Shown here one piece after another: positions 1 to 64,000 of a DNA stretch of 64,000 nt; within the stretch, counting starts at the first letter, position 1, and every line of letters starts with the position of its first letter. The position numbers and the translations under genes are program-made. The notes below the pieces were generated by a model. It was not told the DNA's origin. It searched no databases and saw nothing but the letters and a program-made list of their open reading frames with translations. Location of the stretch: contig NZ_JAMXFA010000006.1 of assembly GCF_025370785.1 (NCBI RefSeq), positions 156,924-220,923 on the forward strand. Direction: 5' to 3'. The stretch is from Laspinema olomoucense D3b (GTDB taxonomy: Bacteria > Cyanobacteriota > Cyanobacteriia > Cyanobacteriales > Laspinemataceae).

Positions 1-410
<410 letters not shown>

Positions 411-440
411 GTTTATCTTAGGTTAGTTCAGTGTTTTGAT

Positions 441-476
441 TAAAAAAGGGCGATCAGTTGCGATCGCTCTTTTTTA
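441..476 (+). terminator. Rho-independent terminator after gap1
   Basis: Arms 442-455 and 462-475 form a 14-bp stem with one G-T wobble and a 6-nt loop, running into T6. A GCGATCGC octamer is part of the right arm. It lies 31 bases past the gap1 stop. Confidence 0.8.
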
Positions 477-630
477 AATCTTTAACTTCAAAAGCCCAAT
501 CCTCCCTAGTCTAGTTACCCTTAGAAAGGGCTGAAGCGAACGCTTCTTTGACTAACTCTTCCTTGAGTTCAATCTTTCTGACCCTGGGCGACAAAATTAG
601 TTAAAATATCAGACAACCCTAGGCAGGGAA

Positions 631-651
631 TCAGACTGTGGAACAGTCTGA
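631..651. repeat. Short perfect inverted repeat in the Uma2 leader
   Basis: TCAGACTG (631-638) and CAGTCTGA (644-651) are perfect 8-bp arms around a 5-nt loop. TCTGACCC follows nearby. It sits about 65 bases before the Uma2 start; it could be an operator or a leader hairpin. The rest of 477-716 shows nothing I can name. Confidence 0.4.
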
Positions 652-716
652 ACTCAAAGGGTCTGACCCAGACTCAATGGTGTTGCTTCCCATTTAATAA
701 TTGAGAGGTATAATTT

Positions 717-1409
717 ATGGTAACCACCCCTCAACCTACAAAGGTCATCTACCCCGATTGTGATGGAAATCCGATGTCTGATAATACCCGCCAGTTTCGT
801 TGGATTGTGGTGATTAAAGAGAATTTAGAGATTCTGTTTGATGAGGATCCGAATGTTTTTGTGGCGGGGGATTTGCTTTGGTATCCCATCGAAGGTAATA
901 ATAAACTGCGTCAAGCGCCTGATGTGATGGTGGCGGTGGGACGACCGAAAGGCGATCGCGGGTCTTACAAGCAATGGGAAGAAGGGAACATCCCTCCCCA
1001 AGTGGTGTTTGAAATTCTCTCCCCGGGAAATCGTCTCAAGGAGATGGCGAAGAAACAGCAGTTTTATGACCGTTATGGGGTGGAAGAATATTATGTTTTC
1101 GACCCCGATCGCCTCGATTTCAATGGGTGGATACGCACTCAGGCGGGTTCCCTGGAGGTGATTGAGCAGCCGGAAAATTGGACGAGTCCCCGTTTAGGGA
1201 TTCGCTTTGAATTGCAGGAGGAACAGTTCACTATCTACCGTCCCGATGGGGAGCGATTTCTGACTCCAACGGAGTTAGCCAAACAAGCTGAACAACAACG
1301 GCAGGAGGCTGAACAACAACGGCAGAGGGCGGAGTCAGCCGAAGCACGTCTGCGGGAATTGGAGGCTCGTTTGCGTGAACTAGAAGGCGATCGCCATCCT
1401 GAAGGGTAA
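717..1409 (+). CDS. Uma2 family (DUF820) endonuclease-like protein
   Basis: A 230-residue member of the Uma2/DUF820 family, a PD-(D/E)XK nuclease-fold group greatly expanded in cyanobacteria with no settled role. The core covers about residues 25-170 and shows the typical APDVMV, PPQVVFEILSPGNR and YDRYGVEEYYVFDP segments, in which the Asp and Glu are the expected metal ligands. After about residue 180 there is a Q/E/R-rich coiled-coil tail (EQQRQEAEQQRQ, LRELEARLRELEG), a common family extension. The start is an ATG preceded by GAGAGG. It appears to be a single-gene unit. Nuclease activity is inferred from the fold only. Confidence 0.85.
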   Translation: MVTTPQPTKVIYPDCDGNPMSDNTRQFRWIVVIKENLEILFDEDPNVFVAGDLLWYPIEGNNKLRQAPDVMVAVGRPKGDRGSYKQWEEGNIPPQVVFEILSPGNRLKEMAKKQQFYDRYGVEEYYVFDPDRLDFNGWIRTQAGSLEVIEQPENWTSPRLGIRFELQEEQFTIYRPDGERFLTPTELAKQAEQQRQEAEQQRQRAESAEARLRELEARLRELEGDRHPEG

Positions 1410-1889
1410 GATGAGCAGGCTCAACCGGGTGCAACAGTTTCGCCCCTGTGAACTGTTCCCAGGGTTAGGGGGGGGATCCCAGGAGTTTGCCCGGGTTGGA
1501 AAGGGATGGGAATGGTCTTATATCCCTTTTGAAGTCAAATCCGGTTGAAAGCCTGATCCCTCATGGCCTAAAACGGCACAAAATCGTTAATTGGTCTTAA
1601 GGTGACCGCACTGTGGATAATAGGGCGTGGAGTTAGCTAGATCACCCCAAAAGCCCTAACTTCAGCGTCCTAAACTCACGGCAACTGAGGCAAAATAGCC
1701 AACTCTAATCCGGCAATATACCGTAGATTTGTGAAAATCTTGTGAACGTGGGAAGAAATATACCGGGAGGCAGAGAGTCACCAGGAGGGGCGATTCCTTC
1801 GGAAGGCTTCGCCAACGCACTCTAGGCAGAGAAGGCGATTCCCGGTGAACTCCCCCCGATTCCGATGTACCAATCTGCCGCTATTCTCC
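1410..1889. other. Gene-free stretch with repeat-like fragments
   Basis: No convincing coding frame. At 1534-1546 the string TCAAATCCGGTTG matches the terminal repeat of the MITE-like element at 7466-7620, probably a relic. Around 1790-1850 there is a palindromic CCTTC-GAAGG segment followed by TTCGCCAACGC, of the kind seen in dispersed cyanobacterial repeats. Nothing else recognised. Confidence 0.4.
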
Positions 1890-2459
1890 CTAAAATCCGT
1901 ACAGTTCATAGAATGACTCTTGACCTAAATGGGGGGCATATTTTTTCACGAGGCTTTCTAAATCTTCCCCCGCGTCTAAATCAATCCAATCGTCCACTGA
2001 CCCGCGAAAGCACCACCGTTGTACCCAGAAATTCTTCGAGTCTTTCCTCCTCCGAAATCGCATCATTGGGGTATAAGTGAGGAGAGATGTTAAATGCTGT
2101 GAGGCGTTATACCCTCCGAATGAGCTTAAGATGTCCGATACCTTGCCGACATCTTGATCCGGAAGATGGATAATCATACTGTGGTCTTTAACATCAATGA
2201 TGAAATTTTTAATTTTGCTGTATTTTTTGATTCCCTGATCTACTATCTCTAATTCGCGATCGCTAAACACTTTGGGCTGGATTTTCCGCAAATAGACTTG
2301 ACTATTGGGATTTTCATAAATTTCAAACCCCTCGGGAATCGAATCTAGTAAATTCCCCTCAGTTTTGAGGGAAAAATAATACTTAGGCTTGCCGGTTTTA
2401 GTGGTGCTTTGGTGCAGAACATAGGTTTGACCTCGACGATTAGTATATTGAAGTACCAT
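1890..2459 (-). CDS. Conserved hypothetical protein
   Basis: A 189-residue soluble protein that I cannot assign to a named family. It opens with a basic segment rich in aromatic residues (MVLQYTNRRGQTYVLHQ), has IPEGFEIYENPNSQVYLRK near residue 45, and ends with an acidic stretch (SVDDWIDLDAGEDLE). No signal peptide, membrane segment or metal-binding motif is visible. The ATG start and open frame look genuine, and comparable proteins of unknown function occur in other bacteria (from memory). It lies 82 bases downstream of the protein-kinase gene on the same strand, so the two may share a transcript. Confidence 0.65.
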   Translation of the reverse strand: MVLQYTNRRGQTYVLHQSTTKTGKPKYYFSLKTEGNLLDSIPEGFEIYENPNSQVYLRKIQPKVFSDRELEIVDQGIKKYSKIKNFIIDVKDHSMIIHLPDQDVGKVSDILSSFGGYNASQHLTSLLTYTPMMRFRRRKDSKNFWVQRWCFRGSVDDWIDLDAGEDLESLVKKYAPHLGQESFYELYGF

Positions 2460-2541
2460 GTTTAGACTCCGAACAAGAAACGATTAAGGAATGATTCTAT
2501 CACTGATTCCGGATGCGAGTCAGGTGGTTTTTATTGTCTGC

Positions 2542-3966
2542 CTATCCGAGTTCCAACCATTCCTCGATTTCTTGGGCTAACCAGGCACATTCTTCTTCCG
2601 TGAGTTTTCGTCCGGTATTTCCAAAGGCATATTGTTGATAATATCCGGGTCTCGGTCCGGCGGTGAGGGCAACTCCCATGACAAATTTTTTATTGTCGTA
2701 GAAAATCGAGGCGGTTTGAATCTGGGCGGTGACGCCGAGTTGTCGGCGATAGGTAAATCCTAACCGCTTTTGCTGGATCTCAAAGCTGTTGCGATCGCGT
2801 TCTAAACAGACGATGGTTCGTTCAAAATACTCGCTCAAACAGGCAACCATCCCCAGAGGAATTAAGATCGGTAGGATCACGGTTGCCACGGGCAGGACCA
2901 AGGACAACAGGGACAAGGAACCAATGCCGATTAACAGATACACGAATACTTGGGCAATGAAATCAGAGGTGCTGAGATTATTTCGTAAGGAGGCGACGGT
3001 ACGCTTGATCAGGTTTAGCCCCCCTTGCCATAGGTTTAACCCCCAGGTTACCACTTTTAAGCCCGGTTCGGGTAGGATGATTTCTAATTTTTGGGGGTTT
3101 TTGCGCAGTTGAATGGGGGTGATGTCTGATTGAGCAGAGGGGGCGGTGTCTGTGGAGAGGGTAGCGACTCCTTCTAAGGCGGCGATCGCTTCGGTTGCTG
3201 TGGGATAGCGATTGTCCACCTGGGTTTCTGTCAGGGTTTGTAACCAACTGATTAAATAGGGGCTGAATTTGGGACTGAGGCGATCGCCAAATTCCAGTTG
3301 CAAGTTCTTCTGTAGTAAGTCCGCCGGGGGTACTCCGGTGAGTAAGTGCACCAAGGTTGCACCGACGGCATATAAATCCGACGCCGGGACCGCCTGTCCC
3401 CCAAATTGTTCTAACGGAGTATAGCCATAAGTACCAACTACGGTAAAACTACGTCCTGGAGTGAGCAGGTTCCGGTCCTGTACTGCTCCGAAATCCACTA
3501 AATAAATTTGGTTGTCTTCTCCTAATATAATATTGCTGGGTTTAATGTCCCGGTGGAGTACGGGAGGATTTAACTGATGAAGGTAACATAAGATATTTAA
3601 CAGGGCCGTGGCTATCCGCTCAACTTCCTCCTCAGTAAACCGCCTGCCGCGATCGAGCCAGTCCTGAAGGGATACCCCGGGAATATACTCCTGAACTAAC
3701 CCGGACCACAAGGTCCCATCATCGATCGCAAAATAATCCCGATACCGAGGAATGCGCGGGTGGGCTAAATTTTGGAGGACCTTCGCCTCCCGTTCAAATA
3801 GCTTGAGACTTTCCCACGCTTTCGCACCTCCCCAGACGAGCAACTTCATCACCACGAGTTCCTCTGTGGTCAAATCCACCGCTAACCAGGTCTCCCGGCT
3901 CGGGTTATCATTCAACTGCTCTTGCAGTTGGTATCGCTCTTGTAATACCGCCCCTGTTTCCGGCAT
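2542..3966 (-). CDS. Serine/threonine protein kinase with C-terminal membrane segment
   Basis: A 474-residue PknB/SPKc-type kinase. In the kinase domain (about residues 10-275) I see the ATP lysine in VVMKLL, the catalytic loop HRDIKPSN, the DFG motif and a substituted activation segment (TYGYTPLEQ in place of APE). The glycine-rich loop is degenerate: LNDNPSRETW carries no GxGxxG, as in several cyanobacterial kinases, so ATP affinity could be unusual. Residues about 330-385 are strongly hydrophobic (LLIGIGSLSLLSLVLPVATVILPIL) and probably form one or two membrane passes, followed by a roughly 90-residue conserved tail. The ATG at 3966 is preferred to an upstream TTG at 3990. Confidence 0.88.
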   Translation of the reverse strand: MPETGAVLQERYQLQEQLNDNPSRETWLAVDLTTEELVVMKLLVWGGAKAWESLKLFEREAKVLQNLAHPRIPRYRDYFAIDDGTLWSGLVQEYIPGVSLQDWLDRGRRFTEEEVERIATALLNILCYLHQLNPPVLHRDIKPSNIILGEDNQIYLVDFGAVQDRNLLTPGRSFTVVGTYGYTPLEQFGGQAVPASDLYAVGATLVHLLTGVPPADLLQKNLQLEFGDRLSPKFSPYLISWLQTLTETQVDNRYPTATEAIAALEGVATLSTDTAPSAQSDITPIQLRKNPQKLEIILPEPGLKVVTWGLNLWQGGLNLIKRTVASLRNNLSTSDFIAQVFVYLLIGIGSLSLLSLVLPVATVILPILIPLGMVACLSEYFERTIVCLERDRNSFEIQQKRLGFTYRRQLGVTAQIQTASIFYDNKKFVMGVALTAGPRPGYYQQYAFGNTGRKLTEEECAWLAQEIEEWLELG

Positions 3967-4132
3967 AGTGTCATAAACCCATCTGGACAAAGTTAAGTGT
4001 TTCCCTCTCTAGGTTAGCAATTCTTGCTCCGGGATAGAGAGGCTTGTGGGTTAAGGACCCTCGATGGGGGTTTTCCTGGATGCGCGATGGGTGTACCCGG
4101 GTGACGGGTTCGCGAGGAGGTGGAGACTCCCT

Positions 4133-4189
4133 GGAAAACCGCCTCAATTAGGCCAATTAAAGCAATTAGGCCAGTTGAGGCGGTTTTCC
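4133..4189. repeat. 15-bp perfect inverted repeat with internal direct repeats
   Basis: GGAAAACCGCCTCAA (4133-4147) and its exact reverse complement (4175-4189) enclose a 27-nt loop. The loop region carries CAATTAGGCCA twice (4145-4155 and 4163-4173). No T-tract follows on either strand, and no gene ends nearby, so it is not an ordinary terminator. Confidence 0.75.
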
Positions 4190-4673
4190 GGGGTGCGATT
4201 CATTAAATAGAGAGAACGCCAGGTTCTAAGGGTATCCTTGTGGAGTAAAAAGGGCGATCGCTTGACTGCTGATGGTAGGGGGTGACCAGCCCGACTCGCC
4301 CAAAATCCGATTCAACGGGGAAGTGGTAACAAAAGTCAAGTGATCAGGATAACATTCGCTGTGATTATTTGGGAAAAATTTAACCTTTATTTCCCAGGAA
4401 TCCGAGGTTCTCACAAGAGGGAAATCCCCTAGAGGCTTGAGGGACTAGGGATTCCTCTGTCGGATCAATTTGACCCCTAGGGGAGCAAGGGGACTGCTTA
4501 ACATTAAGTAATAAACAACCCCCGGGATGTTAAAGCAATCTAAATATTCTTTTAACAAAGTTGCTGCTAGTGGCGGGAGAAAATAAGGTACAATATTTTA
4601 AATTATCTAACAAGCTTAAGAATTAACAGCCAAATCCAATTGTCATAAAAAGTTCAAAAAAAGATTTGAAAAC

Positions 4674-4703
4674 TTGTCGGATTTTAAAAATCTGAGCTAT
4701 GAT
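4674..4703 (+). promoter_or_regulatory. Candidate sigma70-type promoter of ppsA
   Basis: TTGTCG (4674-4679) and TATGAT (4698-4703) are separated by 18 bases, giving a leader of about 75 bases before ppsA. AGGAG occurs 9 bases before the start codon. This is prediction from consensus only. Confidence 0.5.
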
Positions 4704-4783
4704 TTACATGGAAAGTGAAAAACAAAGAAATTTAACTTTCTAACACTCTTAAAGACGAGCATCAGGTAACAGGAGTAGGATAT

Positions 4784-7303
4784 ATGGTTTCTACAGCTCC
4801 AGAACAACAATCAGCCAAAGGTTCCAAAGAAACACAGTTTGTACTTTTCTTTGAAGAAGTCGGATTAGCAGATTTAGGCTTGGTGGGGGGTAAAAATTCC
4901 TCATTAGGTGAAATGATCCAACAGCTTGAATCAAAGGGAGTCAACGTCCCCACAGGCTTTGCAACCACGGCTTATGCTTATCGGTATTTTATCGAGAAAG
5001 CAGGCTTAGAGCAAAAACTACGGACGTTGTTTGCGGATCTGGATCTCAATGATGTCAACAATCTGCGGGAGCGCGGTAAGCAAGCGCGGGCGATGGTGAT
5101 GAATACCCCATTCCCGAAAGAATTAGACGACGCGATCGCCGAGGCTTACCTCAAATTGTGCGAACGGTATGGTGCCAATGCTGAATTCTGCAAACGCTTT
5201 GGTCCAGAGTATCAAGAAGTCTGCGAAAAATTTAGCAGCGATCTTGACGTAGCTGTTCGTTCTAGCGCTACTGCCGAAGACTTACCTGATGCGAGTTTTG
5301 CCGGACAACAGGAAACCTACCTCAACGTCCACGGCGTCAAAGGTGTGCTGGAATCGTGTCATAAGTGCTTCGCGTCCTTATTTACCGATCGCGCCATCTC
5401 CTATCGCCATCAATATGCATCAAAGCGTCCCGACTTTGACGAGTTCAGCGTGGCACTTTCTGTAGGCGTCCAAAAAATGGTGCGGTCTGACTTAGCCAGT
5501 TCCGGCGTCATGTTCTCCATCGACACGGAAACCGGCTTCAAGAACGCCGCCTTAGTTACCGCCGCATACGGTTTAGGGGAAAACGTGGTCCAAGGTGCGG
5601 TCAACCCTGACGAATACTTTGTCTTCAAACCGACCCTCAAAGAAGGCAAACGCCCAATCCTCGAAAAACGCCTGGGCAGCAAAGAAATCAAAATGGTGTA
5701 TGACGTAGGCGGGTCGAAACTGACGAAGAACGTTCCAGTTTCTGCTCCCGAACGCGATCAATACTGTATCAACGATGATGAAATTCTCACCTTAGCGAAA
5801 TGGGCCTGCATCATCGAAGACCACTATAGCGAATCCCGGGGCAAATATACCCCGATGGACATTGAGTGGGCCAAAGATGGGATTACGGGCGAACTCTTCA
5901 TCGTGCAAGCGCGTCCAGAAACCGTCCAATCCCAAAAAGCTGGAAACGTCATCCGTAACTTCAAACTGCAAGGAAGCAGTGATGTCGTAGTCCGGGGTCG
6001 TGCGGTTGGCGAAATGATTGGTCAAGGGAAAGCTCGCGTTATCTTAGATGTCCACAATCTCGACCTGTTCCAACAGGGTGAAGTCTTAGTTACCAACAAG
6101 ACGGACCCGGATTGGGAACCGATCATGAAAAAAGCGAGTGCGATCGTCACCAACCAAGGGGGACGGACTTGCCACGCTGCTATTATCGCCCGGGAAATGG
6201 GGATTCCAGCCATCGTCGGTTGTGGGACTGCCACCGGGGATATCAAGAGTGGTCAAGAGGTCACCGTGTCCTGTTCTGAAGGTGAAGAAGGCAAAGTCTA
6301 CGAAGGTCTAGTTCCCTTCGAGGTTCTCGAAACGGCGATCGACAACCTGCCACGCACCAAGACCAAAATCTTGATGAACGTCGGCAACCCAGAAGAAGCC
6401 TTCGGTTTATCCTCTATCCCCTGCGATGGCGTTGGTTTAGCCCGGTTTGAGTTTATCATCGCTAACCACATCAAAGCTCACCCCTTGGCCTTGATTCACT
6501 TCGACAAACTCGAAGATCAAGCCGTCAAGAGCGAGATTGCTGAACTGACGAAACTGTATTCGCACAAACCGGACTTCTTCGTAGACAAACTGGCTCATGG
6601 TATCGGCACGATCGCCGCTGCCTTCTATCCCAACCCCGTGGTTGTCCGGATGTCTGACTTCAAGAGTAACGAATATGCCAACCTCTTAGGCGGTAAGCAA
6701 TTCGAGCCCAAAGAAGAAAACCCGATGATCGGCTGGCGTGGTGCTTCTCGCTACTACGACCCCAACTATACCGAAGCCTATGGGTTAGAGTGCGTCGCCC
6801 TCAAACGGGTCCGGGACGACATGGGTCTGACCAACGTCATTCCGATGATTCCCTTCTGCCGCACCCCTGACGAAGGTCGCAAAGTGTTAGAGACCATGGA
6901 AAAATACGGTCTCAAACGCGGCGAAAACGGTCTGCAAGTCTATGTGATGTGCGAAATCCCCAGTAACGTCATTCTGGCGGAACAATTCGCGGAAGTCTTC
7001 GACGGCTTCTCCATCGGTTCTAATGACTTGACCCAGCTCACCTTGGGTCTGGACCGTGACTCCTCCTTAGTGGCTCACATCTTTGATGAACGCAACCAAG
7101 CGGTTAAAGATATGGTGACAATGGTCATCCAAACTGCTAAGAAAACGGGTCGCAAGATTGGGATCTGCGGTCAAGCGCCTTCGGACTATCCCGAATTTGC
7201 ACGCTTCCTCGTGGAACTGGGTATCGACTCGATCAGCTTGAACCCTGACTCGGTGATGAAGACCCTCCTCGATATCGCCAAGTTGGAAGAAACCATGAAA
7301 TAA
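4784..7303 (+). CDS. ppsA: Phosphoenolpyruvate synthase
   Basis: Converts pyruvate, ATP and water to PEP, AMP and phosphate (EC 2.7.9.2), letting carbon re-enter gluconeogenesis. At 839 residues it is slightly longer than E. coli PpsA and collinear with it. Domains in order: an ATP-binding domain (VGGKNSSLGEM near residue 38, VAVRSSATAEDLPDASFAGQ near 157), a swivelling phosphohistidine domain with GGRTCHAAI holding the catalytic His464, and a C-terminal PEP-binding barrel ending in GICGQ with the expected catalytic Cys795. The overall match is to PEP synthase, not pyruvate-phosphate dikinase. It is monocistronic, with its own promoter and terminator. Together with NifJ and PFK in this window it marks the pyruvate/PEP node. 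Confidence 0.95.
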   Translation: MVSTAPEQQSAKGSKETQFVLFFEEVGLADLGLVGGKNSSLGEMIQQLESKGVNVPTGFATTAYAYRYFIEKAGLEQKLRTLFADLDLNDVNNLRERGKQARAMVMNTPFPKELDDAIAEAYLKLCERYGANAEFCKRFGPEYQEVCEKFSSDLDVAVRSSATAEDLPDASFAGQQETYLNVHGVKGVLESCHKCFASLFTDRAISYRHQYASKRPDFDEFSVALSVGVQKMVRSDLASSGVMFSIDTETGFKNAALVTAAYGLGENVVQGAVNPDEYFVFKPTLKEGKRPILEKRLGSKEIKMVYDVGGSKLTKNVPVSAPERDQYCINDDEILTLAKWACIIEDHYSESRGKYTPMDIEWAKDGITGELFIVQARPETVQSQKAGNVIRNFKLQGSSDVVVRGRAVGEMIGQGKARVILDVHNLDLFQQGEVLVTNKTDPDWEPIMKKASAIVTNQGGRTCHAAIIAREMGIPAIVGCGTATGDIKSGQEVTVSCSEGEEGKVYEGLVPFEVLETAIDNLPRTKTKILMNVGNPEEAFGLSSIPCDGVGLARFEFIIANHIKAHPLALIHFDKLEDQAVKSEIAELTKLYSHKPDFFVDKLAHGIGTIAAAFYPNPVVVRMSDFKSNEYANLLGGKQFEPKEENPMIGWRGASRYYDPNYTEAYGLECVALKRVRDDMGLTNVIPMIPFCRTPDEGRKVLETMEKYGLKRGENGLQVYVMCEIPSNVILAEQFAEVFDGFSIGSNDLTQLTLGLDRDSSLVAHIFDERNQAVKDMVTMVIQTAKKTGRKIGICGQAPSDYPEFARFLVELGIDSISLNPDSVMKTLLDIAKLEETMK

Positions 7304-7360
7304 TCCAGCTTTCCTAGTAAGATAGGCAGCCGGGAGAATTCATTCTCCCGCGCCCGAAAC

Positions 7361-7388
7361 AAAGCCCGCATGAGCGGGCTTTTCTTTG
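7361..7388 (+). terminator. Terminator of ppsA
   Basis: AAAGCCCGC (7361-7369) and GCGGGCTTT (7374-7382) form a perfect 9-bp stem with a 4-base loop and a T-rich tail. A second hairpin (CGGGAGAAT, 7331-7339, with 7342-7350) lies between it and the ppsA stop. Confidence 0.85.
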
Positions 7389-7465
7389 TGTAATATCCTG
7401 TTGCGGGATCACCCCTTTTGAGCTCACCCCCTTTCGCCCCGAAGCCCCTCTGCTAACACCTACTC

Positions 7466-7620
7466 CTGATATCAAATTCGGTTGCTCCAGGTCTATAAAA
7501 ACCCACACCCTTAAGGGTGGGTCTATACGGACGTAGACGCGCTAGCGGCTTCGGTGAAGGGTAGCCCGCCTGCGCGGGCTGAAGAGAAAAACGACTTTTA
7601 ACAACCGGATTTGGTATCAG
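7466..7620. mobile_element. MITE-like non-coding element with 19-bp terminal inverted repeats
   Basis: The ends CTGATATCAAATTCGGTTG (7466-7484) and CAACCGGATTTGGTATCAG (7602-7620) are inverted repeats matching at 17 of 19 positions. The 155-bp element has no reading frame but contains internal hairpins: CACCC-TTAA-GGGTG (7506-7518) and AGCCCGC-CTGC-GCGGGCT (7563-7580). The ends resemble those of small non-autonomous elements scattered in cyanobacteria. I could not define a target-site duplication. A partial copy of one end occurs at 1534-1546. Confidence 0.7.
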
Positions 7621-7736
7621 AGGAGAGGGAGAATAATTTAATTTGTTTATTGCTGTAGGAGGGAGAAGAGAAGGCGGGAAAATTTGCTGCTGAGTTCGTC
7701 CTCCTAGCCCTCCTCCTAAGATGATTTGGCAAAGTT

Positions 7737-8411
7737 ATGAACAGTAAAAAAATGAACCGACCCATTTTAATCGGCACTATCGGAAGTGTTTTGCTGCTGC
7801 TGTTGCCGGTGCAGAAGTGGTTGCCATTAGAAATTAGTTTTTTAGAGGCGATCGCCGTTGTGACTTCGGCCTGGAGTGTCTGGCTCCTTTCTAGGAATAA
7901 CCCCTGGGGATGGTGGATTGGTTTAGTAGGAGTGGTTGCCTATAGCTGGGTGTTTTATCAGGTTCGGCTCTATGGGGAGGTGGGGATTCAACTCTTTTAT
8001 TTAGTCACCAGTTTGCAAGCGATTTACAGTTGGTTGCGGGGCGGGGAAAATCACACCGAAAAACCGATCGCCCGGATTCCTTATCGGTGGATACCTTGGC
8101 TGGTGGGAATATTAACCGTGAGCGTGATGGGGTTGCGATCGCTCTTAATTGCCATGAATGGGAGCGCCCCTTTTTGGGATGCCCTAACCACCGTTGCTAG
8201 TGCGATCGCCCAGTTATTATTAATGCAGCGCTATGTGGAAAGCTGGTATTTATGGATTGGGGTAGACACCATTTATGTTCCCCTTTATGCCTCCCGAGGA
8301 CTTTACCTCACCAGTTTTCTCTATGCCATATTTTGGCTATTGGCGATCGGAGGATTGCAAAACTTTAAACGACTTTATTCTGCACAAAAACAGGAGAAGC
8401 CAGAAGCATGA
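7737..8411 (+). CDS. pnuC: Nicotinamide riboside transporter PnuC
   Basis: An inner-membrane protein of 224 residues that takes up nicotinamide riboside (family knowledge). About seven hydrophobic segments are visible, starting with ILIGTIGSVLLLLLP near residue 10. Typical PnuC wording includes SVWLLSRNNPWGWWIGLVG, and the W/Y-rich ligand-site residues near VAYSWVFYQVRLYGEVGIQ. Its TGA overlaps the ATG of the next gene (ATGA at 8408-8411), so the two are translationally coupled. That gene encodes the matching kinase/adenylyltransferase, which supports nicotinamide riboside as the substrate. Upstream SD is weak; an ATG at 7752 is an alternative start. Confidence 0.9.
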   Translation: MNSKKMNRPILIGTIGSVLLLLLPVQKWLPLEISFLEAIAVVTSAWSVWLLSRNNPWGWWIGLVGVVAYSWVFYQVRLYGEVGIQLFYLVTSLQAIYSWLRGGENHTEKPIARIPYRWIPWLVGILTVSVMGLRSLLIAMNGSAPFWDALTTVASAIAQLLLMQRYVESWYLWIGVDTIYVPLYASRGLYLTSFLYAIFWLLAIGGLQNFKRLYSAQKQEKPEA

Positions 8412-9382
8412 AACTGGGGGTTACCGTCGGCAAATTCTATCCCTTCCACCGGGGACATGATTATTTAATTCGCAAGGCAAAAGCTCAAGTGGAGCAATTA
8501 GTTGTTGTGGTAGGGGCAAAACCCGAACAAACGATTCCCGGCAGCATACGAAGGAACTGGATTCGAGTCATGCATCCCGATGTTGAGGTGTATGAAACCC
8601 TGGATGATTTGCCCGAAGCGCCAGAACCTTGGGCAAAACGCACCTTAGAATTACTGGGAGGAAGGCAACCGGATGTTGCTTTTACTTCTGAGGCATACGG
8701 GGAACCTTGGGCGGCGTTTATGGGTGCGCGACATATTGCGATCGACTGCCCTCGGGAGGTATTCCCCATTTCTGGAACCCAACTGCGTCAGGACCTCGCA
8801 ACCCATTGGCAGATGCTCACTCCTCCGGCAAAAGCCTATTTTGCCAAGCGCATCGCTGTGGTGGGAGTAGAATCGAGTGGGACTACAACCCTGGCGCGAT
8901 CGCTGGCAGAACAGTATCAAACCGTATGGGTCCCGGAATACGGGCGATGGTATTGGGAAGGACGGCAATATCTCGCCAATTCCGACAATTGGGATAGTGA
9001 CGAGTTTATCCAAATTGCTGAGGGACAAATCGCCTGGGAAGAGGCACTGGCAATACGTGCTAATCGCTTGGTGGTATGTGATACGGACCCTTTGGCTACC
9101 TGTATTTGGCATCGCCGGTATCTCGGGTCAGACTGTGAGAAATTGGAACAGATAGCCGCGAGGGGAAATTATGATTTGTATCTGCTGACTGCACCGGATT
9201 TTGGTTTTGTGCAGGATGGCACTCGGGAAAGCGAAGCCCTCCGGATGACGATGCACCACTGGTTTCTCGAACTGTTGGAACGTCAGGGAAAACGATATAT
9301 TTTGCTGGAGGGAAGTCACGAGGGGCGGATGGTTCAGGCAACGGAGGCGATCGCCCAAGTTTTAAAGTTTCCCTCTTTTTGA
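8408..9382 (+). CDS. nadR: NadR-type NMN adenylyltransferase / ribosylnicotinamide kinase
   Basis: A 324-residue bifunctional NAD-salvage enzyme. The N half (about residues 1-140) is a nucleotidyltransferase with GKFYPFHRGH carrying the HxGH-type signature and FPISGTQLR near residue 120. The C half (about 148-324) is a kinase with the P-loop GVESSGTTT. It should phosphorylate imported nicotinamide riboside to NMN and adenylylate NMN to NAD+. The DNA-binding repressor domain found in enterobacterial NadR is absent, so it is probably purely enzymatic. It is coupled to pnuC by a 4-base overlap, with AGGAG upstream of its ATG. Confidence 0.9.
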   Translation: MKLGVTVGKFYPFHRGHDYLIRKAKAQVEQLVVVVGAKPEQTIPGSIRRNWIRVMHPDVEVYETLDDLPEAPEPWAKRTLELLGGRQPDVAFTSEAYGEPWAAFMGARHIAIDCPREVFPISGTQLRQDLATHWQMLTPPAKAYFAKRIAVVGVESSGTTTLARSLAEQYQTVWVPEYGRWYWEGRQYLANSDNWDSDEFIQIAEGQIAWEEALAIRANRLVVCDTDPLATCIWHRRYLGSDCEKLEQIAARGNYDLYLLTAPDFGFVQDGTRESEALRMTMHHWFLELLERQGKRYILLEGSHEGRMVQATEAIAQVLKFPSF

Positions 9383-9411
9383 GCGATCGCCCGGTTGACA
9401 ACTGGAGAAAC

Positions 9412-10263
9412 TTATCCTTGGGTTGCTTTCGGCGCTGGAGGCATCACCACTTTTTTGGCTAATCCAACGGTTTTTAAAAGCCAAATTGCCCACCAAGTCA
9501 TGTCCAATTCCCACCACCGCCAACCGGCTTTAGCAACATTAGGATACGCATGATGATTATTATGCCACCCTTCGCCATAAGTGAAAATTGCCGCCCACCA
9601 AAGATTGCGGGAATTATCTTCCGTGGGAAAGGTTTTATATCCCCACATATGGGTGACGGAGTTAATCAGCCAAGTGCTGTGCCACAGCAGAACAACTCGC
9701 ACAAACACTCCATAGACGATAAAGGGCCAACCGCCTAAGAGATAAAGGGCAACCGCTAACGGAACTTGCAGCAATAAAGAGTAGCGATCGAGCCAACAGT
9801 AGAACGGATCCCGAGCTAAATCCGGGGCGAATCGGTTATACAGTTCTTTGTTGAAAAATTCGGGACGGGGATAAATCATCCACAAAAGATGACTCCACCA
9901 AAAGCCCTTACGTGCAGAATAAGGGTCTTTGATTTCATCTTCAGTATAGGCATGATGTAACCGATGTCCGGCTATCCAAAAAATTGGTCCGCCTTGGAGT
10001 GCCGATGCACCGACGAGGGCGATCGCATATTCTAGCCATTTCGGAACTTGAAAACTCCGATGACTCAATAGGCGATGATAGCCCAAACAAATGCCAATAC
10101 TCCCTAAAAACCAGTGCAACACTAACATCACCCCTAATGCGGACCATGAAAAACACCAGGGTGCTAATAAAGCCAGTACATGAATGGCGATAAAAAATGT
10201 CGTAATTACCCAATTAACCGGGGATTTATTTTCCGGAGAATTTGGCATCGATTCTAACTGCAT
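9412..10263 (-). CDS. desC: Acyl-lipid delta-9 fatty acid desaturase
   Basis: Membrane di-iron desaturase (283 residues) that introduces the first double bond into stearoyl or palmitoyl chains of membrane lipids. The three histidine boxes are all present: HRLLSH, HRLHH and HNNHH. Hydrophobic stretches at about residues 25-70 and 165-195 supply the membrane helices. The product resembles cyanobacterial DesC. I take the ATG at 10263, which has GAGGAAG 7 bases upstream; a GTG at 10281 in the same frame is less likely. It requires O2 and ferredoxin, which contrasts with the anaerobic genes elsewhere in the window. Confidence 0.92.
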   Translation of the reverse strand: MQLESMPNSPENKSPVNWVITTFFIAIHVLALLAPWCFSWSALGVMLVLHWFLGSIGICLGYHRLLSHRSFQVPKWLEYAIALVGASALQGGPIFWIAGHRLHHAYTEDEIKDPYSARKGFWWSHLLWMIYPRPEFFNKELYNRFAPDLARDPFYCWLDRYSLLLQVPLAVALYLLGGWPFIVYGVFVRVVLLWHSTWLINSVTHMWGYKTFPTEDNSRNLWWAAIFTYGEGWHNNHHAYPNVAKAGWRWWELDMTWWAIWLLKTVGLAKKVVMPPAPKATQG

Positions 10264-10504
10264 ATACACTTCCTCAAACACACACTAATTTCACTAAAAA
10301 ACCGCACCCTCAAGGGTGGGGTTATACAGAAATAGCCTGCCTATGCCCTGTCGCCCAGGCGGAGACAGGGCATAGGCTCGTTTATTACCTCATTTCCTGG
10401 CTCTGCTGTGGGAATGCCCATCGGAGGCTCTGCTTCCTGTTTCGGACAAACGGGAAACGACACAATTCGTTACTAAAAACGGGGGATTAGATGGCAGATG
10501 TCCC
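10264..10504. repeat. Spacer with two hairpins, possible insertion-sequence remnant
   Basis: In the desC upstream region CACCC (10305-10309) pairs with GGGTG (10314-10318). CCTATGCCCTGTC (10340-10352) pairs perfectly over 13 bp with 10364-10376. The first hairpin and the TTATAC after it resemble the CACCC-TTAA-GGGTG...CTATAC part of the element at 7466-7620. IS200/IS605-type ends are one possibility, but no transposase is present. Confidence 0.45.
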
Positions 10505-11902
10505 CTAAATTGCTTTAGAGAAACTGTTCAACGCTTTCTTGCTCAGATAAGTATCAAAAACCGCAGCCACATTCCGAACCAGCAAACGTCCCGCCGGAGT
10601 CACCTCAATATGATTGGGGGATAGGCGAACTAATCCATCCGCTTCCAGCTTGTGTAACTCCACTTGTTCGGCAGCAAAATATTCATCAAAATCACAATCA
10701 AAGCTAAGATGATATTTTTGCTCGAACTCGTTCTTAGATAGTTCAAATTGGCACATTAGTTCCATAATCACCATGCGTCGTAGGATGTCATCGGCGCTAA
10801 GGCTCACCCCCTTTTCAATCGGTAACTCATGACGATCAAGCGCTTCATAATAGTCTTTTAAGCGTTTGTGATTCTGGGTATAAACATCATGAAGCATACT
10901 AATTGAAGTCATCCCCAATCCGATTAAATCCGATTCCGGTTTTGTGGTATATCCCTGGAAATTCCGATGGAGCTTGCCTTCCCGTTGGGCGATCGCTAAT
11001 TCATCATTCGGCTTGGCAAAATGATCCATGCCAATAAACTGATAATCTGCTGCCCCTAAATCCTCGATCGCCATCTTTAAGATATCCATCTTTTCCGATA
11101 CCGGGGGAAGTGCCTCCTCCGGAATCAATCGCTGCACAGGTTTTAACCAAGGTACATAAGCGAAATTAAACACCGCAATCCGGTCGGGATCCAGTTGTGT
11201 CGTTTTATGAATCGTATCTCGGAACGTCTCCAAGGTTTGAAACGGCAACCCATAAATTAGGTCCACATTCACGCTCACAAATCCCGCATCCCGGACCCAT
11301 TCCATCACCTGAAACAGCATCGCTTCGGGCTGAATTCGATTCACCGCTTTTTGCACTTTCGGATTAAAATCTTGAATCCCAAAGCTAATCCGATTAAATC
11401 CCAAATCTTTTAAAAATAAAAGATAGTTTTTATCTAAAAACCGGGGATTCACCTCAATCGAAACCTCAGCATTTTCCTCAAACCGGAAATGCTGATTAAT
11501 CATCGTCCATAACTGCTCCACTTGCGGCAGCGATAAATAATTCGGCGTTCCTCCCCCCCAGTGCATTTGATTCACCAAACGACTGGTATCCACCAGTTCC
11601 GCCATTGACCGAATTTGACGATTCAAATAATCCAGATAAGGTTCAGCCAGAGTTTTCCGCTGGGTGATGATGGTATTGCACCCGCAAAAATAACAAGGGG
11701 TTTCACAAAAGGGAATATGACAGTACAGGGATAGGGGAGTTTTCTTATAGTTGCTAACGGCAATAGCAGCTCTAAATTCTACTTCTTCAAACTCAGATTT
11801 CAATTCCGTCGCCGGTGGATAGCTCGTGTAGCGGGGCACCGGGCGGTCATACTTTTTAAGCAAATTCGCGTCAAATTCAACGGTAGAAATTAAAGCGTTC
11901 AT
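10505..11902 (-). CDS. hemN: Oxygen-independent coproporphyrinogen III oxidase
   Basis: Radical-SAM enzyme (465 residues) that oxidatively decarboxylates coproporphyrinogen III to protoporphyrinogen IX without O2. The HIPFCETPCYFCGC motif places the [4Fe-4S]/SAM cysteines at C66, C70 and C73, with C75 adjacent, as in genuine E. coli HemN. The N-terminal KYDRPVPRYTSYPP and the C-terminal HemN domain (about 360-450) are present, which separates it from heme chaperone HemW. It lies downstream of ho on the same strand, 117 bases apart. In other cyanobacteria hemN and ho2 form a low-oxygen-induced operon with chlAII. Confidence 0.94.
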   Translation of the reverse strand: MNALISTVEFDANLLKKYDRPVPRYTSYPPATELKSEFEEVEFRAAIAVSNYKKTPLSLYCHIPFCETPCYFCGCNTIITQRKTLAEPYLDYLNRQIRSMAELVDTSRLVNQMHWGGGTPNYLSLPQVEQLWTMINQHFRFEENAEVSIEVNPRFLDKNYLLFLKDLGFNRISFGIQDFNPKVQKAVNRIQPEAMLFQVMEWVRDAGFVSVNVDLIYGLPFQTLETFRDTIHKTTQLDPDRIAVFNFAYVPWLKPVQRLIPEEALPPVSEKMDILKMAIEDLGAADYQFIGMDHFAKPNDELAIAQREGKLHRNFQGYTTKPESDLIGLGMTSISMLHDVYTQNHKRLKDYYEALDRHELPIEKGVSLSADDILRRMVIMELMCQFELSKNEFEQKYHLSFDCDFDEYFAAEQVELHKLEADGLVRLSPNHIEVTPAGRLLVRNVAAVFDTYLSKKALNSFSKAI

Positions 11903-11950
11903 GAATAGTTTAGGTAGCGTTTACAACTCAATGACTCAAACACTCTCTCT

Positions 11951-12000
11951 CCGGTCCTCTCCCCTCCCCTTAGCAAGGGGAGGGTTAGGGTGAGGTTCTT
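11951..12000. repeat. Dispersed GC-rich hairpin repeat (CCTCCCC family)
   Basis: CCCTCCCCTT (11962-11971) and AAGGGGAGGG (11975-11984) form a perfect 10-bp hairpin with an AGC loop, flanked by CCGGTCC and TTAGGGTGAGG. The same unit occurs five times at 35979-36222. Here it occupies the gap between ho and hemN. Confidence 0.8.
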
Positions 12001-12019
12001 TCAATTAGACTTCAGAAAA

Positions 12020-12775
12020 TCAAGCCCCTACTTCTGCCGCTATCGATGCAGAATGGCGAGAATGTCTCTCGGTACTTCCCGGTTTATCCTGTTTCGTGAG
12101 CAGCTCAAATACATGATCCCCGATCGCCGCTTTGACATCATCTTCCAACTCATGCACCACATCTCGATTCAGGTGAAACGCATAGTTAGCTTCAGCGACA
12201 ATCCGTTCAATGGTTGCCTCATCCACAGGTAAGGAATTCAAGGCATCCCGATACTTTTCTTTAAACGCTCGTCGCGCTTCGGCGGTGGGAATTTCTTCAA
12301 ATTCATGTAGGGATGTGCCTTGATTCTCGGGCAAATCAAGAGCCGATCGGATAATCTTTTTCAAACTTTGACCCCCAGAGAGATCTCCCATATAGCGAGT
12401 ATAGGCATGAGCGATCAGCAGTGCCGGGTCGGTATCCGCTAATTCCTGAAGGCGATCGACGTAAATCTGTCCGGCATTTAAGGGGACAATCTGACTCTGC
12501 CAATTCTCCCCATAATAAAAGGCGAGGTCTTTTTCCAGATTCGCCGTGCGATTGAGTTCCGGGAAATACATCGGTCCAACTACCGGATCATCCTGGTGTT
12601 GTCGCATCGCTTCTTCCAGCACCCGATACACCCAATAGAGATTTGCGAGCAACTTGCGGAATGGCTCCCGCTCAACAATCCCTTTGAGAAAGCACTTCAT
12701 ATAGGCTGTATTTTCAGCAGCGGTATGGGACTTTTGGGTTCCTTCTCTCAAGCGGGTGGCTAAATCGTGGCTCAT
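12020..12775 (-). CDS. ho: Heme oxygenase (biliverdin-producing)
   Basis: Opens heme to biliverdin IX-alpha with ferredoxin, the first step to phycobilins and iron recycling. The product is 251 residues. It starts MSHDLATRLREGTQKSHTAAE, with the proximal-His region in KSHTAAEN, and contains the conserved AHAYTRYMGDLSGGQ distal helix. I chose the ATG at 12775 because a longer frame from 12838 adds 21 unconserved residues, and AAGGAAAAAGG lies upstream of 12775. A tail of about 25 residues rich in Ser/His/Arg is not part of the fold. Its neighbours hemN and acsF suggest the low-oxygen HO2 paralogue, but I cannot prove this from sequence alone. Confidence 0.93.
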   Translation of the reverse strand: MSHDLATRLREGTQKSHTAAENTAYMKCFLKGIVEREPFRKLLANLYWVYRVLEEAMRQHQDDPVVGPMYFPELNRTANLEKDLAFYYGENWQSQIVPLNAGQIYVDRLQELADTDPALLIAHAYTRYMGDLSGGQSLKKIIRSALDLPENQGTSLHEFEEIPTAEARRAFKEKYRDALNSLPVDEATIERIVAEANYAFHLNRDVVHELEDDVKAAIGDHVFELLTKQDKPGSTERHSRHSASIAAEVGA

Positions 12776-12955
12776 GTCCAATGACCTTTTTCCTTTCAGA
12801 TTGATCTGGGTAATGCCGGTTGGGGCCATCTCCAGCAAGGGAACCCGCGACCGACTTAAGCTATTATATAGCCATAAAGCGATAAAGCAATAGTTTGTTA
12901 CATAACTTAACAGTTACCTAACGTTAACGATTGTTACGTTTTTGGGGTAAGGGTC

Positions 12956-13001
12956 TTTTCAAATTTGAAAAAGTATTATAACTTGAAAGCTATTAAGTTA
13001 T
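12956..13001. promoter_or_regulatory. Palindromic operator candidates between ho and acsF
   Basis: TTTTCAAATTTGAAAA (12956-12971) is a perfect 16-bp palindrome. It is followed by a second inverted repeat, ATAACTT (12978-12984) and AAGTTAT (12995-13001), then GAGGAG before acsF. A TATTAT at 12974-12979 could be the acsF -10 element; no good -35 is seen, which would fit activator-dependent transcription. In Synechocystis the related genes are activated by the MarR-type regulator ChlR at low oxygen; a link to these palindromes is inference. Confidence 0.5.
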
Positions 13002-13017
13002 TTCAGAGGAGCCAACC

Positions 13018-14091
13018 ATGATCGCTACCCCATCCCCGGCCACTGCCGAGATGTCCGTCACCAAAACTAAGGCCCTGAAGGAAAATATCCTGACCCCCCG
13101 GTTTTATACAACCGACTTCGAGAAGACCGCCAACCTCGATTTATCCGCTCAGGAAACCGAGTTGCGGGCGATGCTAGAGGAAATGCGAGCAGACTACAAC
13201 CGCCATCACTTCGTGCGGAATGAGGAGTTTGCCCAATCCTGGGACCATATTACCGGAGAAGCGCGCCAAGCCTTTATTGACTATTTGGAACGGTCCTGTG
13301 TGTCGGAATTTTCGGGGTTTCTGCTATTTAAGGAACTTTCGCGCAACCTGAAACAGCGTAGTCCTTTGTTGGCGGAAATGTTTAGTTTAATGGCGAGAGA
13401 TGAAGCGCGTCATGCCGGATTTTTAAATAAGGCAATGGCAGATTTTGGCTGTACGATGGATTTGAGCTATCTGACGAAACATCGGGTTTATACGTTTTTC
13501 CCGATTGAGTGGGTGTTGTACACGGTTTATCTATCAGAGAAGATTGGGTATTGGCGTTATATTATTATTTATCGGCATCTGGAAAAACATCCAGAGCATC
13601 AGTTTTATCCGTTGTTCAACTATTTTGAAAGCTGGTGTCAGGATGAAAACCGGCATGGGGATATTTTTAAGGCGCTGCTGCGATCGCAACCGAAACTCTG
13701 GCAAACCTGGACCTCTCGCTTATGGAGTCGCTTTTTCCTGCTGACGGTGTTCGCCACCCATACTTTAACCGTGCATGAACGGACAGGATTTTATCATGCT
13801 TTGGGAATCGACCCCACGGAGTTTGATCAGGAAGTGATTCGCAAAACCAATGAAACTGCATTGCGAGCGTTTCCCTCGGGTCTGAATACCGAACATCCGG
13901 AGTTTTTCCCCCGGTTACAGCACTGTTGTGACTTGAATGAGAAGCTGTCGGAAATTGAGGCTACTTCTCAACCGAAGTGGCTCAAGGCGTTGAAGAAATT
14001 ACCCTTTCAACTATCGATTTTCGGTCATTTGCTGCGGATTTATTTCCTTAAAGGCATTGATGCTGAGGCCCTGCGGGGAACGGTTCGATAA
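13018..14091 (+). CDS. acsF: Mg-protoporphyrin IX monomethyl ester oxidative cyclase
   Basis: Di-iron enzyme (357 residues) forming the isocyclic ring of chlorophyll, an aerobic reaction at the membrane surface. It is full length for AcsF/ChlA. Iron-ligand motifs are visible: ESC-type region LERSCVSEFSGFLLFKELSR near residue 92, DEARHAG with E129 and H132, and ENRHGDIF near residue 210. GAGGAG precedes the ATG. It is divergent from ho-hemN, an arrangement related to but not identical with the co-directional chlAII-ho2-hemN operon of Synechocystis. It could therefore be the low-oxygen paralogue, but another acsF elsewhere would be needed to say so. Confidence 0.94.
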   Translation: MIATPSPATAEMSVTKTKALKENILTPRFYTTDFEKTANLDLSAQETELRAMLEEMRADYNRHHFVRNEEFAQSWDHITGEARQAFIDYLERSCVSEFSGFLLFKELSRNLKQRSPLLAEMFSLMARDEARHAGFLNKAMADFGCTMDLSYLTKHRVYTFFPIEWVLYTVYLSEKIGYWRYIIIYRHLEKHPEHQFYPLFNYFESWCQDENRHGDIFKALLRSQPKLWQTWTSRLWSRFFLLTVFATHTLTVHERTGFYHALGIDPTEFDQEVIRKTNETALRAFPSGLNTEHPEFFPRLQHCCDLNEKLSEIEATSQPKWLKALKKLPFQLSIFGHLLRIYFLKGIDAEALRGTVR

Positions 14092-14162
14092 AACGGAGGG
14101 AGTGAGCCGATCGCCCTTGATCCATGAAGCTAAGGGCGATCGTTTCATAGAACATCAAGAAC

Positions 14163-14726
14163 TTAACTGGATGCCTCCAATTCTCCCTGTTCTTGCAAAC
14201 GCCGTTTCCGAGCATAGAGTTGAATAATTACCGCAAAAGCAACAATTGCGGCAATGGTTCCCCAGGTAACAATATCCGTGGGAAAATTGTTTTTGAAAAT
14301 CGCTAAAAACACGACTAAAGCGAGTATAATAGTGGGGACTTCATTCAGGCGGCGCATTTGGATTCCACTAATGGTACAAGTTCCCTCTTCCAACTGACGA
14401 ATTACCCGGCCACAGTAATGATGGAAGCCAATTAAGGCCAAGACTAACAACAGTTTGACATGAAGCCAAGTTTCCTTAAAAACACCCGGTTCCTGATAGA
14501 TAATGCCAGCAGCCATGAGAAGAGTAAAAATCATCGCTGGCCGCATAATTAGTTTGTAAAGCCGTTTTTCCATGCGGTTATACTCGGTTTTGAGGGCGGA
14601 TCTAACGGCTTCCGGGCGCTCACTGGCTTCAATATGATAGACAAACAACCGGGGTAAATAAAACAATCCGGCAAACCAAGCGACAAAGCCAATAATATGG
14701 AAAGACTTAAACCAGAGATACGCCAT
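14163..14726 (-). CDS. hemJ: Protoporphyrinogen oxidase HemJ
   Basis: A 187-residue membrane protein of the HemJ (UPF0093) family that oxidises protoporphyrinogen IX to protoporphyrin IX, the step directly before the heme/chlorophyll branch. Four hydrophobic segments are visible: residues 6-25, 65-80, 90-108 and 130-172. Characteristic residues include the early His in SFHIIGFVAWFAGLFYLPRLFVYH, MRPAM near residue 62, and LHVKLLLV. It converges on acsF with a 71-base gap, extending the tetrapyrrole cluster hemN-ho-acsF. Confidence 0.92.
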   Translation of the reverse strand: MAYLWFKSFHIIGFVAWFAGLFYLPRLFVYHIEASERPEAVRSALKTEYNRMEKRLYKLIMRPAMIFTLLMAAGIIYQEPGVFKETWLHVKLLLVLALIGFHHYCGRVIRQLEEGTCTISGIQMRRLNEVPTIILALVVFLAIFKNNFPTDIVTWGTIAAIVAFAVIIQLYARKRRLQEQGELEASS

Positions 14727-14885
14727 AAACTTCGATTACTCCTTGAATAACAAACTGGGAATTGATTCGAGATGCGATCGCACGGATTGGGTCCAGACGC
14801 CCCCGAAAGAGGCGACTAGCCTAGGGCCAGAAATCACTTTAAGATCATACCGATTCACGGGACCAAAACCCATCCCCAATCAGTT

Positions 14886-15596
14886 TTATTTTTGGTAAAG
14901 GGTGCCCTCGGGCATGATAGCATCTTCTAAATTCGCATCGATCAGAATCGCGCCGGTCAAATCAGCCCCGCGTAAATCAGCTCCGCGTAAATTGACCCCC
15001 GTCAAGTCTGCAAAACTAAGGTCAACCTTGCGTAAAATCGCTTCACTCAGATCCGCTGCATCCTGTTGAAACGTCCGATTCAGATGAGCGCGACATAGCT
15101 TTGCACCTTCTAAATCCGTTTGATACAACAACGCGCCACTCAGGTTGGCGTAGCATAAATCAGCGTATGTTAAGATAGCACGACCCAAATCCGTTACTTG
15201 GTCAGAAGTGGGACGGAGATCCGCTGCAAACAAGTTTGCCCGAGACAACCGACTTCCGACTAAATTGGCACCACATAAACTAGCTTTACTCAGATTTGCT
15301 AATTCTAAATTGGCATAAGTCAGCTTCGCACCACTTAAATCCGCTTCCCTGAGATTAGCGCGATATAAATCCGCCTCAGTTAATTCAGTTCCCCACAGAA
15401 TTGCCTCGCTCAAATCCGCCTCCCGAAAGCTGGCGCGACTGAAGTCAGTTTTACCGAGTCGCGCTTGTCGTAAATCAGCTTGATTCAAATTGATGCCGTG
15501 AAAATGACCGTCAATTAAATCGGCTTCCCGGAGATTCGCTTTCCGAAAACTGCGATCGCCTTGCAGATATCGCGTCTGAATATCATCTACGTTCAT
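14886..15596 (-). CDS. Pentapeptide-repeat protein
   Basis: A 236-residue protein made almost entirely of A(D/N)Lxx pentapeptides, for example NLREADL, ANLSGALL and GADLRGADL, from about residue 20 to 225. Such repeats fold as a right-handed quadrilateral beta-helix. No signal peptide or extra domain is visible, so it should be cytosolic. Function is unknown; this family is abundant in cyanobacteria. It is a separate unit between hemJ and the rhodanese gene. Confidence 0.9.
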   Translation of the reverse strand: MNVDDIQTRYLQGDRSFRKANLREADLIDGHFHGINLNQADLRQARLGKTDFSRASFREADLSEAILWGTELTEADLYRANLREADLSGAKLTYANLELANLSKASLCGANLVGSRLSRANLFAADLRPTSDQVTDLGRAILTYADLCYANLSGALLYQTDLEGAKLCRAHLNRTFQQDAADLSEAILRKVDLSFADLTGVNLRGADLRGADLTGAILIDANLEDAIMPEGTLYQK

Positions 15597-15725
15597 TGGG
15601 GTTCTAGTTCAAGGGTGAATGGACAGAAAATGTTGTGATCAAACAGTTTATCATGATGACCGCAATTTTTACTTTTATAAAGATTTTCCTGCCCTACAGT
15701 TCTTCTTAAGGCGCTCAGACCCTGT

Positions 15726-16268
15726 TTAGTTTTTGACTTGATTGTAAGGAAGTTTAGCCAGCAGCATTCCCATTGCACAAGTGTTACTAATGCCAGCAAA
15801 GACTAAACCAGCCCCCACAAACCCGCTCAAAATTAAAAACCCGGGGTTAACAAAATAACCGAGCACCGTCCCGGTAAATACCAGGGTTCCTGCCACAATT
15901 TGCACCTGCCGGAAAATAGAAATCGGGGCATTTTTATTCATTTCTACCGAATATCCCGCTTGTTTCCAGGCGTTGATTCCCCCTTTAAGCTGCATCACCT
16001 CGGTAACTCCTGCCGCTAAGAGTTTTTGCGCCGCTTGTCGGGAACGGTTGCCACTTTGACAGTAAAGAACGATATCGTTGCCCCCCTGCAATTGCGGAGA
16101 TTTTGGGTCAAATTGAGACAGGGGTAATAGGGTAGCCCCTTTGATATGTTCTCCAGCAAATTCCCCGGCTTCTCGCACATCAAGCAGAGATATTTTTTGC
16201 TGATCTAGCCCATTTTTCAGGGTCAGGGCATCAATCTCAAGCAGTTGATTGGTTGTGTTATTTTTCAT
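15726..16268 (-). CDS. Rhodanese-like protein with C-terminal membrane hairpin
   Basis: A 180-residue protein. Residues about 10-105 form a rhodanese domain, with the active-site Cys in VLYCQSGNRSR and a typical DVREAGEFAGEHIKGA entry. Residues about 120-170 hold two hydrophobic segments (VQIVAGTLVFTGTVLGYFV, FLILSGFVGAGLVFAGI) resembling the DUF2892/YgaP membrane domain. The layout matches the E. coli YgaP type, a membrane-anchored sulfurtransferase. The substrate is unknown. Confidence 0.88.
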   Translation of the reverse strand: MKNNTTNQLLEIDALTLKNGLDQQKISLLDVREAGEFAGEHIKGATLLPLSQFDPKSPQLQGGNDIVLYCQSGNRSRQAAQKLLAAGVTEVMQLKGGINAWKQAGYSVEMNKNAPISIFRQVQIVAGTLVFTGTVLGYFVNPGFLILSGFVGAGLVFAGISNTCAMGMLLAKLPYNQVKN

Positions 16269-16671
16269 GGTTAGCCTCTTAGTAGGTTAATTTAATTGAG
16301 GAGATACAAACAACAGCAGGTTATCATGAAAGGTCGCAACCGTTTAAACCCTCTAGGGAAATTAATTTATTTCAGAATGAGGATTCTCCGGGGTTAGAGT
16401 AGCGGGGCTGTTGATTGTCGATTTCAGTTTATTCCATTACTATAGAGTCGTACATCCATAATGTCAAGTTGTCTGGATCGACGTCGAATAGAGGTAAGCA
16501 CTCGTACCCCCCGGGAAAATTGAATTTAGGGAATTGATGGGCAGCGATCGCATCTTTCTGAGCACCGACATTGCCATGAAACCCTTAGAGGGTCAGTAAA
16601 TACTAAAACACAGATTACACAGATTGACACAGAGATTTCTCAGTGAAAATCTGTGTAATCTGTGGTTACAG
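16269..16671. other. Spacer before the rhodanese gene, repeat at one end
   Basis: This 403-base gap lies upstream of the rhodanese gene and downstream of the flavin reductase gene, both on the minus strand. Apart from the long hairpin at 16609-16664 I see no gene or named site. Confidence 0.4.
16609..16669. repeat. 17-bp perfect inverted repeat with GTGGTTAC end
   Basis: CACAGATTACACAGATT (16609-16625) pairs exactly with 16648-16664 across a 22-nt loop. The right part, a 27-mer at 16643-16669 ending GTGGTTAC, recurs at 23900-23926 with 24 of 27 identities. A shorter version lies at 17300-17316. It is adjacent to the 3' end of the flavin reductase gene and might also help terminate it. Confidence 0.75.
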
Positions 16672-17274
16672 TTAACCCACCAACTCCTGACCCAAATCCC
16701 GTGCTTGCCGTTTAATTTTATCGGACAAACCCCCTTGTTTTGAAATAACTTGTCCTACAAAAATAACTCCTATCGGTTTGGCATCCAACATTTTTGCTAA
16801 AGACTTCAAACTTTTAATTGCACCAGACAACCAACGCGCCATAAACCCAGGCATCGCACTGGAGGAAATGAGCACCGCTTTCTTAGTCGCTTCGGACTTT
16901 CGCATTTGTGGCGAGGGCGTATTCCAGGGCCAATATCCATAACAAACGCACCGTTCTAAAAACCGTTGAGTCAGTGCATTAACATTCCCAAAATTAACCG
17001 GCGCACCAATTACCAAAGAATCCGCTGCCTCAATTTCCTGCAAGATCCCATTCATCTCATCCTTCAGCACACAGTCCCCCCGTTCCGGTCCCGGTTGCTG
17101 TAAGCAAACCCGGCAATTCGTACAAAACTCAATTTGTCGGTCCTGGAGATAAATCTTGGAAGTTTCTGCACCTTGATTCTCCGCTTCTGCCAGAACCTCA
17201 CTCACCACCGTATCAATCGTCCCACCCTTGCGATAACTTCCTACAATTCCGACAACCTTTTTACTTGTATTCAT
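16672..17274 (-). CDS. NADPH-dependent FMN reductase / iron-sulfur flavoprotein-like protein
   Basis: A 200-residue flavodoxin-fold protein. The FMN phosphate loop is GSYRKGGTID near residue 12. A Cys cluster follows at about residues 51-68 (CTNCRVC then a fourth Cys ten residues on). It resembles the cluster-binding loop of archaeal-type iron-sulfur flavoproteins, but the last spacing is longer than the usual 4-7 residues, so cluster binding is uncertain. GAPVNFGNV is the typical second flavin loop. Partner and substrate are unknown. Confidence 0.8.
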   Translation of the reverse strand: MNTSKKVVGIVGSYRKGGTIDTVVSEVLAEAENQGAETSKIYLQDRQIEFCTNCRVCLQQPGPERGDCVLKDEMNGILQEIEAADSLVIGAPVNFGNVNALTQRFLERCVCYGYWPWNTPSPQMRKSEATKKAVLISSSAMPGFMARWLSGAIKSLKSLAKMLDAKPIGVIFVGQVISKQGGLSDKIKRQARDLGQELVG

Positions 17275-17299
17275 AACCTCACCTTCTCTGTGTCAATCG

Positions 17300-17316
17300 G
17301 TGAAATCTGTGGTTAC
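17300..17316. repeat. Short copy of the GTGGTTAC repeat
   Basis: GTGAAATCTGTGGTTAC lies between the flavin reductase start and the SUMF1 gene stop. It matches the ends of the copies at 16643-16669 and 23900-23926. Confidence 0.65.
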
Positions 17317-17331
17317 CAACAACAGAATCCT

Positions 17332-18285
17332 TCAAGAAACAGCAATCCGAAAACCCGCGATCGCCTCTTGAGAATCCGGTTCCTTGCCAAACCGTTGCGC
17401 CGCCCGAGAATACCACGGTAAATCATGCCAGGACCCTCCGCGTAGCATCCGAAATCCCGGATTGCCCCCCACTTCCCAGGCACTCCCATCCGTCGGTGCA
17501 CCTTCATAACTATTATGCCATAAATCCTGACACCATTCCCACAGATTCCCATGCATATCGACCAATCCAAATCCATTCGCCGGAAAACTACCAACCGGGG
17601 TTGTTTGGTGGGGATGGACTCCTGTCAAAACGTCATCATAATTCCCTAATTCTGGGCTGATTATTTCACCAAAATAAAAGGGTGTAGAGCTTTTGGCGCG
17701 ACAAGCATATTCCCATTCTGCTTCCGATGGCAGACGATACCCCCGTCCTGTTTTTTGCGCCAGTCGGTTACAGAATTCTACGGCATCATGCCAAGAGACA
17801 TTTTCCACAGGTAAATTGTCTTGCTGCCAGGTGGAGGGATTGTTTCCCATCACCGCTTGCCACTGTGCCTGAGTGATAGGAGATTGACTTAAAAAAAAGT
17901 CTGGCAAAGTAACCGAATGTTGAGGACCTTCACTGTCATAACGTTCTTTTTCTGTGGCAGGGGAACCCATTAAAAAAGTCCCCCCAGGAATTTGAATTAA
18001 ATCAATACCCAGATCCTTGCCTAAAGATTCGCGAAAATATAAGGCTTCTTTGCAAACTTTATGAATAATTTCTCCTGTTTCATTCACGGTAACCGTGGTA
18101 AATTTCAAAGGGGAAAGTTGAGGGATTGGTTGCCCTTGCGCTTGGGCAATTTGGCCTCGGAAATTGGGACCGGCTAAAGCGGCTAAAAAGCCGATACTGG
18201 ATAACCCGCCTAATTTCAAGAAGTGACGGCGAGTCAAGGGATGAGAGGAGTTTTTGTGCGGATTGAGTGTTTGAGATGGATGCAT
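17332..18285 (-). CDS. SUMF1/EgtB-like domain protein with Tat signal
   Basis: A 317-residue protein with an N-terminal twin-arginine signal (TRRHFLKLGG, then a hydrophobic stretch to about residue 45), so it is probably exported folded. Residues about 95-315 form a formylglycine-generating-enzyme fold: GGTFLMGS, VENVSWHDAVEFCNRL, YRLPSEAEWEYACR, MHGNLWEWCQD and LRGGSW. In true FGE the segment after RGGS holds the copper-binding cysteine pair; here it reads WHDLPWYSRAAQR, with no Cys. Sulfatase activation is therefore unlikely, and another role for the fold is more probable. It is transcribed away from hypE. Confidence 0.88.
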   Translation of the reverse strand: MHPSQTLNPHKNSSHPLTRRHFLKLGGLSSIGFLAALAGPNFRGQIAQAQGQPIPQLSPLKFTTVTVNETGEIIHKVCKEALYFRESLGKDLGIDLIQIPGGTFLMGSPATEKERYDSEGPQHSVTLPDFFLSQSPITQAQWQAVMGNNPSTWQQDNLPVENVSWHDAVEFCNRLAQKTGRGYRLPSEAEWEYACRAKSSTPFYFGEIISPELGNYDDVLTGVHPHQTTPVGSFPANGFGLVDMHGNLWEWCQDLWHNSYEGAPTDGSAWEVGGNPGFRMLRGGSWHDLPWYSRAAQRFGKEPDSQEAIAGFRIAVS

Positions 18286-18482
18286 AGTGATTTAAGAAGA
18301 TGCTATGGGATAGGGTAAGGTTCTGGATAGTCCTTCTTTCAGGGTATTTATTCCTCAACCCGATAAAATTCAGCCCTTTGGGTAAAACTAGCGCAGGGGT
18401 ACAGTAGTTTGGCGATAGACGATGGGGGATTTGGAGTTGGAGTTGGGGGGTAGAATAGTGTTAGTTGATAGAAGCAGTCGCC
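18286..18482. other. Divergent spacer between the SUMF1 gene and hypE
   Basis: A 197-base intergenic region that must hold two divergent promoters. I cannot single out either one. A G-rich run (GGGGGATTTGGAGTTGGAG) precedes hypE. Confidence 0.35.
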
Positions 18483-19529
18483 ATGATAGAAGATTTTACC
18501 CTAACCTGTCCGATTCCAATTTCTCAATATCCTCATGTGTTGTTAGCGCATGGGGGTGGGGGAACGTTGATGCGTCAGTTGATTGAACGGATGTTTTTGC
18601 CCGTGTTTGGGACAGCGGATGGGGTTCCTCATGATTCGGTAGCGTTGACGTTGCCGGGAACTCAGATTGCGATGACGACGGATTCTTATGTGATTCGTCC
18701 GCTATTTTTTCCCGGTGGGGATATTGGTTCCTTGGCGGTTCATGGGACGGTGAATGATTTGGCGATGAGTGGTGCTCGTCCATTGTATCTGACGGCAGGG
18801 TTTATTTTGGAGGAGGGGTTGCCGATGGAGACCCTGTGGCGGGTGGTCCAGTCGATGCAGGCGGCAGCAACAAAGGCGGGGGTACAAATTGTGACGGGGG
18901 ATACCAAGGTGGTCGATCGCGGCAAGGGAGATGGGATTTTTATCAATACCGCAGGATTGGGGATGATTGAACATTCCCAGGCGATCGCACCGCAGTCGGT
19001 CCGGGAGGGGGATGTGTTGCTGATTAATGGGGATTTGGGACGACATGGGATTGCGATTATGGCAGTCCGTGAGGGATTGGAATTTGAAACCACAATTGAG
19101 AGTGATTCAGCGGCGATCGCCTCCCTTGTCTTACAGTTACTAGATGCTGGCATCGAAATTCACTGTTTGCGCGACTTAACACGCGGTGGGTTATCCAGTG
19201 CTTTAAATGAAATTGCCACATCGGCAGGGGTGGGAATTGCCATTGATGAACGGGAAATTCCAGTGCAGGAACAGGTCCGGGGTGCTTGTGAGATTTTGGG
19301 ATTTGATCCGCTGTATGTGGCGAATGAGGGACGATTTGTAGCCTTTATTCCGGCACACTGTGCGGGTCGTGCTTTGGAGGTGATGAAGTCTCATCCGTTG
19401 GGGGTAGATGCGGTGGCGATCGGGACCGTGACGGCGACGGGTCAGGGTTTGGTGACGTTGCGCAGTCAAATTGGTGCCAGTCGGATTCTGGATATGCTTA
19501 GTGGAGAACAGTTGCCTCGGATTTGTTGA
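18483..19529 (+). CDS. hypE: Hydrogenase maturation factor HypE
   Basis: Dehydrates the carbamoyl group received from HypF into a thiocyanate on its C-terminal Cys, the CN ligand donor for the NiFe site. The protein has 348 residues and ends PRIC, with the acceptor Cys as last residue. [16 protein letters not shown] at the N terminus and the PurM-like ATP-binding fold ([24 protein letters not shown]) are typical. I prefer the ATG at 18483 to a TTG at 18465. It is separated by 733 bases from hoxE, so it probably has its own promoter. Confidence 0.95.
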
Positions 19530-20262
19530 CGGGGAAGGCGGGGAGAACGACAGCAAGTCGTTACTACGAACTTATGAAAGATAACCACAGCAAGTCGTGA
19601 CGTTGAACATTCTCCCCATCTCCCCCATCTCCCCCTCTCCCAATTCTTAAACTTTAACAACGGTGTGGTTTTGAAAATATCCCGAATGGGTTGGGGTAAT
19701 TGGTGACTTGACATCCGATTATGGATAATTGCTTCTTCTTAACTTTGGCAACTTGGTTATTGTTAAACTAAGCCACTCTCTACCGTGGGGAATAGACCAG
19801 GGAGTGAGCTATTCCCCAAGGCACAAAAATTATCAACATTCCCAGATTTTTTAAATTTAACATTCTCTTAAGAAGCTGGCAAGGATTACCCCTTCAGGGA
19901 TGAAATTAGCGGTAAACTGCAAGACTACTGGGGGATTAGTCCGTTAATGCTAATCGGAATTTTTCAGGCAATCGGGAAAATTCTTAAAGGATTTAAAATT
20001 ATTTCTAGTATCTCTATTTTCTATGATAGACTAAACCGCCTGCATTAGACTCATCTCCCTAGGCATCTTAAAAAAACATTACAAAAATTTATAGAATGAA
20101 GGTAAATGTTTTATGGTTAAGCGGTACAGTAGAGAAAGAACAGGGGGAGGGTAGAGATAAAGGGTCAAGGGGTGAGGTCTAGTCCCTGACTAGCGGGAGA
20201 GTTAAGGGAAAAAGGAACGGGTCAGTGCCAGGAGATCACGGTTTAGAGTAAGGATATAAGCT
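19530..20262 (+). promoter_or_regulatory. Gene-free hox upstream region
   Basis: This 733-base stretch precedes the hox operon. It contains two related repeat units near 19553-19604 (CAGCAAGTCGTTACTACGAAC and CAGCAAGTCGTGACGTTGAAC) followed by C-rich sequence, then AT-rich DNA from about 19700 to 20110. TATGAT at 20021-20026 is a possible -10 box. In Synechocystis this promoter is bound by LexA and AbrB-type proteins; I found no convincing site by eye. AAGGA lies just before hoxE. Confidence 0.45.
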
Positions 20263-20805
20263 ATGCAATCAACTGCGGCAAAGAGCGACGATCACGAAAA
20301 ATCCGCCCCGAAGGAAGCAAAAGCGGCAACAGAGCATCCCAGTGGGGATAAGCGCTTTAAGGTCCTGGATATCACGATGAAGCGAAATCAGTATCGACAA
20401 GATGCGCTAATCGAGGTACTTCATAAAGCTCAGGAAGCGTTTGGTTATCTGGAAGAAGATGTATTACTGTATGTAGCGCGGAATCTGAAGCTGCCGTTAA
20501 GTCGGGTTTACGGGGTGGCGACATTTTACCATTTGTTTTCCCTGAAACCGAGTGGATCTCATACCTGCGTAGTGTGCTTGGGAACCGCCTGTTATGTGAA
20601 AGGAGGGGGTGAGGTACTCGCGTCCTTGGAGAAACAGACGGGGATTCAGCAAGGGGAAACCACGGCAGATGGGGAGGTTTCCCTGATCACGGCCCGGTGT
20701 GTGGGGGCCTGTGGGATTGCGCCGGTGGTGGTGTATGACGGAACAGTCGCCGGGAAGCAGACTTCGGAACAAGCACTCGACCATATTAAAGGCTGGATCA
20801 AGTAG
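20263..20805 (+). CDS. hoxE: Bidirectional [NiFe] hydrogenase diaphorase subunit HoxE
   Basis: A 180-residue NuoE-like subunit that carries one [2Fe-2S] cluster in the electron path between NAD(P)/ferredoxin and the hydrogenase. The cluster ligands are C105, C110 (CLGTAC), C146 and C150 (CVGAC). The first 30 residues are a charged, Ala/Lys-rich extension. It is the first gene of hoxEFUYH; the gap to hoxF is 91 bases. Confidence 0.96.
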
Positions 20806-20896
20806 GGTGAGAGATTTAGAGGCAAGGAGAAGGTTTCACCCATTGATCCAGACAACCCTCCTCCTTGAACGGAAGAAAGCGAGAGGTTAGAACACT

Positions 20897-22531
20897 ATGG
20901 ATTTAGCGGAACTTCGGGAGATTGGCGAGAAAGAACGGACTGCCCAGAAACCTATTCGGGTACATTGTTGTACTTCCACGGGGTGTCAGGCGGCGAACTC
21001 CCTAGGGGTGAAGAAGAATTTAGAACAGACTTGTAAAGATAAGAAGATGGGCGATCGCGTCCAAGTGGTGGGCGTCGGTTGTATGGGATTTTGCGGGCGA
21101 GGACCGTTGGTCCAAATTGAGGCCCAGAACAAGCTATATGAAGAAGTGACCCCATCGGATGCCGCCAGCATTATTGAGGCGATCGATGGCGGGACGGCAA
21201 GTGCGACGGAAGGAGACCCGGAACATCCATTTTTTGCGCGGCAGATGCGGATTGTGCGGGAAACCAGTGGGAAAATTGACCCGGAACGGATTGAGGAATA
21301 TATCGCCGTTGGGGGATATGAACCGCTGTATAAAGCGATTCATGAACTCACGCCTGCGGAAACTATTGATGAAGTGAGTAAGAGTGGATTGCGGGGACGG
21401 GGTGGCGGTGGATATCCTACGGGGTTGAAATGGGCGACTGTCGCGAAAATGCCGGGACAGCAGAAGTATGTGATTTGCAATGCTGATGAAGGCGACCCTG
21501 GTGCATTCATGGATCGGTCCGTGTTGGAAAGTGACCCCCATCGGGTGTTAGAGGGAATGGCGATCGCCGCTTATGCGATCGGGGCCAGTGAGGGATATAT
21601 TTATGTGCGGGCAGAATATCCCCTGGCGATCGAACGGTTGCAAAAGGCCATTAAACAAGCGAAAAAATACGGGATTCTCGGCAGTCAAATTTTTGATTCC
21701 CCCTTTGACTTTAAAATCGAGATTAGAATTGGGGCCGGGGCCTTTGTTTGCGGGGAAGAAACCGCATTAATTCAGTCCATTGAAGGAGGACGAGGCAATC
21801 CCCGTCCGCGTCCGCCCTATCCCGCCCAAGAAGGACTCTGGAAGTCGCCGACGTTAATTAATAACGTAGAAACCTTTGCCAACATTCCGGCGATTATCCG
21901 AGAGGGTGGCGAATGGTATGCCGGAATAGGGACGGAAAAGAGTAAGGGAACCAAGGTTTTTGCCCTCACGGGTCAGATTCGTAACAATGGACTGATAGAA
22001 GTCCCGATGGGAATTACCCTGCGTGAGATTGTCGAAGAAATGGGCGGCGGCGTCCCCAATGGCAAAGTTAAAGCAGTACAAACCGGCGGACCTTCGGGAG
22101 GTTGTATTCCCGAGTCGATGTTAGATACATCAGTGGATTACGATTCCCTGGTAAAAATCGGGTCGATGATGGGTTCTGGCGGCATGGTGGTCATGGATGA
22201 AAAGACCAGCATGGTTGAAGTTGCCCGATTTTATATGGAGTTCTGCCGGGGTGAATCCTGCGGGAAATGTATTCCCTGTCGGGCGGGAACCGTCCAAATG
22301 TATCAAATGCTGACTAAAATCCTGAATAAAGAGGCGACGCTACAGGATATCCACAACCTGGAACAACTGTGTGACATGGTGAAAAATACCAGTTTGTGCG
22401 GGTTAGGCATGACGGCCCCCAACCCGGTGATGAGTACCTTGCGCTACTTCAAAGAGGAGTATTTAGCCCTGTTGAAAGACAGTCCGAATGGGAAAGTTCC
22501 CGTAGGGACAGCGGCATCGGTCACCCGATAG
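20897..22531 (+). CDS. hoxF: Hydrogenase diaphorase subunit HoxF
   Basis: A 544-residue NuoF-like flavoprotein that exchanges electrons with NAD(P)H and, per recent work on cyanobacterial Hox, flavodoxin/ferredoxin. It has an N-terminal thioredoxin-like [2Fe-2S] domain (HCCTSTGC near residue 26, VGCMGFCG near 60), then the NADH/FMN domain (GLRGRGGGGYPTGLKW near 165, CNADEGDPGAF, GAGAFVCGEETALI). A C-terminal [4Fe-4S] site follows (SCGKCIPCRAG with a later SLCGLG Cys). Length and order match HoxF of other cyanobacteria. Confidence 0.96.
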   Translation: MDLAELREIGEKERTAQKPIRVHCCTSTGCQAANSLGVKKNLEQTCKDKKMGDRVQVVGVGCMGFCGRGPLVQIEAQNKLYEEVTPSDAASIIEAIDGGTASATEGDPEHPFFARQMRIVRETSGKIDPERIEEYIAVGGYEPLYKAIHELTPAETIDEVSKSGLRGRGGGGYPTGLKWATVAKMPGQQKYVICNADEGDPGAFMDRSVLESDPHRVLEGMAIAAYAIGASEGYIYVRAEYPLAIERLQKAIKQAKKYGILGSQIFDSPFDFKIEIRIGAGAFVCGEETALIQSIEGGRGNPRPRPPYPAQEGLWKSPTLINNVETFANIPAIIREGGEWYAGIGTEKSKGTKVFALTGQIRNNGLIEVPMGITLREIVEEMGGGVPNGKVKAVQTGGPSGGCIPESMLDTSVDYDSLVKIGSMMGSGGMVVMDEKTSMVEVARFYMEFCRGESCGKCIPCRAGTVQMYQMLTKILNKEATLQDIHNLEQLCDMVKNTSLCGLGMTAPNPVMSTLRYFKEEYLALLKDSPNGKVPVGTAASVTR

Positions 22532-22599
22532 GGGAGGAAGGGGCAATTGCCAAGTTGCCCCGATCGCAGCTTATCGATCTAACACAGAGAGAGAAAGAT

Positions 22600-23316
22600 A
22601 TGTCAGTCGTTACCTTAAAAATTAATGGAGTTGACCTCGCGATCGAAGAGGGTACAACAATTCTGGATGCCTCCAAAGAAGCAGGGATTAGGATTCCCAC
22701 CCTCTGTCATCTCAACGGCGTCACCGATGTGGGCGCTTGTCGGTTGTGCCTGGTAGAAATTGCCGGGGTGAATAAAATGCTGCCGTCTTGTGTAACTCAA
22801 GTGGCAGAAGGCATGGATATCACCACGGACAGCGATCGCCTGCAAGAATACCGGCGGATGATTGTGGAAATGCTATTTTCCGAAGGCAATCACGTTTGTG
22901 CCGTTTGTGTAGCTAATGAAAACTGTGAATTGCAAGATTTAGCCATTGAAGTGGGCATGGATCACAGTCGATTTCCCTATCGTTTCCCCGATCGCGAAAT
23001 TGATATTTCCCATAAACAATTCGGCATCGATCATAACCGTTGCATCCTCTGTACAAGATGTGTGCGAGTCTGTGACGAAATTGAAGGTGCTCATGTTTGG
23101 GACGTCGCTTATCGCGGAGTTGCCGCCAAAGTAGTCACCGGATTAAATCAACCTTGGGGAAGCGTTGATGCTTGTACCAGTTGTGGCAAATGTGTCGAAG
23201 CTTGTCCAACCGGGTCCATTTTCCGCAAGGGTTCTACCGTTGCCGAAATGACTCGCGATCGCAGCAAATTAGAATTTATCGTGAATGCCAGGGAGAACAA
23301 ACAATGGACAAGATAA
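22600..23316 (+). CDS. hoxU: Hydrogenase diaphorase subunit HoxU
   Basis: A 238-residue NuoG-N-terminal-like electron-transfer subunit. It starts MSVVTLKINGVD at the ATG at 22600, with GAGAG just upstream; a longer in-frame extension overlaps hoxF and is rejected. Fe-S motifs in order: an N-terminal [2Fe-2S] (CHLNGVTDVGACRLC with a later SC), a His/Cys [4Fe-4S] (HVCAVCVANENC) and two ferredoxin-type [4Fe-4S] sites (CILCTRCVRVC, CTSCGKCVEACP). It joins the diaphorase to HoxY. Its 3' end overlaps hoxY by 13 bases. Confidence 0.95.
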   Translation: MSVVTLKINGVDLAIEEGTTILDASKEAGIRIPTLCHLNGVTDVGACRLCLVEIAGVNKMLPSCVTQVAEGMDITTDSDRLQEYRRMIVEMLFSEGNHVCAVCVANENCELQDLAIEVGMDHSRFPYRFPDREIDISHKQFGIDHNRCILCTRCVRVCDEIEGAHVWDVAYRGVAAKVVTGLNQPWGSVDACTSCGKCVEACPTGSIFRKGSTVAEMTRDRSKLEFIVNARENKQWTR

Positions 23317-23852
23317 AACTCGCCACTATTTGGTTAGGTGGATGTTCCGGTTGTCATATGTCCTTTCTCGACCTAGACGAATGGTTAATTGAACTCGCCC
23401 AGAAAGTCGATGTCGTCTTCAGTCCCGTGGGTTCTGATATCAAAGAATATCCCGAAGATGTGGATGTTTGCCTGGTAGAAGGGGCCGTTGCCAACGAGGA
23501 AAATATGGAACTCCTCATCGAAGCAAGAAAGCGGACCAAATTCCTAATTTCCTTCGGAGATTGCGCCGTCACCGCCAACGTTCCGGGAATGCGCAATATG
23601 TTAGGAAAAGCGGAAACCGTCCTCAAACGTTGCTACCTAGAATTAGGCGACGAAACCCGCCAGCTTCCCCATTTTCCTGGCATCGTCCCCGAACTCCTCG
23701 ATCGCGTCCGTCCCGTCCATGAAGTCGTCGATGTCGATCTGTTCATGCCCGGTTGTCCCCCCTCTGCCCAAAGAATTCTAGCCACAGTCGAACCCCTTCT
23801 CCGGGGTGAATTACCCGTCATGAAAGGGCGGCCCATGATTAAATTCGGATAA
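23304..23852 (+). CDS. hoxY: [NiFe] hydrogenase small subunit HoxY
   Basis: The 182-residue small subunit carrying the [4Fe-4S] cluster next to the active site. It starts MDKIKLATIWLGGCSGCH, giving C14 and C17; later ligands are in FGDCAV and FMPGCPPS. It is short, like other HoxY proteins, and has no Tat signal, so the enzyme stays in the cytoplasm. The ATG at 23304 lies inside the end of hoxU, indicating coupled translation. Confidence 0.95.
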   Translation: MDKIKLATIWLGGCSGCHMSFLDLDEWLIELAQKVDVVFSPVGSDIKEYPEDVDVCLVEGAVANEENMELLIEARKRTKFLISFGDCAVTANVPGMRNMLGKAETVLKRCYLELGDETRQLPHFPGIVPELLDRVRPVHEVVDVDLFMPGCPPSAQRILATVEPLLRGELPVMKGRPMIKFG

Positions 23853-23899
23853 CCCAACTCACCGAGGAGAGAGACCCTCTATCCCCTCTCTCCCCCTCC

Positions 23900-23926
23900 G
23901 TGAAAATCAGTGAAATCAGTGGTTAC
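23900..23926. repeat. GTGGTTAC repeat copy placed directly before the hoxH start
   Basis: A 27-mer matching the 16643-16669 copy at 24 of 27 positions ends 4 bases before the hoxH ATG. It occupies the place where a ribosome-binding site would be expected, and no purine-rich SD is seen there. Confidence 0.7.
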
Positions 23927-23930
23927 TAAT

Positions 23931-25355
23931 ATGCCTAAAACAATCGTCATCGATCCAGTCACCCGCATCGAAGGTCATGCCAAAATCTCCGTCTATTTAG
24001 ACGATGCCGGAGAAGTGGAAGATGCCCGCTTCCATGTGGTCGAATTTCGCGGATTTGAGAAATTTTGCGAAGGTCGTCCCATGTGGGAAATGGCCGGAAT
24101 TACTGCTAGGATTTGCGGAATTTGTCCCGTTTCCCACCTCCTCGCCTCAGCCAAAACAGGGGATAAAATTCAAGCGGTAAAAATCCCCCCTGCCGGTGAA
24201 AAATTGCGGCGAATGATGAATTTAGCCCAAATTACTCAGTCTCATGCCCTCAGTTTCTTCCATCTAAGTAGTCCGGATTTTCTGTTAGGATGGGATAGCG
24301 ACCCAGCAAAACGGAATGTCTTCGGATTGATTGCCGCAGACCCGGAGTTAGCCAGAAGTGGAATTCGCTTACGGCAATTTGGACAGAAAATTATTGAACT
24401 ATTAGGGGCGAAAAAGATTCACCCCTCTTGGGCAGTTCCTGGTGGAGTGCGATCGCCCTTATCCGAAGAAAGTTGCACCTGGATTCGCGATCGCCTCCCC
24501 GAATCCAGGCAAACCATTGAAACTGCCCTGGGTTTATTTAAAACCCTCCTGGACCGCTTTTCCACCGAAGTCGAAACTTTTGGCAAATTCCCCTCCTTAT
24601 TTATGGGATTAGTGGGGAAAGATGGACTCTGGGAACATTACGACGGCAAAATTCGGTTTACCGATAGTGAGGGCAATATTGTCGCCGACAACCTCAGCGA
24701 AGATGACTATGAATCCTACCTCGGCGAAGCAGTTGAAGCCTGGTCTTATCTGAAATTTCCCTATTATAAACCCTTGGGATATCCTAACGGAATCTATCGG
24801 GTTGGACCTTTGGCCCGGGTGAATATCTGTAGTCGCATGGGAACCGAGGCAGCGGATAGAGAGTTGCTAGAATTTCGCGATCGGGCCGGTGGCGTTGCCA
24901 CCTCTTCCTTCTACTATCATTATGCCCGCTTAATTGAAATTCTCTGTGCCATTGAACATATAGAACAACTCGTCAATGACCCGGATATCGTTTCCCCCCG
25001 AACTCGCGCCACTGCGGGGATTAATAACCTGGAAGGCATCGGGGTGAGTGAAGCCCCTCGCGGCACATTATTCCATCATTATAAGGTGGATGAAAATGGG
25101 TTAATTAAGAAGGTGAACCTAATTATTGCCACAGGACAAAATAACCTAGCAATGAACAAAACGGTCACGCAAATTGCCCAGCATTTCATTCATGGCAACG
25201 AGATTCAAGAAGGACTCTTAAACCGAGTTGAAGCAGGAATTCGCGCCTTTGACCCTTGTCTGAGTTGTTCAACTCATGCAGCAGGCCAAATGCCGTTGCA
25301 TATTGAATTAATTAATGCTAAAGGGACAGTTGTGAATGAAATTTATCGGCATTAA
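23931..25355 (+). CDS. hoxH: [NiFe] hydrogenase large subunit HoxH
   Basis: The 474-residue catalytic subunit binding the NiFe(CN)2CO centre. The L1 motif [10 protein letters not shown] gives C62 and C65; the L2 motif DPCLSCSTH gives C443, C446 and H449. A 25-residue extension follows H449 and should be cut off by HoxW after Ni insertion. The start is the ATG at 23931 ([19 protein letters not shown]); a GTG at 23910 lies inside the repeat and is rejected. All four nickel ligands are intact, so an active enzyme is expected. Confidence 0.96.
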
Positions 25356-25537
25356 AAGTAGTGGGTTGGGTAGTCGGAGGGAGACCTAATCCCCTAACCC
25401 CCTTCCCTGCAAAGGAAGGGGGAACTGGAAAGGTTTTTTTCGGGAAGGGAAGGGGTTTGGGGAATAGTAAAGAACCAGGTTTTTAAAAGCCGGATTAGGT
25501 CAACCTCGGGGAAGAGACCACCGAAACGGGAGACATC
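25356..25537 (+). repeat. Spacer after hoxH with GC-rich hairpin
   Basis: CCCCCTTCC (25398-25406) and GGAAGGGGG (25414-25422) form a 9-bp hairpin of a common cyanobacterial repeat type. It could attenuate transcription between hoxH and the downstream accessory genes. No T-tract follows at once, although TTTTTT occurs about 13 bases later (25435-25440). Confidence 0.5.
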
Positions 25538-25804
25538 ATGACTAAAGAAAATCTCTATTTATGTATGGGTTCTGCTTGTCATCAACTGGGAGTTTATGAG
25601 GTCTTACCCCGACTCCAAGAGTTGATTATTCGGTATGAACTCAAGGAAAAAATTGAGCTTAAAGGGTCTTTTTGTTTAGAGACCTGTAGCGTGGGAATTG
25701 TGATGAAATTCAAGGAAAAAGTATTCACAAAAATTACGCCCGAGAATATCGAGGCCAAGTTCAGTGAAGAAATTTTACCGAGTATTTTAGCCGTGGTTGA
25801 ATAA
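25538..25804 (+). CDS. Small thioredoxin-like [2Fe-2S] ferredoxin
   Basis: An 88-residue NuoE/HoxE-like minimal ferredoxin. Cluster ligands are C9 and C14 (CMGSAC) and C46 and C50 (CLETC), the C-x4-C and C-x3-C spacing of thioredoxin-fold [2Fe-2S] proteins. There is no helical N-terminal domain as in HoxE. It is the first of three closely packed genes (2-base gap to the PAS gene) in the hox-hyp run. Similar small proteins accompany [FeFe] hydrogenases in Firmicutes (from memory). A redox input to the PAS/SpoIIE pair is an inference. Confidence 0.8.
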   Translation: MTKENLYLCMGSACHQLGVYEVLPRLQELIIRYELKEKIELKGSFCLETCSVGIVMKFKEKVFTKITPENIEAKFSEEILPSILAVVE

Positions 25805-25806
25805 CA

Positions 25807-26313
25807 ATGGTAACTAGCGAAAAGACCTTGTGGGAACTCCTGTGGGAGTATGATCCAAATGGATTGATTGTGTTAAATGAGAATATGACGATCGCCGTTG
25901 TTAATCCCGCATTGTGCAAAATGTTTAAGGTAACGGCAGATGAAGTGGTGGGAAAACCGGCAGTTTCGTTATTGGGGACCGTGGATGAATTTCAGCGAGT
26001 CTGGGAAAACAATGAAGTGATTCGCGGAAAAGAAAAAGAATATCCCCAATACAATCTCTATGTGCGTCAGGTCCTCTTTTCAATTCGGGATCAGAATGCG
26101 ATCGCCTGCATTATGGTGGATATTACCGAAGAGTGGCAACGGAAGAAAGAGTTACTCGAACTGAAGCGAGAAACCGTTGCCAAAGTCAATGAAGTGGTGG
26201 ATAACCAGATGAAAGTCGCCCAAGAAATTGCCGGGTTGCTGGGAGAAACCACAGCGGAAACCAAAGTCAGTTTATTGAAAATTCTGAAACTGGTTGAGAG
26301 GGAGACGCTGTAG
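25807..26313 (+). CDS. PAS-domain protein of the hydrogenase accessory module
   Basis: A 168-residue cytosolic protein. Residues about 8-115 form one PAS domain (LIVLNENMTIAVVNPALCKMF, then VVGKPAVSLLG and IACIMVDITEE). Residues about 118-168 are helical and charged, including MKVAQEIAGLLGETTAETK. To my memory this tail is typical of PAS segments in Firmicute hydrogenase-like sensor proteins, where a [FeFe]-hydrogenase domain is attached; none is present here. No kinase or cyclase output domain is visible, so it probably signals by protein contact, most likely with the SpoIIE protein encoded next. Confidence 0.8.
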   Translation: MVTSEKTLWELLWEYDPNGLIVLNENMTIAVVNPALCKMFKVTADEVVGKPAVSLLGTVDEFQRVWENNEVIRGKEKEYPQYNLYVRQVLFSIRDQNAIACIMVDITEEWQRKKELLELKRETVAKVNEVVDNQMKVAQEIAGLLGETTAETKVSLLKILKLVERETL

Positions 26314-26314
26314 C

Positions 26315-27475
26315 ATGGATAGCTTTTTAGATATTTTTGATTTAAGTTTAAATAAAAAAGGGGAAGAACTCTGCGGCGATCGCGTCCGGTTTCGCAAGAC
26401 TCCCGAGAAAACTACTATTGTCCTTTCCGATGGATTAGGCAGCGGGGTGAAAGCGAATATTCTCGCCACCCTCACGACAGAAATTCTCATTTCCATGCTG
26501 AATGAGGATGTTCCGTTAGAGGAAGTGATTAAGACAGTAATTGGCACTTTACCGATTTGTCAAGTCAGAAAAATTGCTTATGCCACTTTTACCATTTTAC
26601 AAATCGATAACCATACGGATCTATTTAAAGTTATCAACTTTGACAATCCTCCTCCCTTGTATTTTGACCAAGGAAAATTGGTCAAGTTAGAGGGTAAAAC
26701 TGAGAAAATTTTAGAAAAAAAAATTACCGTTTATGAAGGACGTCTTAAAGAGGGAGACTTTTTAGGATGTATGAGTGATGGAGTTCTCTATGCCGGGTTA
26801 GGGGTGGCGTTAAATTTTGGCTGGGGATGGGATAATGTGGCCCAATATATCGAAGGACTCTTTCTAACTCAAACCCGCAATGCTAGACGAATTGTCCAAA
26901 AAACAATCGCCGAAACCCATTCGCTTTATGGCGGAAAAATAGGAGATGATGCGACCTTTGTGGGGGTGTATGTTCGCCAACGCAATCCTTTAATGATTTT
27001 CACCGGCCCTCCTTTAGATAATAGTCATGACCAACAGTATGTAGAACGCTTGTTAACCTTTGAAGGACGCAAAGTGGTTTGTGGAGGGACGACGGGAAAT
27101 ATCGTTGCCAAATATCTGGGAGAAACCATTGAAATGGATATTTCCACGATGCGGCGTGACTTACCCCCCATCGGTAAATTAAGTGCAATTGATTTAGTGA
27201 CAGAAGGGATTTTAACCCTGTCCAAATGTCTGGAAGTTTTGAAAAATTGCAACTGTGATGTGACGCGGTTACCCTCCGACCAAAATGGATCCGTATTGTT
27301 AGCCCAAGAAATTTTACAAGCGGACTCTATTTTATTTATGGTGGGACAAAAGATTAATGAGTTTTATCAGAATCCTTTACTGCCGAAGAATATTTCAATT
27401 CGCCGCAGTCTAGTAGAGGAAGTGGTTAAGTTTTTGCGGGACAAACAGAAGGAAGTTACGTTAGAATATTGTTAA
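26315..27475 (+). CDS. SpoIIE-type PP2C serine phosphatase with extra C-terminal domain
   Basis: A 386-residue protein. Residues about 5-220 form a PP2C/SpoIIE phosphatase: LSDGLGSG with D39 and G40, CMSDGVL near residue 150, and GDDATFVGVY near 212 supply the expected metal-binding Asp residues. The last 160 residues form a distinct domain (RKVVCGGTTGNIVAKYLG) that I know only from SpoIIE proteins near hydrogenase genes. No membrane segment is present. The start at 26315 follows the PAS stop directly. The usual partner would be a phosphorylated anti-sigma-antagonist-like protein; none is encoded here. Confidence 0.82.
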   Translation: MDSFLDIFDLSLNKKGEELCGDRVRFRKTPEKTTIVLSDGLGSGVKANILATLTTEILISMLNEDVPLEEVIKTVIGTLPICQVRKIAYATFTILQIDNHTDLFKVINFDNPPPLYFDQGKLVKLEGKTEKILEKKITVYEGRLKEGDFLGCMSDGVLYAGLGVALNFGWGWDNVAQYIEGLFLTQTRNARRIVQKTIAETHSLYGGKIGDDATFVGVYVRQRNPLMIFTGPPLDNSHDQQYVERLLTFEGRKVVCGGTTGNIVAKYLGETIEMDISTMRRDLPPIGKLSAIDLVTEGILTLSKCLEVLKNCNCDVTRLPSDQNGSVLLAQEILQADSILFMVGQKINEFYQNPLLPKNISIRRSLVEEVVKFLRDKQKEVTLEYC

Positions 27476-27492
27476 AGAATCAAATCAAGAAA

Positions 27493-27993
27493 ATGCTGCC
27501 AATTCCACAGGAGTCCCCGGCAATTCTGGCGATCGGATATGGAAACGACCTGCGTCGCGATGACGGTGTAGGACAACGGGTAGCGGAGGAAGTGGCATCC
27601 TGGGGATTACCCAAGGTGCGATCGCTATCAGAACATCAACTCACGCCGGAATTGGCTGAACCTCTGTCTGAGGTAGACTTGGCAATCTTTATCGATGCCT
27701 ATCCCGCCACAGAGGAACAAGGTCTACAAGTGGTCAAACTTGACGGCGATGATCCCATGTCACCCCAGAGTTTAGGTCACAGTAGTGACCCTTCATCCCT
27801 GCTGATTCTCGCTAAAACCCTTTATGGCAAGGCCCCCCAAGGGTGGTTAGTGGCAATTCCGGCGATAGATTTCGAGTTTGGGGACAGGTTTTCGGCGGTT
27901 ACTGAACGAGGAATGGCCGAGGCATTAGTGGCGATCGCGGAGTTGATTGAAACTGGGGGTCGAGATGGGGAGGATGGGGGAGAGAGAAAATAG
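27493..27993 (+). CDS. hoxW: Hydrogenase maturation protease HoxW
   Basis: A 166-residue endopeptidase of the HybD/HyaD family that removes the HoxH C-terminal peptide once nickel is in place. GYGNDLRRDDGVG near residue 15 contains the first metal-binding Asp; FIDAYP supplies the second, and the third ligand is expected in the GHSSDPSS region. The start at ATG 27493 is preferred to a TTG at 27469. The C-terminal 15 residues (GGRDGEDGGERK) are low complexity. It lies between the signalling trio and hypA in the same transcription direction. Confidence 0.9.
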   Translation: MLPIPQESPAILAIGYGNDLRRDDGVGQRVAEEVASWGLPKVRSLSEHQLTPELAEPLSEVDLAIFIDAYPATEEQGLQVVKLDGDDPMSPQSLGHSSDPSSLLILAKTLYGKAPQGWLVAIPAIDFEFGDRFSAVTERGMAEALVAIAELIETGGRDGEDGGERK

Positions 27994-28001
27994 AGGGGAT
28001 T

Positions 28002-28343
28002 ATGCATGAAGTTAGCTTGATGGAAAATACTTTAAATATTGCTTTAGATTGTGCTAAAGCACAAAATGCCAGCAAAATTCATCGCCTCAAAATGCGCGTG
28101 GGTGACTTATCAGGCGTGGTTCCCGATGCCTTAGAATTTGCCTTTGATGTGGTGACCCAAGGGACGATCGCCGAAGGGGCAAAATTTGAAATTGAACGAG
28201 TGCCCGTGGTCTGTCATTGTCCCACCTGCGATCGCGACTTTGAACCCATTGATTTGTTTTATGAATGTCCTCATTGTCATCAACTCACCCATCATATTCA
28301 AAGCGGACAAGAAATCGAGTTAACATCTTTGGAGGTCTCATAA
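28002..28343 (+). CDS. hypA: Hydrogenase nickel-insertion protein HypA
   Basis: A 113-residue metallochaperone delivering Ni2+ to HoxH with HypB. It starts MHEVSLMENTL, where His2 is the nickel ligand. The zinc site is made by CHCPTC and CPHCH near residues 71-95. It begins 8 bases after hoxW. Confidence 0.96.
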   Translation: MHEVSLMENTLNIALDCAKAQNASKIHRLKMRVGDLSGVVPDALEFAFDVVTQGTIAEGAKFEIERVPVVCHCPTCDRDFEPIDLFYECPHCHQLTHHIQSGQEIELTSLEVS

Positions 28344-28346
28344 CTG

Positions 28347-29156
28347 ATGTGTACTAATTGCGGATGCAGCGTCCTCGGAGAAGTCGGAATCCATTCTCAT
28401 AGTCATGACCATACTCATGATAACGGCCATACTCATCATAGTCATGAAAATGGGCATGACCATCACCATCATCATGATCAAACCCATCAAACCATTGCGG
28501 TGGGTCAAGCCGTTTTAGCCAAAAATGACCGCCTTGCTGAACGGAATCGCGGCTATTTTATGGCCAAAAACTTGCTAGTTCTGAATGTGCTTTCTTCTCC
28601 GGGTTCGGGGAAAACTGCCTTCTTAGAACGGATGGTTCAGGATATTGGCAGTCGCATTCCCACCGGCATCATTGTCGGAGACTTAGAAACGGATAATGAT
28701 GCCGTTCGACTCAGTAATAGTGGGGCCGCAGCAGTCCAAATTACCACAGGAACAGTCTGTCATTTGGAATCCGATATGGTGTTGAAAGCGGCCCAACAGC
28801 TTAATTTAGATGCCTTAGAAATATTAGTGATTGAAAATGTGGGCAATCTGGTTTGTCCTGCTGCTTATGATTTAGGGGAAGACCTGCGAGTGGTATTGTT
28901 GTCGGTGACGGAAGGGGAAGATAAACCGTTGAAATATCCGACGATGTTTAAGTCGGCGCAAGTGGTAATTATTAGTAAAATTGACCTTGCCGAAGCGGTG
29001 GAGTTTGACCGGAATAAGGCGTTAGAAAATATTAAAAAGATTGCCCCCCAAGCGGCAATTTTTGAAGTATCCTCCCGGAAGGGACAAGGGATGGCGGAGT
29101 GGTATGGGTATTTAGAACAGCATTTAAAAAAGTCTCCAGTTAGTGTAGTTTCATGA
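28347..29156 (+). CDS. hypB: Hydrogenase nickel-incorporation GTPase HypB
   Basis: A 269-residue SIMIBI GTPase that supplies nickel with HypA. The N-terminal MCTNCGC is a CxxCxC high-affinity metal motif. A His-rich region covers about residues 15-48 with roughly 16 His, suggesting nickel storage. The P-loop is [10 protein letters not shown] near 79, followed by [19 protein letters not shown] with the Cys of the GTPase-domain metal site, and SKIDL for guanine recognition. It starts 3 bases after hypA. Confidence 0.96.
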
Positions 29157-29228
29157 ATTTCTGAAGGTTCGTAACTACGAACATCACGAGAAGGACGGAA
29201 TTTGTTCCTAAGAACAGGGGAAGTATCT
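29157..29228. repeat. Spacer with GTTCGTAACTACGAAC palindrome
   Basis: GTTCGTA and TACGAAC form a hairpin at 29168-29183 in the hypB-hypF gap. It belongs to the same loose repeat family as the units near 19553, 36244 and 37464. AGGGGAAG precedes hypF. Confidence 0.55.
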
Positions 29229-31571
29229 ATGAATTTATTATTGAATTCTCCTCTTATTACGCCTAACTTAAGTCGCCTCTCTATTACAGTTTGCGGTGCG
29301 GTTCAGGGGGTGGGATTTCGTCCGTTTATTTATCGACTTGCTACGGAACTGGAACTAAACGGATGGGTGAATAATTCCGCCCAAGGCGTGTTTATCGAAG
29401 TAGAAGGGACTCAGGAAAAATTAGAAACTTTTTTACTGCGATTGGAACGGGAAAAACCGGCTATTTCCTTTATTCAATCCCTGGAATCTACTTGGTTAGA
29501 ACCTGTCGGGTTTACCCAGTTTGAAATTCGGCCCAGTGTGGCGGGGGCAAAAACGGCGGTAGTGTTGCCAGATATTGCCACTTGTCCCGATTGTTTGCAG
29601 GAGATTTTTGATCCTCAGAATCGCCGCTATCGCTATCCCTTTACCAATTGCACTAACTGCGGTCCTCGCTATACAATTATTCGGGGATTACCTTACGATC
29701 GCGCCAATACGTCGATGCAGGAATTTAAAATGTGTCCCGACTGTCAGGCGGAATATGAAAATCCCTTAAATCGGCGGTTTCACGCCCAACCGAATGCTTG
29801 TCCTAACTGTGGTCCGCAGTTACAATGTTGGAAAGGGTGGGGCGAAGTCTTGGCAACGGGCGATCGCGCTTTAAAAGATGCCATTTCTACAGTGAATCGC
29901 GGTCAAATTTTGGCAGTTAAGGGATTAGGGGGATTTCATCTGATGGTTGATGCAGGCAACTCAGCAGCAGTCCGTCGTCTGCGGCGTTGTAAGCATCGGG
30001 AAGAAAAACCCTTTGCCGTAATGTATCCCTCGTTGGAACAAGTTCGCCAAGAGTGTCAGGTAACGGCGATTGAGGAGAGACTGTTGCGATCGCCAGAATG
30101 TCCAATTGTGTTATTACGGAGGTTGTCGAACTCGTATAACCAAATCGCCCCCGAAGTGGCCCCGGATAATCCCTATTTGGGGGTGATGTTGCCGTACACA
30201 CCCTTACATCATCTCCTGTTGGCGGGGTTGGGTAAACCTGTAGTAGCGACCAGTGGCAATCTTTCTGATGAACCGATTTGTATCGATGAATGGGAAGCGC
30301 GCGATCGCCTAAAAGACATTGCTGATAAATTTCTCGTCCACAATCGCCCAATTGTTCGGGCGGTGGATGACTCGGTTGTGAGAGTCGTGGCAGGGCGAGA
30401 AATGGTGATGCGACGGGCCCGAGGGTATGCGCCTTTACCGATTTCCCTGAAGGTTACCCCGGATTCTCCCCCCTCTCCCCCGCCGATTTTAGCGGTAGGT
30501 GCTCATTTGAAAAGTGCGATCGCCATTGGGGTATTCCCGCAAATTTTTGTGAGTCAGCATATCGGAGACTTAGAAACCCCCCAAGCATTCCAAGCATTTC
30601 AGGAGGCGACGGCCAGTTTACAGCAACTCTATGAAGCAACCCCGCAAGTTGTCGCCCGGGATGCCCATCCCGACTATCGGTCCACCCGATTTGCTGAAGG
30701 ATTGGCGTTGCCACAAATAGCGGTTCAGCATCATTATGCCCATGTTCTCGCTTGTATGGCGGAAAATCAACTTTTAGAGGAAACGGTCCTGGGAGTGGCC
30801 TGGGATGGGACGGGATATGGATTAGATGGGACAATTTGGGGGGGTGAGTTTCTGCGGGTTTCTCCCCAATCCTGGGACCGAGTGGCCCATTTTCGCACTT
30901 TTCCCCTGTTGGGAGGGGACAAGGCGGTGAAGGAACCTCGCCGAGTGGCCTTGGGATTGTTATATGAAGTGTTGGGCAATCGGTTGTTTACTCCAGGGGT
31001 GACTCACAATTATCAACATATCCTGGAGGCGTTTACCCCGGTAGAGTTGACCCTGCTGCGATCGATGTTAGAGAAACAGATTAATACACCTGTCACCTCT
31101 AGTGTGGGACGGTTGTTTGATGGGGTGGCGGCGATCGCCGGGTTGAAATCTCAGATTAGTTTTGAAGGACAAGCGGCGACTGCCTTGGAATTTGCCCTAG
31201 AAGGTTGGACAACCCAGGAGAGTTATCCTTTACCCTTGCAGACCGGGGACGGGGTGGCAATTGCCGATTGGGAACCGACAATTTTAGCAATCTTAAGAGA
31301 TGTAGGCGATCGCCTCCCGAGGGGAATTATTTCCGCTAAATTTCATAATACCTTAGTAAACTCTATCCTGGCCGTGGCCCAATGGGTTGGCGAGGAACGA
31401 GTTGTGATCACCGGCGGTTGTTTTCAAAATGCCTATTTAACCGAACAGGTGATTCATCAGTTAAAATTAAAGGGGTTCCGTCCTTACTGGCATCAACGGA
31501 TCCCGCCCAATGATGGGGGGATTGCCCTGGGACAAGGGGTCGCCGCCTATCGAAATCTGACTCAGGAGTAA
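29229..31571 (+). CDS. hypF: Carbamoyltransferase HypF
   Basis: A 780-residue enzyme that makes carbamoyl-adenylate from carbamoyl phosphate and passes the carbamoyl group to HypE for CN ligand synthesis. Domains in order: acylphosphatase (VCGAVQGVGFRPFIYR, about residues 20-100), two zinc fingers (CPDCLQ with CTNCGP, CPDCQA with CPNCGP, about 115-200), a YrdC-like domain (about 210-390) and a Kae1-like domain with the HHYAH metal motif near 500. I use the ATG at 29229, which has a good SD, instead of an upstream TTG. Confidence 0.96.
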   Translation: MNLLLNSPLITPNLSRLSITVCGAVQGVGFRPFIYRLATELELNGWVNNSAQGVFIEVEGTQEKLETFLLRLEREKPAISFIQSLESTWLEPVGFTQFEIRPSVAGAKTAVVLPDIATCPDCLQEIFDPQNRRYRYPFTNCTNCGPRYTIIRGLPYDRANTSMQEFKMCPDCQAEYENPLNRRFHAQPNACPNCGPQLQCWKGWGEVLATGDRALKDAISTVNRGQILAVKGLGGFHLMVDAGNSAAVRRLRRCKHREEKPFAVMYPSLEQVRQECQVTAIEERLLRSPECPIVLLRRLSNSYNQIAPEVAPDNPYLGVMLPYTPLHHLLLAGLGKPVVATSGNLSDEPICIDEWEARDRLKDIADKFLVHNRPIVRAVDDSVVRVVAGREMVMRRARGYAPLPISLKVTPDSPPSPPPILAVGAHLKSAIAIGVFPQIFVSQHIGDLETPQAFQAFQEATASLQQLYEATPQVVARDAHPDYRSTRFAEGLALPQIAVQHHYAHVLACMAENQLLEETVLGVAWDGTGYGLDGTIWGGEFLRVSPQSWDRVAHFRTFPLLGGDKAVKEPRRVALGLLYEVLGNRLFTPGVTHNYQHILEAFTPVELTLLRSMLEKQINTPVTSSVGRLFDGVAAIAGLKSQISFEGQAATALEFALEGWTTQESYPLPLQTGDGVAIADWEPTILAILRDVGDRLPRGIISAKFHNTLVNSILAVAQWVGEERVVITGGCFQNAYLTEQVIHQLKLKGFRPYWHQRIPPNDGGIALGQGVAAYRNLTQE

Positions 31572-31578
31572 TTTCAGA

Positions 31579-31812
31579 ATGTGTTTAGCAATACCGGGCC
31601 AAATTATCAGTATTAGTGAGGATGCCGAACCGTTGATGAGAACGGGCAAGGTCAGCTTTGGCGGCGTGGTCAAAACCGTGAATCTTGCCTATGTTCCCGA
31701 GGCGAAAGTCGGGGACTATGCGATCGTTCATGTCGGGTTTGCCTTGAGTATCATTGATGAGGGCGAAGCGCAAGAAACTTTAGATTATTTTAAACAAATC
31801 CAAGAGGTCTAA
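31579..31812 (+). CDS. hypC: Hydrogenase assembly chaperone HypC
   Basis: A 77-residue chaperone for the HoxH precursor and for HypD. It begins MCLAIPGQI, with the essential Cys2. It starts 7 bases after hypF and ends the hox-hyp run. HypD, its usual partner, is not encoded in this window. Confidence 0.96.
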   Translation: MCLAIPGQIISISEDAEPLMRTGKVSFGGVVKTVNLAYVPEAKVGDYAIVHVGFALSIIDEGEAQETLDYFKQIQEV

Positions 31813-31843
31813 TCCCCCAGGCCCTAGGTCAAGGGATTTTGTT

Positions 31844-31881
31844 AAAAAACCGCTATCCTAAACAGGGGCGGGATTTTTTTT
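31844..31881 (+). terminator. Probable terminator after hypC
   Basis: AAAAAACCGC (31844-31853) can pair with GCGGGATTTTTT (from 31868) with a 2-nt bulge, ending in T8. The stem is imperfect, so the call is moderate; the position just after the last hyp gene supports it. Confidence 0.5.
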
Positions 31882-32076
31882 ATAAGTTATGTAACAATTT
31901 TAGAGTTTCTGCATAATACCATAGTTTATTACTTTGCCCTTAAATTTTTAACAAAAATTAAACAATCAATTTTAACAATCCCCTACCCATACCGGCCAAT
32001 TAACCGCCCAGAAACGGGTTCAGAATCAACCCAGGAAATTTCCCCTAAAAAATCTACAAATTATCATCTTTTAGGA

Positions 32077-32085
32077 TGTTATAAT
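32077..32085 (+). promoter_or_regulatory. Extended -10 promoter element for nifJ
   Basis: TGTTATAAT (32077-32085) is a perfect TGN-TATAAT extended -10 box. No clear -35 is present. It would give a leader of about 300 bases before nifJ, long enough to carry regulation. The rest of 31882-32390 is AT-rich without a gene. Only a weak AAAGG precedes the nifJ start. Confidence 0.5.
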
Positions 32086-32390
32086 CAAGAGGAGAAAAAA
32101 AGCAACTGTCCGTTAGCGGGAGGGTTAAAACCGAGTTAAGAAACATCGGAATTGCCAAACCAAATAAAGTTATGAGCCAGCCACATTAAACAAAATCAAG
32201 GTTGTTTAACTGGACCGTTCCCTTTAAACAACGCCTCACAAATTCCGGAGAGGATTAAAACAGCATACCAAGTCATCTCCTTGCGGATTGACCCCAAAAA
32301 TTCCCCCGGATTCCTGGGAATCGTGCCCGGGTTCATCCGGCCTATTTAGACGCACAAAAGCTAAATCGTTGCTCCCCAAAGGTTAAAAAC

Positions 32391-35300
32391 ATGAGTACGA
32401 GAACATTTGCGACTATAGACGCGAACGAGGCCGTGGCCCGGGTTGCGTATAAATTAAATGAAGTGATTGCCATTTATCCGATTACCCCCGCTTCACCGAT
32501 GGGAGAATGGGCCGACGCCTGGATGTCAGAAGGGCGTCCAAACCTCTGGGGAACGATTCCCTCGGTGGTGGAAATGCAAAGTGAGGCGGGGGCGGCGGGG
32601 ACGGTACATGGTTCCTTGCAAACGGGCTCCTTAACCACCACCTTTACCGCTTCCCAGGGATTACTGTTAATGATCCCCAACCTCTACAAAATAGCGGGGG
32701 AACTCACTTGTGCAGTAATTCACGTTGCCGCCCGATCGCTGGCAGCCCAGGCCCTTTCCATTTTTGGCGATCATAGTGATGTGATGGCGGTCCGCAGTAC
32801 GGGATTTGCCCTCTTATGTTCCGCATCGGTCCAGGAAGCCCATGATTTTGCTTTAATTGCTCAATCGGCAACCTTGAAATCCCGCGTCCCCTTCATTCAC
32901 TTCTTTGATGGGTTCCGGACTTCTCACGAAATTCAAAAAGTAGAACTGTTAGAAGATGAGGACCTGCGATCGCTGATTGATGATGCAGGAGTCTTCGCCC
33001 ATCGCGATCGCGCCTTAACTCCCGATCGCCCCGTCTTACGGGGAACCGCCCAAAACCCCGATGTCTATTTCCAAGCGAGAGAAACAGTCAACCCCTTCTA
33101 TACCGCCTGTTCCGACATCGTACAGCAGGCAATGGACGACTTTGGGGAACTCACCGGACGCAAGTATCAATTGTTCGAGTATTACGGTGCACCCGACCCT
33201 GATCGCCTGATTATCTTAATGGGTTCCGGTTGCGAAACCGTTCATGAAACTGTAGACTACCTCAACGCCCAAGGGGAAAAAGTCGGCGTCTTGAAAGTGC
33301 GACTGTATCGCCCCTTGGATATGAAACGGTTGGTTGCTGCAATCCCGGAAACTGTTAAGGCGATCGCAGTCTTAGATCGCACCAAAGAACCAGGGGCCGG
33401 AGGTGACCCCTTGTATCTTGATGTCGTCACCGCGATGCATGAAGAATGGACGGGCGATCGCTTGCCGAAACTCGTTGGAGGGCGCTATGGCTTATCCTCC
33501 AAAGAATTCACCCCGGCGATGGTTAAAGCTATCTATGATAATCTTAGCCAAGCCAAACCCAAAAATCACTTCACCATCGGCATCAATGATGATGTCACTC
33601 ACACTTCCCTAGATTACGACTCGAACTTCTCCACCGAACCCGATAGCGTAGTTCGGGCGATGTTCTATGGATTAGGGGCCGATGGAACCGTGGGGGCCAA
33701 CAAAAACTCTATTAAAATTATTGGAGAAGAAACAGACAATTATGCCCAAGGCTACTTTGTCTATGACTCCAAAAAATCCGGGGCAATTACCATTTCCCAC
33801 CTACGGTTTGGACCCCAGCCGATTCGTTCCACTTACCTGATTGATCAAGCCAACTTTATTGGCTGTCACCAGTGGATTTTCCTGGAAAAATTAGACGTTT
33901 TAAGCGCAGCGGCCCCGGGTGCAATCTTCCTCTTAAATAGCCCCTATGCGGCTGAGGAACTTTGGAATCAACTCCCCATTGAAACCCAAGAAAAAATTGT
34001 CCGCAAAGGCTTAAAAGTCTATACCATTGATGCCAACAAAGTAGCCCGTGACAGCGGCATGAGTGGACGGATTAACACCGTCATGCAGGTTTGTTTCTTC
34101 GCCTTATCCGGAGTTTTGCCTCGGGAAGAAGCCATTGCCCAAATCAAGAAGGCGATCGAGAAAACCTACGGCAAAAAAGGCCCAGAAATCGTCCGGATGA
34201 ACCTGCAAGCCGTGGATAATACCCTGGCAAACCTGTTTGAAGTTCCCCTGGGACAAGCCAGCAGTTCCTTACATAAACAACCTGCTGTTCCCGATTTAGC
34301 CCCCGCCTTTGTGCGCGAAGTCGAAGGCAAAATGCTGGTCAAAGAAGGGGAAGTGCTGCCCGTGAGTGCCTTACCTTGTGATGGTACTTATCCCACTGCC
34401 ACCTCCAAATGGGAAAAACGGAATATTGCTACAGAAATTCCTGTTTGGGACCCGGATGTTTGCGTTCAATGCGGCAAATGTATCATGGTTTGTCCCCATG
34501 CCGTCATTCGAGGGAAAGTTTACGAACCGGCAGAACTTGCCAATGCACCGGCTACCTTCAAGGCAACGGATACTAAAGATAAAGACTTTGCCGGAACTCA
34601 GTTTACCATTCAAGTCTCCCCGGAAGACTGTACCGGCTGCGGCATCTGCGTCGAAGTCTGTCCCGCCAAAAACAAATCCATGCCTGCCCTGAAAGCGATT
34701 AACATGGAACCGCAGATTCCCCTGCGGGAACCTGAACGGGAAAACTGGGAATTCTTCATGAACTTACCCAACCCCGATCGCCGCACATTGCATCTCGATC
34801 GCATTCGTCAACAACAACTCCAAGAACCCCTGTTCGAGTTCTCCGGCGCTTGTGCCGGATGTGGCGAAACCCCGTATCTAAAGTTAGTCTCTCAACTCTT
34901 TGGCGATCGCAGTGTCATCGCCAACGCCACCGGCTGTTCCTCCATCTATGGCGGCAACCTCCCCACCACCCCCTGGGCGCAAAACGCCGAAGGACGGGGA
35001 CCCGCATGGTCCAACTCCCTGTTTGAAGATAACGCCGAATTCGGCCTCGGATTCAGGGTTTCCATCGATAAACAAGCCCAATTCGCCGCCGAATTACTGC
35101 AAAAACTCAGCAGTGAGATTGGGGACAACCTGGTTACCGACCTTCTCAACGCCAGCCAGAAAACCGAAGCGGATATCTGGGAACAACGCGATCGCGTAGC
35201 AGCCCTCAAAGAAAAATTACAAGGGCTGAACTCCCCGGATGCCAAGCAACTTGCCAGTCTAGCCGATTACCTCGTCAAAAAAGATGTGTGGATTATCGGC

Positions 35301-35972
35301 GGTGACGGTTGGGCGTATGACATCGGCTATGGCGGCTTAGATCACGTCATCGCCTCCGGACGAAATCTCAATATTCTCGTCTTGGATACCGAAGTCTACT
35401 CCAACACCGGAGGACAAGCCTCCAAAGCCACCCCCCGAGGGGCCGTCGCCAAATTCGCCGCCGGTGGCAAACCCGCCGCCAAGAAAGACTTGGGCTTAAT
35501 TGCCATGACTTACGGGAATGTGTACGTCGCCAGCGTCGCAATGGGGGCGCGAGACGAACATACCCTGAAAGTCTTCCTAGAAGCCGAAGCGTATGACGGA
35601 CCGTCCTTAATTATCGCTTATTCTCACTGTATTGCCCACGGCATCAACATGGTGACGGCAATGAATCACCAGAAAGAAATAGTAGAAGCGGGACGCTGGT
35701 TACTGTATCGCTATAACCCGGATTTGGTGGAACAAGGCAAGAATCCGTTGCAATTGGATATGCGATCGCCCAAGAAAGGGGTGGAATATTCCATGTACAA
35801 CGAGAACCGATTCAAGATGTTGACCAAAACCAAACCGGCTGATGCCAAGCGGTTATTGGCGGAAGCGCAAAACGACATCAACACCCGTTGGGAAATGTAC
35901 GAATATCTTGCCTCCCGTCATCTGGAATCTCACAATGGGGATGCGGCTGCCGGTGAGGTGACAAAAGCCTAG
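32391..35972 (+). CDS. nifJ: Pyruvate:ferredoxin (flavodoxin) oxidoreductase
   Basis: A single-chain PFOR of 1193 residues converting pyruvate and CoA to acetyl-CoA, CO2 and reduced ferredoxin. It opens with the pyruvate-binding domain (IYPITPASPMGEWADAW). Two ferredoxin-type [4Fe-4S] sites begin at C691 (CVQCGKCIMVCP) and C747 (CTGCGICVEVCP), followed by the proximal cluster CAGCGE near residue 825. The thiamine-diphosphate motif GDGWAYDIGYGG and NTGGQASKATPRG complete the catalytic domain. It is close to hox but has its own upstream region. In cyanobacteria it supports fermentation and can feed ferredoxin to Hox. Confidence 0.97.
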   Translation: MSTRTFATIDANEAVARVAYKLNEVIAIYPITPASPMGEWADAWMSEGRPNLWGTIPSVVEMQSEAGAAGTVHGSLQTGSLTTTFTASQGLLLMIPNLYKIAGELTCAVIHVAARSLAAQALSIFGDHSDVMAVRSTGFALLCSASVQEAHDFALIAQSATLKSRVPFIHFFDGFRTSHEIQKVELLEDEDLRSLIDDAGVFAHRDRALTPDRPVLRGTAQNPDVYFQARETVNPFYTACSDIVQQAMDDFGELTGRKYQLFEYYGAPDPDRLIILMGSGCETVHETVDYLNAQGEKVGVLKVRLYRPLDMKRLVAAIPETVKAIAVLDRTKEPGAGGDPLYLDVVTAMHEEWTGDRLPKLVGGRYGLSSKEFTPAMVKAIYDNLSQAKPKNHFTIGINDDVTHTSLDYDSNFSTEPDSVVRAMFYGLGADGTVGANKNSIKIIGEETDNYAQGYFVYDSKKSGAITISHLRFGPQPIRSTYLIDQANFIGCHQWIFLEKLDVLSAAAPGAIFLLNSPYAAEELWNQLPIETQEKIVRKGLKVYTIDANKVARDSGMSGRINTVMQVCFFALSGVLPREEAIAQIKKAIEKTYGKKGPEIVRMNLQAVDNTLANLFEVPLGQASSSLHKQPAVPDLAPAFVREVEGKMLVKEGEVLPVSALPCDGTYPTATSKWEKRNIATEIPVWDPDVCVQCGKCIMVCPHAVIRGKVYEPAELANAPATFKATDTKDKDFAGTQFTIQVSPEDCTGCGICVEVCPAKNKSMPALKAINMEPQIPLREPERENWEFFMNLPNPDRRTLHLDRIRQQQLQEPLFEFSGACAGCGETPYLKLVSQLFGDRSVIANATGCSSIYGGNLPTTPWAQNAEGRGPAWSNSLFEDNAEFGLGFRVSIDKQAQFAAELLQKLSSEIGDNLVTDLLNASQKTEADIWEQRDRVAALKEKLQGLNSPDAKQLASLADYLVKKDVWIIGGDGWAYDIGYGGLDHVIASGRNLNILVLDTEVYSNTGGQASKATPRGAVAKFAAGGKPAAKKDLGLIAMTYGNVYVASVAMGARDEHTLKVFLEAEAYDGPSLIIAYSHCIAHGINMVTAMNHQKEIVEAGRWLLYRYNPDLVEQGKNPLQLDMRSPKKGVEYSMYNENRFKMLTKTKPADAKRLLAEAQNDINTRWEMYEYLASRHLESHNGDAAAGEVTKA

Positions 35973-35978
35973 AGATCC

Positions 35979-36222
35979 GGAGACCCCACCCAACCCTCCC
36001 CTTGCCAAGGGGAGGGCTGCGGAGACCCCACCCAACCCTCCCCTTGCTAAGGGGAGGGCTGCGGAGACCCCACCCAACCCTCCCCTTGCTAAGGGGAGGG
36101 CTCATCCAGTCCGGTCCCCTCCCCTTAGCAAGGGGAGGGCTAGGGTGGGGTCCTTCCCAAGTTATGAGGCTAATCCGGTCCCCTCCCCTTGGCAAGGGGA
36201 GGGTTAGGGTGGGGTCCTTCCC
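35979..36222. repeat. Compound repeat: three direct and two inverted CCTCCCC hairpin units
   Basis: Three 42-bp tandem units begin at 35979, 36021 and 36063 (each GGAGACCCCACCCAACCC, then CTCCCCTTGCYAAGGGGAG). Two units in the opposite orientation follow at about 36111-36158 and 36176-36222, 65 bases apart. Every unit carries the same 10-bp hairpin seen at 11951-12000. The array starts 7 bases after the nifJ stop. It is not a CRISPR: the units are adjacent or unevenly spaced and self-complementary. Confidence 0.9.
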
Positions 36223-36243
36223 CGCATCTCCCCAACCCGGAAA

Positions 36244-36261
36244 TAACGACTAAAGTCGTTA
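36244..36261. repeat. TAACGACT/AGTCGTTA hairpin repeat
   Basis: TAACGACT (36244-36251) and AGTCGTTA (36254-36261) are perfect 8-bp arms with a 2-base loop, followed by CTACG. Copies of the core occur at 37464-37511. Confidence 0.75.
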
Positions 36262-36305
36262 CTACGGACATCTCTCCCATTTCCATAAAAGGAGAACATA
36301 ACATA

Positions 36306-37331
36306 ATGGATCTGACTACAGAATATCTCGGTTTACAACTAAAATCTCCCTTAATGCCATCGGCAGCCGCCCCCCTAACCGAAGACCTAGATAATATCAA
36401 ACGGTTAGAAGATGCAGGGGCAGGGGCAATCGTGCTACATAGTATCTTTGCCGAACAACTCAAAATCGAACAACACGAACTCCATTATCACACTATCTCC
36501 CATACCGAAAGTTTTGCCGAAGCTCTCACTTATTTCCCCGACCCGGATACCTATCATGTGGGACCGGAAACTTATCTCGAACATATCCGCCAAGCCAAAG
36601 AGAGTGTAGGGATTCCGATTATTGCCTCATTGAATGGTTCTAGCTTAGGGGAATGGGTGGATTATTCTAAACAAATCCAGGAAGCTGGGGCCGATGCTTT
36701 AGAGTTGAATATCTATAGTATCCCCACTGACCCTCACTTGACCGGGGCGCAAATTGAGGAAGATTATCTCTCCATTGTAGAAGCCGTTCGCGCCGATGTC
36801 ACGATTCCCCTGGCGGTCAAACTTAGCCCATTTTTCACCAATTTAGCCAACATGGCGATGCGCCTGGATAAAGCGGGTGCCAATGGGTTAATTTTGTTTA
36901 ACCGCTTCATGCAGGCGGATATTTCCCCGGAGGAATTGGAAGTTTGGCCCCATCTGGTGTTGAGTCACCACCAGGAATCCCTGCTGCCGATGCGTTGGCT
37001 GGGATTGCTCTATGGTCGCATTAATGCCGACCTTGCTGCAACCACAGGCATTCAAAAAGGACGGGATGCGGTAAAAATGTTGATGGTAGGGGCAAAAGTG
37101 ACCCAAGTCTGCTCTCCCCTGTTGCGCCACGGCATCGGACATCTGCGGGAAATTGAACGGGAACTGGTGGAGTGGTTGGAGGAACATGAATATCACTCCG
37201 TCAAACAGGCGATCGGGACTATGAGTCAGATGAATGTGGCCGATCGCAGTGCCTATGAACGCGCGCAATACATGAAAGTGATTCAAAGTTTCGATTACGA
37301 TCAGGCGGTGGTTACGGCTTCCACTGTCTAA
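36306..37331 (+). CDS. Dihydroorotate dehydrogenase-like flavoprotein
   Basis: A 341-residue TIM-barrel protein of the DHOD-like family. It starts MDLTTEYLGLQLKSPLMPSAAPL-type, with FMN-barrel motifs ASLNGSS near residue 105, ADALELNIYSIP, AVKLSPFF and KMLMVGAKVTQVCSPL. The last supplies the phosphate-binding region. It is annotated alongside nifJ in many cyanobacteria (from memory) and is not the biosynthetic PyrD. A link with PFOR through ferredoxin or pyruvate metabolism is inference. I took the ATG at 36306, because the upstream in-frame extension lies in repeat DNA. Confidence 0.85.
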   Translation: MDLTTEYLGLQLKSPLMPSAAAPLTEDLDNIKRLEDAGAGAIVLHSIFAEQLKIEQHELHYHTISHTESFAEALTYFPDPDTYHVGPETYLEHIRQAKESVGIPIIASLNGSSLGEWVDYSKQIQEAGADALELNIYSIPTDPHLTGAQIEEDYLSIVEAVRADVTIPLAVKLSPFFTNLANMAMRLDKAGANGLILFNRFMQADISPEELEVWPHLVLSHHQESLLPMRWLGLLYGRINADLAATTGIQKGRDAVKMLMVGAKVTQVCSPLLRHGIGHLREIERELVEWLEEHEYHSVKQAIGTMSQMNVADRSAYERAQYMKVIQSFDYDQAVVTASTV

Positions 37332-37381
37332 GCAATTTTCTCCCCTGACTTATTTTTCCCAATGTCAGGAAATCCCCATTT

Positions 37382-37404
37382 GGCGGCAATGCCGCCTTTT
37401 TTTT
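37382..37404 (+). terminator. Terminator after the DHOD-like gene
   Basis: GGCGGC (37382-37387) and GCCGCC (37391-37396) form a perfect stem with an AAT loop, followed by T8 (37397-37404). Confidence 0.88.
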
Positions 37405-37463
37405 GTCCCTATTATCCGCATCAGCATCAAATCGGCACAGTTCAACGTTCTGGTTCAACGTCC

Positions 37464-37511
37464 CGACTTCAGTCGTTATCCCTCTTGTTTGTAGTAACGA
37501 CTTCAGTCGTT
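37464..37511. repeat. Two copies of the CGACTTCAGTCGTT repeat
   Basis: CGACTTCAGTCGTTA at 37464-37478 and TAACGACTTCAGTCGTTT at 37494-37511 are hairpins of the same family as 36244-36261. They lie between the terminator and pfk. Confidence 0.7.
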
Positions 37512-37687
37512 TCTTCCCCACTTCTGCTCAATATCAGCCCATATTTATTAAAAAATATGAAAAAATCATCACCAAACCCCCGGCCCCACCAAACTAAAAA
37601 AGGCAGTTAAATTTTAAAATGCAAGAGAAACGTCTGGAATCTTGCCGGTTAAAGTTCATCGAGTCCAGCCTAAATGAGGAGAAGTTC

Positions 37688-39967
37688 ATGCATCAGAAAA
37701 AAAGACTAGGGGTATTAACCAGTGGGGGAGACTCGCCGGGAATGAATGCGGCGGTTCGGTCCGTGGTTCGGTCTGCGATCGCCCAGGGAATCGATGTATT
37801 TGCCATTTATGAAGGCTATCAGGGGATGGTGGAGGGGGGACAATGCGACCTGGAAAACCCGCGCCGTGTGGCTCCCGATGCCGAGGCTTGTATTCGGCAA
37901 CTGCATTGGTATGACGTGGCGGGTATCTTGCATAAAGGGGGGACGATTATCGGAACCGCGCGATCGGCCCAATTTCGGACCCGGGAAGGCCGATTACAGG
38001 CGGTTCGGAATTTATTAGCCCATGATATCGATGGATTAGTGGCGATCGGGGGGGATGGGAGTCTCACCGGCGCTCACTTATTCCGCAGGGAATGGCCTGA
38101 ATTGGTCGCTGAACTCCTAGAACGAGGTGAGATTGATACCGAAGTCGCCGAACGTCACCGGCACTTGACCATTGTCGGATTAGCGGCATCCATCGATAAT
38201 GATATGTATGGCAGCGACATGACCATCGGGACCGATACTGCCCTCCACCGCTTAACCGAAGCTGTAGACTCGATTTCCTCCACGGCTGCCAGTCATCAGC
38301 GCACCTTTGTGGTGGAAGTGATGGGACGGCATTGCGGCTATCTGGCGTTAATGGGGGCATTGGCCACAGGTGCAGACTGGGTATTGATTCCCGAATGTCC
38401 TCCCGAGGGCGACTGCTGGGAGGAAAAAATGTGCCAAGTCTTACAAGCCGGTCGAGAATCTGGGCGTCGTGATACCATTGTGATTGTCGCCGAAGGTGCG
38501 AAAGACCGTCACGGCAACCCAATTTCCTGTGAATATGTGCGACAAGTGCTAGAAGAAAAACTCGGGGAAGATGCCCGAGTTACCATTTTAGGCCATGTGC
38601 AACGAGGCGGGTCACCGACAGCCTTTGACCGTAACTTAAGCACTTTGTTGGGTCATGCTGCGGTCCAGGCGTTCCAAACTGCCACCCCCGAGACTGAATC
38701 GGTCCTGATTGGAATGCGGGGAAACCGGGTTTATCAAGCGCCGTTGATGCATTGTGTGGAACAAACCCATGCCGTGAGTCAGGCGATCGCCGATGGAGAT
38801 TATGCTAAAGCGATGGATCTGCGGGGAGAAAACTTTAAAAACGCCTATCAAATCTTGCATACCCTGATGCAAGCCAAACCCAGTACCCCCGCCCATCATG
38901 ACCTAAAACCCTTAAGATTCGCCATTCTCAACTGTGGCGCAACGGCCCCGGGAATGAATACCGCCGTTCGTGCAGCAGTCCGACTGGCGATCGATAAAGG
39001 ACATACCATGTTAGGGGTCGAACATGGATTTCGGGGCTTAATTGAGGGTCACATTAAAGAATTAAACTGGTTAAGTGTGCGAGGATGGGCCACCACTGGC
39101 GGTTCTGAACTGGGGACTAGCCGCAAAATTCCCCAAAGCAAAGATTTTTATGCGATCGCCCGTCAAATCGAGCGCTATGACATTAATGGACTGCTGATTA
39201 TTGGCGGTTGGAGTGGTTATCAAGCCGCCTATCAACTGTACTCCCAGTGTGAAACCTTCCCCGCCTTCAACATCCCGATACTTTGTATCCCTGCCTCGAT
39301 TAACAACAATCTCCCCGGCTGTGAATTGAGTATCGGGGCGGATACTGCCTTGAATAATATCATCGAAGCGGTGGATAAAATCAAGCAATCTGCTGTTGCA
39401 TCCAACCGCTGCTTTTTAGTCAAAGTCATGGGACGGTACTGCGGATACTTAGCCGTGATGAGTGGCTTGGCAACCGGGGCGGAACGAGTGTATATTAACG
39501 AGGAAGGCGTCGCCCTCACGGACTTGCAAAAAGACCTCGCTACCCTGATTACGGGATTTAAACAAGGCAAACGAGTGGGTTTAATTATCTGCAATGAAAA
39601 CGCTCATCCGGTGTATGATAGCGACTTCATCTGTGATTTGTTTGCCGAAGAAGGGAAAGAAGTGTTTCAAGTGAGAGAAGCCATTTTAGGCCATCTCCAA
39701 CAAGGCGGTGACCCCACCCCGTTTGATCGCATCCAAGCCACCCGCTTCTCGGCGATCGGTCTAAACTTCCTCATTGAACAAGCCCAAAGACCCTCACCCA
39801 CCGGGGCTTTTATGGGAACAGAAGCCGGTAATGTGCGATTTATTGACCTAGGGATGATTCCGCGTATGGTAGACAAAGAACACCAACGCCCCAAAGAACA
39901 ATGGTGGATGGAAACCGCTGCGATCGGCAAAATCCTCGCTCACACTGCACCCACAACTCAAAGGTGA
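37688..39967 (+). CDS. pfkA: Double-length eukaryote-type 6-phosphofructokinase
   Basis: A 759-residue tandem PFK, about twice the bacterial length. The N half (about residues 1-385) has LTSGGDSPGMNAAVRS, the catalytic IDND with D170 and D172, GTDTALHRLTEAVDSI and VEVMGRHCGYLAL, and should phosphorylate fructose-6-phosphate. The C half (about 400-755) repeats the fold (CGATAPGMNTAVRAAVRL, GADTALNNIIEAVDKIKQSA), but the catalytic Asp is replaced by N539 in SINNNLPG, as in animal and fungal PFK-1 where this half is regulatory. Wording in both halves is strikingly close to mammalian PFK-1. The start is the ATG at 37688, with GAGGAG upstream; an ATG at 37619 is less likely. Confidence 0.93.
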   Translation: MHQKKRLGVLTSGGDSPGMNAAVRSVVRSAIAQGIDVFAIYEGYQGMVEGGQCDLENPRRVAPDAEACIRQLHWYDVAGILHKGGTIIGTARSAQFRTREGRLQAVRNLLAHDIDGLVAIGGDGSLTGAHLFRREWPELVAELLERGEIDTEVAERHRHLTIVGLAASIDNDMYGSDMTIGTDTALHRLTEAVDSISSTAASHQRTFVVEVMGRHCGYLALMGALATGADWVLIPECPPEGDCWEEKMCQVLQAGRESGRRDTIVIVAEGAKDRHGNPISCEYVRQVLEEKLGEDARVTILGHVQRGGSPTAFDRNLSTLLGHAAVQAFQTATPETESVLIGMRGNRVYQAPLMHCVEQTHAVSQAIADGDYAKAMDLRGENFKNAYQILHTLMQAKPSTPAHHDLKPLRFAILNCGATAPGMNTAVRAAVRLAIDKGHTMLGVEHGFRGLIEGHIKELNWLSVRGWATTGGSELGTSRKIPQSKDFYAIARQIERYDINGLLIIGGWSGYQAAYQLYSQCETFPAFNIPILCIPASINNNLPGCELSIGADTALNNIIEAVDKIKQSAVASNRCFLVKVMGRYCGYLAVMSGLATGAERVYINEEGVALTDLQKDLATLITGFKQGKRVGLIICNENAHPVYDSDFICDLFAEEGKEVFQVREAILGHLQQGGDPTPFDRIQATRFSAIGLNFLIEQAQRPSPTGAFMGTEAGNVRFIDLGMIPRMVDKEHQRPKEQWWMETAAIGKILAHTAPTTQR

Positions 39968-40070
39968 ATTTCTTCGGGACACGGCTTCTGCCGTGTCCCT
40001 GACTGCTTTCTTGCAGAAAAACACGGTAAACTATAGGCTATGCTCTGAATCCTTGACCCGATTGCCTTCC

Positions 40071-41390
40071 ATGCCAGAACCTGTACAGCTTAATTTGTTT
40101 GATCCCATTCCCTCCTCTAGCGACCCCGAATGCGGGAGTGCGATCGCCCAAAGAACTGGGACATTTACTGATAATATGAAACTGCCGATCCATCGGTGGT
40201 TTCGTTACTCAGCGGGATTTTCAGCGGATTGGGTTGAAAGTGCGATCGGTGAACTGAATCCTCAAACTCTCTTGGATCCATTTGCTGGCTCCGGGACCGT
40301 TTCTGTGGTTGCCGATAAATTAGGCATCAATTCTTATGCCGTGGAAGCGCATCCGTTTGTGTATCGACTCGCCCAAGGTAAACTGGCTTGGAATACACCC
40401 ATCCCGGATTTTTTAGCCGCAATTGAAGAGATTCTACAGGTTGCTGCACAGCTTACCTCCACGTTTCCTCAACCCATTCCGGCACTTCTGAGTAAGTGCT
40501 ATACTGAGGCGGCCCTAGAGGATTTATTCAAAATTAAACAAGCCTATTTACAAGTTGCCCCCCACCTCTGTGAACCGCTCCAATCTCTAATTTTTCTGAC
40601 AATTTCTTCAATTTTACGAGTGTCTAGTTTTGTAGGAACAGCCCCGTGGCAATATGTTCTTCCTAATAAACGAAAGGCTAAAATTCATAATCCTTTTGAT
40701 GCTCTAACGTATCAAACCTTTTTGATGCAAGAAGACATGAGCTTGATGCAATCTTTAGGGCAGTTGCCTCGTTCTACTTTATTACAAGAAGATGCTAGAA
40801 CCTTACCAAATATCCCCGATAGTTCCATCGATTTAGTCATTACGTCTCCCCCCTATGCCAACAATTATGATTACGCTGATGCTACTCGCCTAGAAATGAC
40901 CTTTTGGGGGGAAGTGCAATCTTGGTCAGATTTACATGAAGCTGTTCGCAAGTTTCTAATTCGCTCTAACTCCCAGCACGTCTCCAAAGAGCGTCTTACC
41001 TTAAATACGCTAATGTCAGAGTCTGTTCTCAACCCGATTCGAGATGAATTATTCCCCATTTGTCAAGGGTTAGAACAAATCCGGGCAACGAAGAGTGGAA
41101 ACAAGGCATATCATACGATGATAGCCGCTTATTTTATCGATATGGCGAAAGTATTTCAAGCCCTTCATCGAGTAACCCGATCCGAGAGTAAAATCTGCTT
41201 AATCATCGGGGATTCAGCCCCTTATGGGGTTTACGTTCCGGTAGAAAAATGGTTGGGGGAATTAGCTCTTGCTGCTGGATTTGACCGTTGGTATTTTGAA
41301 GAACTCAGAAAACGCAACGTGAAGTGGAAAAATAGAAAACATCGGGTTCCACTCCATGAAGGAAAACTTTGGATACACAGGAGTCAATAA
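40071..41390 (+). CDS. Site-specific DNA methyltransferase (adenine-N6 or cytosine-N4)
   Basis: A 439-residue amino-methyltransferase. Motif I, the SAM loop, is DPFAGSGTV near residue 67; the catalytic motif IV is TSPPY near 261. The S/DPPY form and the order I then IV suggest an alpha or gamma-like N4-cytosine or N6-adenine enzyme. The region between them is long and may hold target recognition. I chose the ATG at 40071 over a GTG at 39993. It ends one base before the start of the partner nuclease gene, so the pair looks like a type II restriction-modification system. The recognition site cannot be read from the sequence. Confidence 0.85.
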   Translation: MPEPVQLNLFDPIPSSSDPECGSAIAQRTGTFTDNMKLPIHRWFRYSAGFSADWVESAIGELNPQTLLDPFAGSGTVSVVADKLGINSYAVEAHPFVYRLAQGKLAWNTPIPDFLAAIEEILQVAAQLTSTFPQPIPALLSKCYTEAALEDLFKIKQAYLQVAPHLCEPLQSLIFLTISSILRVSSFVGTAPWQYVLPNKRKAKIHNPFDALTYQTFLMQEDMSLMQSLGQLPRSTLLQEDARTLPNIPDSSIDLVITSPPYANNYDYADATRLEMTFWGEVQSWSDLHEAVRKFLIRSNSQHVSKERLTLNTLMSESVLNPIRDELFPICQGLEQIRATKSGNKAYHTMIAAYFIDMAKVFQALHRVTRSESKICLIIGDSAPYGVYVPVEKWLGELALAAGFDRWYFEELRKRNVKWKNRKHRVPLHEGKLWIHRSQ

Positions 41391-41391
41391 T

Positions 41392-42273
41392 ATGGCACAG
41401 TCACCTTCTCACAAATTCGGTCAAATATTAGGAAAGCTTTTGGAAGATATCGTATTATACGATATTTTAAAACCTCAACTAGAAAGGTTTACTGCCCCCA
41501 AAAATTACTATTTAGATTACCAAAAATCTCGTCTTGCTCGAAAGGGAAAAAAGGTGACTTGGGAAGATAAAGATGGAAATAAACATGATTTAGATTTTGT
41601 GATTGAGTTGGGGGGTACGGAAGAAAAACTTGGCCTTCCTCTAGCCTTTATTGAATCGGCGTGGCGGAGATACACCAAACACTCGAAAAATAAAGTCCAA
41701 GAAATTCAAGGGGCCATTTTACCAATTGTTCAACGGTATTCTCAGTTAAACCCTTTTTATGGTGTAGTCTTGGCTGGAGATTTTACTAAACCCGCTTTAG
41801 AACAACTAAAAAATCATGGATTTGCAGTTATTTATATTCCTTATATCGATGTCGTAAATGCTTTTAAAATTATCAATTTTGATATTGCTTTTGATGAAAC
41901 CACCCCCGACTATTTGTATGAAAATGCCTCGGAACAATTGAGATTGATAACTGACTCCGAAAAACAGCGGCTTCGACAGGCTTTAATGCAGGTTGCTAAA
42001 AAACAAGTCGAGGAATTTATGACAAAGCTACAGAATTGCCTTGAACGTCACATTACTCAAATTATGATTATGCCGCTGTTCGGAAACCGATATGACTTTA
42101 CTCGCCCGCAAGAGGCGATCGCCACACTGGATAACCTAGACTTAGAAAACCCTAGGGGTGATTTTCAACGGATTGAGGTTGTGATTGATTATAACAATGG
42201 AGATTCAATCCGCGCTACGTTTCAGAACAAACTGTTCCTCGCGGACTTTTTGAAAACTTTAGGCAACGAGTAA
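41392..42273 (+). CDS. Putative type II restriction endonuclease
   Basis: A 293-residue protein coupled to the methyltransferase (1-base gap, AGGAG before its ATG at 41392). A PD-(D/E)XK-like core is visible near residues 45-90: HDLDFVIE, then LAFIESAWRRY, in which the Asp, Glu and following residues are the likely metal site. The DNA is clearly AT-richer than its neighbours and uses more A/T-ending codons, which suggests acquisition by transfer. Identification rests mostly on context; the specificity family was not recognised. Confidence 0.7.
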   Translation: MAQSPSHKFGQILGKLLEDIVLYDILKPQLERFTAPKNYYLDYQKSRLARKGKKVTWEDKDGNKHDLDFVIELGGTEEKLGLPLAFIESAWRRYTKHSKNKVQEIQGAILPIVQRYSQLNPFYGVVLAGDFTKPALEQLKNHGFAVIYIPYIDVVNAFKIINFDIAFDETTPDYLYENASEQLRLITDSEKQRLRQALMQVAKKQVEEFMTKLQNCLERHITQIMIMPLFGNRYDFTRPQEAIATLDNLDLENPRGDFQRIEVVIDYNNGDSIRATFQNKLFLADFLKTLGNE

Positions 42274-42446
42274 GGGGCCTCACTATTGTTCTTGTTCAAC
42301 TCCAGCAAGTTGGAAATGGAACCCTTTGAGGATACTCTTTATAGAATCCTCCGGAGAAAATTTACTCAAAACCCAATTCGTAGGTTAGGATACCCCTATA
42401 ACTATCACAAACCTGATTGAGACAGGATTTGGAGGAATCATAACCT

Positions 42447-43787
42447 ATGTTATCTGAAATGACCCTATTTGATGAAGGGTTTTATTTGGCTAAAAATTCT
42501 GATGTCGCAGTAGCCGTTGCTAGTGGGATATTTAGTAGTGCAGCCCAGCATTTTTTTACATTTGGAGAGCAGGAAAAGCGCGATCCCAGTGCATTTTTCC
42601 AGACCGAATACTATCTATCGGAAAACCCCGACGTAGCGGCGGCGATTTCTCCAAATTTGACCGCGTTTGACCATTTTATTAATGTCGGTTACCGGGAAGG
42701 GCGAGATCCGACTCGCTTTTTTAATACCAACTTTTACGCCCAAACGAATCCGGATGTAGCGGAGGCGGTTCAGCAAGACCCCTTGACGGGTTTCTTCGCT
42801 CACTTTATAACAGTTGGGGCGCAGGAAGGTCGCACTCCTGTCGCCTTTTTTGATCCGACTTTTTATCTGGAACAAAACCCTGATGTTGCTGAGGGGGTTT
42901 CCCGAGGAGAGACGACGGCGATCGCCCATTTTGCCAACTTCGGTCAATCTGAGGGCCGCCTACCTCGTCGCTTATTTAATGAGATGTATGTCTTCGGGGA
43001 CAGTCTCTCCGATGATGGGAATTTGTTTGCCTTAACCTTGGGGATATTTCCTCCAGAACCCCTTTATGCCAATGGACGATTTAGTAATGGACCCGTCTGG
43101 TCAGAACTTCTGCCCTCTCGTCTCGGGTTAGAGGTAAATCCTCAGACCAATATTGCCTTTGGAGGGGCTACGACTTCTGATGTGAATTCGGGTAACTTGG
43201 AAAATCCGCTATTACCCCCCTTGCCCGGGTTGGAGACACAAATTGAGAGTTTTCTCGCCCAAACTCCTTTCTCTAATCCCAATGGATTATACGCCATCTG
43301 GGCAGGTTCTAATGATTACCTGAATGCGGGGATTACAGATGTGAATATTCCCGTGAATAATTTAGTGAATGCGGTGACGGAACTGGCGGAAGATGGTGCG
43401 CGGAATTTTATGGTGATGAACCTGCCGGACTTGGGTAACAATCCTGGAGTCAGAGATCGGGGACCACAAGCGCAGCAATTCCTCACCCAACTGTCGAATG
43501 CTCATAATACGGCTTTAGCTGCCGCGATGGCTAATTTAGACCAAAACCCGAATATTAATATTATTCTGGTTGATATCAATGGGTTGATCAATGATGTGTT
43601 TGCCAATCCCACTCAATACGGATTGACAAATGTCACTGACGCCGCCTTTGAATCCCCCGGAAGTAACCCGAATACTTTCCTGTTTTGGGATGAGGTCCAT
43701 CCCACCACTGCCAGTCACCAAATTATTACCGATGAGGCCCTCAAAACGGTGACTGATTTATCTCAATTGGTGAAGGTCATTCTGTAA
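42447..43787 (+). CDS. GDSL/SGNH hydrolase with N-terminal NPDVA repeats
   Basis: A 446-residue protein. Residues about 8-175 contain four repeats of roughly 42 residues following FYLxxNPDVAxAV...HFxxxGxxEGRxP. The same repeat is found in many large cyanobacterial surface or secreted proteins. Residues about 180-446 form an SGNH esterase: FGDSLSDDGN (block I Ser), NIAFGGATT (block II), WAGSNDYL (block III) and DEVHPT (catalytic Asp-His). No N-terminal signal peptide is visible, so non-classical (type I-like) export is possible. Substrate is unknown; lipase or esterase is the usual prediction. Confidence 0.88.
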   Translation: MLSEMTLFDEGFYLAKNSDVAVAVASGIFSSAAQHFFTFGEQEKRDPSAFFQTEYYLSENPDVAAAISPNLTAFDHFINVGYREGRDPTRFFNTNFYAQTNPDVAEAVQQDPLTGFFAHFITVGAQEGRTPVAFFDPTFYLEQNPDVAEGVSRGETTAIAHFANFGQSEGRLPRRLFNEMYVFGDSLSDDGNLFALTLGIFPPEPLYANGRFSNGPVWSELLPSRLGLEVNPQTNIAFGGATTSDVNSGNLENPLLPPLPGLETQIESFLAQTPFSNPNGLYAIWAGSNDYLNAGITDVNIPVNNLVNAVTELAEDGARNFMVMNLPDLGNNPGVRDRGPQAQQFLTQLSNAHNTALAAAMANLDQNPNINIILVDINGLINDVFANPTQYGLTNVTDAAFESPGSNPNTFLFWDEVHPTTASHQIITDEALKTVTDLSQLVKVIL

Positions 43788-43902
43788 CCCCACAACCGTT
43801 TAATGCGGTTTTTCGACTCAACTGGGTGACTCTGATTCAGAAGTTATCCGGCTCAACAAACCGTTTTGTAGGGGGAACAGTTTAGTGGGGGATACCATAG
43901 AG

Positions 43903-43941
43903 AATGCGGGCATCTTACTAGAGCAAGATACCCGCATTTTC
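43903..43941. terminator. Bidirectional terminator between the GDSL gene and ndhD
   Basis: Arms 43903-43916 and 43925-43938 pair over 14 positions with one mismatch and an 8-nt loop. T4 follows on the + strand and an A/T-containing flank precedes it for the converging ndhD transcript. Confidence 0.65.
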
Positions 43942-44014
43942 ATGATTTTATGCTGATATTTGGGCTAAGAGTGCTTTCCCAAAACATCGGGTTTTGAGCA
44001 GAATGCTCATCCCC

Positions 44015-45709
44015 TTAATCGGGACTAAATTCGGCGATTTTGGCGAGTGGGGGTAGGCTGGGTGCGTTGAAGCCGATGGTTTCTTCGGTCGATCGCACCT
44101 GGGCGTAGGCTTGGGTGGCTACGCTATTAATAGCCACGGTGGTGGTGTCATAGACTTGCATGGCAATTTTAGGATAACAACCGATCGCCACGATCGCCAC
44201 CAAAAAACTCAGGGCGATCGCTACTTCCCGAGGGCGACTATCAATAAACGCCGCTTCTCCCGGTAAGATACAATTTGTCCCAAAACAAACTGCCGCTTGG
44301 TTTTCAATAAAGTCTTCCCGTAACTCCGGATCAGTGATGTCACAAGCCGGAATTTCTTTCGACCCGTAGAAGGATCCGTGAAACACTTGGCGGACCATCG
44401 ACAGCAGATAAATCGGGGTTAGAATCACCCCAATTGCCGCGAGAAAGACCACGGCAATTCGGAAGGTCAGGCTATAAAAATCACTGGTGGCAATCCCAAT
44501 AAATACCGTCACTTCACTGGCAAATCCACTCATTCCCGGGAGGGCGAGGGATGCCATTGCACCGGCAGTATAGAGGGCAAAAACTTTGGGCATGAAAATC
44601 CCAATTCCCCCCATATCTTGCATGGTCATGGTATGGGTGCGGTCGTAGGTTACCCCCGTTAAGAAAAAGAGCACGGAGGCAATTAATCCGTGGGAAATCA
44701 TCTGCAACATTGCCCCATTAATCCCGAGGTCGGTGAAGGAGGCAATCCCAATTAACACAAATCCCATGTGGGAAACGGACGAGTAGGCCAGTCGCCGTTT
44801 CATGTTGGTTTGGGCAAAGGAAGTTAAGGCCCCGTAAACAATATTAACGACTCCCAAGGTGACTAAAACTGGGGCAAAATAAACATGAGCATCGGGCAGT
44901 AATCCCATGTTCATGCGCATTAATCCATACGCACCCATTTTTAATAACACCCCAGCCAAAATCATCGAAACCGGGGCGGATGCTTCGCCGTGGGCGTCGG
45001 GAAGCCAGGTATGGAAGGGGAAGGCGGCTAGTTTGACGCCAAATGCAATTAATAAACCAGCATAGAGGGGAAGTTGCAGGGCTAAGGGGAATTCTTTGAG
45101 GGCGATATCTGCAATATCAAAGGAAGCAGGGCCGGATCCCGAGAGGGCTAAGGCAAGTCCGGCAATTAGAATAAAGATGGAGGCCGCAGCCGTATAAAGT
45201 AGGAATTTAATGGCGGCATATTGCCGTTTCGGTCCGCCCCAGATACAGACGAGGAGATAGACGGGGACGAGTTCGATTTCCCACATGATGAAAAACAGCA
45301 GCAGGTCTTGGGCAATAAACACCCCCACCTGGGCTGCATATAACACCAGCATCAGGAAGTAGAACATTCGCGGTTTGCGGTCTACTTGCCATGCGGACAG
45401 CAGGGCCATGCTGGTGACAAATCCGGCCAGGAGGACCAAGGGCATGGAGATGCCATCGACGGAGACGGTCCAACTGATGCCGAGTTGGGGGATCCAGCTA
45501 AATTTTTCGACGAGTTGAAAGCCCGAAATTTGAGGATCGTAGTGTTGCCAGAAGAGGACGCACATGAGGGCGAAGTCAGCGATCGCCACTCCGGTTGCAT
45601 ACCAGCGCAACACGTTTCCATCGCGATCGGGAATCAGGGGAACCAGTAATGCCGCCACTAGGGGGAGCGCAAATATAGTAGTTAACCACGGAAATGAATC
45701 AGCAAGCAT
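44015..45709 (-). CDS. ndhD: NAD(P)H-quinone oxidoreductase subunit 4 (NdhD)
   Basis: A 564-residue proton-pumping subunit of the thylakoid NDH-1 complex, which takes electrons from ferredoxin for cyclic flow and respiration. About 14 hydrophobic helices are visible. Conserved features include the Glu in [61 protein letters not shown] and [17 protein letters not shown] tail of about 35 residues follows the last helix. NdhD paralogues differ between respiratory and CO2-uptake complexes; I did not assign the type. No other ndh gene is adjacent. Confidence 0.94.
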
Positions 45710-46134
45710 CGCAGTGAGTTGTCTATTTTTAAAGGGGCCAGGGTCTTAATCTTGAACCTATTATCCCTGTTTTTGTAACATTTCTTTAACTTTACAAAAA
45801 GGGATTGAGGGAATTTTACAGGAAAGCGAAAATAAAAAGAATTTAGACAAAAACCCCTAAATGTAGGGGCAAGGCACTGGAGTTACGCTACATTTAGTGA
45901 TTTTTACCTAAGTCCGGGCTGTGAATCTTCTGATTCATACTCCTTGACTAGCCATTGATTTTTAAGAGGGTGTAGCATCTTGAATGCTCTATACATTCTA
46001 TTGTATATTAGCAAGCTGCAATTTACTGTTTATGAAAACCCCAAAAAAGTAGAAGCTGATCGCCTCATGAAATGATCCGAGGTGGGTCTGAAGTGCCGCC
46101 CACCTCTGGGAAGAAACCCCCAAGAAGGGGGAGA
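45710..46134. other. Intergenic region with inverted repeat 45857-45907
   Basis: No gene seen. CTAAATGTAG (45857-45866) and CTACATTTAG (45898-45907) are perfect 10-bp inverted repeats 31 bases apart, located about 150-200 bases upstream of ndhD. They could be a regulator site or an RNA stem. Confidence 0.45.
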
Positions 46135-46587
46135 TTAACCAGATGGTTGGTTTTGTCGCAGATGATGGACTAGAGCTTGAAGTCCGAGACGATAACTATC
46201 CGGACCAAACCCGCTAATTTGCCCAACAGCGATCGCCGCAATGTAGGAGTGATGGCGAAACGGTTCACGGCGATAAATATTGCTCAAGTGAACTTCCACC
46301 GTGGGAATATTAACCCCTGCGATCGCATCCCGGATGGCCACACTCGTATGAGTATAAGCCCCGGCATTAATCAAAATTCCTGAGTGCTGGTCCCGCGCCC
46401 CATGAATCGTATCCACCAGGACCCCTTCATGATTGGATTGCAACACCGACACCTTCACTTGCAAAGCCTTAGCCTCTGTTTCGAGCAAGCGATTAATATC
46501 TTCTAACGTCGCACTTCCATAAACTCCTGGCTCTCGTTGACCCAGGAGATTCAAGTTTGGCCCGTGCAGTACCAATATATTCAGCAA
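46135..46587 (-). CDS. aroQ: Type II 3-dehydroquinate dehydratase
   Basis: A 150-residue shikimate-pathway enzyme that removes water from 3-dehydroquinate. [18 protein letters not shown] at the N terminus contains the catalytic Arg/Tyr loop. [17 protein letters not shown] and [18 protein letters not shown] carry the catalytic His and substrate-binding residues. It is full length and lies 32 bases downstream of a 45-residue small gene. Confidence 0.95.
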
Positions 46588-46619
46588 TCGCAGATGCCTA
46601 CGCCTTTATCACTATAAAT

Positions 46620-46757
46620 TTACCGACGCCGACGGGGTTCGTTGACGGGAATAGGAATAGGTTCCGGTTCCGGTTCTGCCTCTGGACCGAGAAGGGCCTC
46701 AATAATTTTACGCGCCCATTCTTTTAATTTGTCGATTAGGTTATCTATATAATCCAT
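46620..46757 (-). CDS. Small 45-residue protein upstream of aroQ
   Basis: An ATG at 46757 with AAGGAG about 10 bases upstream opens a 45-codon frame ending TAA at 46620. The product starts MDYIDNLIDKLKEWARKIIE, an amphipathic helix, continues with an acidic Pro-Glu stretch (PEAEPEPEPIPIP) and ends PRRRR. The helix/PE/Arg pattern and good SD argue for a real gene; I recall similar small proteins in other cyanobacteria. Function unknown. It is likely co-transcribed with aroQ. Confidence 0.7.
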   Translation of the reverse strand: MDYIDNLIDKLKEWARKIIEALLGPEAEPEPEPIPIPVNEPRRRR

Positions 46758-47011
46758 TGAAAAGACAGCTCCTTGAATCCAGGCTATCGCTCTACTACTT
46801 GACGGCAGTGATTGATTGCCGTCTGTAACAGAATTGGAATTACTCTGTTTCTTTGATCATAACGAATCCTGAGAAATGAGCAAGTACACTCAACCGTACA
46901 AAACGGGCTTTTGGGGATCAGTCTTGGGGTTTTTACCCGGGGCATACCGCATATATAGACCTAAGTTAATAAGAAAACACTACAGGTAGTGCTTTAGGGA
47001 AAATATTAAGA
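46758..47011. other. Gap with short hairpin
   Basis: GACGGCA (46801-46807) and TGCCGTC (46817-46823) form a 7-bp hairpin. The region lies upstream of the small gene/aroQ unit and downstream of cinA; promoter elements were not identified. Confidence 0.4.
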
Positions 47012-47032
47012 ATGTTAAGCTATTCTTAACAT
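47012..47032 (-). terminator. Possible terminator overlapping the cinA stop
   Basis: ATGTTAAG (47012-47019) and CTTAACAT (47025-47032) pair perfectly over 8 bp. On the minus strand a T-rich tail (TCTTAATATTTT) follows. The hairpin includes the cinA stop codon. Confidence 0.45.
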
Positions 47033-48271
47033 TTTTCTTCGCAGGCAGTTCAGAGCACCTTCGGCGCTGTAATGCCGAATCGAGTCCCTTTCTTGGAAAG
47101 CACTCAAGCGATATTCAAAACTTTCAACCTCACTGCTGGGTCCGGCTAACCCGATATACACTAACCCCACAGGCTTGGTCTGGCTGCCACCGCCCGGACC
47201 CGCAATTCCCGTCACGCTTAGACCCCAAGTTGTGCCTAATTTAGAGCGGACACCGAGGGCCATTTGTTGAGCCACAATGTCGCTGACGGCACCTTCCCGG
47301 GCTAAATCCTCGGAGTTGACATCCAGAAGCCCGATTTTTACCGCATTGTCATAAGCAATCACCCCGCCTAAGAAATAGCGAGAACTTCCCGAAATGGCGG
47401 TGAGGAGACTGCCGATACTTCCCCCGGTGCAAGATTCCGCTACGGCGAGGGTTTCACCCCGTTGCAGGAGTAACTCACCCACCACGGAAGCGAGGGTATC
47501 GTGATCGGACCCAAAATAGTCAAATCCAGCGAGTTCTTGAATCTGTTGCTGCACTGGGGCGATCGCCGCTTGTGCTGCAGTTTCGTTGGGGGCCCGGGCG
47601 GAAACCCGGAGTCTGACCTCGCCATTGAGGGCGTAGGGAGCCACCGTTGGATTCGTCAAATCCAGTAACGGAGCCACTTTTTCGGCTAAAACCGACTCAG
47701 AAATTCCCCAAAATTTTAGCATCCGACTGTAGATAATATCCTGACCCCAGCCTTGGGCTTTGAGGTAGGGGACGGCGGTTTCTTCCCACATTCGGTACAT
47801 TTCCTGGGGAACTCCAGGAAATGTCAGAATCGTCAAATTAGGGCGAGGTTGCCAGATGATGCCCGGGGCCGTGCCTAGGGGATTGGGTAAAATCTCCGCA
47901 CCGGCAGGAATTGAGGCTTGTTTGCGATTACTGACCGTCATAGGACGACCATAAGCCGCATATTTTTGGATCAGGTTTTCCAGAATGTCTGGTCTTTGGA
48001 CCATTTCCACCCCAAAACAACTGGCGAGGGTTTCGTGGGTGAGGTCATCGGGGGTGGGCCCCAGACCGCCGGTAAAGATGAGAATTTGAGCAGAACGCTC
48101 AAGGGCGATCGCCACCACCTGTTTAATTCGGTCTGGATTGTCCCCGACTACGGTTTGAAAATAATGAGGGATACCCAGTGCAGCTAGTTGTTTAGCTAAA
48201 AACTGAGAGTTGCTGTTAAGAATGTCGCCTAACAGCAATTCTGTGCCAACACAAATAATCTCAGCACTCAT
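47015..48271 (-). CDS. cinA: CinA-like protein / NMN amidohydrolase
   Basis: A 418-residue protein with two domains. Residues about 1-170 form the MoaB-like COG1058 domain (EIICVGTELLLGDILNSN, FTGGLGPTPDDLT), linked to ADP-ribose pyrophosphatase activity. Residues about 255-415 form the PncC-like domain (AVAESCTGGSIGSLLT, SVTGIAGPGGGS), which deamidates nicotinamide mononucleotide. It recycles NMN to NaMN and so connects in function, not position, with pnuC/nadR. Competence roles reported for CinA in other bacteria may not apply. Confidence 0.93.
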   Translation of the reverse strand: MSAEIICVGTELLLGDILNSNSQFLAKQLAALGIPHYFQTVVGDNPDRIKQVVAIALERSAQILIFTGGLGPTPDDLTHETLASCFGVEMVQRPDILENLIQKYAAYGRPMTVSNRKQASIPAGAEILPNPLGTAPGIIWQPRPNLTILTFPGVPQEMYRMWEETAVPYLKAQGWGQDIIYSRMLKFWGISESVLAEKVAPLLDLTNPTVAPYALNGEVRLRVSARAPNETAAQAAIAPVQQQIQELAGFDYFGSDHDTLASVVGELLLQRGETLAVAESCTGGSIGSLLTAISGSSRYFLGGVIAYDNAVKIGLLDVNSEDLAREGAVSDIVAQQMALGVRSKLGTTWGLSVTGIAGPGGGSQTKPVGLVYIGLAGPSSEVESFEYRLSAFQERDSIRHYSAEGALNCLRRKMLRIA

Positions 48272-48333
48272 GAACGTTTGATTTTAGAGTTTAGATAGGA
48301 CAGGGAGGGGAGTGGTTGTTCCCGAGAGTCCGG

Positions 48334-49380
48334 TTATAACCTCGCGTGTTTCTTCACCTTCCAACTGGCATAGCTGAGTAAAGCCGTTGCCGCAAAAGCG
48401 TAGGCGACACCGCTGGGAATCCCGGCAAACGCTAGGGCGATACTGCCAACCCAGATCGTCAGCGCGTAAATAAACAAAACGGTTAACCGATGGGAGAGTC
48501 CAGCGTCGAGGAGTCGATGGTGCAGATGGCGCTTATCGGCGGTAAAGGGAGATTTGCCATTGCGAATGCGATCGACAATCACCGCTGACATATCCAAAAT
48601 CGGTACCGCTAGAATGATATAAGGCAGAACCACCGCTGTGACAGCCGTAGTTTTGACCAAGCCAACTACACCGACCCCAGCGAGGGTGAAGCCGATAAAA
48701 TAGGAACCTCCATCCCCCATGAAAATTTGGGCCGGATTAAAGTTGTACCGCAGGAAGCCCAAGGTGGCACCGGCTAAGGCAGCGGCAATCAACGCGGCGG
48801 CGGGTTGATGCATAAAGAGGCTGACCATTAGCATGACTAAGGCGGCAATGCCGGAAACACCTGCCGCCAGACCATCTAATCCATCGATCCAGTTAATGGC
48901 ATTGGTCATGCCAACCAGCCAGATCACGGTAATCGGATAGCTAATCAACTCAGGGAATTTCACTAATCCCAGAAAGGGAATGGTTAAAAATTCAATTTGA
49001 ACCCCGACTGCCCAAGCCCCACTCGCACAGATGGTTTGTAAGAGGAGTCGTAAGAACGGAGAGAGTCCGTATAAATCGTCAGCGAGTCCGATCGCGAAGA
49101 AGGCAAGGCCGCCAAGGGTGAGGCCCCAAATTTCATACTCTTTCGGAGTCGGCAAGACGCCAAACCCCCCCATCCACCAGACGATTAATAGGGCCAGGGT
49201 TGTCCCTAGGAAGATGGATACGCCTCCCAAGCGCACCATAGGCTGGCGGTGTACTTTGCGTTCTCCGGGAAGATCGACTCGGCCACTTTTAATCCCAATT
49301 TTTTTGACTACCGGCGTCGTTGCAAGGACAACAAGGGCGGCTACGATAAAAGCAACCAGATGGTAGAGCTGGTAAGGCAT
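48334..49380 (-). CDS. WecA/TagO-like undecaprenyl-phosphate sugar-1-phosphate transferase
   Basis: A 348-residue polytopic membrane protein with about ten hydrophobic helices. It attaches a UDP-HexNAc-derived sugar phosphate to undecaprenyl phosphate, starting glycan or polysaccharide synthesis. Typical motifs: RKVHRQPMVRLGG near residue 40, LADDLYGLSP near 98, NAINWIDGLDGLAAG near 160, FMGDGGSYFIGF and the C-terminal DKRHLHHRLLDAGLSHR. The His-rich last motif favours the WecA/TagO branch over MraY. The sugar cannot be told from sequence. Confidence 0.9.
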   Translation of the reverse strand: MPYQLYHLVAFIVAALVVLATTPVVKKIGIKSGRVDLPGERKVHRQPMVRLGGVSIFLGTTLALLIVWWMGGFGVLPTPKEYEIWGLTLGGLAFFAIGLADDLYGLSPFLRLLLQTICASGAWAVGVQIEFLTIPFLGLVKFPELISYPITVIWLVGMTNAINWIDGLDGLAAGVSGIAALVMLMVSLFMHQPAAALIAAALAGATLGFLRYNFNPAQIFMGDGGSYFIGFTLAGVGVVGLVKTTAVTAVVLPYIILAVPILDMSAVIVDRIRNGKSPFTADKRHLHHRLLDAGLSHRLTVLFIYALTIWVGSIALAFAGIPSGVAYAFAATALLSYASWKVKKHARL

Positions 49381-50211
49381 CAGAATAAACTCAGTTGCAA
49401 GACAAAAAACATCTCAGGCAAATTCTACCTACATTTACTACATTTAACTGAACCAAGCTACGGATGAAAGTGAAAGATTTATTAAAATAAAGCAGTAATG
49501 GTTTTCCAGAGTTTAGTTGGGGCGTTGCTACGGGGGGAGGTGGGTGACAACCCTCATCACCGGATGCCCCGATCGCCCCTAAGGTTATAACCCAAATAAG
49601 CCTAACGCTTTTTGAGGGAATTTCAGTACGGAGTGGTGGAGGGGATGCGATCGGGTGAAATAATCTTTATAATAATCTCGGCAATGTCTGCTTTCCTTTT
49701 TTGGAGAGGAGGGGTCCGAGAATGAATCGGGCGATCGCGCAGCAGAGGGAATATGGAGTTCACTCTCCGGTTGCTACATTTTTTCCGGGTTCTACCCACC
49801 TGATGGGATAAAGGAATCAATCAGGGTCTATTCTGTGCAATTATTCGGCCAGTGCATCGCGTCATCATCGGGTCATCTCTGCATAGACTATTTACCCCAC
49901 TACTCTAAACCGGCCCCGGTTAAATCTGGTCCCCCTTAAGAAGTGGCACAGTTCCTCATCAAGGGTTCCCTGACAGTAGGAAACTTGAAAAATAAGAGGG
50001 ACATCTAGGAGTTACGGTTTTGTGCAATCAGGTTAGGGGGAAAGGTCCTGAATAAATTTCTGACTTTATTCTGAAGAGTTCCCTCTCAATGCCTTTAAGA
50101 AGGAGGGAGTTTTGGACGGGTGTCCGGGGTTTCATCGAGAGAACAATTTGTCTGAAAGATGGTCTAAACCCATTCAGTATAAACATCTGGGATAATCGAG
50201 GAGAATAGGAG
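49381..50211. other. Long gene-free spacer
   Basis: This 831-base spacer lies between the divergent WecA-like gene and a small + strand gene. Short frames at 49623-49820 and 50028-50231 on the minus strand show no family resemblance. I see no hairpin or motif strong enough to name, apart from GAGGAG before 50212. Confidence 0.45.
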
Positions 50212-50430
50212 ATGGAAGTGACAACAGTCACCCAACAATTGCGTCAAAATCCTTATGAGGTTTATCGAGACCCACTCACCGGGAAATGGATCGTGATCAA
50301 AAATCCGCAACTGACGAGCGATCGCAATTTTAATAATCCCAAACCCTTATCAAACCTGTCTCAATCCATCGGTACAGGAGGGGTTCAGGAATTGCTTCCC
50401 GATGGTGGGGAAACGCCCCTTAAAGAATAA
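50212..50430 (+). CDS. Small hypothetical protein
   Basis: A 72-residue product with a well-placed SD (GAGGAG, 8 bases before ATG). The first half (QNPYEVYRDPLTGKWIVIKNPQL) has a beta-hairpin-like pattern. The second half is Asn/Gly/Ser-rich and probably disordered. No known family recognised. It is 54 bases before the short-chain dehydrogenase gene and could be co-transcribed with it. Confidence 0.5.
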   Translation: MEVTTVTQQLRQNPYEVYRDPLTGKWIVIKNPQLTSDRNFNNPKPLSNLSQSIGTGGVQELLPDGGETPLKE

Positions 50431-50484
50431 ATAAAATTGATTTAGAATAGGAAGCAAACGATTTAGGGTGAATAGACCAAAAAC

Positions 50485-51144
50485 ATGGCAACTTATTTAG
50501 TAACAGGAAGTGCTCGCGGCATTGGGTTAGCATTGTGCCAGCAGTTACAGGAACGAGGGGATACAGCGATCGCGGTTTGTCGGCAGTCCTCCCCCGAGTT
50601 AGATTCATTAGGGATTCGAGTCGAAACTGGAATTGATATTACTTCGGATCAGACCCTCAAAGAACTGGTGCAGCGATTGCAGGGGATATCCTTAGATGTG
50701 TTGCTCAATAATGCGGGCATTTTAGAAGAAGATAGCCTCGATCACCTGGATTTTGACAGTATTCAACGGCAGTTTGAGGTTAATGCCTTGGGAACATTAC
50801 GGGTGACTCAGGCATTGCTACCGTTTCTCTCTCAGGGGTCTAAGATTGCCATTGTCACCAGTCGCATGGGTTCCCTTGAGGATAATAGTTCGGGCGGTTA
50901 TTATGGGTATCGGATGTCCAAAGTCGCTGTGAGTATGGCGGGGAAATCCCTGGCGATCGATTTGAAACCACGCCAAATCGCTGTAGCGATTGTACATCCA
51001 GGGTTAGTTCAGACCCAAATGACGGATTTTACAGGAATTTCTCCCCGGGAAGCAGCTCATGGTATAATTCAGCGAATTGACAACCTCACTCTTGATAATT
51101 CGGGTACGTTTTGGCACGCGAATGGCGAGGTGTTACCGTGGTAG
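50485..51144 (+). CDS. Short-chain dehydrogenase/reductase
   Basis: A 219-residue classical SDR. The Rossmann cofactor loop is TGSARGIG near residue 7, NNAG appears near 77, the catalytic Ser lies in IVTSRMGS near 125, and the YRMSK motif (Tyr and Lys) near 142. The basic residue in CRQSS near 33 favours NADP(H). It is close to the csgA-like/YCIK-type SDR group. Substrate unknown. Confidence 0.88.
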   Translation: MATYLVTGSARGIGLALCQQLQERGDTAIAVCRQSSPELDSLGIRVETGIDITSDQTLKELVQRLQGISLDVLLNNAGILEEDSLDHLDFDSIQRQFEVNALGTLRVTQALLPFLSQGSKIAIVTSRMGSLEDNSSGGYYGYRMSKVAVSMAGKSLAIDLKPRQIAVAIVHPGLVQTQMTDFTGISPREAAHGIIQRIDNLTLDNSGTFWHANGEVLPW

Positions 51145-51180
51145 GTGAGGGGAACTGAGCATCTGATGATAAATTAGTCT

Positions 51181-51260
51181 AGCTGGAGTGTAACTGCTGC
51201 CTCGACAGGGAAATGTTCCGAACCTGTGGAGGGTAAAACCTGACTCGATGTTGCACTCCA
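51181..51260. ncRNA. Possible structured RNA element
   Basis: GGAGTGTAAC (51185-51194) can pair with GTTGCACTCC (51250-51259) over 10 positions with one wobble. ACAGG (51206-51210) pairs with CCTGT inside the 55-base loop. It lies between the converging SDR and J-domain genes. No known RNA family was recognised, so this is only a structural candidate. Confidence 0.25.
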
Positions 51261-51333
51261 CTGGGAAGAATACCCCATCTGAAATAGACTCACCCCGTGA
51301 TTGTGTTTTTATATTTAAAATTAAATCCTGTAT

Positions 51334-51672
51334 TTATCTTGCCATTTGAGCGCATATTTCTTTATAAATCTCGTTCATTTTTTGAATAATTTCTTGAGCT
51401 TTTTGTTGCTGTTCGGGATGTCCATAAAATAAATCAGGATGACATTTTTTGAGTAAAGCTCGATAGGCTTGCTTTACCTCTTTCAGTGAAGCATGGGAGT
51501 TCAGTCCGAGGATTTTGTAAAACCGAGCAATTTTATCGTTGAAAGGTGGCGGGGGTGTTTGTGAATGGAGAGTGATCGCATCAGGAGGCGATCGCCAGTT
51601 CATCTGTTTGAAGTGCTCCAACTCTGCCTCGATTTCCCATGCCTGAAATTTAGCCTCCAAAGGGTCAATCAT
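51334..51672 (-). CDS. J-domain protein
   Basis: A 112-residue protein with a C-terminal J domain (about residues 47-110), including FYKILGLNSHASLKEVKQAYRALL and the HPD tripeptide that stimulates Hsp70 ATPase. The N-terminal 45 residues are acidic/aromatic and end in a Pro-rich linker. It has no Gly/Phe, zinc or substrate-binding domain, so it is a type III J protein with a dedicated but unknown client. It lies 79 bases downstream of the last dynamin-like gene on the same strand. Confidence 0.85.
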   Translation of the reverse strand: MIDPLEAKFQAWEIEAELEHFKQMNWRSPPDAITLHSQTPPPPFNDKIARFYKILGLNSHASLKEVKQAYRALLKKCHPDLFYGHPEQQQKAQEIIQKMNEIYKEICAQMAR

Positions 51673-51751
51673 TTTAAAAAAATCCTCAGTTAAATTCCCA
51701 TTAACCAGGGTAGCAAATAGGCCAACATCATGCCCTCAACCTCCGGCAGAT

Positions 51752-53413
51752 TTAAGTCCCCTTTAAAGACTGGAGATCTTGATTCAAGCCATCCAATATA
51801 TTCTGTAAAAGCTGTATTTGATGGCGTTTAGTTATCATCTCCGATGAGGGATCAGGGGGTTGAAATCGAATCACCGACAACGCTATGTTTTCATAGTCCT
51901 GCAAGGTCAAAAAAGCCATTTCACTAAACCGCTTCAGATAGTCCTGCACCGCTTTTTTATAGATGGTTTGTAAGTCAGGAGGGTTAACAGGAGTGGCGGG
52001 GGTGGACAAAGTGGGTTCACTAATTCGATTCAGGATATAATAAGCACTGCGAGCAACCGTATTCCCCACAGGACTTTCTAATAGCCAATCCAAGGGAGTC
52101 TCTTTTAAGATAGTGGGGGGGTGTTTGGGCGACTTGGGGGTAGGGGGAGTTGGGGGAACGGTGACAGAGGGAGGGTCAGGAAATTTGAGAGTTAATGTTC
52201 CGGGGTTAGGGTGGTTGAAAAACTCACAAGCTTTATTCACCCAAGTTGTAATCTCTTGTTGAGATTTAACCATTGCCGGTTGAAAAGATTGCGTTTCCCA
52301 GGTGCGAAATTGACCTTTTTGGAGTGCGGCGATCGCCTCTAGTTCATATCGCTTTAACAGGTTCGGTAAATACAGTTTACTTTGCAAATCCGAAACACTC
52401 CCCTCAAACCCTTGTTTAATCAGTTTTTCAGCCTTTTGTTGCAACTGAATTTTATTGCTTTGTTTTTCTTCAGCAAGGGCTAAATCGGTGGTTACTCCTT
52501 GAAGTTTTGCCGCTAGAGAGTCGCCTATTTGAGCGGCGATCGCCTCTAAGCGTGGCAACCAATTCGCCGTTTTTTCTTGATGAAATGCGACAATACTTTG
52601 CAGGGCAGATTCAAACATTGGCAGTCCTGTAACTTGTGCTGCTGCCGCATCCCCCTTCAGTCTGGCTCTGAGGGCGGGCAAGGCATCAACTCGATACAAA
52701 TTACTAATTCCTGGAGGCAAATTAGACCGAAAACTTTCCGCCACAAACCGCATTCGACTGGACACTTCTTTTTGGTCTTCTGGTTCCATTAAATTCATAA
52801 AATTGACCGCAAATACCACGGTTTCAATCCCGCGATCGAGCAGCCAATCTCGGAGATTTTCCCGTTCTCCCAGGGTCATCAACTTACGAGCATCTAGCAC
52901 CTGCACCACCAAATCAGCGGTTAATAGTTGGTTTCTGACTAGATTATCCTGTTCTTCGCGGTCATTAGTTCCCGGCAAATCCAAAAATTCTACCCCTATT
53001 TTCAGGAAAGAATGGGGACAGAAAACCTCAACCACCGCCACATCATTTCGCATTCGGCGGTCCTGGTCTAAAATAGCATATTGCTTGAGGATAGCCGTCC
53101 CGCGATCGCTCATCACCTGTCCATCATTTAAGGTAATTTTAGCGCTCAATTCTTCCCCATATCTAACATGAATGGCAGCCCCTGTTGTGGGAATCAAATC
53201 AATCGGAAGAGTGCGCTGTCCCAGCAAAGCATTGAGTAAGGTTGATTTTCCATAATTAAAAGGACCAAAAACTGCAATCCGAAAAACCGGATTTTCCAAC
53301 GCTTCGCAAATTGTCAGGCTATCTTGATACAAGGATAAACTTTTATCCAGTTCTAATGCCCCTAATGCTGCCCTAATATTCCTGACTACATCTTTATAAA
53401 CTTCCTGCTGCAT
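51752..53413 (-). CDS. Dynamin-like GTPase, divergent member
   Basis: A 553-residue dynamin-family GTPase. G1 is GPFNYGKST near residue 55, G2 lies in LIPTTGAAIHVRYG, and G3 is DLPGTND. The expected G4 (N/TKxD) reads VNFMNL, so nucleotide specificity may be altered. A helical region follows (about 270-370, AEEKQSNKIQLQQKAEKLIKQ), then a Pro-rich linker near 400-440. Unlike its two neighbours it has no clear hydrophobic membrane-insertion segment. I prefer the ATG at 53413 to a TTG at 53434. It is the third dynamin gene in a same-strand row. Confidence 0.85.
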   Translation of the reverse strand: MQQEVYKDVVRNIRAALGALELDKSLSLYQDSLTICEALENPVFRIAVFGPFNYGKSTLLNALLGQRTLPIDLIPTTGAAIHVRYGEELSAKITLNDGQVMSDRGTAILKQYAILDQDRRMRNDVAVVEVFCPHSFLKIGVEFLDLPGTNDREEQDNLVRNQLLTADLVVQVLDARKLMTLGERENLRDWLLDRGIETVVFAVNFMNLMEPEDQKEVSSRMRFVAESFRSNLPPGISNLYRVDALPALRARLKGDAAAAQVTGLPMFESALQSIVAFHQEKTANWLPRLEAIAAQIGDSLAAKLQGVTTDLALAEEKQSNKIQLQQKAEKLIKQGFEGSVSDLQSKLYLPNLLKRYELEAIAALQKGQFRTWETQSFQPAMVKSQQEITTWVNKACEFFNHPNPGTLTLKFPDPPSVTVPPTPPTPKSPKHPPTILKETPLDWLLESPVGNTVARSAYYILNRISEPTLSTPATPVNPPDLQTIYKKAVQDYLKRFSEMAFLTLQDYENIALSVIRFQPPDPSSEMITKRHQIQLLQNILDGLNQDLQSLKGT

Positions 53414-53510
53414 CTTTCTGCCTCGGATTAACAATTTTAGAGAAAGCTCTTTATTCTGGAGGGACCTCTCCCCAGTCCTCCGCGAGAAGGGGGCCGGGGG
53501 GTGAGGTTTC

Positions 53511-55589
53511 TCAACCTACAGCCATCAGTAAATCCTGATATTCGGTCTCAATATTTCGCGCCTCCAAACTGATATCAGCTTCTAGCTTTCTGAGTCGTTC
53601 TAATTCACTGACCCGATTAATTTCATGGGATTCCTTTTGTCCTAGCAAATTATCTAATTCCGCTTGCCGGGATTTGATATCATCATCGATGCGTTGAGTC
53701 ACCTCGCGGTCATAAGCATCAAAACACTCTTTAACCGCATCATGAATCGGCTGCCACTGTTGATCAGCGACTTGGGGTAGATATTTAACCAGTTCTTTTT
53801 TTGTTACCTTGACTACTTCTAGGCGAGCGCGATCGGCTTGAAATAAACCTACACCTAACCCCACCATTGCTAAAGTAATCGGCCCGAGAATAATGCCAAA
53901 AACTGTGGAAACTGCCGCACTAATTCCAATTACGGCTACCATATTTAGCAGAATATTTTTCCAGTCGAAACCCGCTCCCATGAGGGCGGCTCCGGCTAAA
54001 TTGCCCGTGGCTAATGAAACTAATCCCATTGCCCAATTTGCCCAGGCGGGAGAGCTATCTTCGGGTAAAGTATTGCTACCGGGATGGATTCTTTGTCCGG
54101 TGAGTTTTTCGGTAATTTTAGTGGTGACTTTAGTGTAGTCAGCCCCATACTGTGAGGCACTTTTGGCTAATTGGATGAATGCGCCATTCATTTCTTGTTC
54201 GGCGGTAAGGCTCCAAGCGGATAATTTATCATTAATGTACTGCTCAAATGCCTGCCGAAAACGGGCTTCAAAGTTCTCTCGTTTGCCTTTATCGATGAAA
54301 TCTCCAAATTTGATATCCGGTTGATAGGTTAAGAAATCACTTTCAAAGGTCTTGTCTAAGTTGAGAACATAGGTGCGGAATGAATCAGCGATCGCCCGTG
54401 CTTTACTATCCCGGACCTGTTTAATTTCATCCTTGAAGCGATCGCGAATATTTGTTAAAGCTTTAAACTCCGGTTCGACCGAACTAATCCGCTGCTTTAA
54501 CTCATTCACATCCCCATCCAGTAAAGGAATCCGGCGCTCGATCGCCTCCCGCACTCTCGTGGAGGTTTGACGCGCTAAGGTTCGCGCCTGCCGCAATTCA
54601 GAAACCGCACGTTCCTGAGTTAAAAATGCATTCAGCGCCCCTAAAAAATTGGGAAATCCTGTTCCCTCCAAAGAGGCGACTGCATCCTTAATCCGTCGTC
54701 TCAATGCTTGAATTGCTGAAATTTCAAAGACGCGCTCCTCATAAATATCATGCCCATCCACCACACAATATTCGGCCAAATTGGCCTTGAAAACTTGCCG
54801 CAACCGCGTTTCGGAATCTTGCAATTCTTCCTCATCATCCGGATCGATTAAACTCTCCCGCACCTGATCCCAGGCATTAATCAGAAAAAATACACTCAAT
54901 CCCCGCCCCTTAATATAATTTTCCAAATAGCGGCGCTCTCCCAAAGTGCAAGGTTGTGATGCCCTCATCACAAATAAAATTGCGTGACAATTATTAATAT
55001 ATCCCAGAGATAATTCATTGCGCGACTCCGTATCATTCAGCCCCGGACTATCAACAATTTCCACTCCTTTTTGCAGTAATGATAACGGGTACTCTAACAC
55101 CGCATAGTCTACATCGGGAAATGCTTGTTGCTGGTTTTGTTCGAGTTGTTTCGCTTCCGACGGAGGGATGGTATAGTTTTGCTTAAAACTCTTAAAATCT
55201 AGCTCTTGGGGACTTTTCCCATCCTTAAAATAAACCGTTACCTTCTTTTCCGGTCCGTAGCGCAACACCGTCAGCAGGGCAGTACAAGGGTTGACATCAC
55301 TGGGTAAAATATTCTCTCCAATTAGCGCATTTAGGAAAGTGCTCTTTCCCCGTTTCATATCTCCCAAAACTAGCAGCCGGAAGACCCCATGCCGTAAATT
55401 ATGACTCGCTTTTTGTGTATCTTCAATTTCTCGATCTAATCCTAATTGGCCGGATTTTTTCGCGCCTGCTGTTTCAGCTTGTTTCAAAATATCGGCTATC
55501 CTGCTGAAAGCATTAGCCACATCGGCTCGCACTTCGGCGACACGCTCTAAATTCGTGAGAAAACTTTTAGTTTCCATGTTATAGCTCAT
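53511..55589 (-). CDS. Bacterial dynamin-like protein, copy 2
   Basis: A 692-residue BDLP-type GTPase. G1 is GDMKRGKSTFLNALIG near residue 75, with a switch threonine in PCTALLTVLRYG, G3 DSPGLND and G4 NAWD, all intact. Long helical stalk regions flank two hydrophobic segments near residues 530-600 (GLVSLATGNLAGAALMGAGF, AVSTVFGIILGPITLAMVGLGVG), which would be the membrane paddle. It is closely related to the next upstream gene throughout, indicating a tandem duplication. In characterised cases such proteins remodel membranes after GTP-driven assembly. Start taken at the ATG 55589. Confidence 0.9.
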   Translation of the reverse strand: MSYNMETKSFLTNLERVAEVRADVANAFSRIADILKQAETAGAKKSGQLGLDREIEDTQKASHNLRHGVFRLLVLGDMKRGKSTFLNALIGENILPSDVNPCTALLTVLRYGPEKKVTVYFKDGKSPQELDFKSFKQNYTIPPSEAKQLEQNQQQAFPDVDYAVLEYPLSLLQKGVEIVDSPGLNDTESRNELSLGYINNCHAILFVMRASQPCTLGERRYLENYIKGRGLSVFFLINAWDQVRESLIDPDDEEELQDSETRLRQVFKANLAEYCVVDGHDIYEERVFEISAIQALRRRIKDAVASLEGTGFPNFLGALNAFLTQERAVSELRQARTLARQTSTRVREAIERRIPLLDGDVNELKQRISSVEPEFKALTNIRDRFKDEIKQVRDSKARAIADSFRTYVLNLDKTFESDFLTYQPDIKFGDFIDKGKRENFEARFRQAFEQYINDKLSAWSLTAEQEMNGAFIQLAKSASQYGADYTKVTTKITEKLTGQRIHPGSNTLPEDSSPAWANWAMGLVSLATGNLAGAALMGAGFDWKNILLNMVAVIGISAAVSTVFGIILGPITLAMVGLGVGLFQADRARLEVVKVTKKELVKYLPQVADQQWQPIHDAVKECFDAYDREVTQRIDDDIKSRQAELDNLLGQKESHEINRVSELERLRKLEADISLEARNIETEYQDLLMAVG

Positions 55590-55703
55590 GCTGATTAAGG
55601 GGAATATCAATCAATCAATTTTACCCGATTACAGTCTTTTTGTCTCGTTTCCTGATCTGAAAAGGAGAACCCGATAAAAAAGCTCCGTAAACGAGATGTC
55701 ATT

Positions 55704-57788
55704 TCAGCCATTGTAGGAGATTAAGGACTCATAAACCCGGTTAACTGTCCGGCATTCTGAAAGGATGTCTGCCTCTAGTTTTTGCAGACGCTTTAACTCG
55801 CTCTCTCGATTAATTTCTCGCGACTGCTTCTGTTTAAGCAAATTATCTAATTCCAAACGACGAGATTTGATATCATCATTCAGGCGTTTCAGGACTTCAT
55901 GATCATAAGTGTCAAAACACTCAGTAATCGCTTGATGAATGACTTGAGACTGTTCTTCGGCGATTTGTGGGAGGTGTTTAATCAGCTCTTTTTTCGTCGC
56001 ATTAATCAATTCTTTGCGACCTTGTTCTGCTTGCAATGCACCTACTCCTAATCCCACCAGCAGGATGCCCAGGGGTCCAGTTAGTAGAACCGGAATTGAA
56101 AAAATGGCTAAAAAGCTATAAATACCAATTACTGACAGGGAGTTAACTAGAATATTTTTCCAGTCGAAACCCGCACTCGCTAAAAAGACGCCTGCGATAT
56201 TACCCGTTGCTAGGGAAACTAATCCCATTGCCCAACTTGCCCAGGTGGGGGAATTATCTTCTGAATTCAAATCAGTGCGGGTATAAATCTGCTGCCCGAT
56301 TAACTTTTCAGTCATCGCATGGGTGACTCGACTATAGGCTGAACCATAGTCAGATGCCCGGTTAGCCAGTTGGGTGAAAGCATCCTGCATTTCTTGGTTA
56401 GCCGTCTTTTCCCATGCGGTGATTTTATCATTGAGGTACTGTTCAAAAGCTTGTTTGAATGCGGCATTAAATGCTTCCCGTTTGCTTTGATTTAAGGATT
56501 CAAAAAAGCTTAAATCCGGTTGATACCGTAAAAAATCGGCTTCAAAGGTGTTCCCTAAATTGAGAATATAGGTGCGAAATGACTCGGAAATCCCTCGGGC
56601 TTTCTGATTTCGGATGGTTCTAATTTCCTCGGAGAAGCGATCGCGGATGTCATTCAGTTTCTCGAATTCCGGTTCTACGGAGGAAATCTGCGCTTTTAAT
56701 TCGTTGACATCGCGATCGAGTAAAGGAATCCGACGGGCGATCGCCTCCCGCACGCGATCGGTACTCTGGCGAGCTAAGGTTCGCGCTTGCCGCATTTGAG
56801 CCACCGCTCTTTCCTGAGTCAAAAACCTATTAATCGCCCCCATAAACTCAGAAAATCCCGTCCCTTCTAAGGATTGCTCCGGGTCTTTCATTCGTCGCCG
56901 CAATGCCTGTAAGGAAGAAATTTCAAACACTCGTTCCTCATACAGATCATAGCCATCCACCTGACAATAATCAGCCAAATTGCTCTGAAACACCTGGCGC
57001 AGTTTTTCCTCCGCTTCTTGGAGTTCCTCTGCATCATCCGGGTCTATCAGCCCCTTGCTAATTTCATCCCAAGCATTAATTAGAAAAAAAACTGTTAATC
57101 CCCGCCCTTTGATATAATTATCCAAATAGCGGCGCTCCTCCAACGTGACCGGCTGACCCGCCCGGAGGACGAATAAAATCCCGTGACAGTTGTTGATATA
57201 ATTCAAGGACATTTCATTACGGGCTTCCGTATCATTTAGCCCCGGACTGTCCACAATTTCCAGGCCCTTTTCCAGCAATGCTAAGGGATATTCCACTACC
57301 GCATAGTTCACATCAGGAAAGGCCAACTTTTTCTCCTGTTCTAAGGTCTTGGCCTCTTCTGGGTCAATGGTATAACGCTGCTTGAAAGTAGAAAAATCTA
57401 AACGTTCTGGCGGTCTGCCCTCTTTGAAGTAAACAGTCACTGTTTTCTGTTTTCCGTAGCGCAACACCGTAAGCAAGGCTGTACAGGGATTCACATCTGC
57501 CGGTAATAGATTCTCTCCAATTAACGCATTAAGAAAGGTACTTTTCCCCCGCTTCATGTCACCCAAAACCAGCAGTCTAAACACTCCCTTCCGTAAATTT
57601 TTGCTCCCGAGTGTTAGGTCCGCGATGTGGCTTTGTAAGCCCAGTTTTCCCGAGGTTTTGTCTCCTTCGGCTTCGTCAGTTTCTAACAGCTCAACCATCC
57701 GCTCCAGACAGGTGGCTACCTCAAATCGGACTTGAGCCACACGCTCCAAATTGTTAAGAAAACTTGCGGCTTCTATTTTATCAACCAT
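55704..57788 (-). CDS. Bacterial dynamin-like protein, copy 1
   Basis: A 694-residue paralogue of the neighbouring protein with the same order. GTPase head: GDMKRGKSTFLNALIG, PCTALLTVLRYG, DSPGLND and NAWDE. A stalk follows, with KAQISSVEPEFEKLNDIRDRF, then two hydrophobic segments near residues 535-605 (GLVSLATGNIAGVFLASAGF, FSIPVLLTGPLGILLVGLGVG) and a C-terminal coiled coil (LDNLLKQKQSREINRESELKRL). ATG start at 57788, 11 bases after the small membrane-protein gene. Two full BDLP genes side by side suggest hetero-oligomers. Confidence 0.91.
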   Translation of the reverse strand: MVDKIEAASFLNNLERVAQVRFEVATCLERMVELLETDEAEGDKTSGKLGLQSHIADLTLGSKNLRKGVFRLLVLGDMKRGKSTFLNALIGENLLPADVNPCTALLTVLRYGKQKTVTVYFKEGRPPERLDFSTFKQRYTIDPEEAKTLEQEKKLAFPDVNYAVVEYPLALLEKGLEIVDSPGLNDTEARNEMSLNYINNCHGILFVLRAGQPVTLEERRYLDNYIKGRGLTVFFLINAWDEISKGLIDPDDAEELQEAEEKLRQVFQSNLADYCQVDGYDLYEERVFEISSLQALRRRMKDPEQSLEGTGFSEFMGAINRFLTQERAVAQMRQARTLARQSTDRVREAIARRIPLLDRDVNELKAQISSVEPEFEKLNDIRDRFSEEIRTIRNQKARGISESFRTYILNLGNTFEADFLRYQPDLSFFESLNQSKREAFNAAFKQAFEQYLNDKITAWEKTANQEMQDAFTQLANRASDYGSAYSRVTHAMTEKLIGQQIYTRTDLNSEDNSPTWASWAMGLVSLATGNIAGVFLASAGFDWKNILVNSLSVIGIYSFLAIFSIPVLLTGPLGILLVGLGVGALQAEQGRKELINATKKELIKHLPQIAEEQSQVIHQAITECFDTYDHEVLKRLNDDIKSRRLELDNLLKQKQSREINRESELKRLQKLEADILSECRTVNRVYESLISYNG

Positions 57789-57799
57789 TGGTGTCGCCT

Positions 57800-58150
57800 C
57801 TATTTATTGGGTTTATCTGAGCCAAAAAAAAGCTGGTAGGCAACCCAAGCGATCGCCCCAACAATCACCACACTCGCCAGCATCGTTCCCACCCGGACAG
57901 CGGCAAAAACCCCCACCACCACCAGAGCATACTTCCCCACCCGCTTCAGTTGTCTTCCCCAGCGCTGGATCTTCGATTCTCCAGATTCCTCTTTTAGGGT
58001 TTTATACAGCGGAGGTTCGGCTTTGTATAGCTCCATCTCCATCTCCCTGAGTCGGAGCGATCGCTCTCGCTCCGTAATTTCGCGTTCTCGCTCTGCGAGT
58101 TCCTTTTGCCGATTTTGCTGTTCTGAGCCTGAGTTACTTTTGGAATTCAT
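57800..58150 (-). CDS. Small coiled-coil membrane protein leading the dynamin operon
   Basis: A 116-residue protein. Residues about 12-45 are a charged coiled coil (KELAEREREITERERSLRLREMEMELY). Residues about 75-110 hold a long hydrophobic stretch (YALVVVGVFAAVRVGTMLASVVIVGAIAWVAYQLFF), probably two helices. It may anchor or recruit the dynamin-like proteins at the membrane. This role is inferred from its position only. No family recognised. Confidence 0.75.
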   Translation of the reverse strand: MNSKSNSGSEQQNRQKELAEREREITERERSLRLREMEMELYKAEPPLYKTLKEESGESKIQRWGRQLKRVGKYALVVVGVFAAVRVGTMLASVVIVGAIAWVAYQLFFGSDKPNK

Positions 58151-58762
58151 CTGCCTTCACCCTCTCTATACAATGGGTTCTAAGCCTCCCTTGAAAAAGT
58201 TTACCTCTAAATGAGGCAATTTTTCCGCCTCCATTGTACGCCTCTCTCCTCACTCCTGGCAAGGTAGTCCCCTTTAGAATTTTCGGACAATAGATTTCGG
58301 GAGTTTTATCGAGAACCCGCATTTTTATTGGGGGATTATCTTTTGTAGCACAATCCAGACCGCCGTCTGTGATTTTAATCACAAAAGCTGACTGTTTGTT
58401 CGAGCATTTTATTAGTTTAATATCACCGCCGTCAACCCCTCTATAATTTAGGGAATCGTACTGGACTGATGCTGCTAAAGATAATCCCTGCTATGGATTC
58501 ACTCAAGTGAAGAAAATGCCCGCCTTACGATCGCCAAATCACCAGAATTGCCTAATTGAAGGGAGGTGAGCTCATCCCAGCGATCGCCTACGAGTATGGG
58601 ATTCAATCCAAATGGCAAAAAACCGGCTTTCTGCCCCCAAGTTGCTGCTAATCGCTACAGATTTTGTGCAGAAACGTAGTTTGTAACCCATACTCTGGGG
58701 GAGGACAAGGGAGTGCCTTGTCCTTCGGGGAGTTGGAGTGGGAGGGACTGGGAGGCGATCGC
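58151..58762. other. Upstream region of the dynamin operon
   Basis: A 612-base gap. It contains the CRP-type palindrome described separately and no credible gene. An 82-codon minus frame at 58134-58382 lacks any family features and overlaps the palindrome, so it is not called. Confidence 0.45.
58368..58383. promoter_or_regulatory. Candidate CRP/SYCRP1 binding site
   Basis: TGTGATTTTAATCACA fits the cAMP-receptor consensus TGTGA-N6-TCACA at all ten fixed positions. It is 218 bases upstream of the dynamin operon start codon, and AT-rich DNA lies on both sides. Binding is a prediction. Confidence 0.55.
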
Positions 58763-60013
58763 CTATTTCATCGGCAGTTCAATAATAAATTCTGCTCCCT
58801 GTCCTGGGGAACTCACACAACGTAATTTTCCCCCATGATTGTCAGCGATAATTTGATGACTGATATATAATCCTAAGCCGGTGCCGGTACCGACGGGTTT
58901 GGTAGTATATAAGTATTCAAAAACTCGGCCCATCACTTCCTCACTCATGCCCGGACCGTTATCGGCAATCGAAATTGCTACGCGATCGCCCTCAATGGGG
59001 TAAGTGCGAACGGTGATGATATTCGGCTGGTTTTTCATCATTTCCGCCCAATCCCGTCCCACACTAGCCTCATCAAGGGCATCAATGGCATTCGCAATTA
59101 AATTCATAAACACCTGATTCAGTTGTCCCGGATAACAAATCACCGGAGACAATTCTGCATAGTCTTTTTTTACTTCAATAGAGGGTCGGATTTCACTGGA
59201 TTTTAATCGATGTTTTAAAATTAAGAGAGTGCTATCGATACCATCATGAATATTAAACGGAATTTTCGTAGTCGTATCCGACCGGGAAAAGGTCCGTAAT
59301 GAATTACTTAAATAACAGATACGCTCACTGCCCTCTTTCATAGAGGCAATCACTTCGGGAACATCATTAACAATATATTCTAAGTCAATTTCGTGAATTT
59401 TTTCAGTAATATCTTCTCCGGGTTCGGGGAATTTCCCCTGATAAGACTGGATCAGTTCGATGAGGCCATTCATATAATCTTCGGCAATTTCAATATTACT
59501 AGCAATAAAACCCACGGGATTATTAATTTCATGGGCTACCCCTGCCACTAATTGACCCAAGGCGGTCATTTTTTCATTTTGGATCATTTGAGTTTGAGCA
59601 TCCAATAATTTTTTGCGGTCTTCCCTAAGTCTTTGGACTTGCTCTAATGCTCTATTTATGGTAATTTCTAAATCCTCAAAATCGATGGGTTTAGTCAGAA
59701 AGTCAAAAGCCCCCCGATTCATGGCGGTTCTAATATTTTTCATATCGCTGTAAGCGGACACGACCACGGTTTCTATGCTAGAGTCAAGTTCGCGGATTTT
59801 TTCCAGTAAGGTCAGGCCATTCATTTGGGGCATATTAATATCGGTAATGGTGACCTTAATTTCGGCCTCCGACTGTAAGGCTTCCAGGGCTTCTACCCCA
59901 TTTCCTGCAAATACAAATTCATATTGCTCTGAGCGAATTTGCTTGCGAAATTGCCTTCTAATTAATTTCTCAAAGGAAGGCTCATCATCTACAAATAAAA
60001 TTTTGGGTGGCAT
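58763..60013 (-). CDS. Response regulator-histidine kinase hybrid
   Basis: A 416-residue cytosolic protein with an N-terminal receiver domain (about 1-125; phosphoacceptor Asp in TITDINMPQMNG, conserved Lys in LTKPIDF). A short coiled coil leads to a histidine kinase: phospho-His in GVAHEINNP near 158, N box LIANAIDAL, G1 DNGPGM and G2 GTGTGLGLY. The receiver-then-kinase order is common in cyanobacteria, where phosphate on the receiver may control the kinase. It lies 42 bases after the CHASE2 kinase gene, so the two probably form one relay. Confidence 0.92.
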   Translation of the reverse strand: MPPKILFVDDEPSFEKLIRRQFRKQIRSEQYEFVFAGNGVEALEALQSEAEIKVTITDINMPQMNGLTLLEKIRELDSSIETVVVSAYSDMKNIRTAMNRGAFDFLTKPIDFEDLEITINRALEQVQRLREDRKKLLDAQTQMIQNEKMTALGQLVAGVAHEINNPVGFIASNIEIAEDYMNGLIELIQSYQGKFPEPGEDITEKIHEIDLEYIVNDVPEVIASMKEGSERICYLSNSLRTFSRSDTTTKIPFNIHDGIDSTLLILKHRLKSSEIRPSIEVKKDYAELSPVICYPGQLNQVFMNLIANAIDALDEASVGRDWAEMMKNQPNIITVRTYPIEGDRVAISIADNGPGMSEEVMGRVFEYLYTTKPVGTGTGLGLYISHQIIADNHGGKLRCVSSPGQGAEFIIELPMK

Positions 60014-60055
60014 AGCTTACTCCGATTATAGGGATTAAATGGTAAATTGAAGGGG

Positions 60056-62251
60056 TTAGTTAGAGGGGTTGGTTGAGGGTAAGATGATCATAAATTCCGT
60101 ATGATTTCCGGGGTGGCTATTGACCTCCAGCTGTCCGCCATGCTGTCCAACGATGGTTTCATAAGTTAGAGATAAACCTAAACCCGTGCCTTCTCCCGTG
60201 GGTTTAGTGGTAAAAAAGGGATTAAAGATTTTATCCAGGATGTCCTCGGGAATCCCCGGACCATTATCTCGGATCCGGATTTCTACTCCGGGGTCCCTCG
60301 CTGGTTCCGTGGGGCGATCGCCGCTGGTACGGGTTTTTATGGTGAGGGTGGGGCGATATCCATCGGGATCAGCTTGGTATTTTTCATAAAGGGCATAACA
60401 GGCGTTATTGACGAGATTGAGAAAGGCACGGCTCATATCCTGGGGTACAATATAGATCTCACTGATTGCTTCATCATAATCGGTTTCGATCGCAATCGAA
60501 AAATTCGGGTCTTTATTCTGGTAACTGTGGTAGGCTAACTCAATGGACTCACTTAAGATCGAATGAAGATTAACCCGCGATCGCTGACCTCGTTCAGCCT
60601 GAGACAGCAGCAGCATTCCCTCGACAATTTTTTCTATTCTTTCTCCATGCTGTTTGATATCCACCACGCTATCTTTTAAATCAGTCAAAGTTTCATTCAG
60701 GTATTCTACATCTAAGTCTTCTAAATTACCCCCGGGATTATCCAGTTCTTCTATCAATTCTTCGGTTAAATCTACGGAAATCGAAGCAAAGTTATTGACG
60801 AAGTTGAGAGGATTTCTAATTTCATGAGCAATCCCTGCGGCTAAAGACCCCAAAGAAGCCAATTTTTCCTGGGCAATCATTTGTTTCTGAGCCGCTTTTA
60901 ACTGTTTTAGGGTGAGTTTAAGCTGTTGATTTTTCTCTCGTAATTCCACCGTGCGCTGTTCGACTTTAACCTCTAAGGTGCGGGAATACTCTTCAATTTG
61001 TTTATAGGACAACTGAAGGTTTTCTAACAGGGTATAGCCAATAGTGGCGATCGCTGACCCGATTAAAGCTAACAAGGGCGGAACCAGGGGAATCCACCAA
61101 CTGAACATAAACGCACTATAAACACTGGCAATTAACACAAAACTAGCTAGGGAAATCATCACCCCAGTCCGGGGAAAAGAGATATAAGGTAACCCTTTAA
61201 TATCTCTCCACTGACAGGTAAATCCAGCCCCAACGACCCCCCACAGAAAAATCCACACCCATTCTACTCCCTCGGAGGCCGTGTGAATTGTCGATTCACC
61301 CTCTAGGGCCGCTGCAATCAGATGACTGGTAAGATTTGCATGAATTTCTATCCCCGCCATCGATTCCGGAATGCCAGATAAAGTATTACTATAAGGCGTT
61401 AAGGAAAAATCTTTCAGACTAATGGCCGTCGAACCAATTAAAACGATGCGATCGCGCATTAAATCTGAGGGAATTCGATTTTCTAAAACATCCATCAAAG
61501 AGACACTTTCAAAACTTCCTTGGGGTCCGCGATAGTTTAATAAAATTTGATATCCTTCATCGGAGGCGCGGACGTAACCGCCATCATAAGCACTAAAGGG
61601 AGAAAATACAGTCTGGCCTAATCCGATGCGAATCTCATCTTTCATCTGGGGAGCAATCCCTTCTCCCTCCAGATAAATCATGGCTAACTTAAATGCCAAG
61701 CTAAAGACGAGCTTGCCCTCTTCATCATTCAAATATAAAAACGAACGACGAATTTTATTATCCATATCCCAAGGAAAATCATTAGCCCCCACCTGATCGA
61801 GGCGCTCCAGAATGGGGGATGGTGCAATCTCCGCTTGCTGTTGATTTCCCACTACTTTGCGAATTCCAATCAAATTTGGGGTCGTTTCAAACAGGGTTTT
61901 TAATCGTTGATACCCCGCGTCTACGGGCAAATCCCGATAGATATCTAAGCCGATCGCGTTGGGTTTCTGGACCTTAATTTTCTCTAGTAATTCGGCTAGG
62001 ACATTATCCGGGATCGGCCAGGTTCCTAAAGTAGTCAAGTCATTTTCGTTAATTCCCACAATCAAAATTCGGGGGTCTGGGGGCTGCACAGGCCGAAGTT
62101 GAAATAATAAATCCAGAGTTGATAATTCTAGCGCCTGTAATAACCCACTCATTCTCAGCAAAATCGCCAATCCCGCTACCGTCGGAGCGAGGATTGACAC
62201 TCGGCGCCATTCCCAAATTTTTAGCTTAACCTTGGCCCACATATAGCGCAT
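60056..62251 (-). CDS. CHASE2-domain sensor histidine kinase
   Basis: A 731-residue membrane sensor. A first helix near residues 20-40 precedes an extracytoplasmic CHASE2 domain (about 45-310, including [29 protein letters not shown] and [13 protein letters not shown]). Three hydrophobic helices lie near 325-405, then a coiled coil (about 410-465). The kinase core has [29 protein letters not shown] and GEGTGLGLS, all complete. CHASE2 ligands are unknown. It is downstream of a CHAT gene on the same strand, a frequent cyanobacterial association. Confidence 0.92.
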
Positions 62252-62424
62252 CTAAATGCATTGGACAATTCCTCAACGGAGTAGGAGCATCTTGCTCCCT
62301 ACTACAGCAAAGGAGCAAAATACTCCCACTCCTGAATTCTAGGGTCATCATGATTTAGACTCGCCATAGAATTAAAAATTAAGACCGCCGAGAAATTCAA
62401 TTCTCCATTCCTAATTCTTAATTC
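62252..62424. repeat. Spacer with GGAGCA/TGCTCC hairpin
   Basis: GGAGCA (62284-62289) and TGCTCC (62293-62298) form a 6-bp hairpin within a GTAGGAGCATCTTGCTCC-type repeat. AT-rich TTAAAAATTAAG-like repeats follow. No gene. Confidence 0.45.
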
Positions 62425-64000
62425 CTACCAGGGACTGCCAATCATCGTAAAGCCCGCCCAGTAATAGGGGTGTCTTAAGTCCCGATTTCCCAGGCGTGAA
62501 AGCTCCGGCGGGAGTTCTACGTTTCCGAACGACCCGACCAAGGCCCCATTTTCCAGATGCACCGTCCCGCCAATCATAGCGATTTGTGCCCTTCTCAACG
62601 CCTCTGCCTTAATCGGTGCCGATCGCAAGTTTTGGTAAAACTCGCTCATCAGTCCCAAGGTCCCTGCATCATTGGCGTACCAAAGACTGGCTACGGCTGA
62701 TTTAACCCCGGCTTGCACGGCTAATCCAGCAAAGCCAAATTCAGCCTCTAAATCTCCGATCGCCGTGCGACAGGCGGAGAGCACCAACAATTCTACGGGA
62801 GGATCGTTCCATTTTAACTGCTGCATCCGATCCAGGTGTAATTTTTCCCCCCATAACTGGAGGTAGGAGTTATCCCTTGCTCCTGAGTTAAATTGGCCGT
62901 GGGTCGCTAGGTGAATGATCCCGAACGGTTCTTGTCCCCGCAGTTCTTGCAATTTATCCACGGTAACGGCTTCGTTCAGGAAGGCTGCACCGGGCCATAA
63001 TTGATTAACAATGGTATTAATTTCCACCGGCACTGCGGGTAACGGATATTGGTCAGAAAATTCTGACAATCCCATCGCTAACACTTCGGTACTTTTCCAG
63101 TTGCTATAACGGGCATCGGTTAAATGCAGGCTGGGAATTAAGGTAAGGCTATATTTCTCTACTAAAAACTGCTCCCCATCATGTAAGGCGGCAATCGGGA
63201 GCATTCGCAATCCCGCATCCATACTAAAAATTGTCGTCTCAATTCCCAACCGTTTGAGGTCGGGTTCTAACGGGGCAATGATCCATTCATAGAGTTGCTG
63301 GGCCGGTGCTAAATAACTCGTGGTCCGCCGTCGGGCTATATTGCCAATCTCTCCCTGCAAACGCTGTATTTCCTGGAAAAGAACCGCTTGGTTAGCTTCC
63401 GGAACGCTTTTGTAAATCGGTTTACCAACGGGAGGGATTAAGACTAAATCTAATTGCTCATTTCGAGAAAAAACATAAATCAGCCCAGCATTTTTGCCGG
63501 TCAGGGTTTCCATCTCCCGCAGTTTATTCTGGATGGTCTCAAAGGATAAATAAGGGAGATTAATATTCTGCCCTAAATATTCCTCAAAGTCTTCACTAAA
63601 AACGCGATCGCCCATTTCAATCGCCAGTTCTATTTCACCGGCATCGAGCAGGCGATCGATGTCGCTGCGATTGTTTAACTGGATAATTGGCGGTTGACTC
63701 AAAATATCCGAATCAGTCTGCTCATTGCTTTGTTCGAGTCCCCTTGACCCCATAAACCGATCGCCCAGGGAGGGTGTCCAAGGATAGCCCGTTTCGCTCA
63801 AGGAGGGAACATCGATGGGCGCGGGTTCTGCTGGAACTGGGGAGCCGATCGCCGGTTCCGGTAAGCCCCCTGATCCCGGAGTTTGCGGTTCGGCTACAGG
63901 AATTGGCGCGGGTTCGGCTACAGGAATTGGCGCGGGTTCGGCTACAGGAATTGGCGCGGGTTCGGCTACAGGAATTGGCGCGGGTTCGGCTACAGGAATT
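62425..64000 (-). CDS. CHAT-domain protein, 5' end outside the window
   Basis: A caspase-like CHAT peptidase domain occupies roughly the C-terminal 350 residues. The catalytic His lies in HLATHGQF and the Cys in LSACRTAIGD, both intact. SLWYANDAGTLGLMSEFYQNL and a final YWAGFTMIGSPW are typical. Upstream the frame stays open to the right edge, through Pro/Ala-rich sequence and at least four copies of the octapeptide PVAEPAPI, so the true start is not seen. TTG at 63801 is not a convincing start. The repeats may be a flexible linker to an N-terminal domain beyond the window. Confidence 0.9.
   Translation of the reverse strand, partial: IPVAEPAPIPVAEPAPIPVAEPAPIPVAEPAPIPVAEPQTPGSGGLPEPAIGSPVPAEPAPIDVPSLSETGYPWTPSLGDRFMGSRGLEQSNEQTDSDILSQPPIIQLNNRSDIDRLLDAGEIELAIEMGDRVFSEDFEEYLGQNINLPYLSFETIQNKLREMETLTGKNAGLIYVFSRNEQLDLVLIPPVGKPIYKSVPEANQAVLFQEIQRLQGEIGNIARRRTTSYLAPAQQLYEWIIAPLEPDLKRLGIETTIFSMDAGLRMLPIAALHDGEQFLVEKYSLTLIPSLHLTDARYSNWKSTEVLAMGLSEFSDQYPLPAVPVEINTIVNQLWPGAAFLNEAVTVDKLQELRGQEPFGIIHLATHGQFNSGARDNSYLQLWGEKLHLDRMQQLKWNDPPVELLVLSACRTAIGDLEAEFGFAGLAVQAGVKSAVASLWYANDAGTLGLMSEFYQNLRSAPIKAEALRRAQIAMIGGTVHLENGALVGSFGNVELPPELSRLGNRDLRHPYYWAGFTMIGSPW
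63905..64000. repeat. 24-bp tandem repeat in the CHAT gene
   Basis: Four exact 24-bp units at 63905, 63929, 63953 and 63977, with a degenerate unit just before. On the minus strand each encodes PVAEPAPI. Length is a multiple of three, so copy number can change without frameshift. The array continues past the window. Confidence 0.95.

Follow-up and report, generated by a model that had tools for sequence, protein, structure and literature searches.

A putative truncated Hfs/HydS-type phosphatase cassette in the hox gene cluster of Laspinema olomoucense

Introduction

The closest described counterpart of the genes studied here is the hfsABCD set of Thermoanaerobacterium, which codes for HfsA, HfsB (a PAS-[FeFe] sensor), HfsC (a serine-phosphatase homologue) and HfsD (a hydrogenase). 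In the regulatory [NiFe] hydrogenase with HoxJ, the state of the hydrogenase is also read through a PAS domain. The passages on HoxJ in PMC8163306 mention this PAS domain. HydS, a putative sensory [FeFe] hydrogenase (Group C, M2f) of Thermotoga maritima and Ruminococcus albus, shares an operon with a catalytic hydrogenase. Its PAS domain lies beside the hydrogenase domain and is presumed to be the signal transmitter, according to the relevant sections of PMC10055695 and PMC8163306. As described in parts of PMC11837493, HfsA aligns poorly with known proteins, with a partial likeness to [FeFe] large subunits, and HfsC is homologous to serine phosphatases. The mutants of T. saccharolyticum covered in passages of PMC5707799 have varied phenotypes: deletion of hfsA or hfsB gives a higher ethanol yield and more adhE transcripts, deletion of hfsB raises benzyl-viologen hydrogenase activity, both the hfsA and the hfsB deletions lead to less H2 despite the higher viologen activity reported alongside, and loss of hfsC or hfsD directs flux towards lactate.

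In cyanobacteria, the regulation of Hox is discussed through LexA, AbrB proteins and glutathionylation (sections of PMC4463661 and PMC4264147); the words phosphatase and phosphorylation do not appear in the main texts of these two papers. Several hox neighbourhoods are described in PMC3858816, PMC2674450 and PMC5186783, whose main texts do not contain the word phosphatase. In the open-licence PMC literature we have found no description of the gene trio reported here in cyanobacterial hox clusters, and a search for SpoIIE, PAS, hydrogenase, cyanobacteria and hox together returned nothing. A figure legend in PMC7325909 names nuoE-like, phoR and spoIIE genes in the hydrogenase neighbourhood of an actinobacterium.

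We have analysed a stretch of 64,000 nucleotides from Laspinema olomoucense D3b (the window). An initial annotation, based on its sequence, had pointed to three tightly packed genes inside a hydrogenase cluster.

Results

Gene layout

The trio is packed between hoxH and hoxW on the + strand, as first noted. It consists of an 88 aa [2Fe-2S] protein with a predicted thioredoxin fold, in the HfsA position (25538–25804), a stand-alone PAS protein of 168 aa (25807–26313) and an HfsC-like SpoIIE-type PP2C phosphatase of 386 aa (26315–27475). The intergenic gaps are 2 bases and 1 base. The length of the phosphatase is counted from the ATG at 26315; the list of open reading frames puts the start further upstream, at a TTG (26294). 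The next gene is hoxW, coding for the endopeptidase that matures HoxH (27469–27993; TIGR00072, E 2e-14, named from its place and similarity). Its reading frame, taken from a TTG at 27469, shares 7 bases with the phosphatase gene, and a later start is possible.

Family matches established the [NiFe] hox-hyp setting that had been proposed, with all genes on the + strand. Upstream of the trio are hypE (18465–19529; TIGR02124, E 9.6e-139), hoxE (20263–20805; NF005747, E 6.6e-86), hoxF (20897–22531; NuoF family, E 2.6e-148, with a NuoE-like [2Fe-2S] stretch at its N-terminus), hoxU (22603–23316; NF005745 HoxU, E 9.2e-127), hoxY (23304–23852) and hoxH, the [NiFe] large subunit (23925–25355; PF00374, E 4e-32). 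An internal ATG has been taken as the start of hoxU, hoxY and hoxH. The hoxY gene matches [NiFe] small-subunit families, its best match (VhuG, E 3.5e-43) being below the cut-off, and is named from its place. After hoxW come hypA (28002–28343; TIGR00100, E 7.4e-36), hypB (28347–29156; TIGR00073, E 2.4e-85), hypF (29202–31571; TIGR00143, E 3.5e-258) and hypC (31579–31812; TIGR00074, E 1.3e-23). A gene for pyruvate:ferredoxin oxidoreductase (32391–35972, + strand; PF01855, PF01558 and PF10371) is found downstream of the cluster.

Scans for promoters and terminators between 25200 and 28100 told us little: there were 10 promoter-like sites where 4.7 were expected, with 8 of the 10 on the opposite strand, and one terminator-like site where 3.0 were expected. 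The gap between hoxH and the [2Fe-2S] gene holds a palindromic stretch which occurs once in the window.

The three proteins

The protein types given in the initial annotation are upheld by Pfam matches and by invariant cysteines and aspartates. Residues 3–73 of the 88 aa protein match PF01257 with E 8.8e-5 and 22.8 bits, below the cut-off of 24.8; its relative in locus L069 clears this cut-off with 31.0 bits. The best PDB sequence match (E 2e-7) is 7p5h_A, residues 569–636, the C-terminal part of an Fe-hydrogenase alpha subunit. The protein has the four-cysteine pattern CX4C...CX3C, and C9, C14, C46 and C50 are invariant in 42 aligned homologues, out of 58 listed, all found through similarity to the 88 aa protein itself.

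The 168 aa protein matches PF13426 (PAS_9) with E 8.8e-8. It contains neither 4Fe-4S motifs nor a PF04060 domain, and Pfam does not detect the H-cluster domain PF02906 in it. The predicted model (pTM 0.58) has a core up to residue 105 and a helix at 107–167, the latter with low confidence. It resembles many PAS domains, including PYP, LOV and CitA (VIA, Z 11.6–13.6 among the matches listed), and because the matches are so spread the model names no ligand. The C-terminal helix QMKVAQEIAGLLGETTAETK also occurs at the PAS end of the fused [FeFe] sensors, and the protein is 36% identical to the end of the 563 aa sensor of locus L045.

The 386 aa protein is, judged by its sequence, a SpoIIE-type PP2C phosphatase: PF07228 covers residues 31–218 (E 1.4e-18, 68 bits against a cut-off of 25), and Asp22, Asp39, Asp155, Asp211 and Asp212 are invariant in 98 phosphatases. 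Distant PDB matches are 5mqh, 3t91 and 5ucg. Homology to the phosphatase of locus L042 extends over residues 4–385, with 34% identity, and so includes the C-terminal domain. Identities with the fused-type loci among L087–L130 are 37–43%.

The C-terminal domain (residues 222–386, 26978–27472, + strand) has a predicted alpha/beta fold (AlphaFold2, pLDDT 92.7, pTM 0.88) and the conserved motifs GPP, GGT, EGxxT and GxxxN. Pfam gives no match for the window copy. For the domain family, its matches are at noise level, at best Rad9 in 4 of 48 members (E 0.034), the lowest value (E 0.013) being found in one member only. A profile of the domain finds PDB sequences with E 0.2 or worse. There is a weak resemblance to methylglyoxal-synthase and molybdopterin-enzyme domains. 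The former fold is the best Foldseek match (E 2.4e-3, TMq 0.41); VIA aligns it with Z 6.0 (rmsd 3.5, 103 aligned residues), and hhalign with E. coli MgsA gives a probability of 57.8 and E 1e-4 over 44 columns. For the molybdopterin oxidoreductase domain 6s6y_F the VIA score is Z 9.4 (rmsd 3.2, 114 aligned) and for six further chains of this kind Z 8.7 to 7.6, on a scale where unmatched models typically reach Z 7 to 8; this domain is absent from the top 50 matches listed by Foldseek.

Distribution in cyanobacteria

The phosphatase and the PAS protein are found in the same 25 of 378 oxygenic cyanobacterial genomes. HoxH is present in 120 genomes, with no match at the cut-off in the other 258, and all 25 are among the 120, which confirms the co-occurrence with hox that the annotation had proposed to check. 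The hypergeometric probability is 5e-14 with kinship ignored, and the 25 genomes represent 16 genera. The [2Fe-2S] gene was found in 12 of the 13 genomes searched; the exception, G262, is from the genus of G157 and G255 and carries hoxH-hoxW but lacks the whole trio. This recurrence of the phosphatase and PAS genes in the same genomes, and of the [2Fe-2S] gene in nearly all genomes searched for it, shows that the trio is not a chance arrangement. On the other hand, Hox does not need it, because 95 of the 120 genomes with HoxH do without. Hosts with the cassette beside Hox include Arthrospira, Planktothrix, Oscillatoria and Okeania, among others.

The phosphatase gene lies 907–1279 bp from hoxH in 16 of the 25 genomes and 4.3 kb away in one more (17 within 4.4 kb). 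The remaining eight cassettes are far from hoxH, three on the same contig at 0.67–1.37 Mb and five on other contigs. When a cassette is broken up, pieces of it stay with Hox genes: in G187 the [2Fe-2S] gene starts 51 bp after hoxH (50 bases between), followed by the PAS gene, and the phosphatase gene is about 950 kb away; in G151 the [2Fe-2S] gene is found 129 bp after hoxH; in G109 and G119 the phosphatase gene adjoins hoxW though hoxH is distant. Distance correlations over 18 loci are 0.93 (HoxH-SpoIIE), 0.92 (HoxH-PAS) and 0.66 (HoxH-FeS). The trio is inherited as a set with Hox; it keeps the [2Fe-2S] cysteines and the PP2C-type aspartates, and it has no H-cluster. PF02906 was found in none of the 25 cyanobacteria with the trio, the window genome included. 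Each of the 18 cyanobacteria tested has HATPase_c_2 proteins; two of these genomes lack the trio, so the family does not discriminate for partner switching.

Relatives outside cyanobacteria

The link with [FeFe]-hydrogenase operons carrying a PAS-fused sensor, drawn in the annotation, is supported: in L042 and L045, PF02906, PF04060 and PAS are part of one protein. In Firmicutes, homologous genes have the order FeS, H-cluster/PAS sensor, SpoIIE, together with HydABC or HfsD. Of 98 rows in our tree, which leaves out the fragment L075, 49 were labelled as fused by a script. One of these labels, that of L079, is wrong and goes back to an unrelated PAS-GGDEF protein encoded upstream. A short PAS gene is present in L076 and L080, which had been labelled unknown.

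The sensor part is indeed missing in the window, with no PF02906, but this is no cyanobacterial peculiarity: the truncated PAS form marks a clade which spans several phyla. Within the tree the cyanobacterial copies form one clade. Because the truncated clade is found in several phyla, the cassette probably was already truncated when it reached cyanobacteria. Two other groupings were disfavoured in AU tests: the cyanobacterial copies with the fused types of the same phylum, L042–L048 (p 0.0195), and all truncated forms including L099 (p 0.0226). These values come from a quick, unrooted tree in which L045 and L046 sit on long branches, and from groups chosen post hoc.

We have counted 18 truncated loci outside cyanobacteria, leaving out L090 (PAS match 36%) and L123. 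Six lie beside an [FeFe] hydrogenase, one beside a CO dehydrogenase and 11 beside neither, several of the last on short contigs. PF02906 was confirmed beside L069, L074, L077, L082, L084 and L086 (six of seven loci checked). L099 excludes the idea that all these neighbours are [FeFe] hydrogenases: a CO dehydrogenase cluster with NuoEF-type diaphorase genes, and hypFCDE upstream of the cassette, are found there, and no hydrogenase subunit was seen in the locus DNA examined. Such mixed partners ([FeFe], CO dehydrogenase, [NiFe]) imply that the sensor cassette has changed its redox partner. The closeness to hydrogenase genes on which the annotation had staked its reading holds in cyanobacteria, with 16 of 25 within 1.3 kb of hoxH; outside, 11 of 18 truncated cassettes have no hydrogenase gene in view. 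A hydrogenase family match exists elsewhere in 10 of those 11 genomes, and G633 has none of either type. In five of the 18 loci no [2Fe-2S] gene was found beside the PAS-phosphatase pair, so it may be optional or located elsewhere.

Discussion

The trio probably serves fermentative hydrogen metabolism as a protein-phosphatase switch under redox control. We would give a probability of about 0.55 to the full reading, a truncated Hfs/HydS cassette with a swapped partner, acting as a redox/H2 phosphatase switch in four steps. The small [2Fe-2S] protein, with a HoxE/HydC-type fold, would exchange electrons with the HoxEFU diaphorase or ferredoxin, the redox state of Hox, ferredoxin and NAD(P)H, and via HoxYH also the H2 level, replacing the lost H-cluster input. 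The PAS protein would receive this state, and its core, together with the conserved helix at its C-terminus, may act on the phosphatase as a signalling rod. The phosphatase would then toggle on or off and remove phosphate from Ser/Thr residues of a target protein. The most likely target is an anti-anti-sigma factor of the STAS type or a component of the fermentative route to H2, and the effect would be to tune Hox, pyruvate:ferredoxin oxidoreductase and further fermentation genes. Finally, the C-terminal alpha/beta domain may bind a small, perhaps phosphorylated, ligand and adjust the phosphatase. The joint inheritance and placement with Hox, the gene order of the [FeFe] relatives, the diaphorases and Rex-type genes described below and the hfs phenotypes speak for this reading; the eight cassettes far from hoxH, the loci where no [2Fe-2S] gene was found beside the pair, G633 and the lower H2 output of the hfsA and hfsB deletions speak against it.

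A bolder version, which we consider rather unlikely, makes catalytic Hox itself the H2/redox sensor: the [2Fe-2S] protein would dock on HoxEFU as a second HoxE, follow the electron flow through the active enzyme and set the phosphatase by way of the PAS rod, and the phosphatase would also read a phosphorylated metabolite. The cassette would then no longer depend on the maturation of an H-cluster, and hosts of [NiFe] or CO dehydrogenase enzymes could acquire it. A NuoE/NuoF-type diaphorase is found among several partners: HoxEFU in the window, HydABC in L069, L077 and L082, and NuoEF in L099, where its presence together with CO dehydrogenase has slightly raised our estimate for the bolder version. 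A fixed docking site fits poorly with L074, L084 and L086, in which the HfsD-type neighbour is a lone [FeFe] enzyme and no diaphorase is labelled next to it.

Also rather unlikely is a general redox or fermentation regulator that simply accompanies hydrogenase genes. It would sense the ferredoxin or NADH pool and steer sigma-factor partner switching for dark anoxia as a whole, with Hox as one of many outputs. The commonest recurring unlabelled neighbour also points this way: it is a Rex-type gene, which we take to code for an NADH-sensing repressor, found in 9 of 80 loci and within 0.8 kb in three (domains checked in L077, L078, L085 and L088). The scan covered 80 of 554 cassettes, and the names given among its 391 unlabelled neighbouring reading frames are those of the Rex cluster and a handful of individual genes. 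The setting of L099, the 11 truncated cassettes with no hydrogenase in view, and the pleiotropic adhE and lactate phenotypes of hfs mutants (in passages of PMC5707799) agree with such a role. However, every cyanobacterial cassette coexists with HoxH although most genomes have no HoxH match, and the genomes of non-adjacent cassettes nearly all retain a hydrogenase.

Control of maturation appears improbable. Here the trio would have no transcriptional action; in response to a reduced pool it would dephosphorylate, for example, HoxH, HoxW or one of the Hyp proteins, and the completion of new Hox would be confined to fermentative conditions. The overlapping hoxW frame, hoxW as the gene directly after the trio in the window and in 9 of the 18 cyanobacterial loci L051–L068, the phosphatase genes that keep to hoxW in G109 and G119, and hypFCDE in L099 all fit. 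But hoxW is often found beside hox genes in any case, and other cassettes adjoin [FeFe] hydrogenases, which to our knowledge need neither HoxW nor Hyp. A neutral hitch-hiker, acquired once beside hox and kept through linkage with no Hox-related role, would suit the patchy distribution and the single cyanobacterial clade, but is very unlikely given the catalytic and Fe-S residues kept in aligned members and the persistence of the three genes together even when unlinked (G109, G119, G151, G187).

Returning to the truncated, partner-swapped cassette, a regulatory module keeps its parts while the neighbouring enzyme shifts from [FeFe] to [NiFe] hydrogenase, so the job of the PAS protein and phosphatase is separable from the H-cluster. 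A phosphatase cassette beside Hox also offers a defined gene set for genetic tests of Hox regulation.

Comparison with known systems

The window phosphatase shares the PF07228 domain and the aspartates with SpoIIE/RsbU-type PP2C proteins; unlike them, it has no N-terminal sensor or membrane part and carries an extra C-terminal alpha/beta domain. Unlike the HoxJ system, the trio includes neither a separate sensor hydrogenase nor a histidine kinase, and its output is a phosphatase. The PAS protein differs from HydS in having no hydrogenase domain and, for this reason, cannot itself sense H2.

With hfs-type cassettes the trio shares the gene order, the phosphatase with its C-terminal domain, the PAS domain with its helix and the hydrogenase neighbour, a likeness which is drawn from homologous fused-type loci and not from the HfsABCD sequences themselves; HfsA and the small [2Fe-2S] protein are equated by position. 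Unlike in hfsABCD, the PAS protein has no H-cluster and the partner is the [NiFe] enzyme Hox, not the [FeFe] hydrogenase HfsD. In summary, the features of Hfs/HydS systems found here are the gene order beside a hydrogenase and full-length homology of the phosphatase, with the H-cluster absent.

Organization of the Cassette

As the initial annotation proposed, three genes coding for a [2Fe-2S] protein, a PAS protein and a SpoIIE-type PP2C phosphatase lie between hoxH and hoxW; they are conserved and were described correctly. The hoxEFUYH genes (20263-25355) are found 182 bases before the [2Fe-2S] gene (25538-25804), which is followed by the PAS gene (25807-26313) after a 2-base gap and by the phosphatase gene (26315-27475) after a 1-base gap. 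The hoxW gene comes directly afterwards, its listed ORF overlapping the phosphatase gene by 7 bases, and downstream of it are hypA, hypB, hypF, hypC and a pyruvate:ferredoxin oxidoreductase gene. The latter is followed by a gene for a dihydroorotate-dehydrogenase-like protein (both in 32391-37331), and relatives of the two are also found after the trio and hoxW in loci L054 and L067. The gap between hoxH and the [2Fe-2S] gene includes a palindromic stretch (25404-25440), which occurs as a single copy within the window and received no terminator call.

The [2Fe-2S] protein has the CX4C...CX3C cysteine set of thioredoxin-like [2Fe-2S] proteins, with a Pfam score slightly below the cut-off. The PAS protein is formed by a PAS domain and a helix of about 60 residues. 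The phosphatase has its aspartates intact and about 165 extra C-terminal residues, which match no Pfam model in the window copy.

Fused and Short Forms

Species genomes were scanned with a phosphatase profile, and the best 80 of 554 confirmed relatives were kept. Their neighbourhoods are of two kinds. In the fused kind, to which most Firmicutes among these 80 and some members of other groups belong, a protein with 4Fe-4S motifs, mostly 560-620 amino acids long, ends in PAS; Pfam searches of loci L042 and L045 place an H-cluster domain together with a small Fe-S domain in its sensor part. A small [2Fe-2S] gene often precedes the sensor gene, the phosphatase gene follows it, and HydABC or HfsD is found nearby. 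This agrees with the suggested likeness to an [FeFe]-hydrogenase cassette with a sensor-fused PAS. In the short kind, the PAS protein has about 170 amino acids and no hydrogenase domain. The window trio is of this kind and lies beside hoxEFUYH; the partner is indeed of [NiFe] type and the sensor part is missing. The PAS end and helix can be aligned between both kinds (36% identity to L045, 20-28% to three others).

Such truncation is present here, but it extends beyond cyanobacteria. In the phosphatase tree (98 rows), the cyanobacterial sequences form one group of 30 (SH-aLRT 99), nested in a group of 47 (SH-aLRT 99) which also includes Chloroflexi, Verrucomicrobia, Armatimonadota, Desulfobacteraceae, Planctomycetota, KSB3, Omnitrophota, Thermotogota and Fusobacteriota; the short form is found in this group wherever the PAS gene was readable. 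Locus L099, from a Fibrobacterota MAG, has the short form, yet it is placed among the fused ones.

An adjoining [FeFe] hydrogenase, confirmed by PF02906, is found in six of the 18 non-cyanobacterial short-PAS loci (L069-L074, L076-L086 and L099): HydABC in L069, L077 and L082, the HfsD type in L074, L084 and L086. In L099 (2627-14346) the trio is flanked by CO dehydrogenase genes (Prismane/CODH, CODH_A_N) on one side and NuoEF-type diaphorase genes on the other, with hypFCDE upstream of the trio; this CO dehydrogenase setting gives the cassette a redox partner of a third type. No hydrogenase is in view at 11 of the 18 loci, several of them on short contigs. Family matches in these 11 genomes correspond to [FeFe] in four and [NiFe] in nine ([NiFe] only in six, neither in one), the [NiFe] matches being at family level, where some short ones may be complex I relatives. 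The [2Fe-2S] gene was not found beside the PAS-phosphatase pair in five of the 18 (L077, L079, L081, L083, L085).

The commonest recurring unlabelled neighbour among the best 80 of 554 relatives is a gene for a Rex-type redox repressor, present in nine loci: at most 0.8 kb upstream in L077 (4358-5074), L078 (7537-8235) and L085 (7805-8446), after HydABC in L088 (14608-15267), L092, L096 and L110, and about 8 kb upstream in L106 and L109.

Association with Hox in Cyanobacteria

Co-occurrence with Hox, a check proposed in the initial annotation, has no exception among the phosphatase carriers in our class sample of 378 genomes (cut-offs: phosphatase E <= 1e-80, HoxH E <= 1e-100, PAS E <= 1e-25). 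HoxH is found in 120 genomes and the phosphatase in 25, all of which have HoxH; the PAS search gives the identical set of 25. An earlier, overlapping phylum sample of 386 genomes contains 87 with HoxH. Twelve have the phosphatase at 65-71% identity (or the window's own), all with HoxH. A further 133 have phosphatase matches at 30-38%, and 131 of these are small genomes of family f31, presumably Gastranaerophilales. The seven loci of this type examined (five of f31, plus L045 and L046) all have a PAS protein of 563-573 amino acids.

The distance between hoxH and the phosphatase gene is 907-1279 bp in 16 of the 25 genomes and 4.3 kb in one; the two genes are distant on one contig in three and on separate contigs in five. 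PAS and phosphatase genes are at most 183 bp apart in 22. The set is scattered in family f9, whose genomes retain all three genes, some adjoining hoxH or hoxW. The phosphatase gene adjoins hoxW in L040 (8852-10504) and L041 (8565-10440), though hoxH is 0.67-1.37 Mb away. G262 belongs to the same genus as two genomes with the trio; Hox was found in it, the [2Fe-2S], PAS and phosphatase genes were not. Across 18 loci, some of which are close relatives, HoxH distances correlate with those of the phosphatase at 0.93, of PAS at 0.92 and of the [2Fe-2S] protein at 0.66. A search for [FeFe] domains gave no match in 25 genomes with the trio (24 from the class sample, leaving out G616, plus G187), while the positive control, Thermotoga maritima, matched.

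Several loci, with or without the trio, have a hybrid cluster protein gene between hoxF and hoxU: L031 (13149-14798; Prismane, PF03063, E 1.4e-157), L050 (9223-10971), L033, L063 and L068. The window has no such ORF there. A hybrid cluster protein gene in this place has already been reported for Lyngbya and Arthrospira (PMC2674450).

C-Terminal Domain of the Phosphatase

Residues 222-386 have a confident predicted fold (pLDDT 92.7, pTM 0.88). Methylglyoxal synthase is the top Foldseek match (E 2.4e-3, TM 0.41); VIA-align ranks molybdopterin-enzyme domains first (seven chains, Z 9.4 to 7.6) and gives methylglyoxal synthase a Z of 6.0. When the profile is compared with that of E. coli MgsA, CGGTTGNIVAKYLG aligns to ATGTTGNLISRATG (probability 57.8), an MgsA loop that binds the substrate phosphate. 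G231-P233, G257-G258, P284, E297-G298, T301, G344 and N348 are invariant across 98 phosphatases of fused and short forms. Tentatively, this may be a ligand-binding domain.

Comparison with the hfs Operon

Judging from the protein families, electrons would enter through the [2Fe-2S] protein, PAS would transmit the signal and the phosphatase would be the output. Genetic evidence comes from the fused-type hfs operon only. The mutant descriptions in PMC5707799 state that deletion of hfsA or hfsB leads to more ethanol, higher adhE transcripts and less H2, that hfsB deletion also raises hydrogenase activity in the viologen assay, and that deletion of hfsC or hfsD diverts flux to lactate. Its authors argue for regulation; they also discuss Rex, whose expression ran counter to the simple expectation.

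In organisms where no H-cluster domain was found, the [NiFe] Hox enzyme is accompanied by a module familiar from [FeFe] hydrogenases. The layout of Thermoanaerobacterium hfsABCD, as outlined in PMC11837493, is that of our fused-kind loci, the small [2Fe-2S] gene being equated with hfsA by position. The trio is a new version of this established sensor cassette rather than a separate type.
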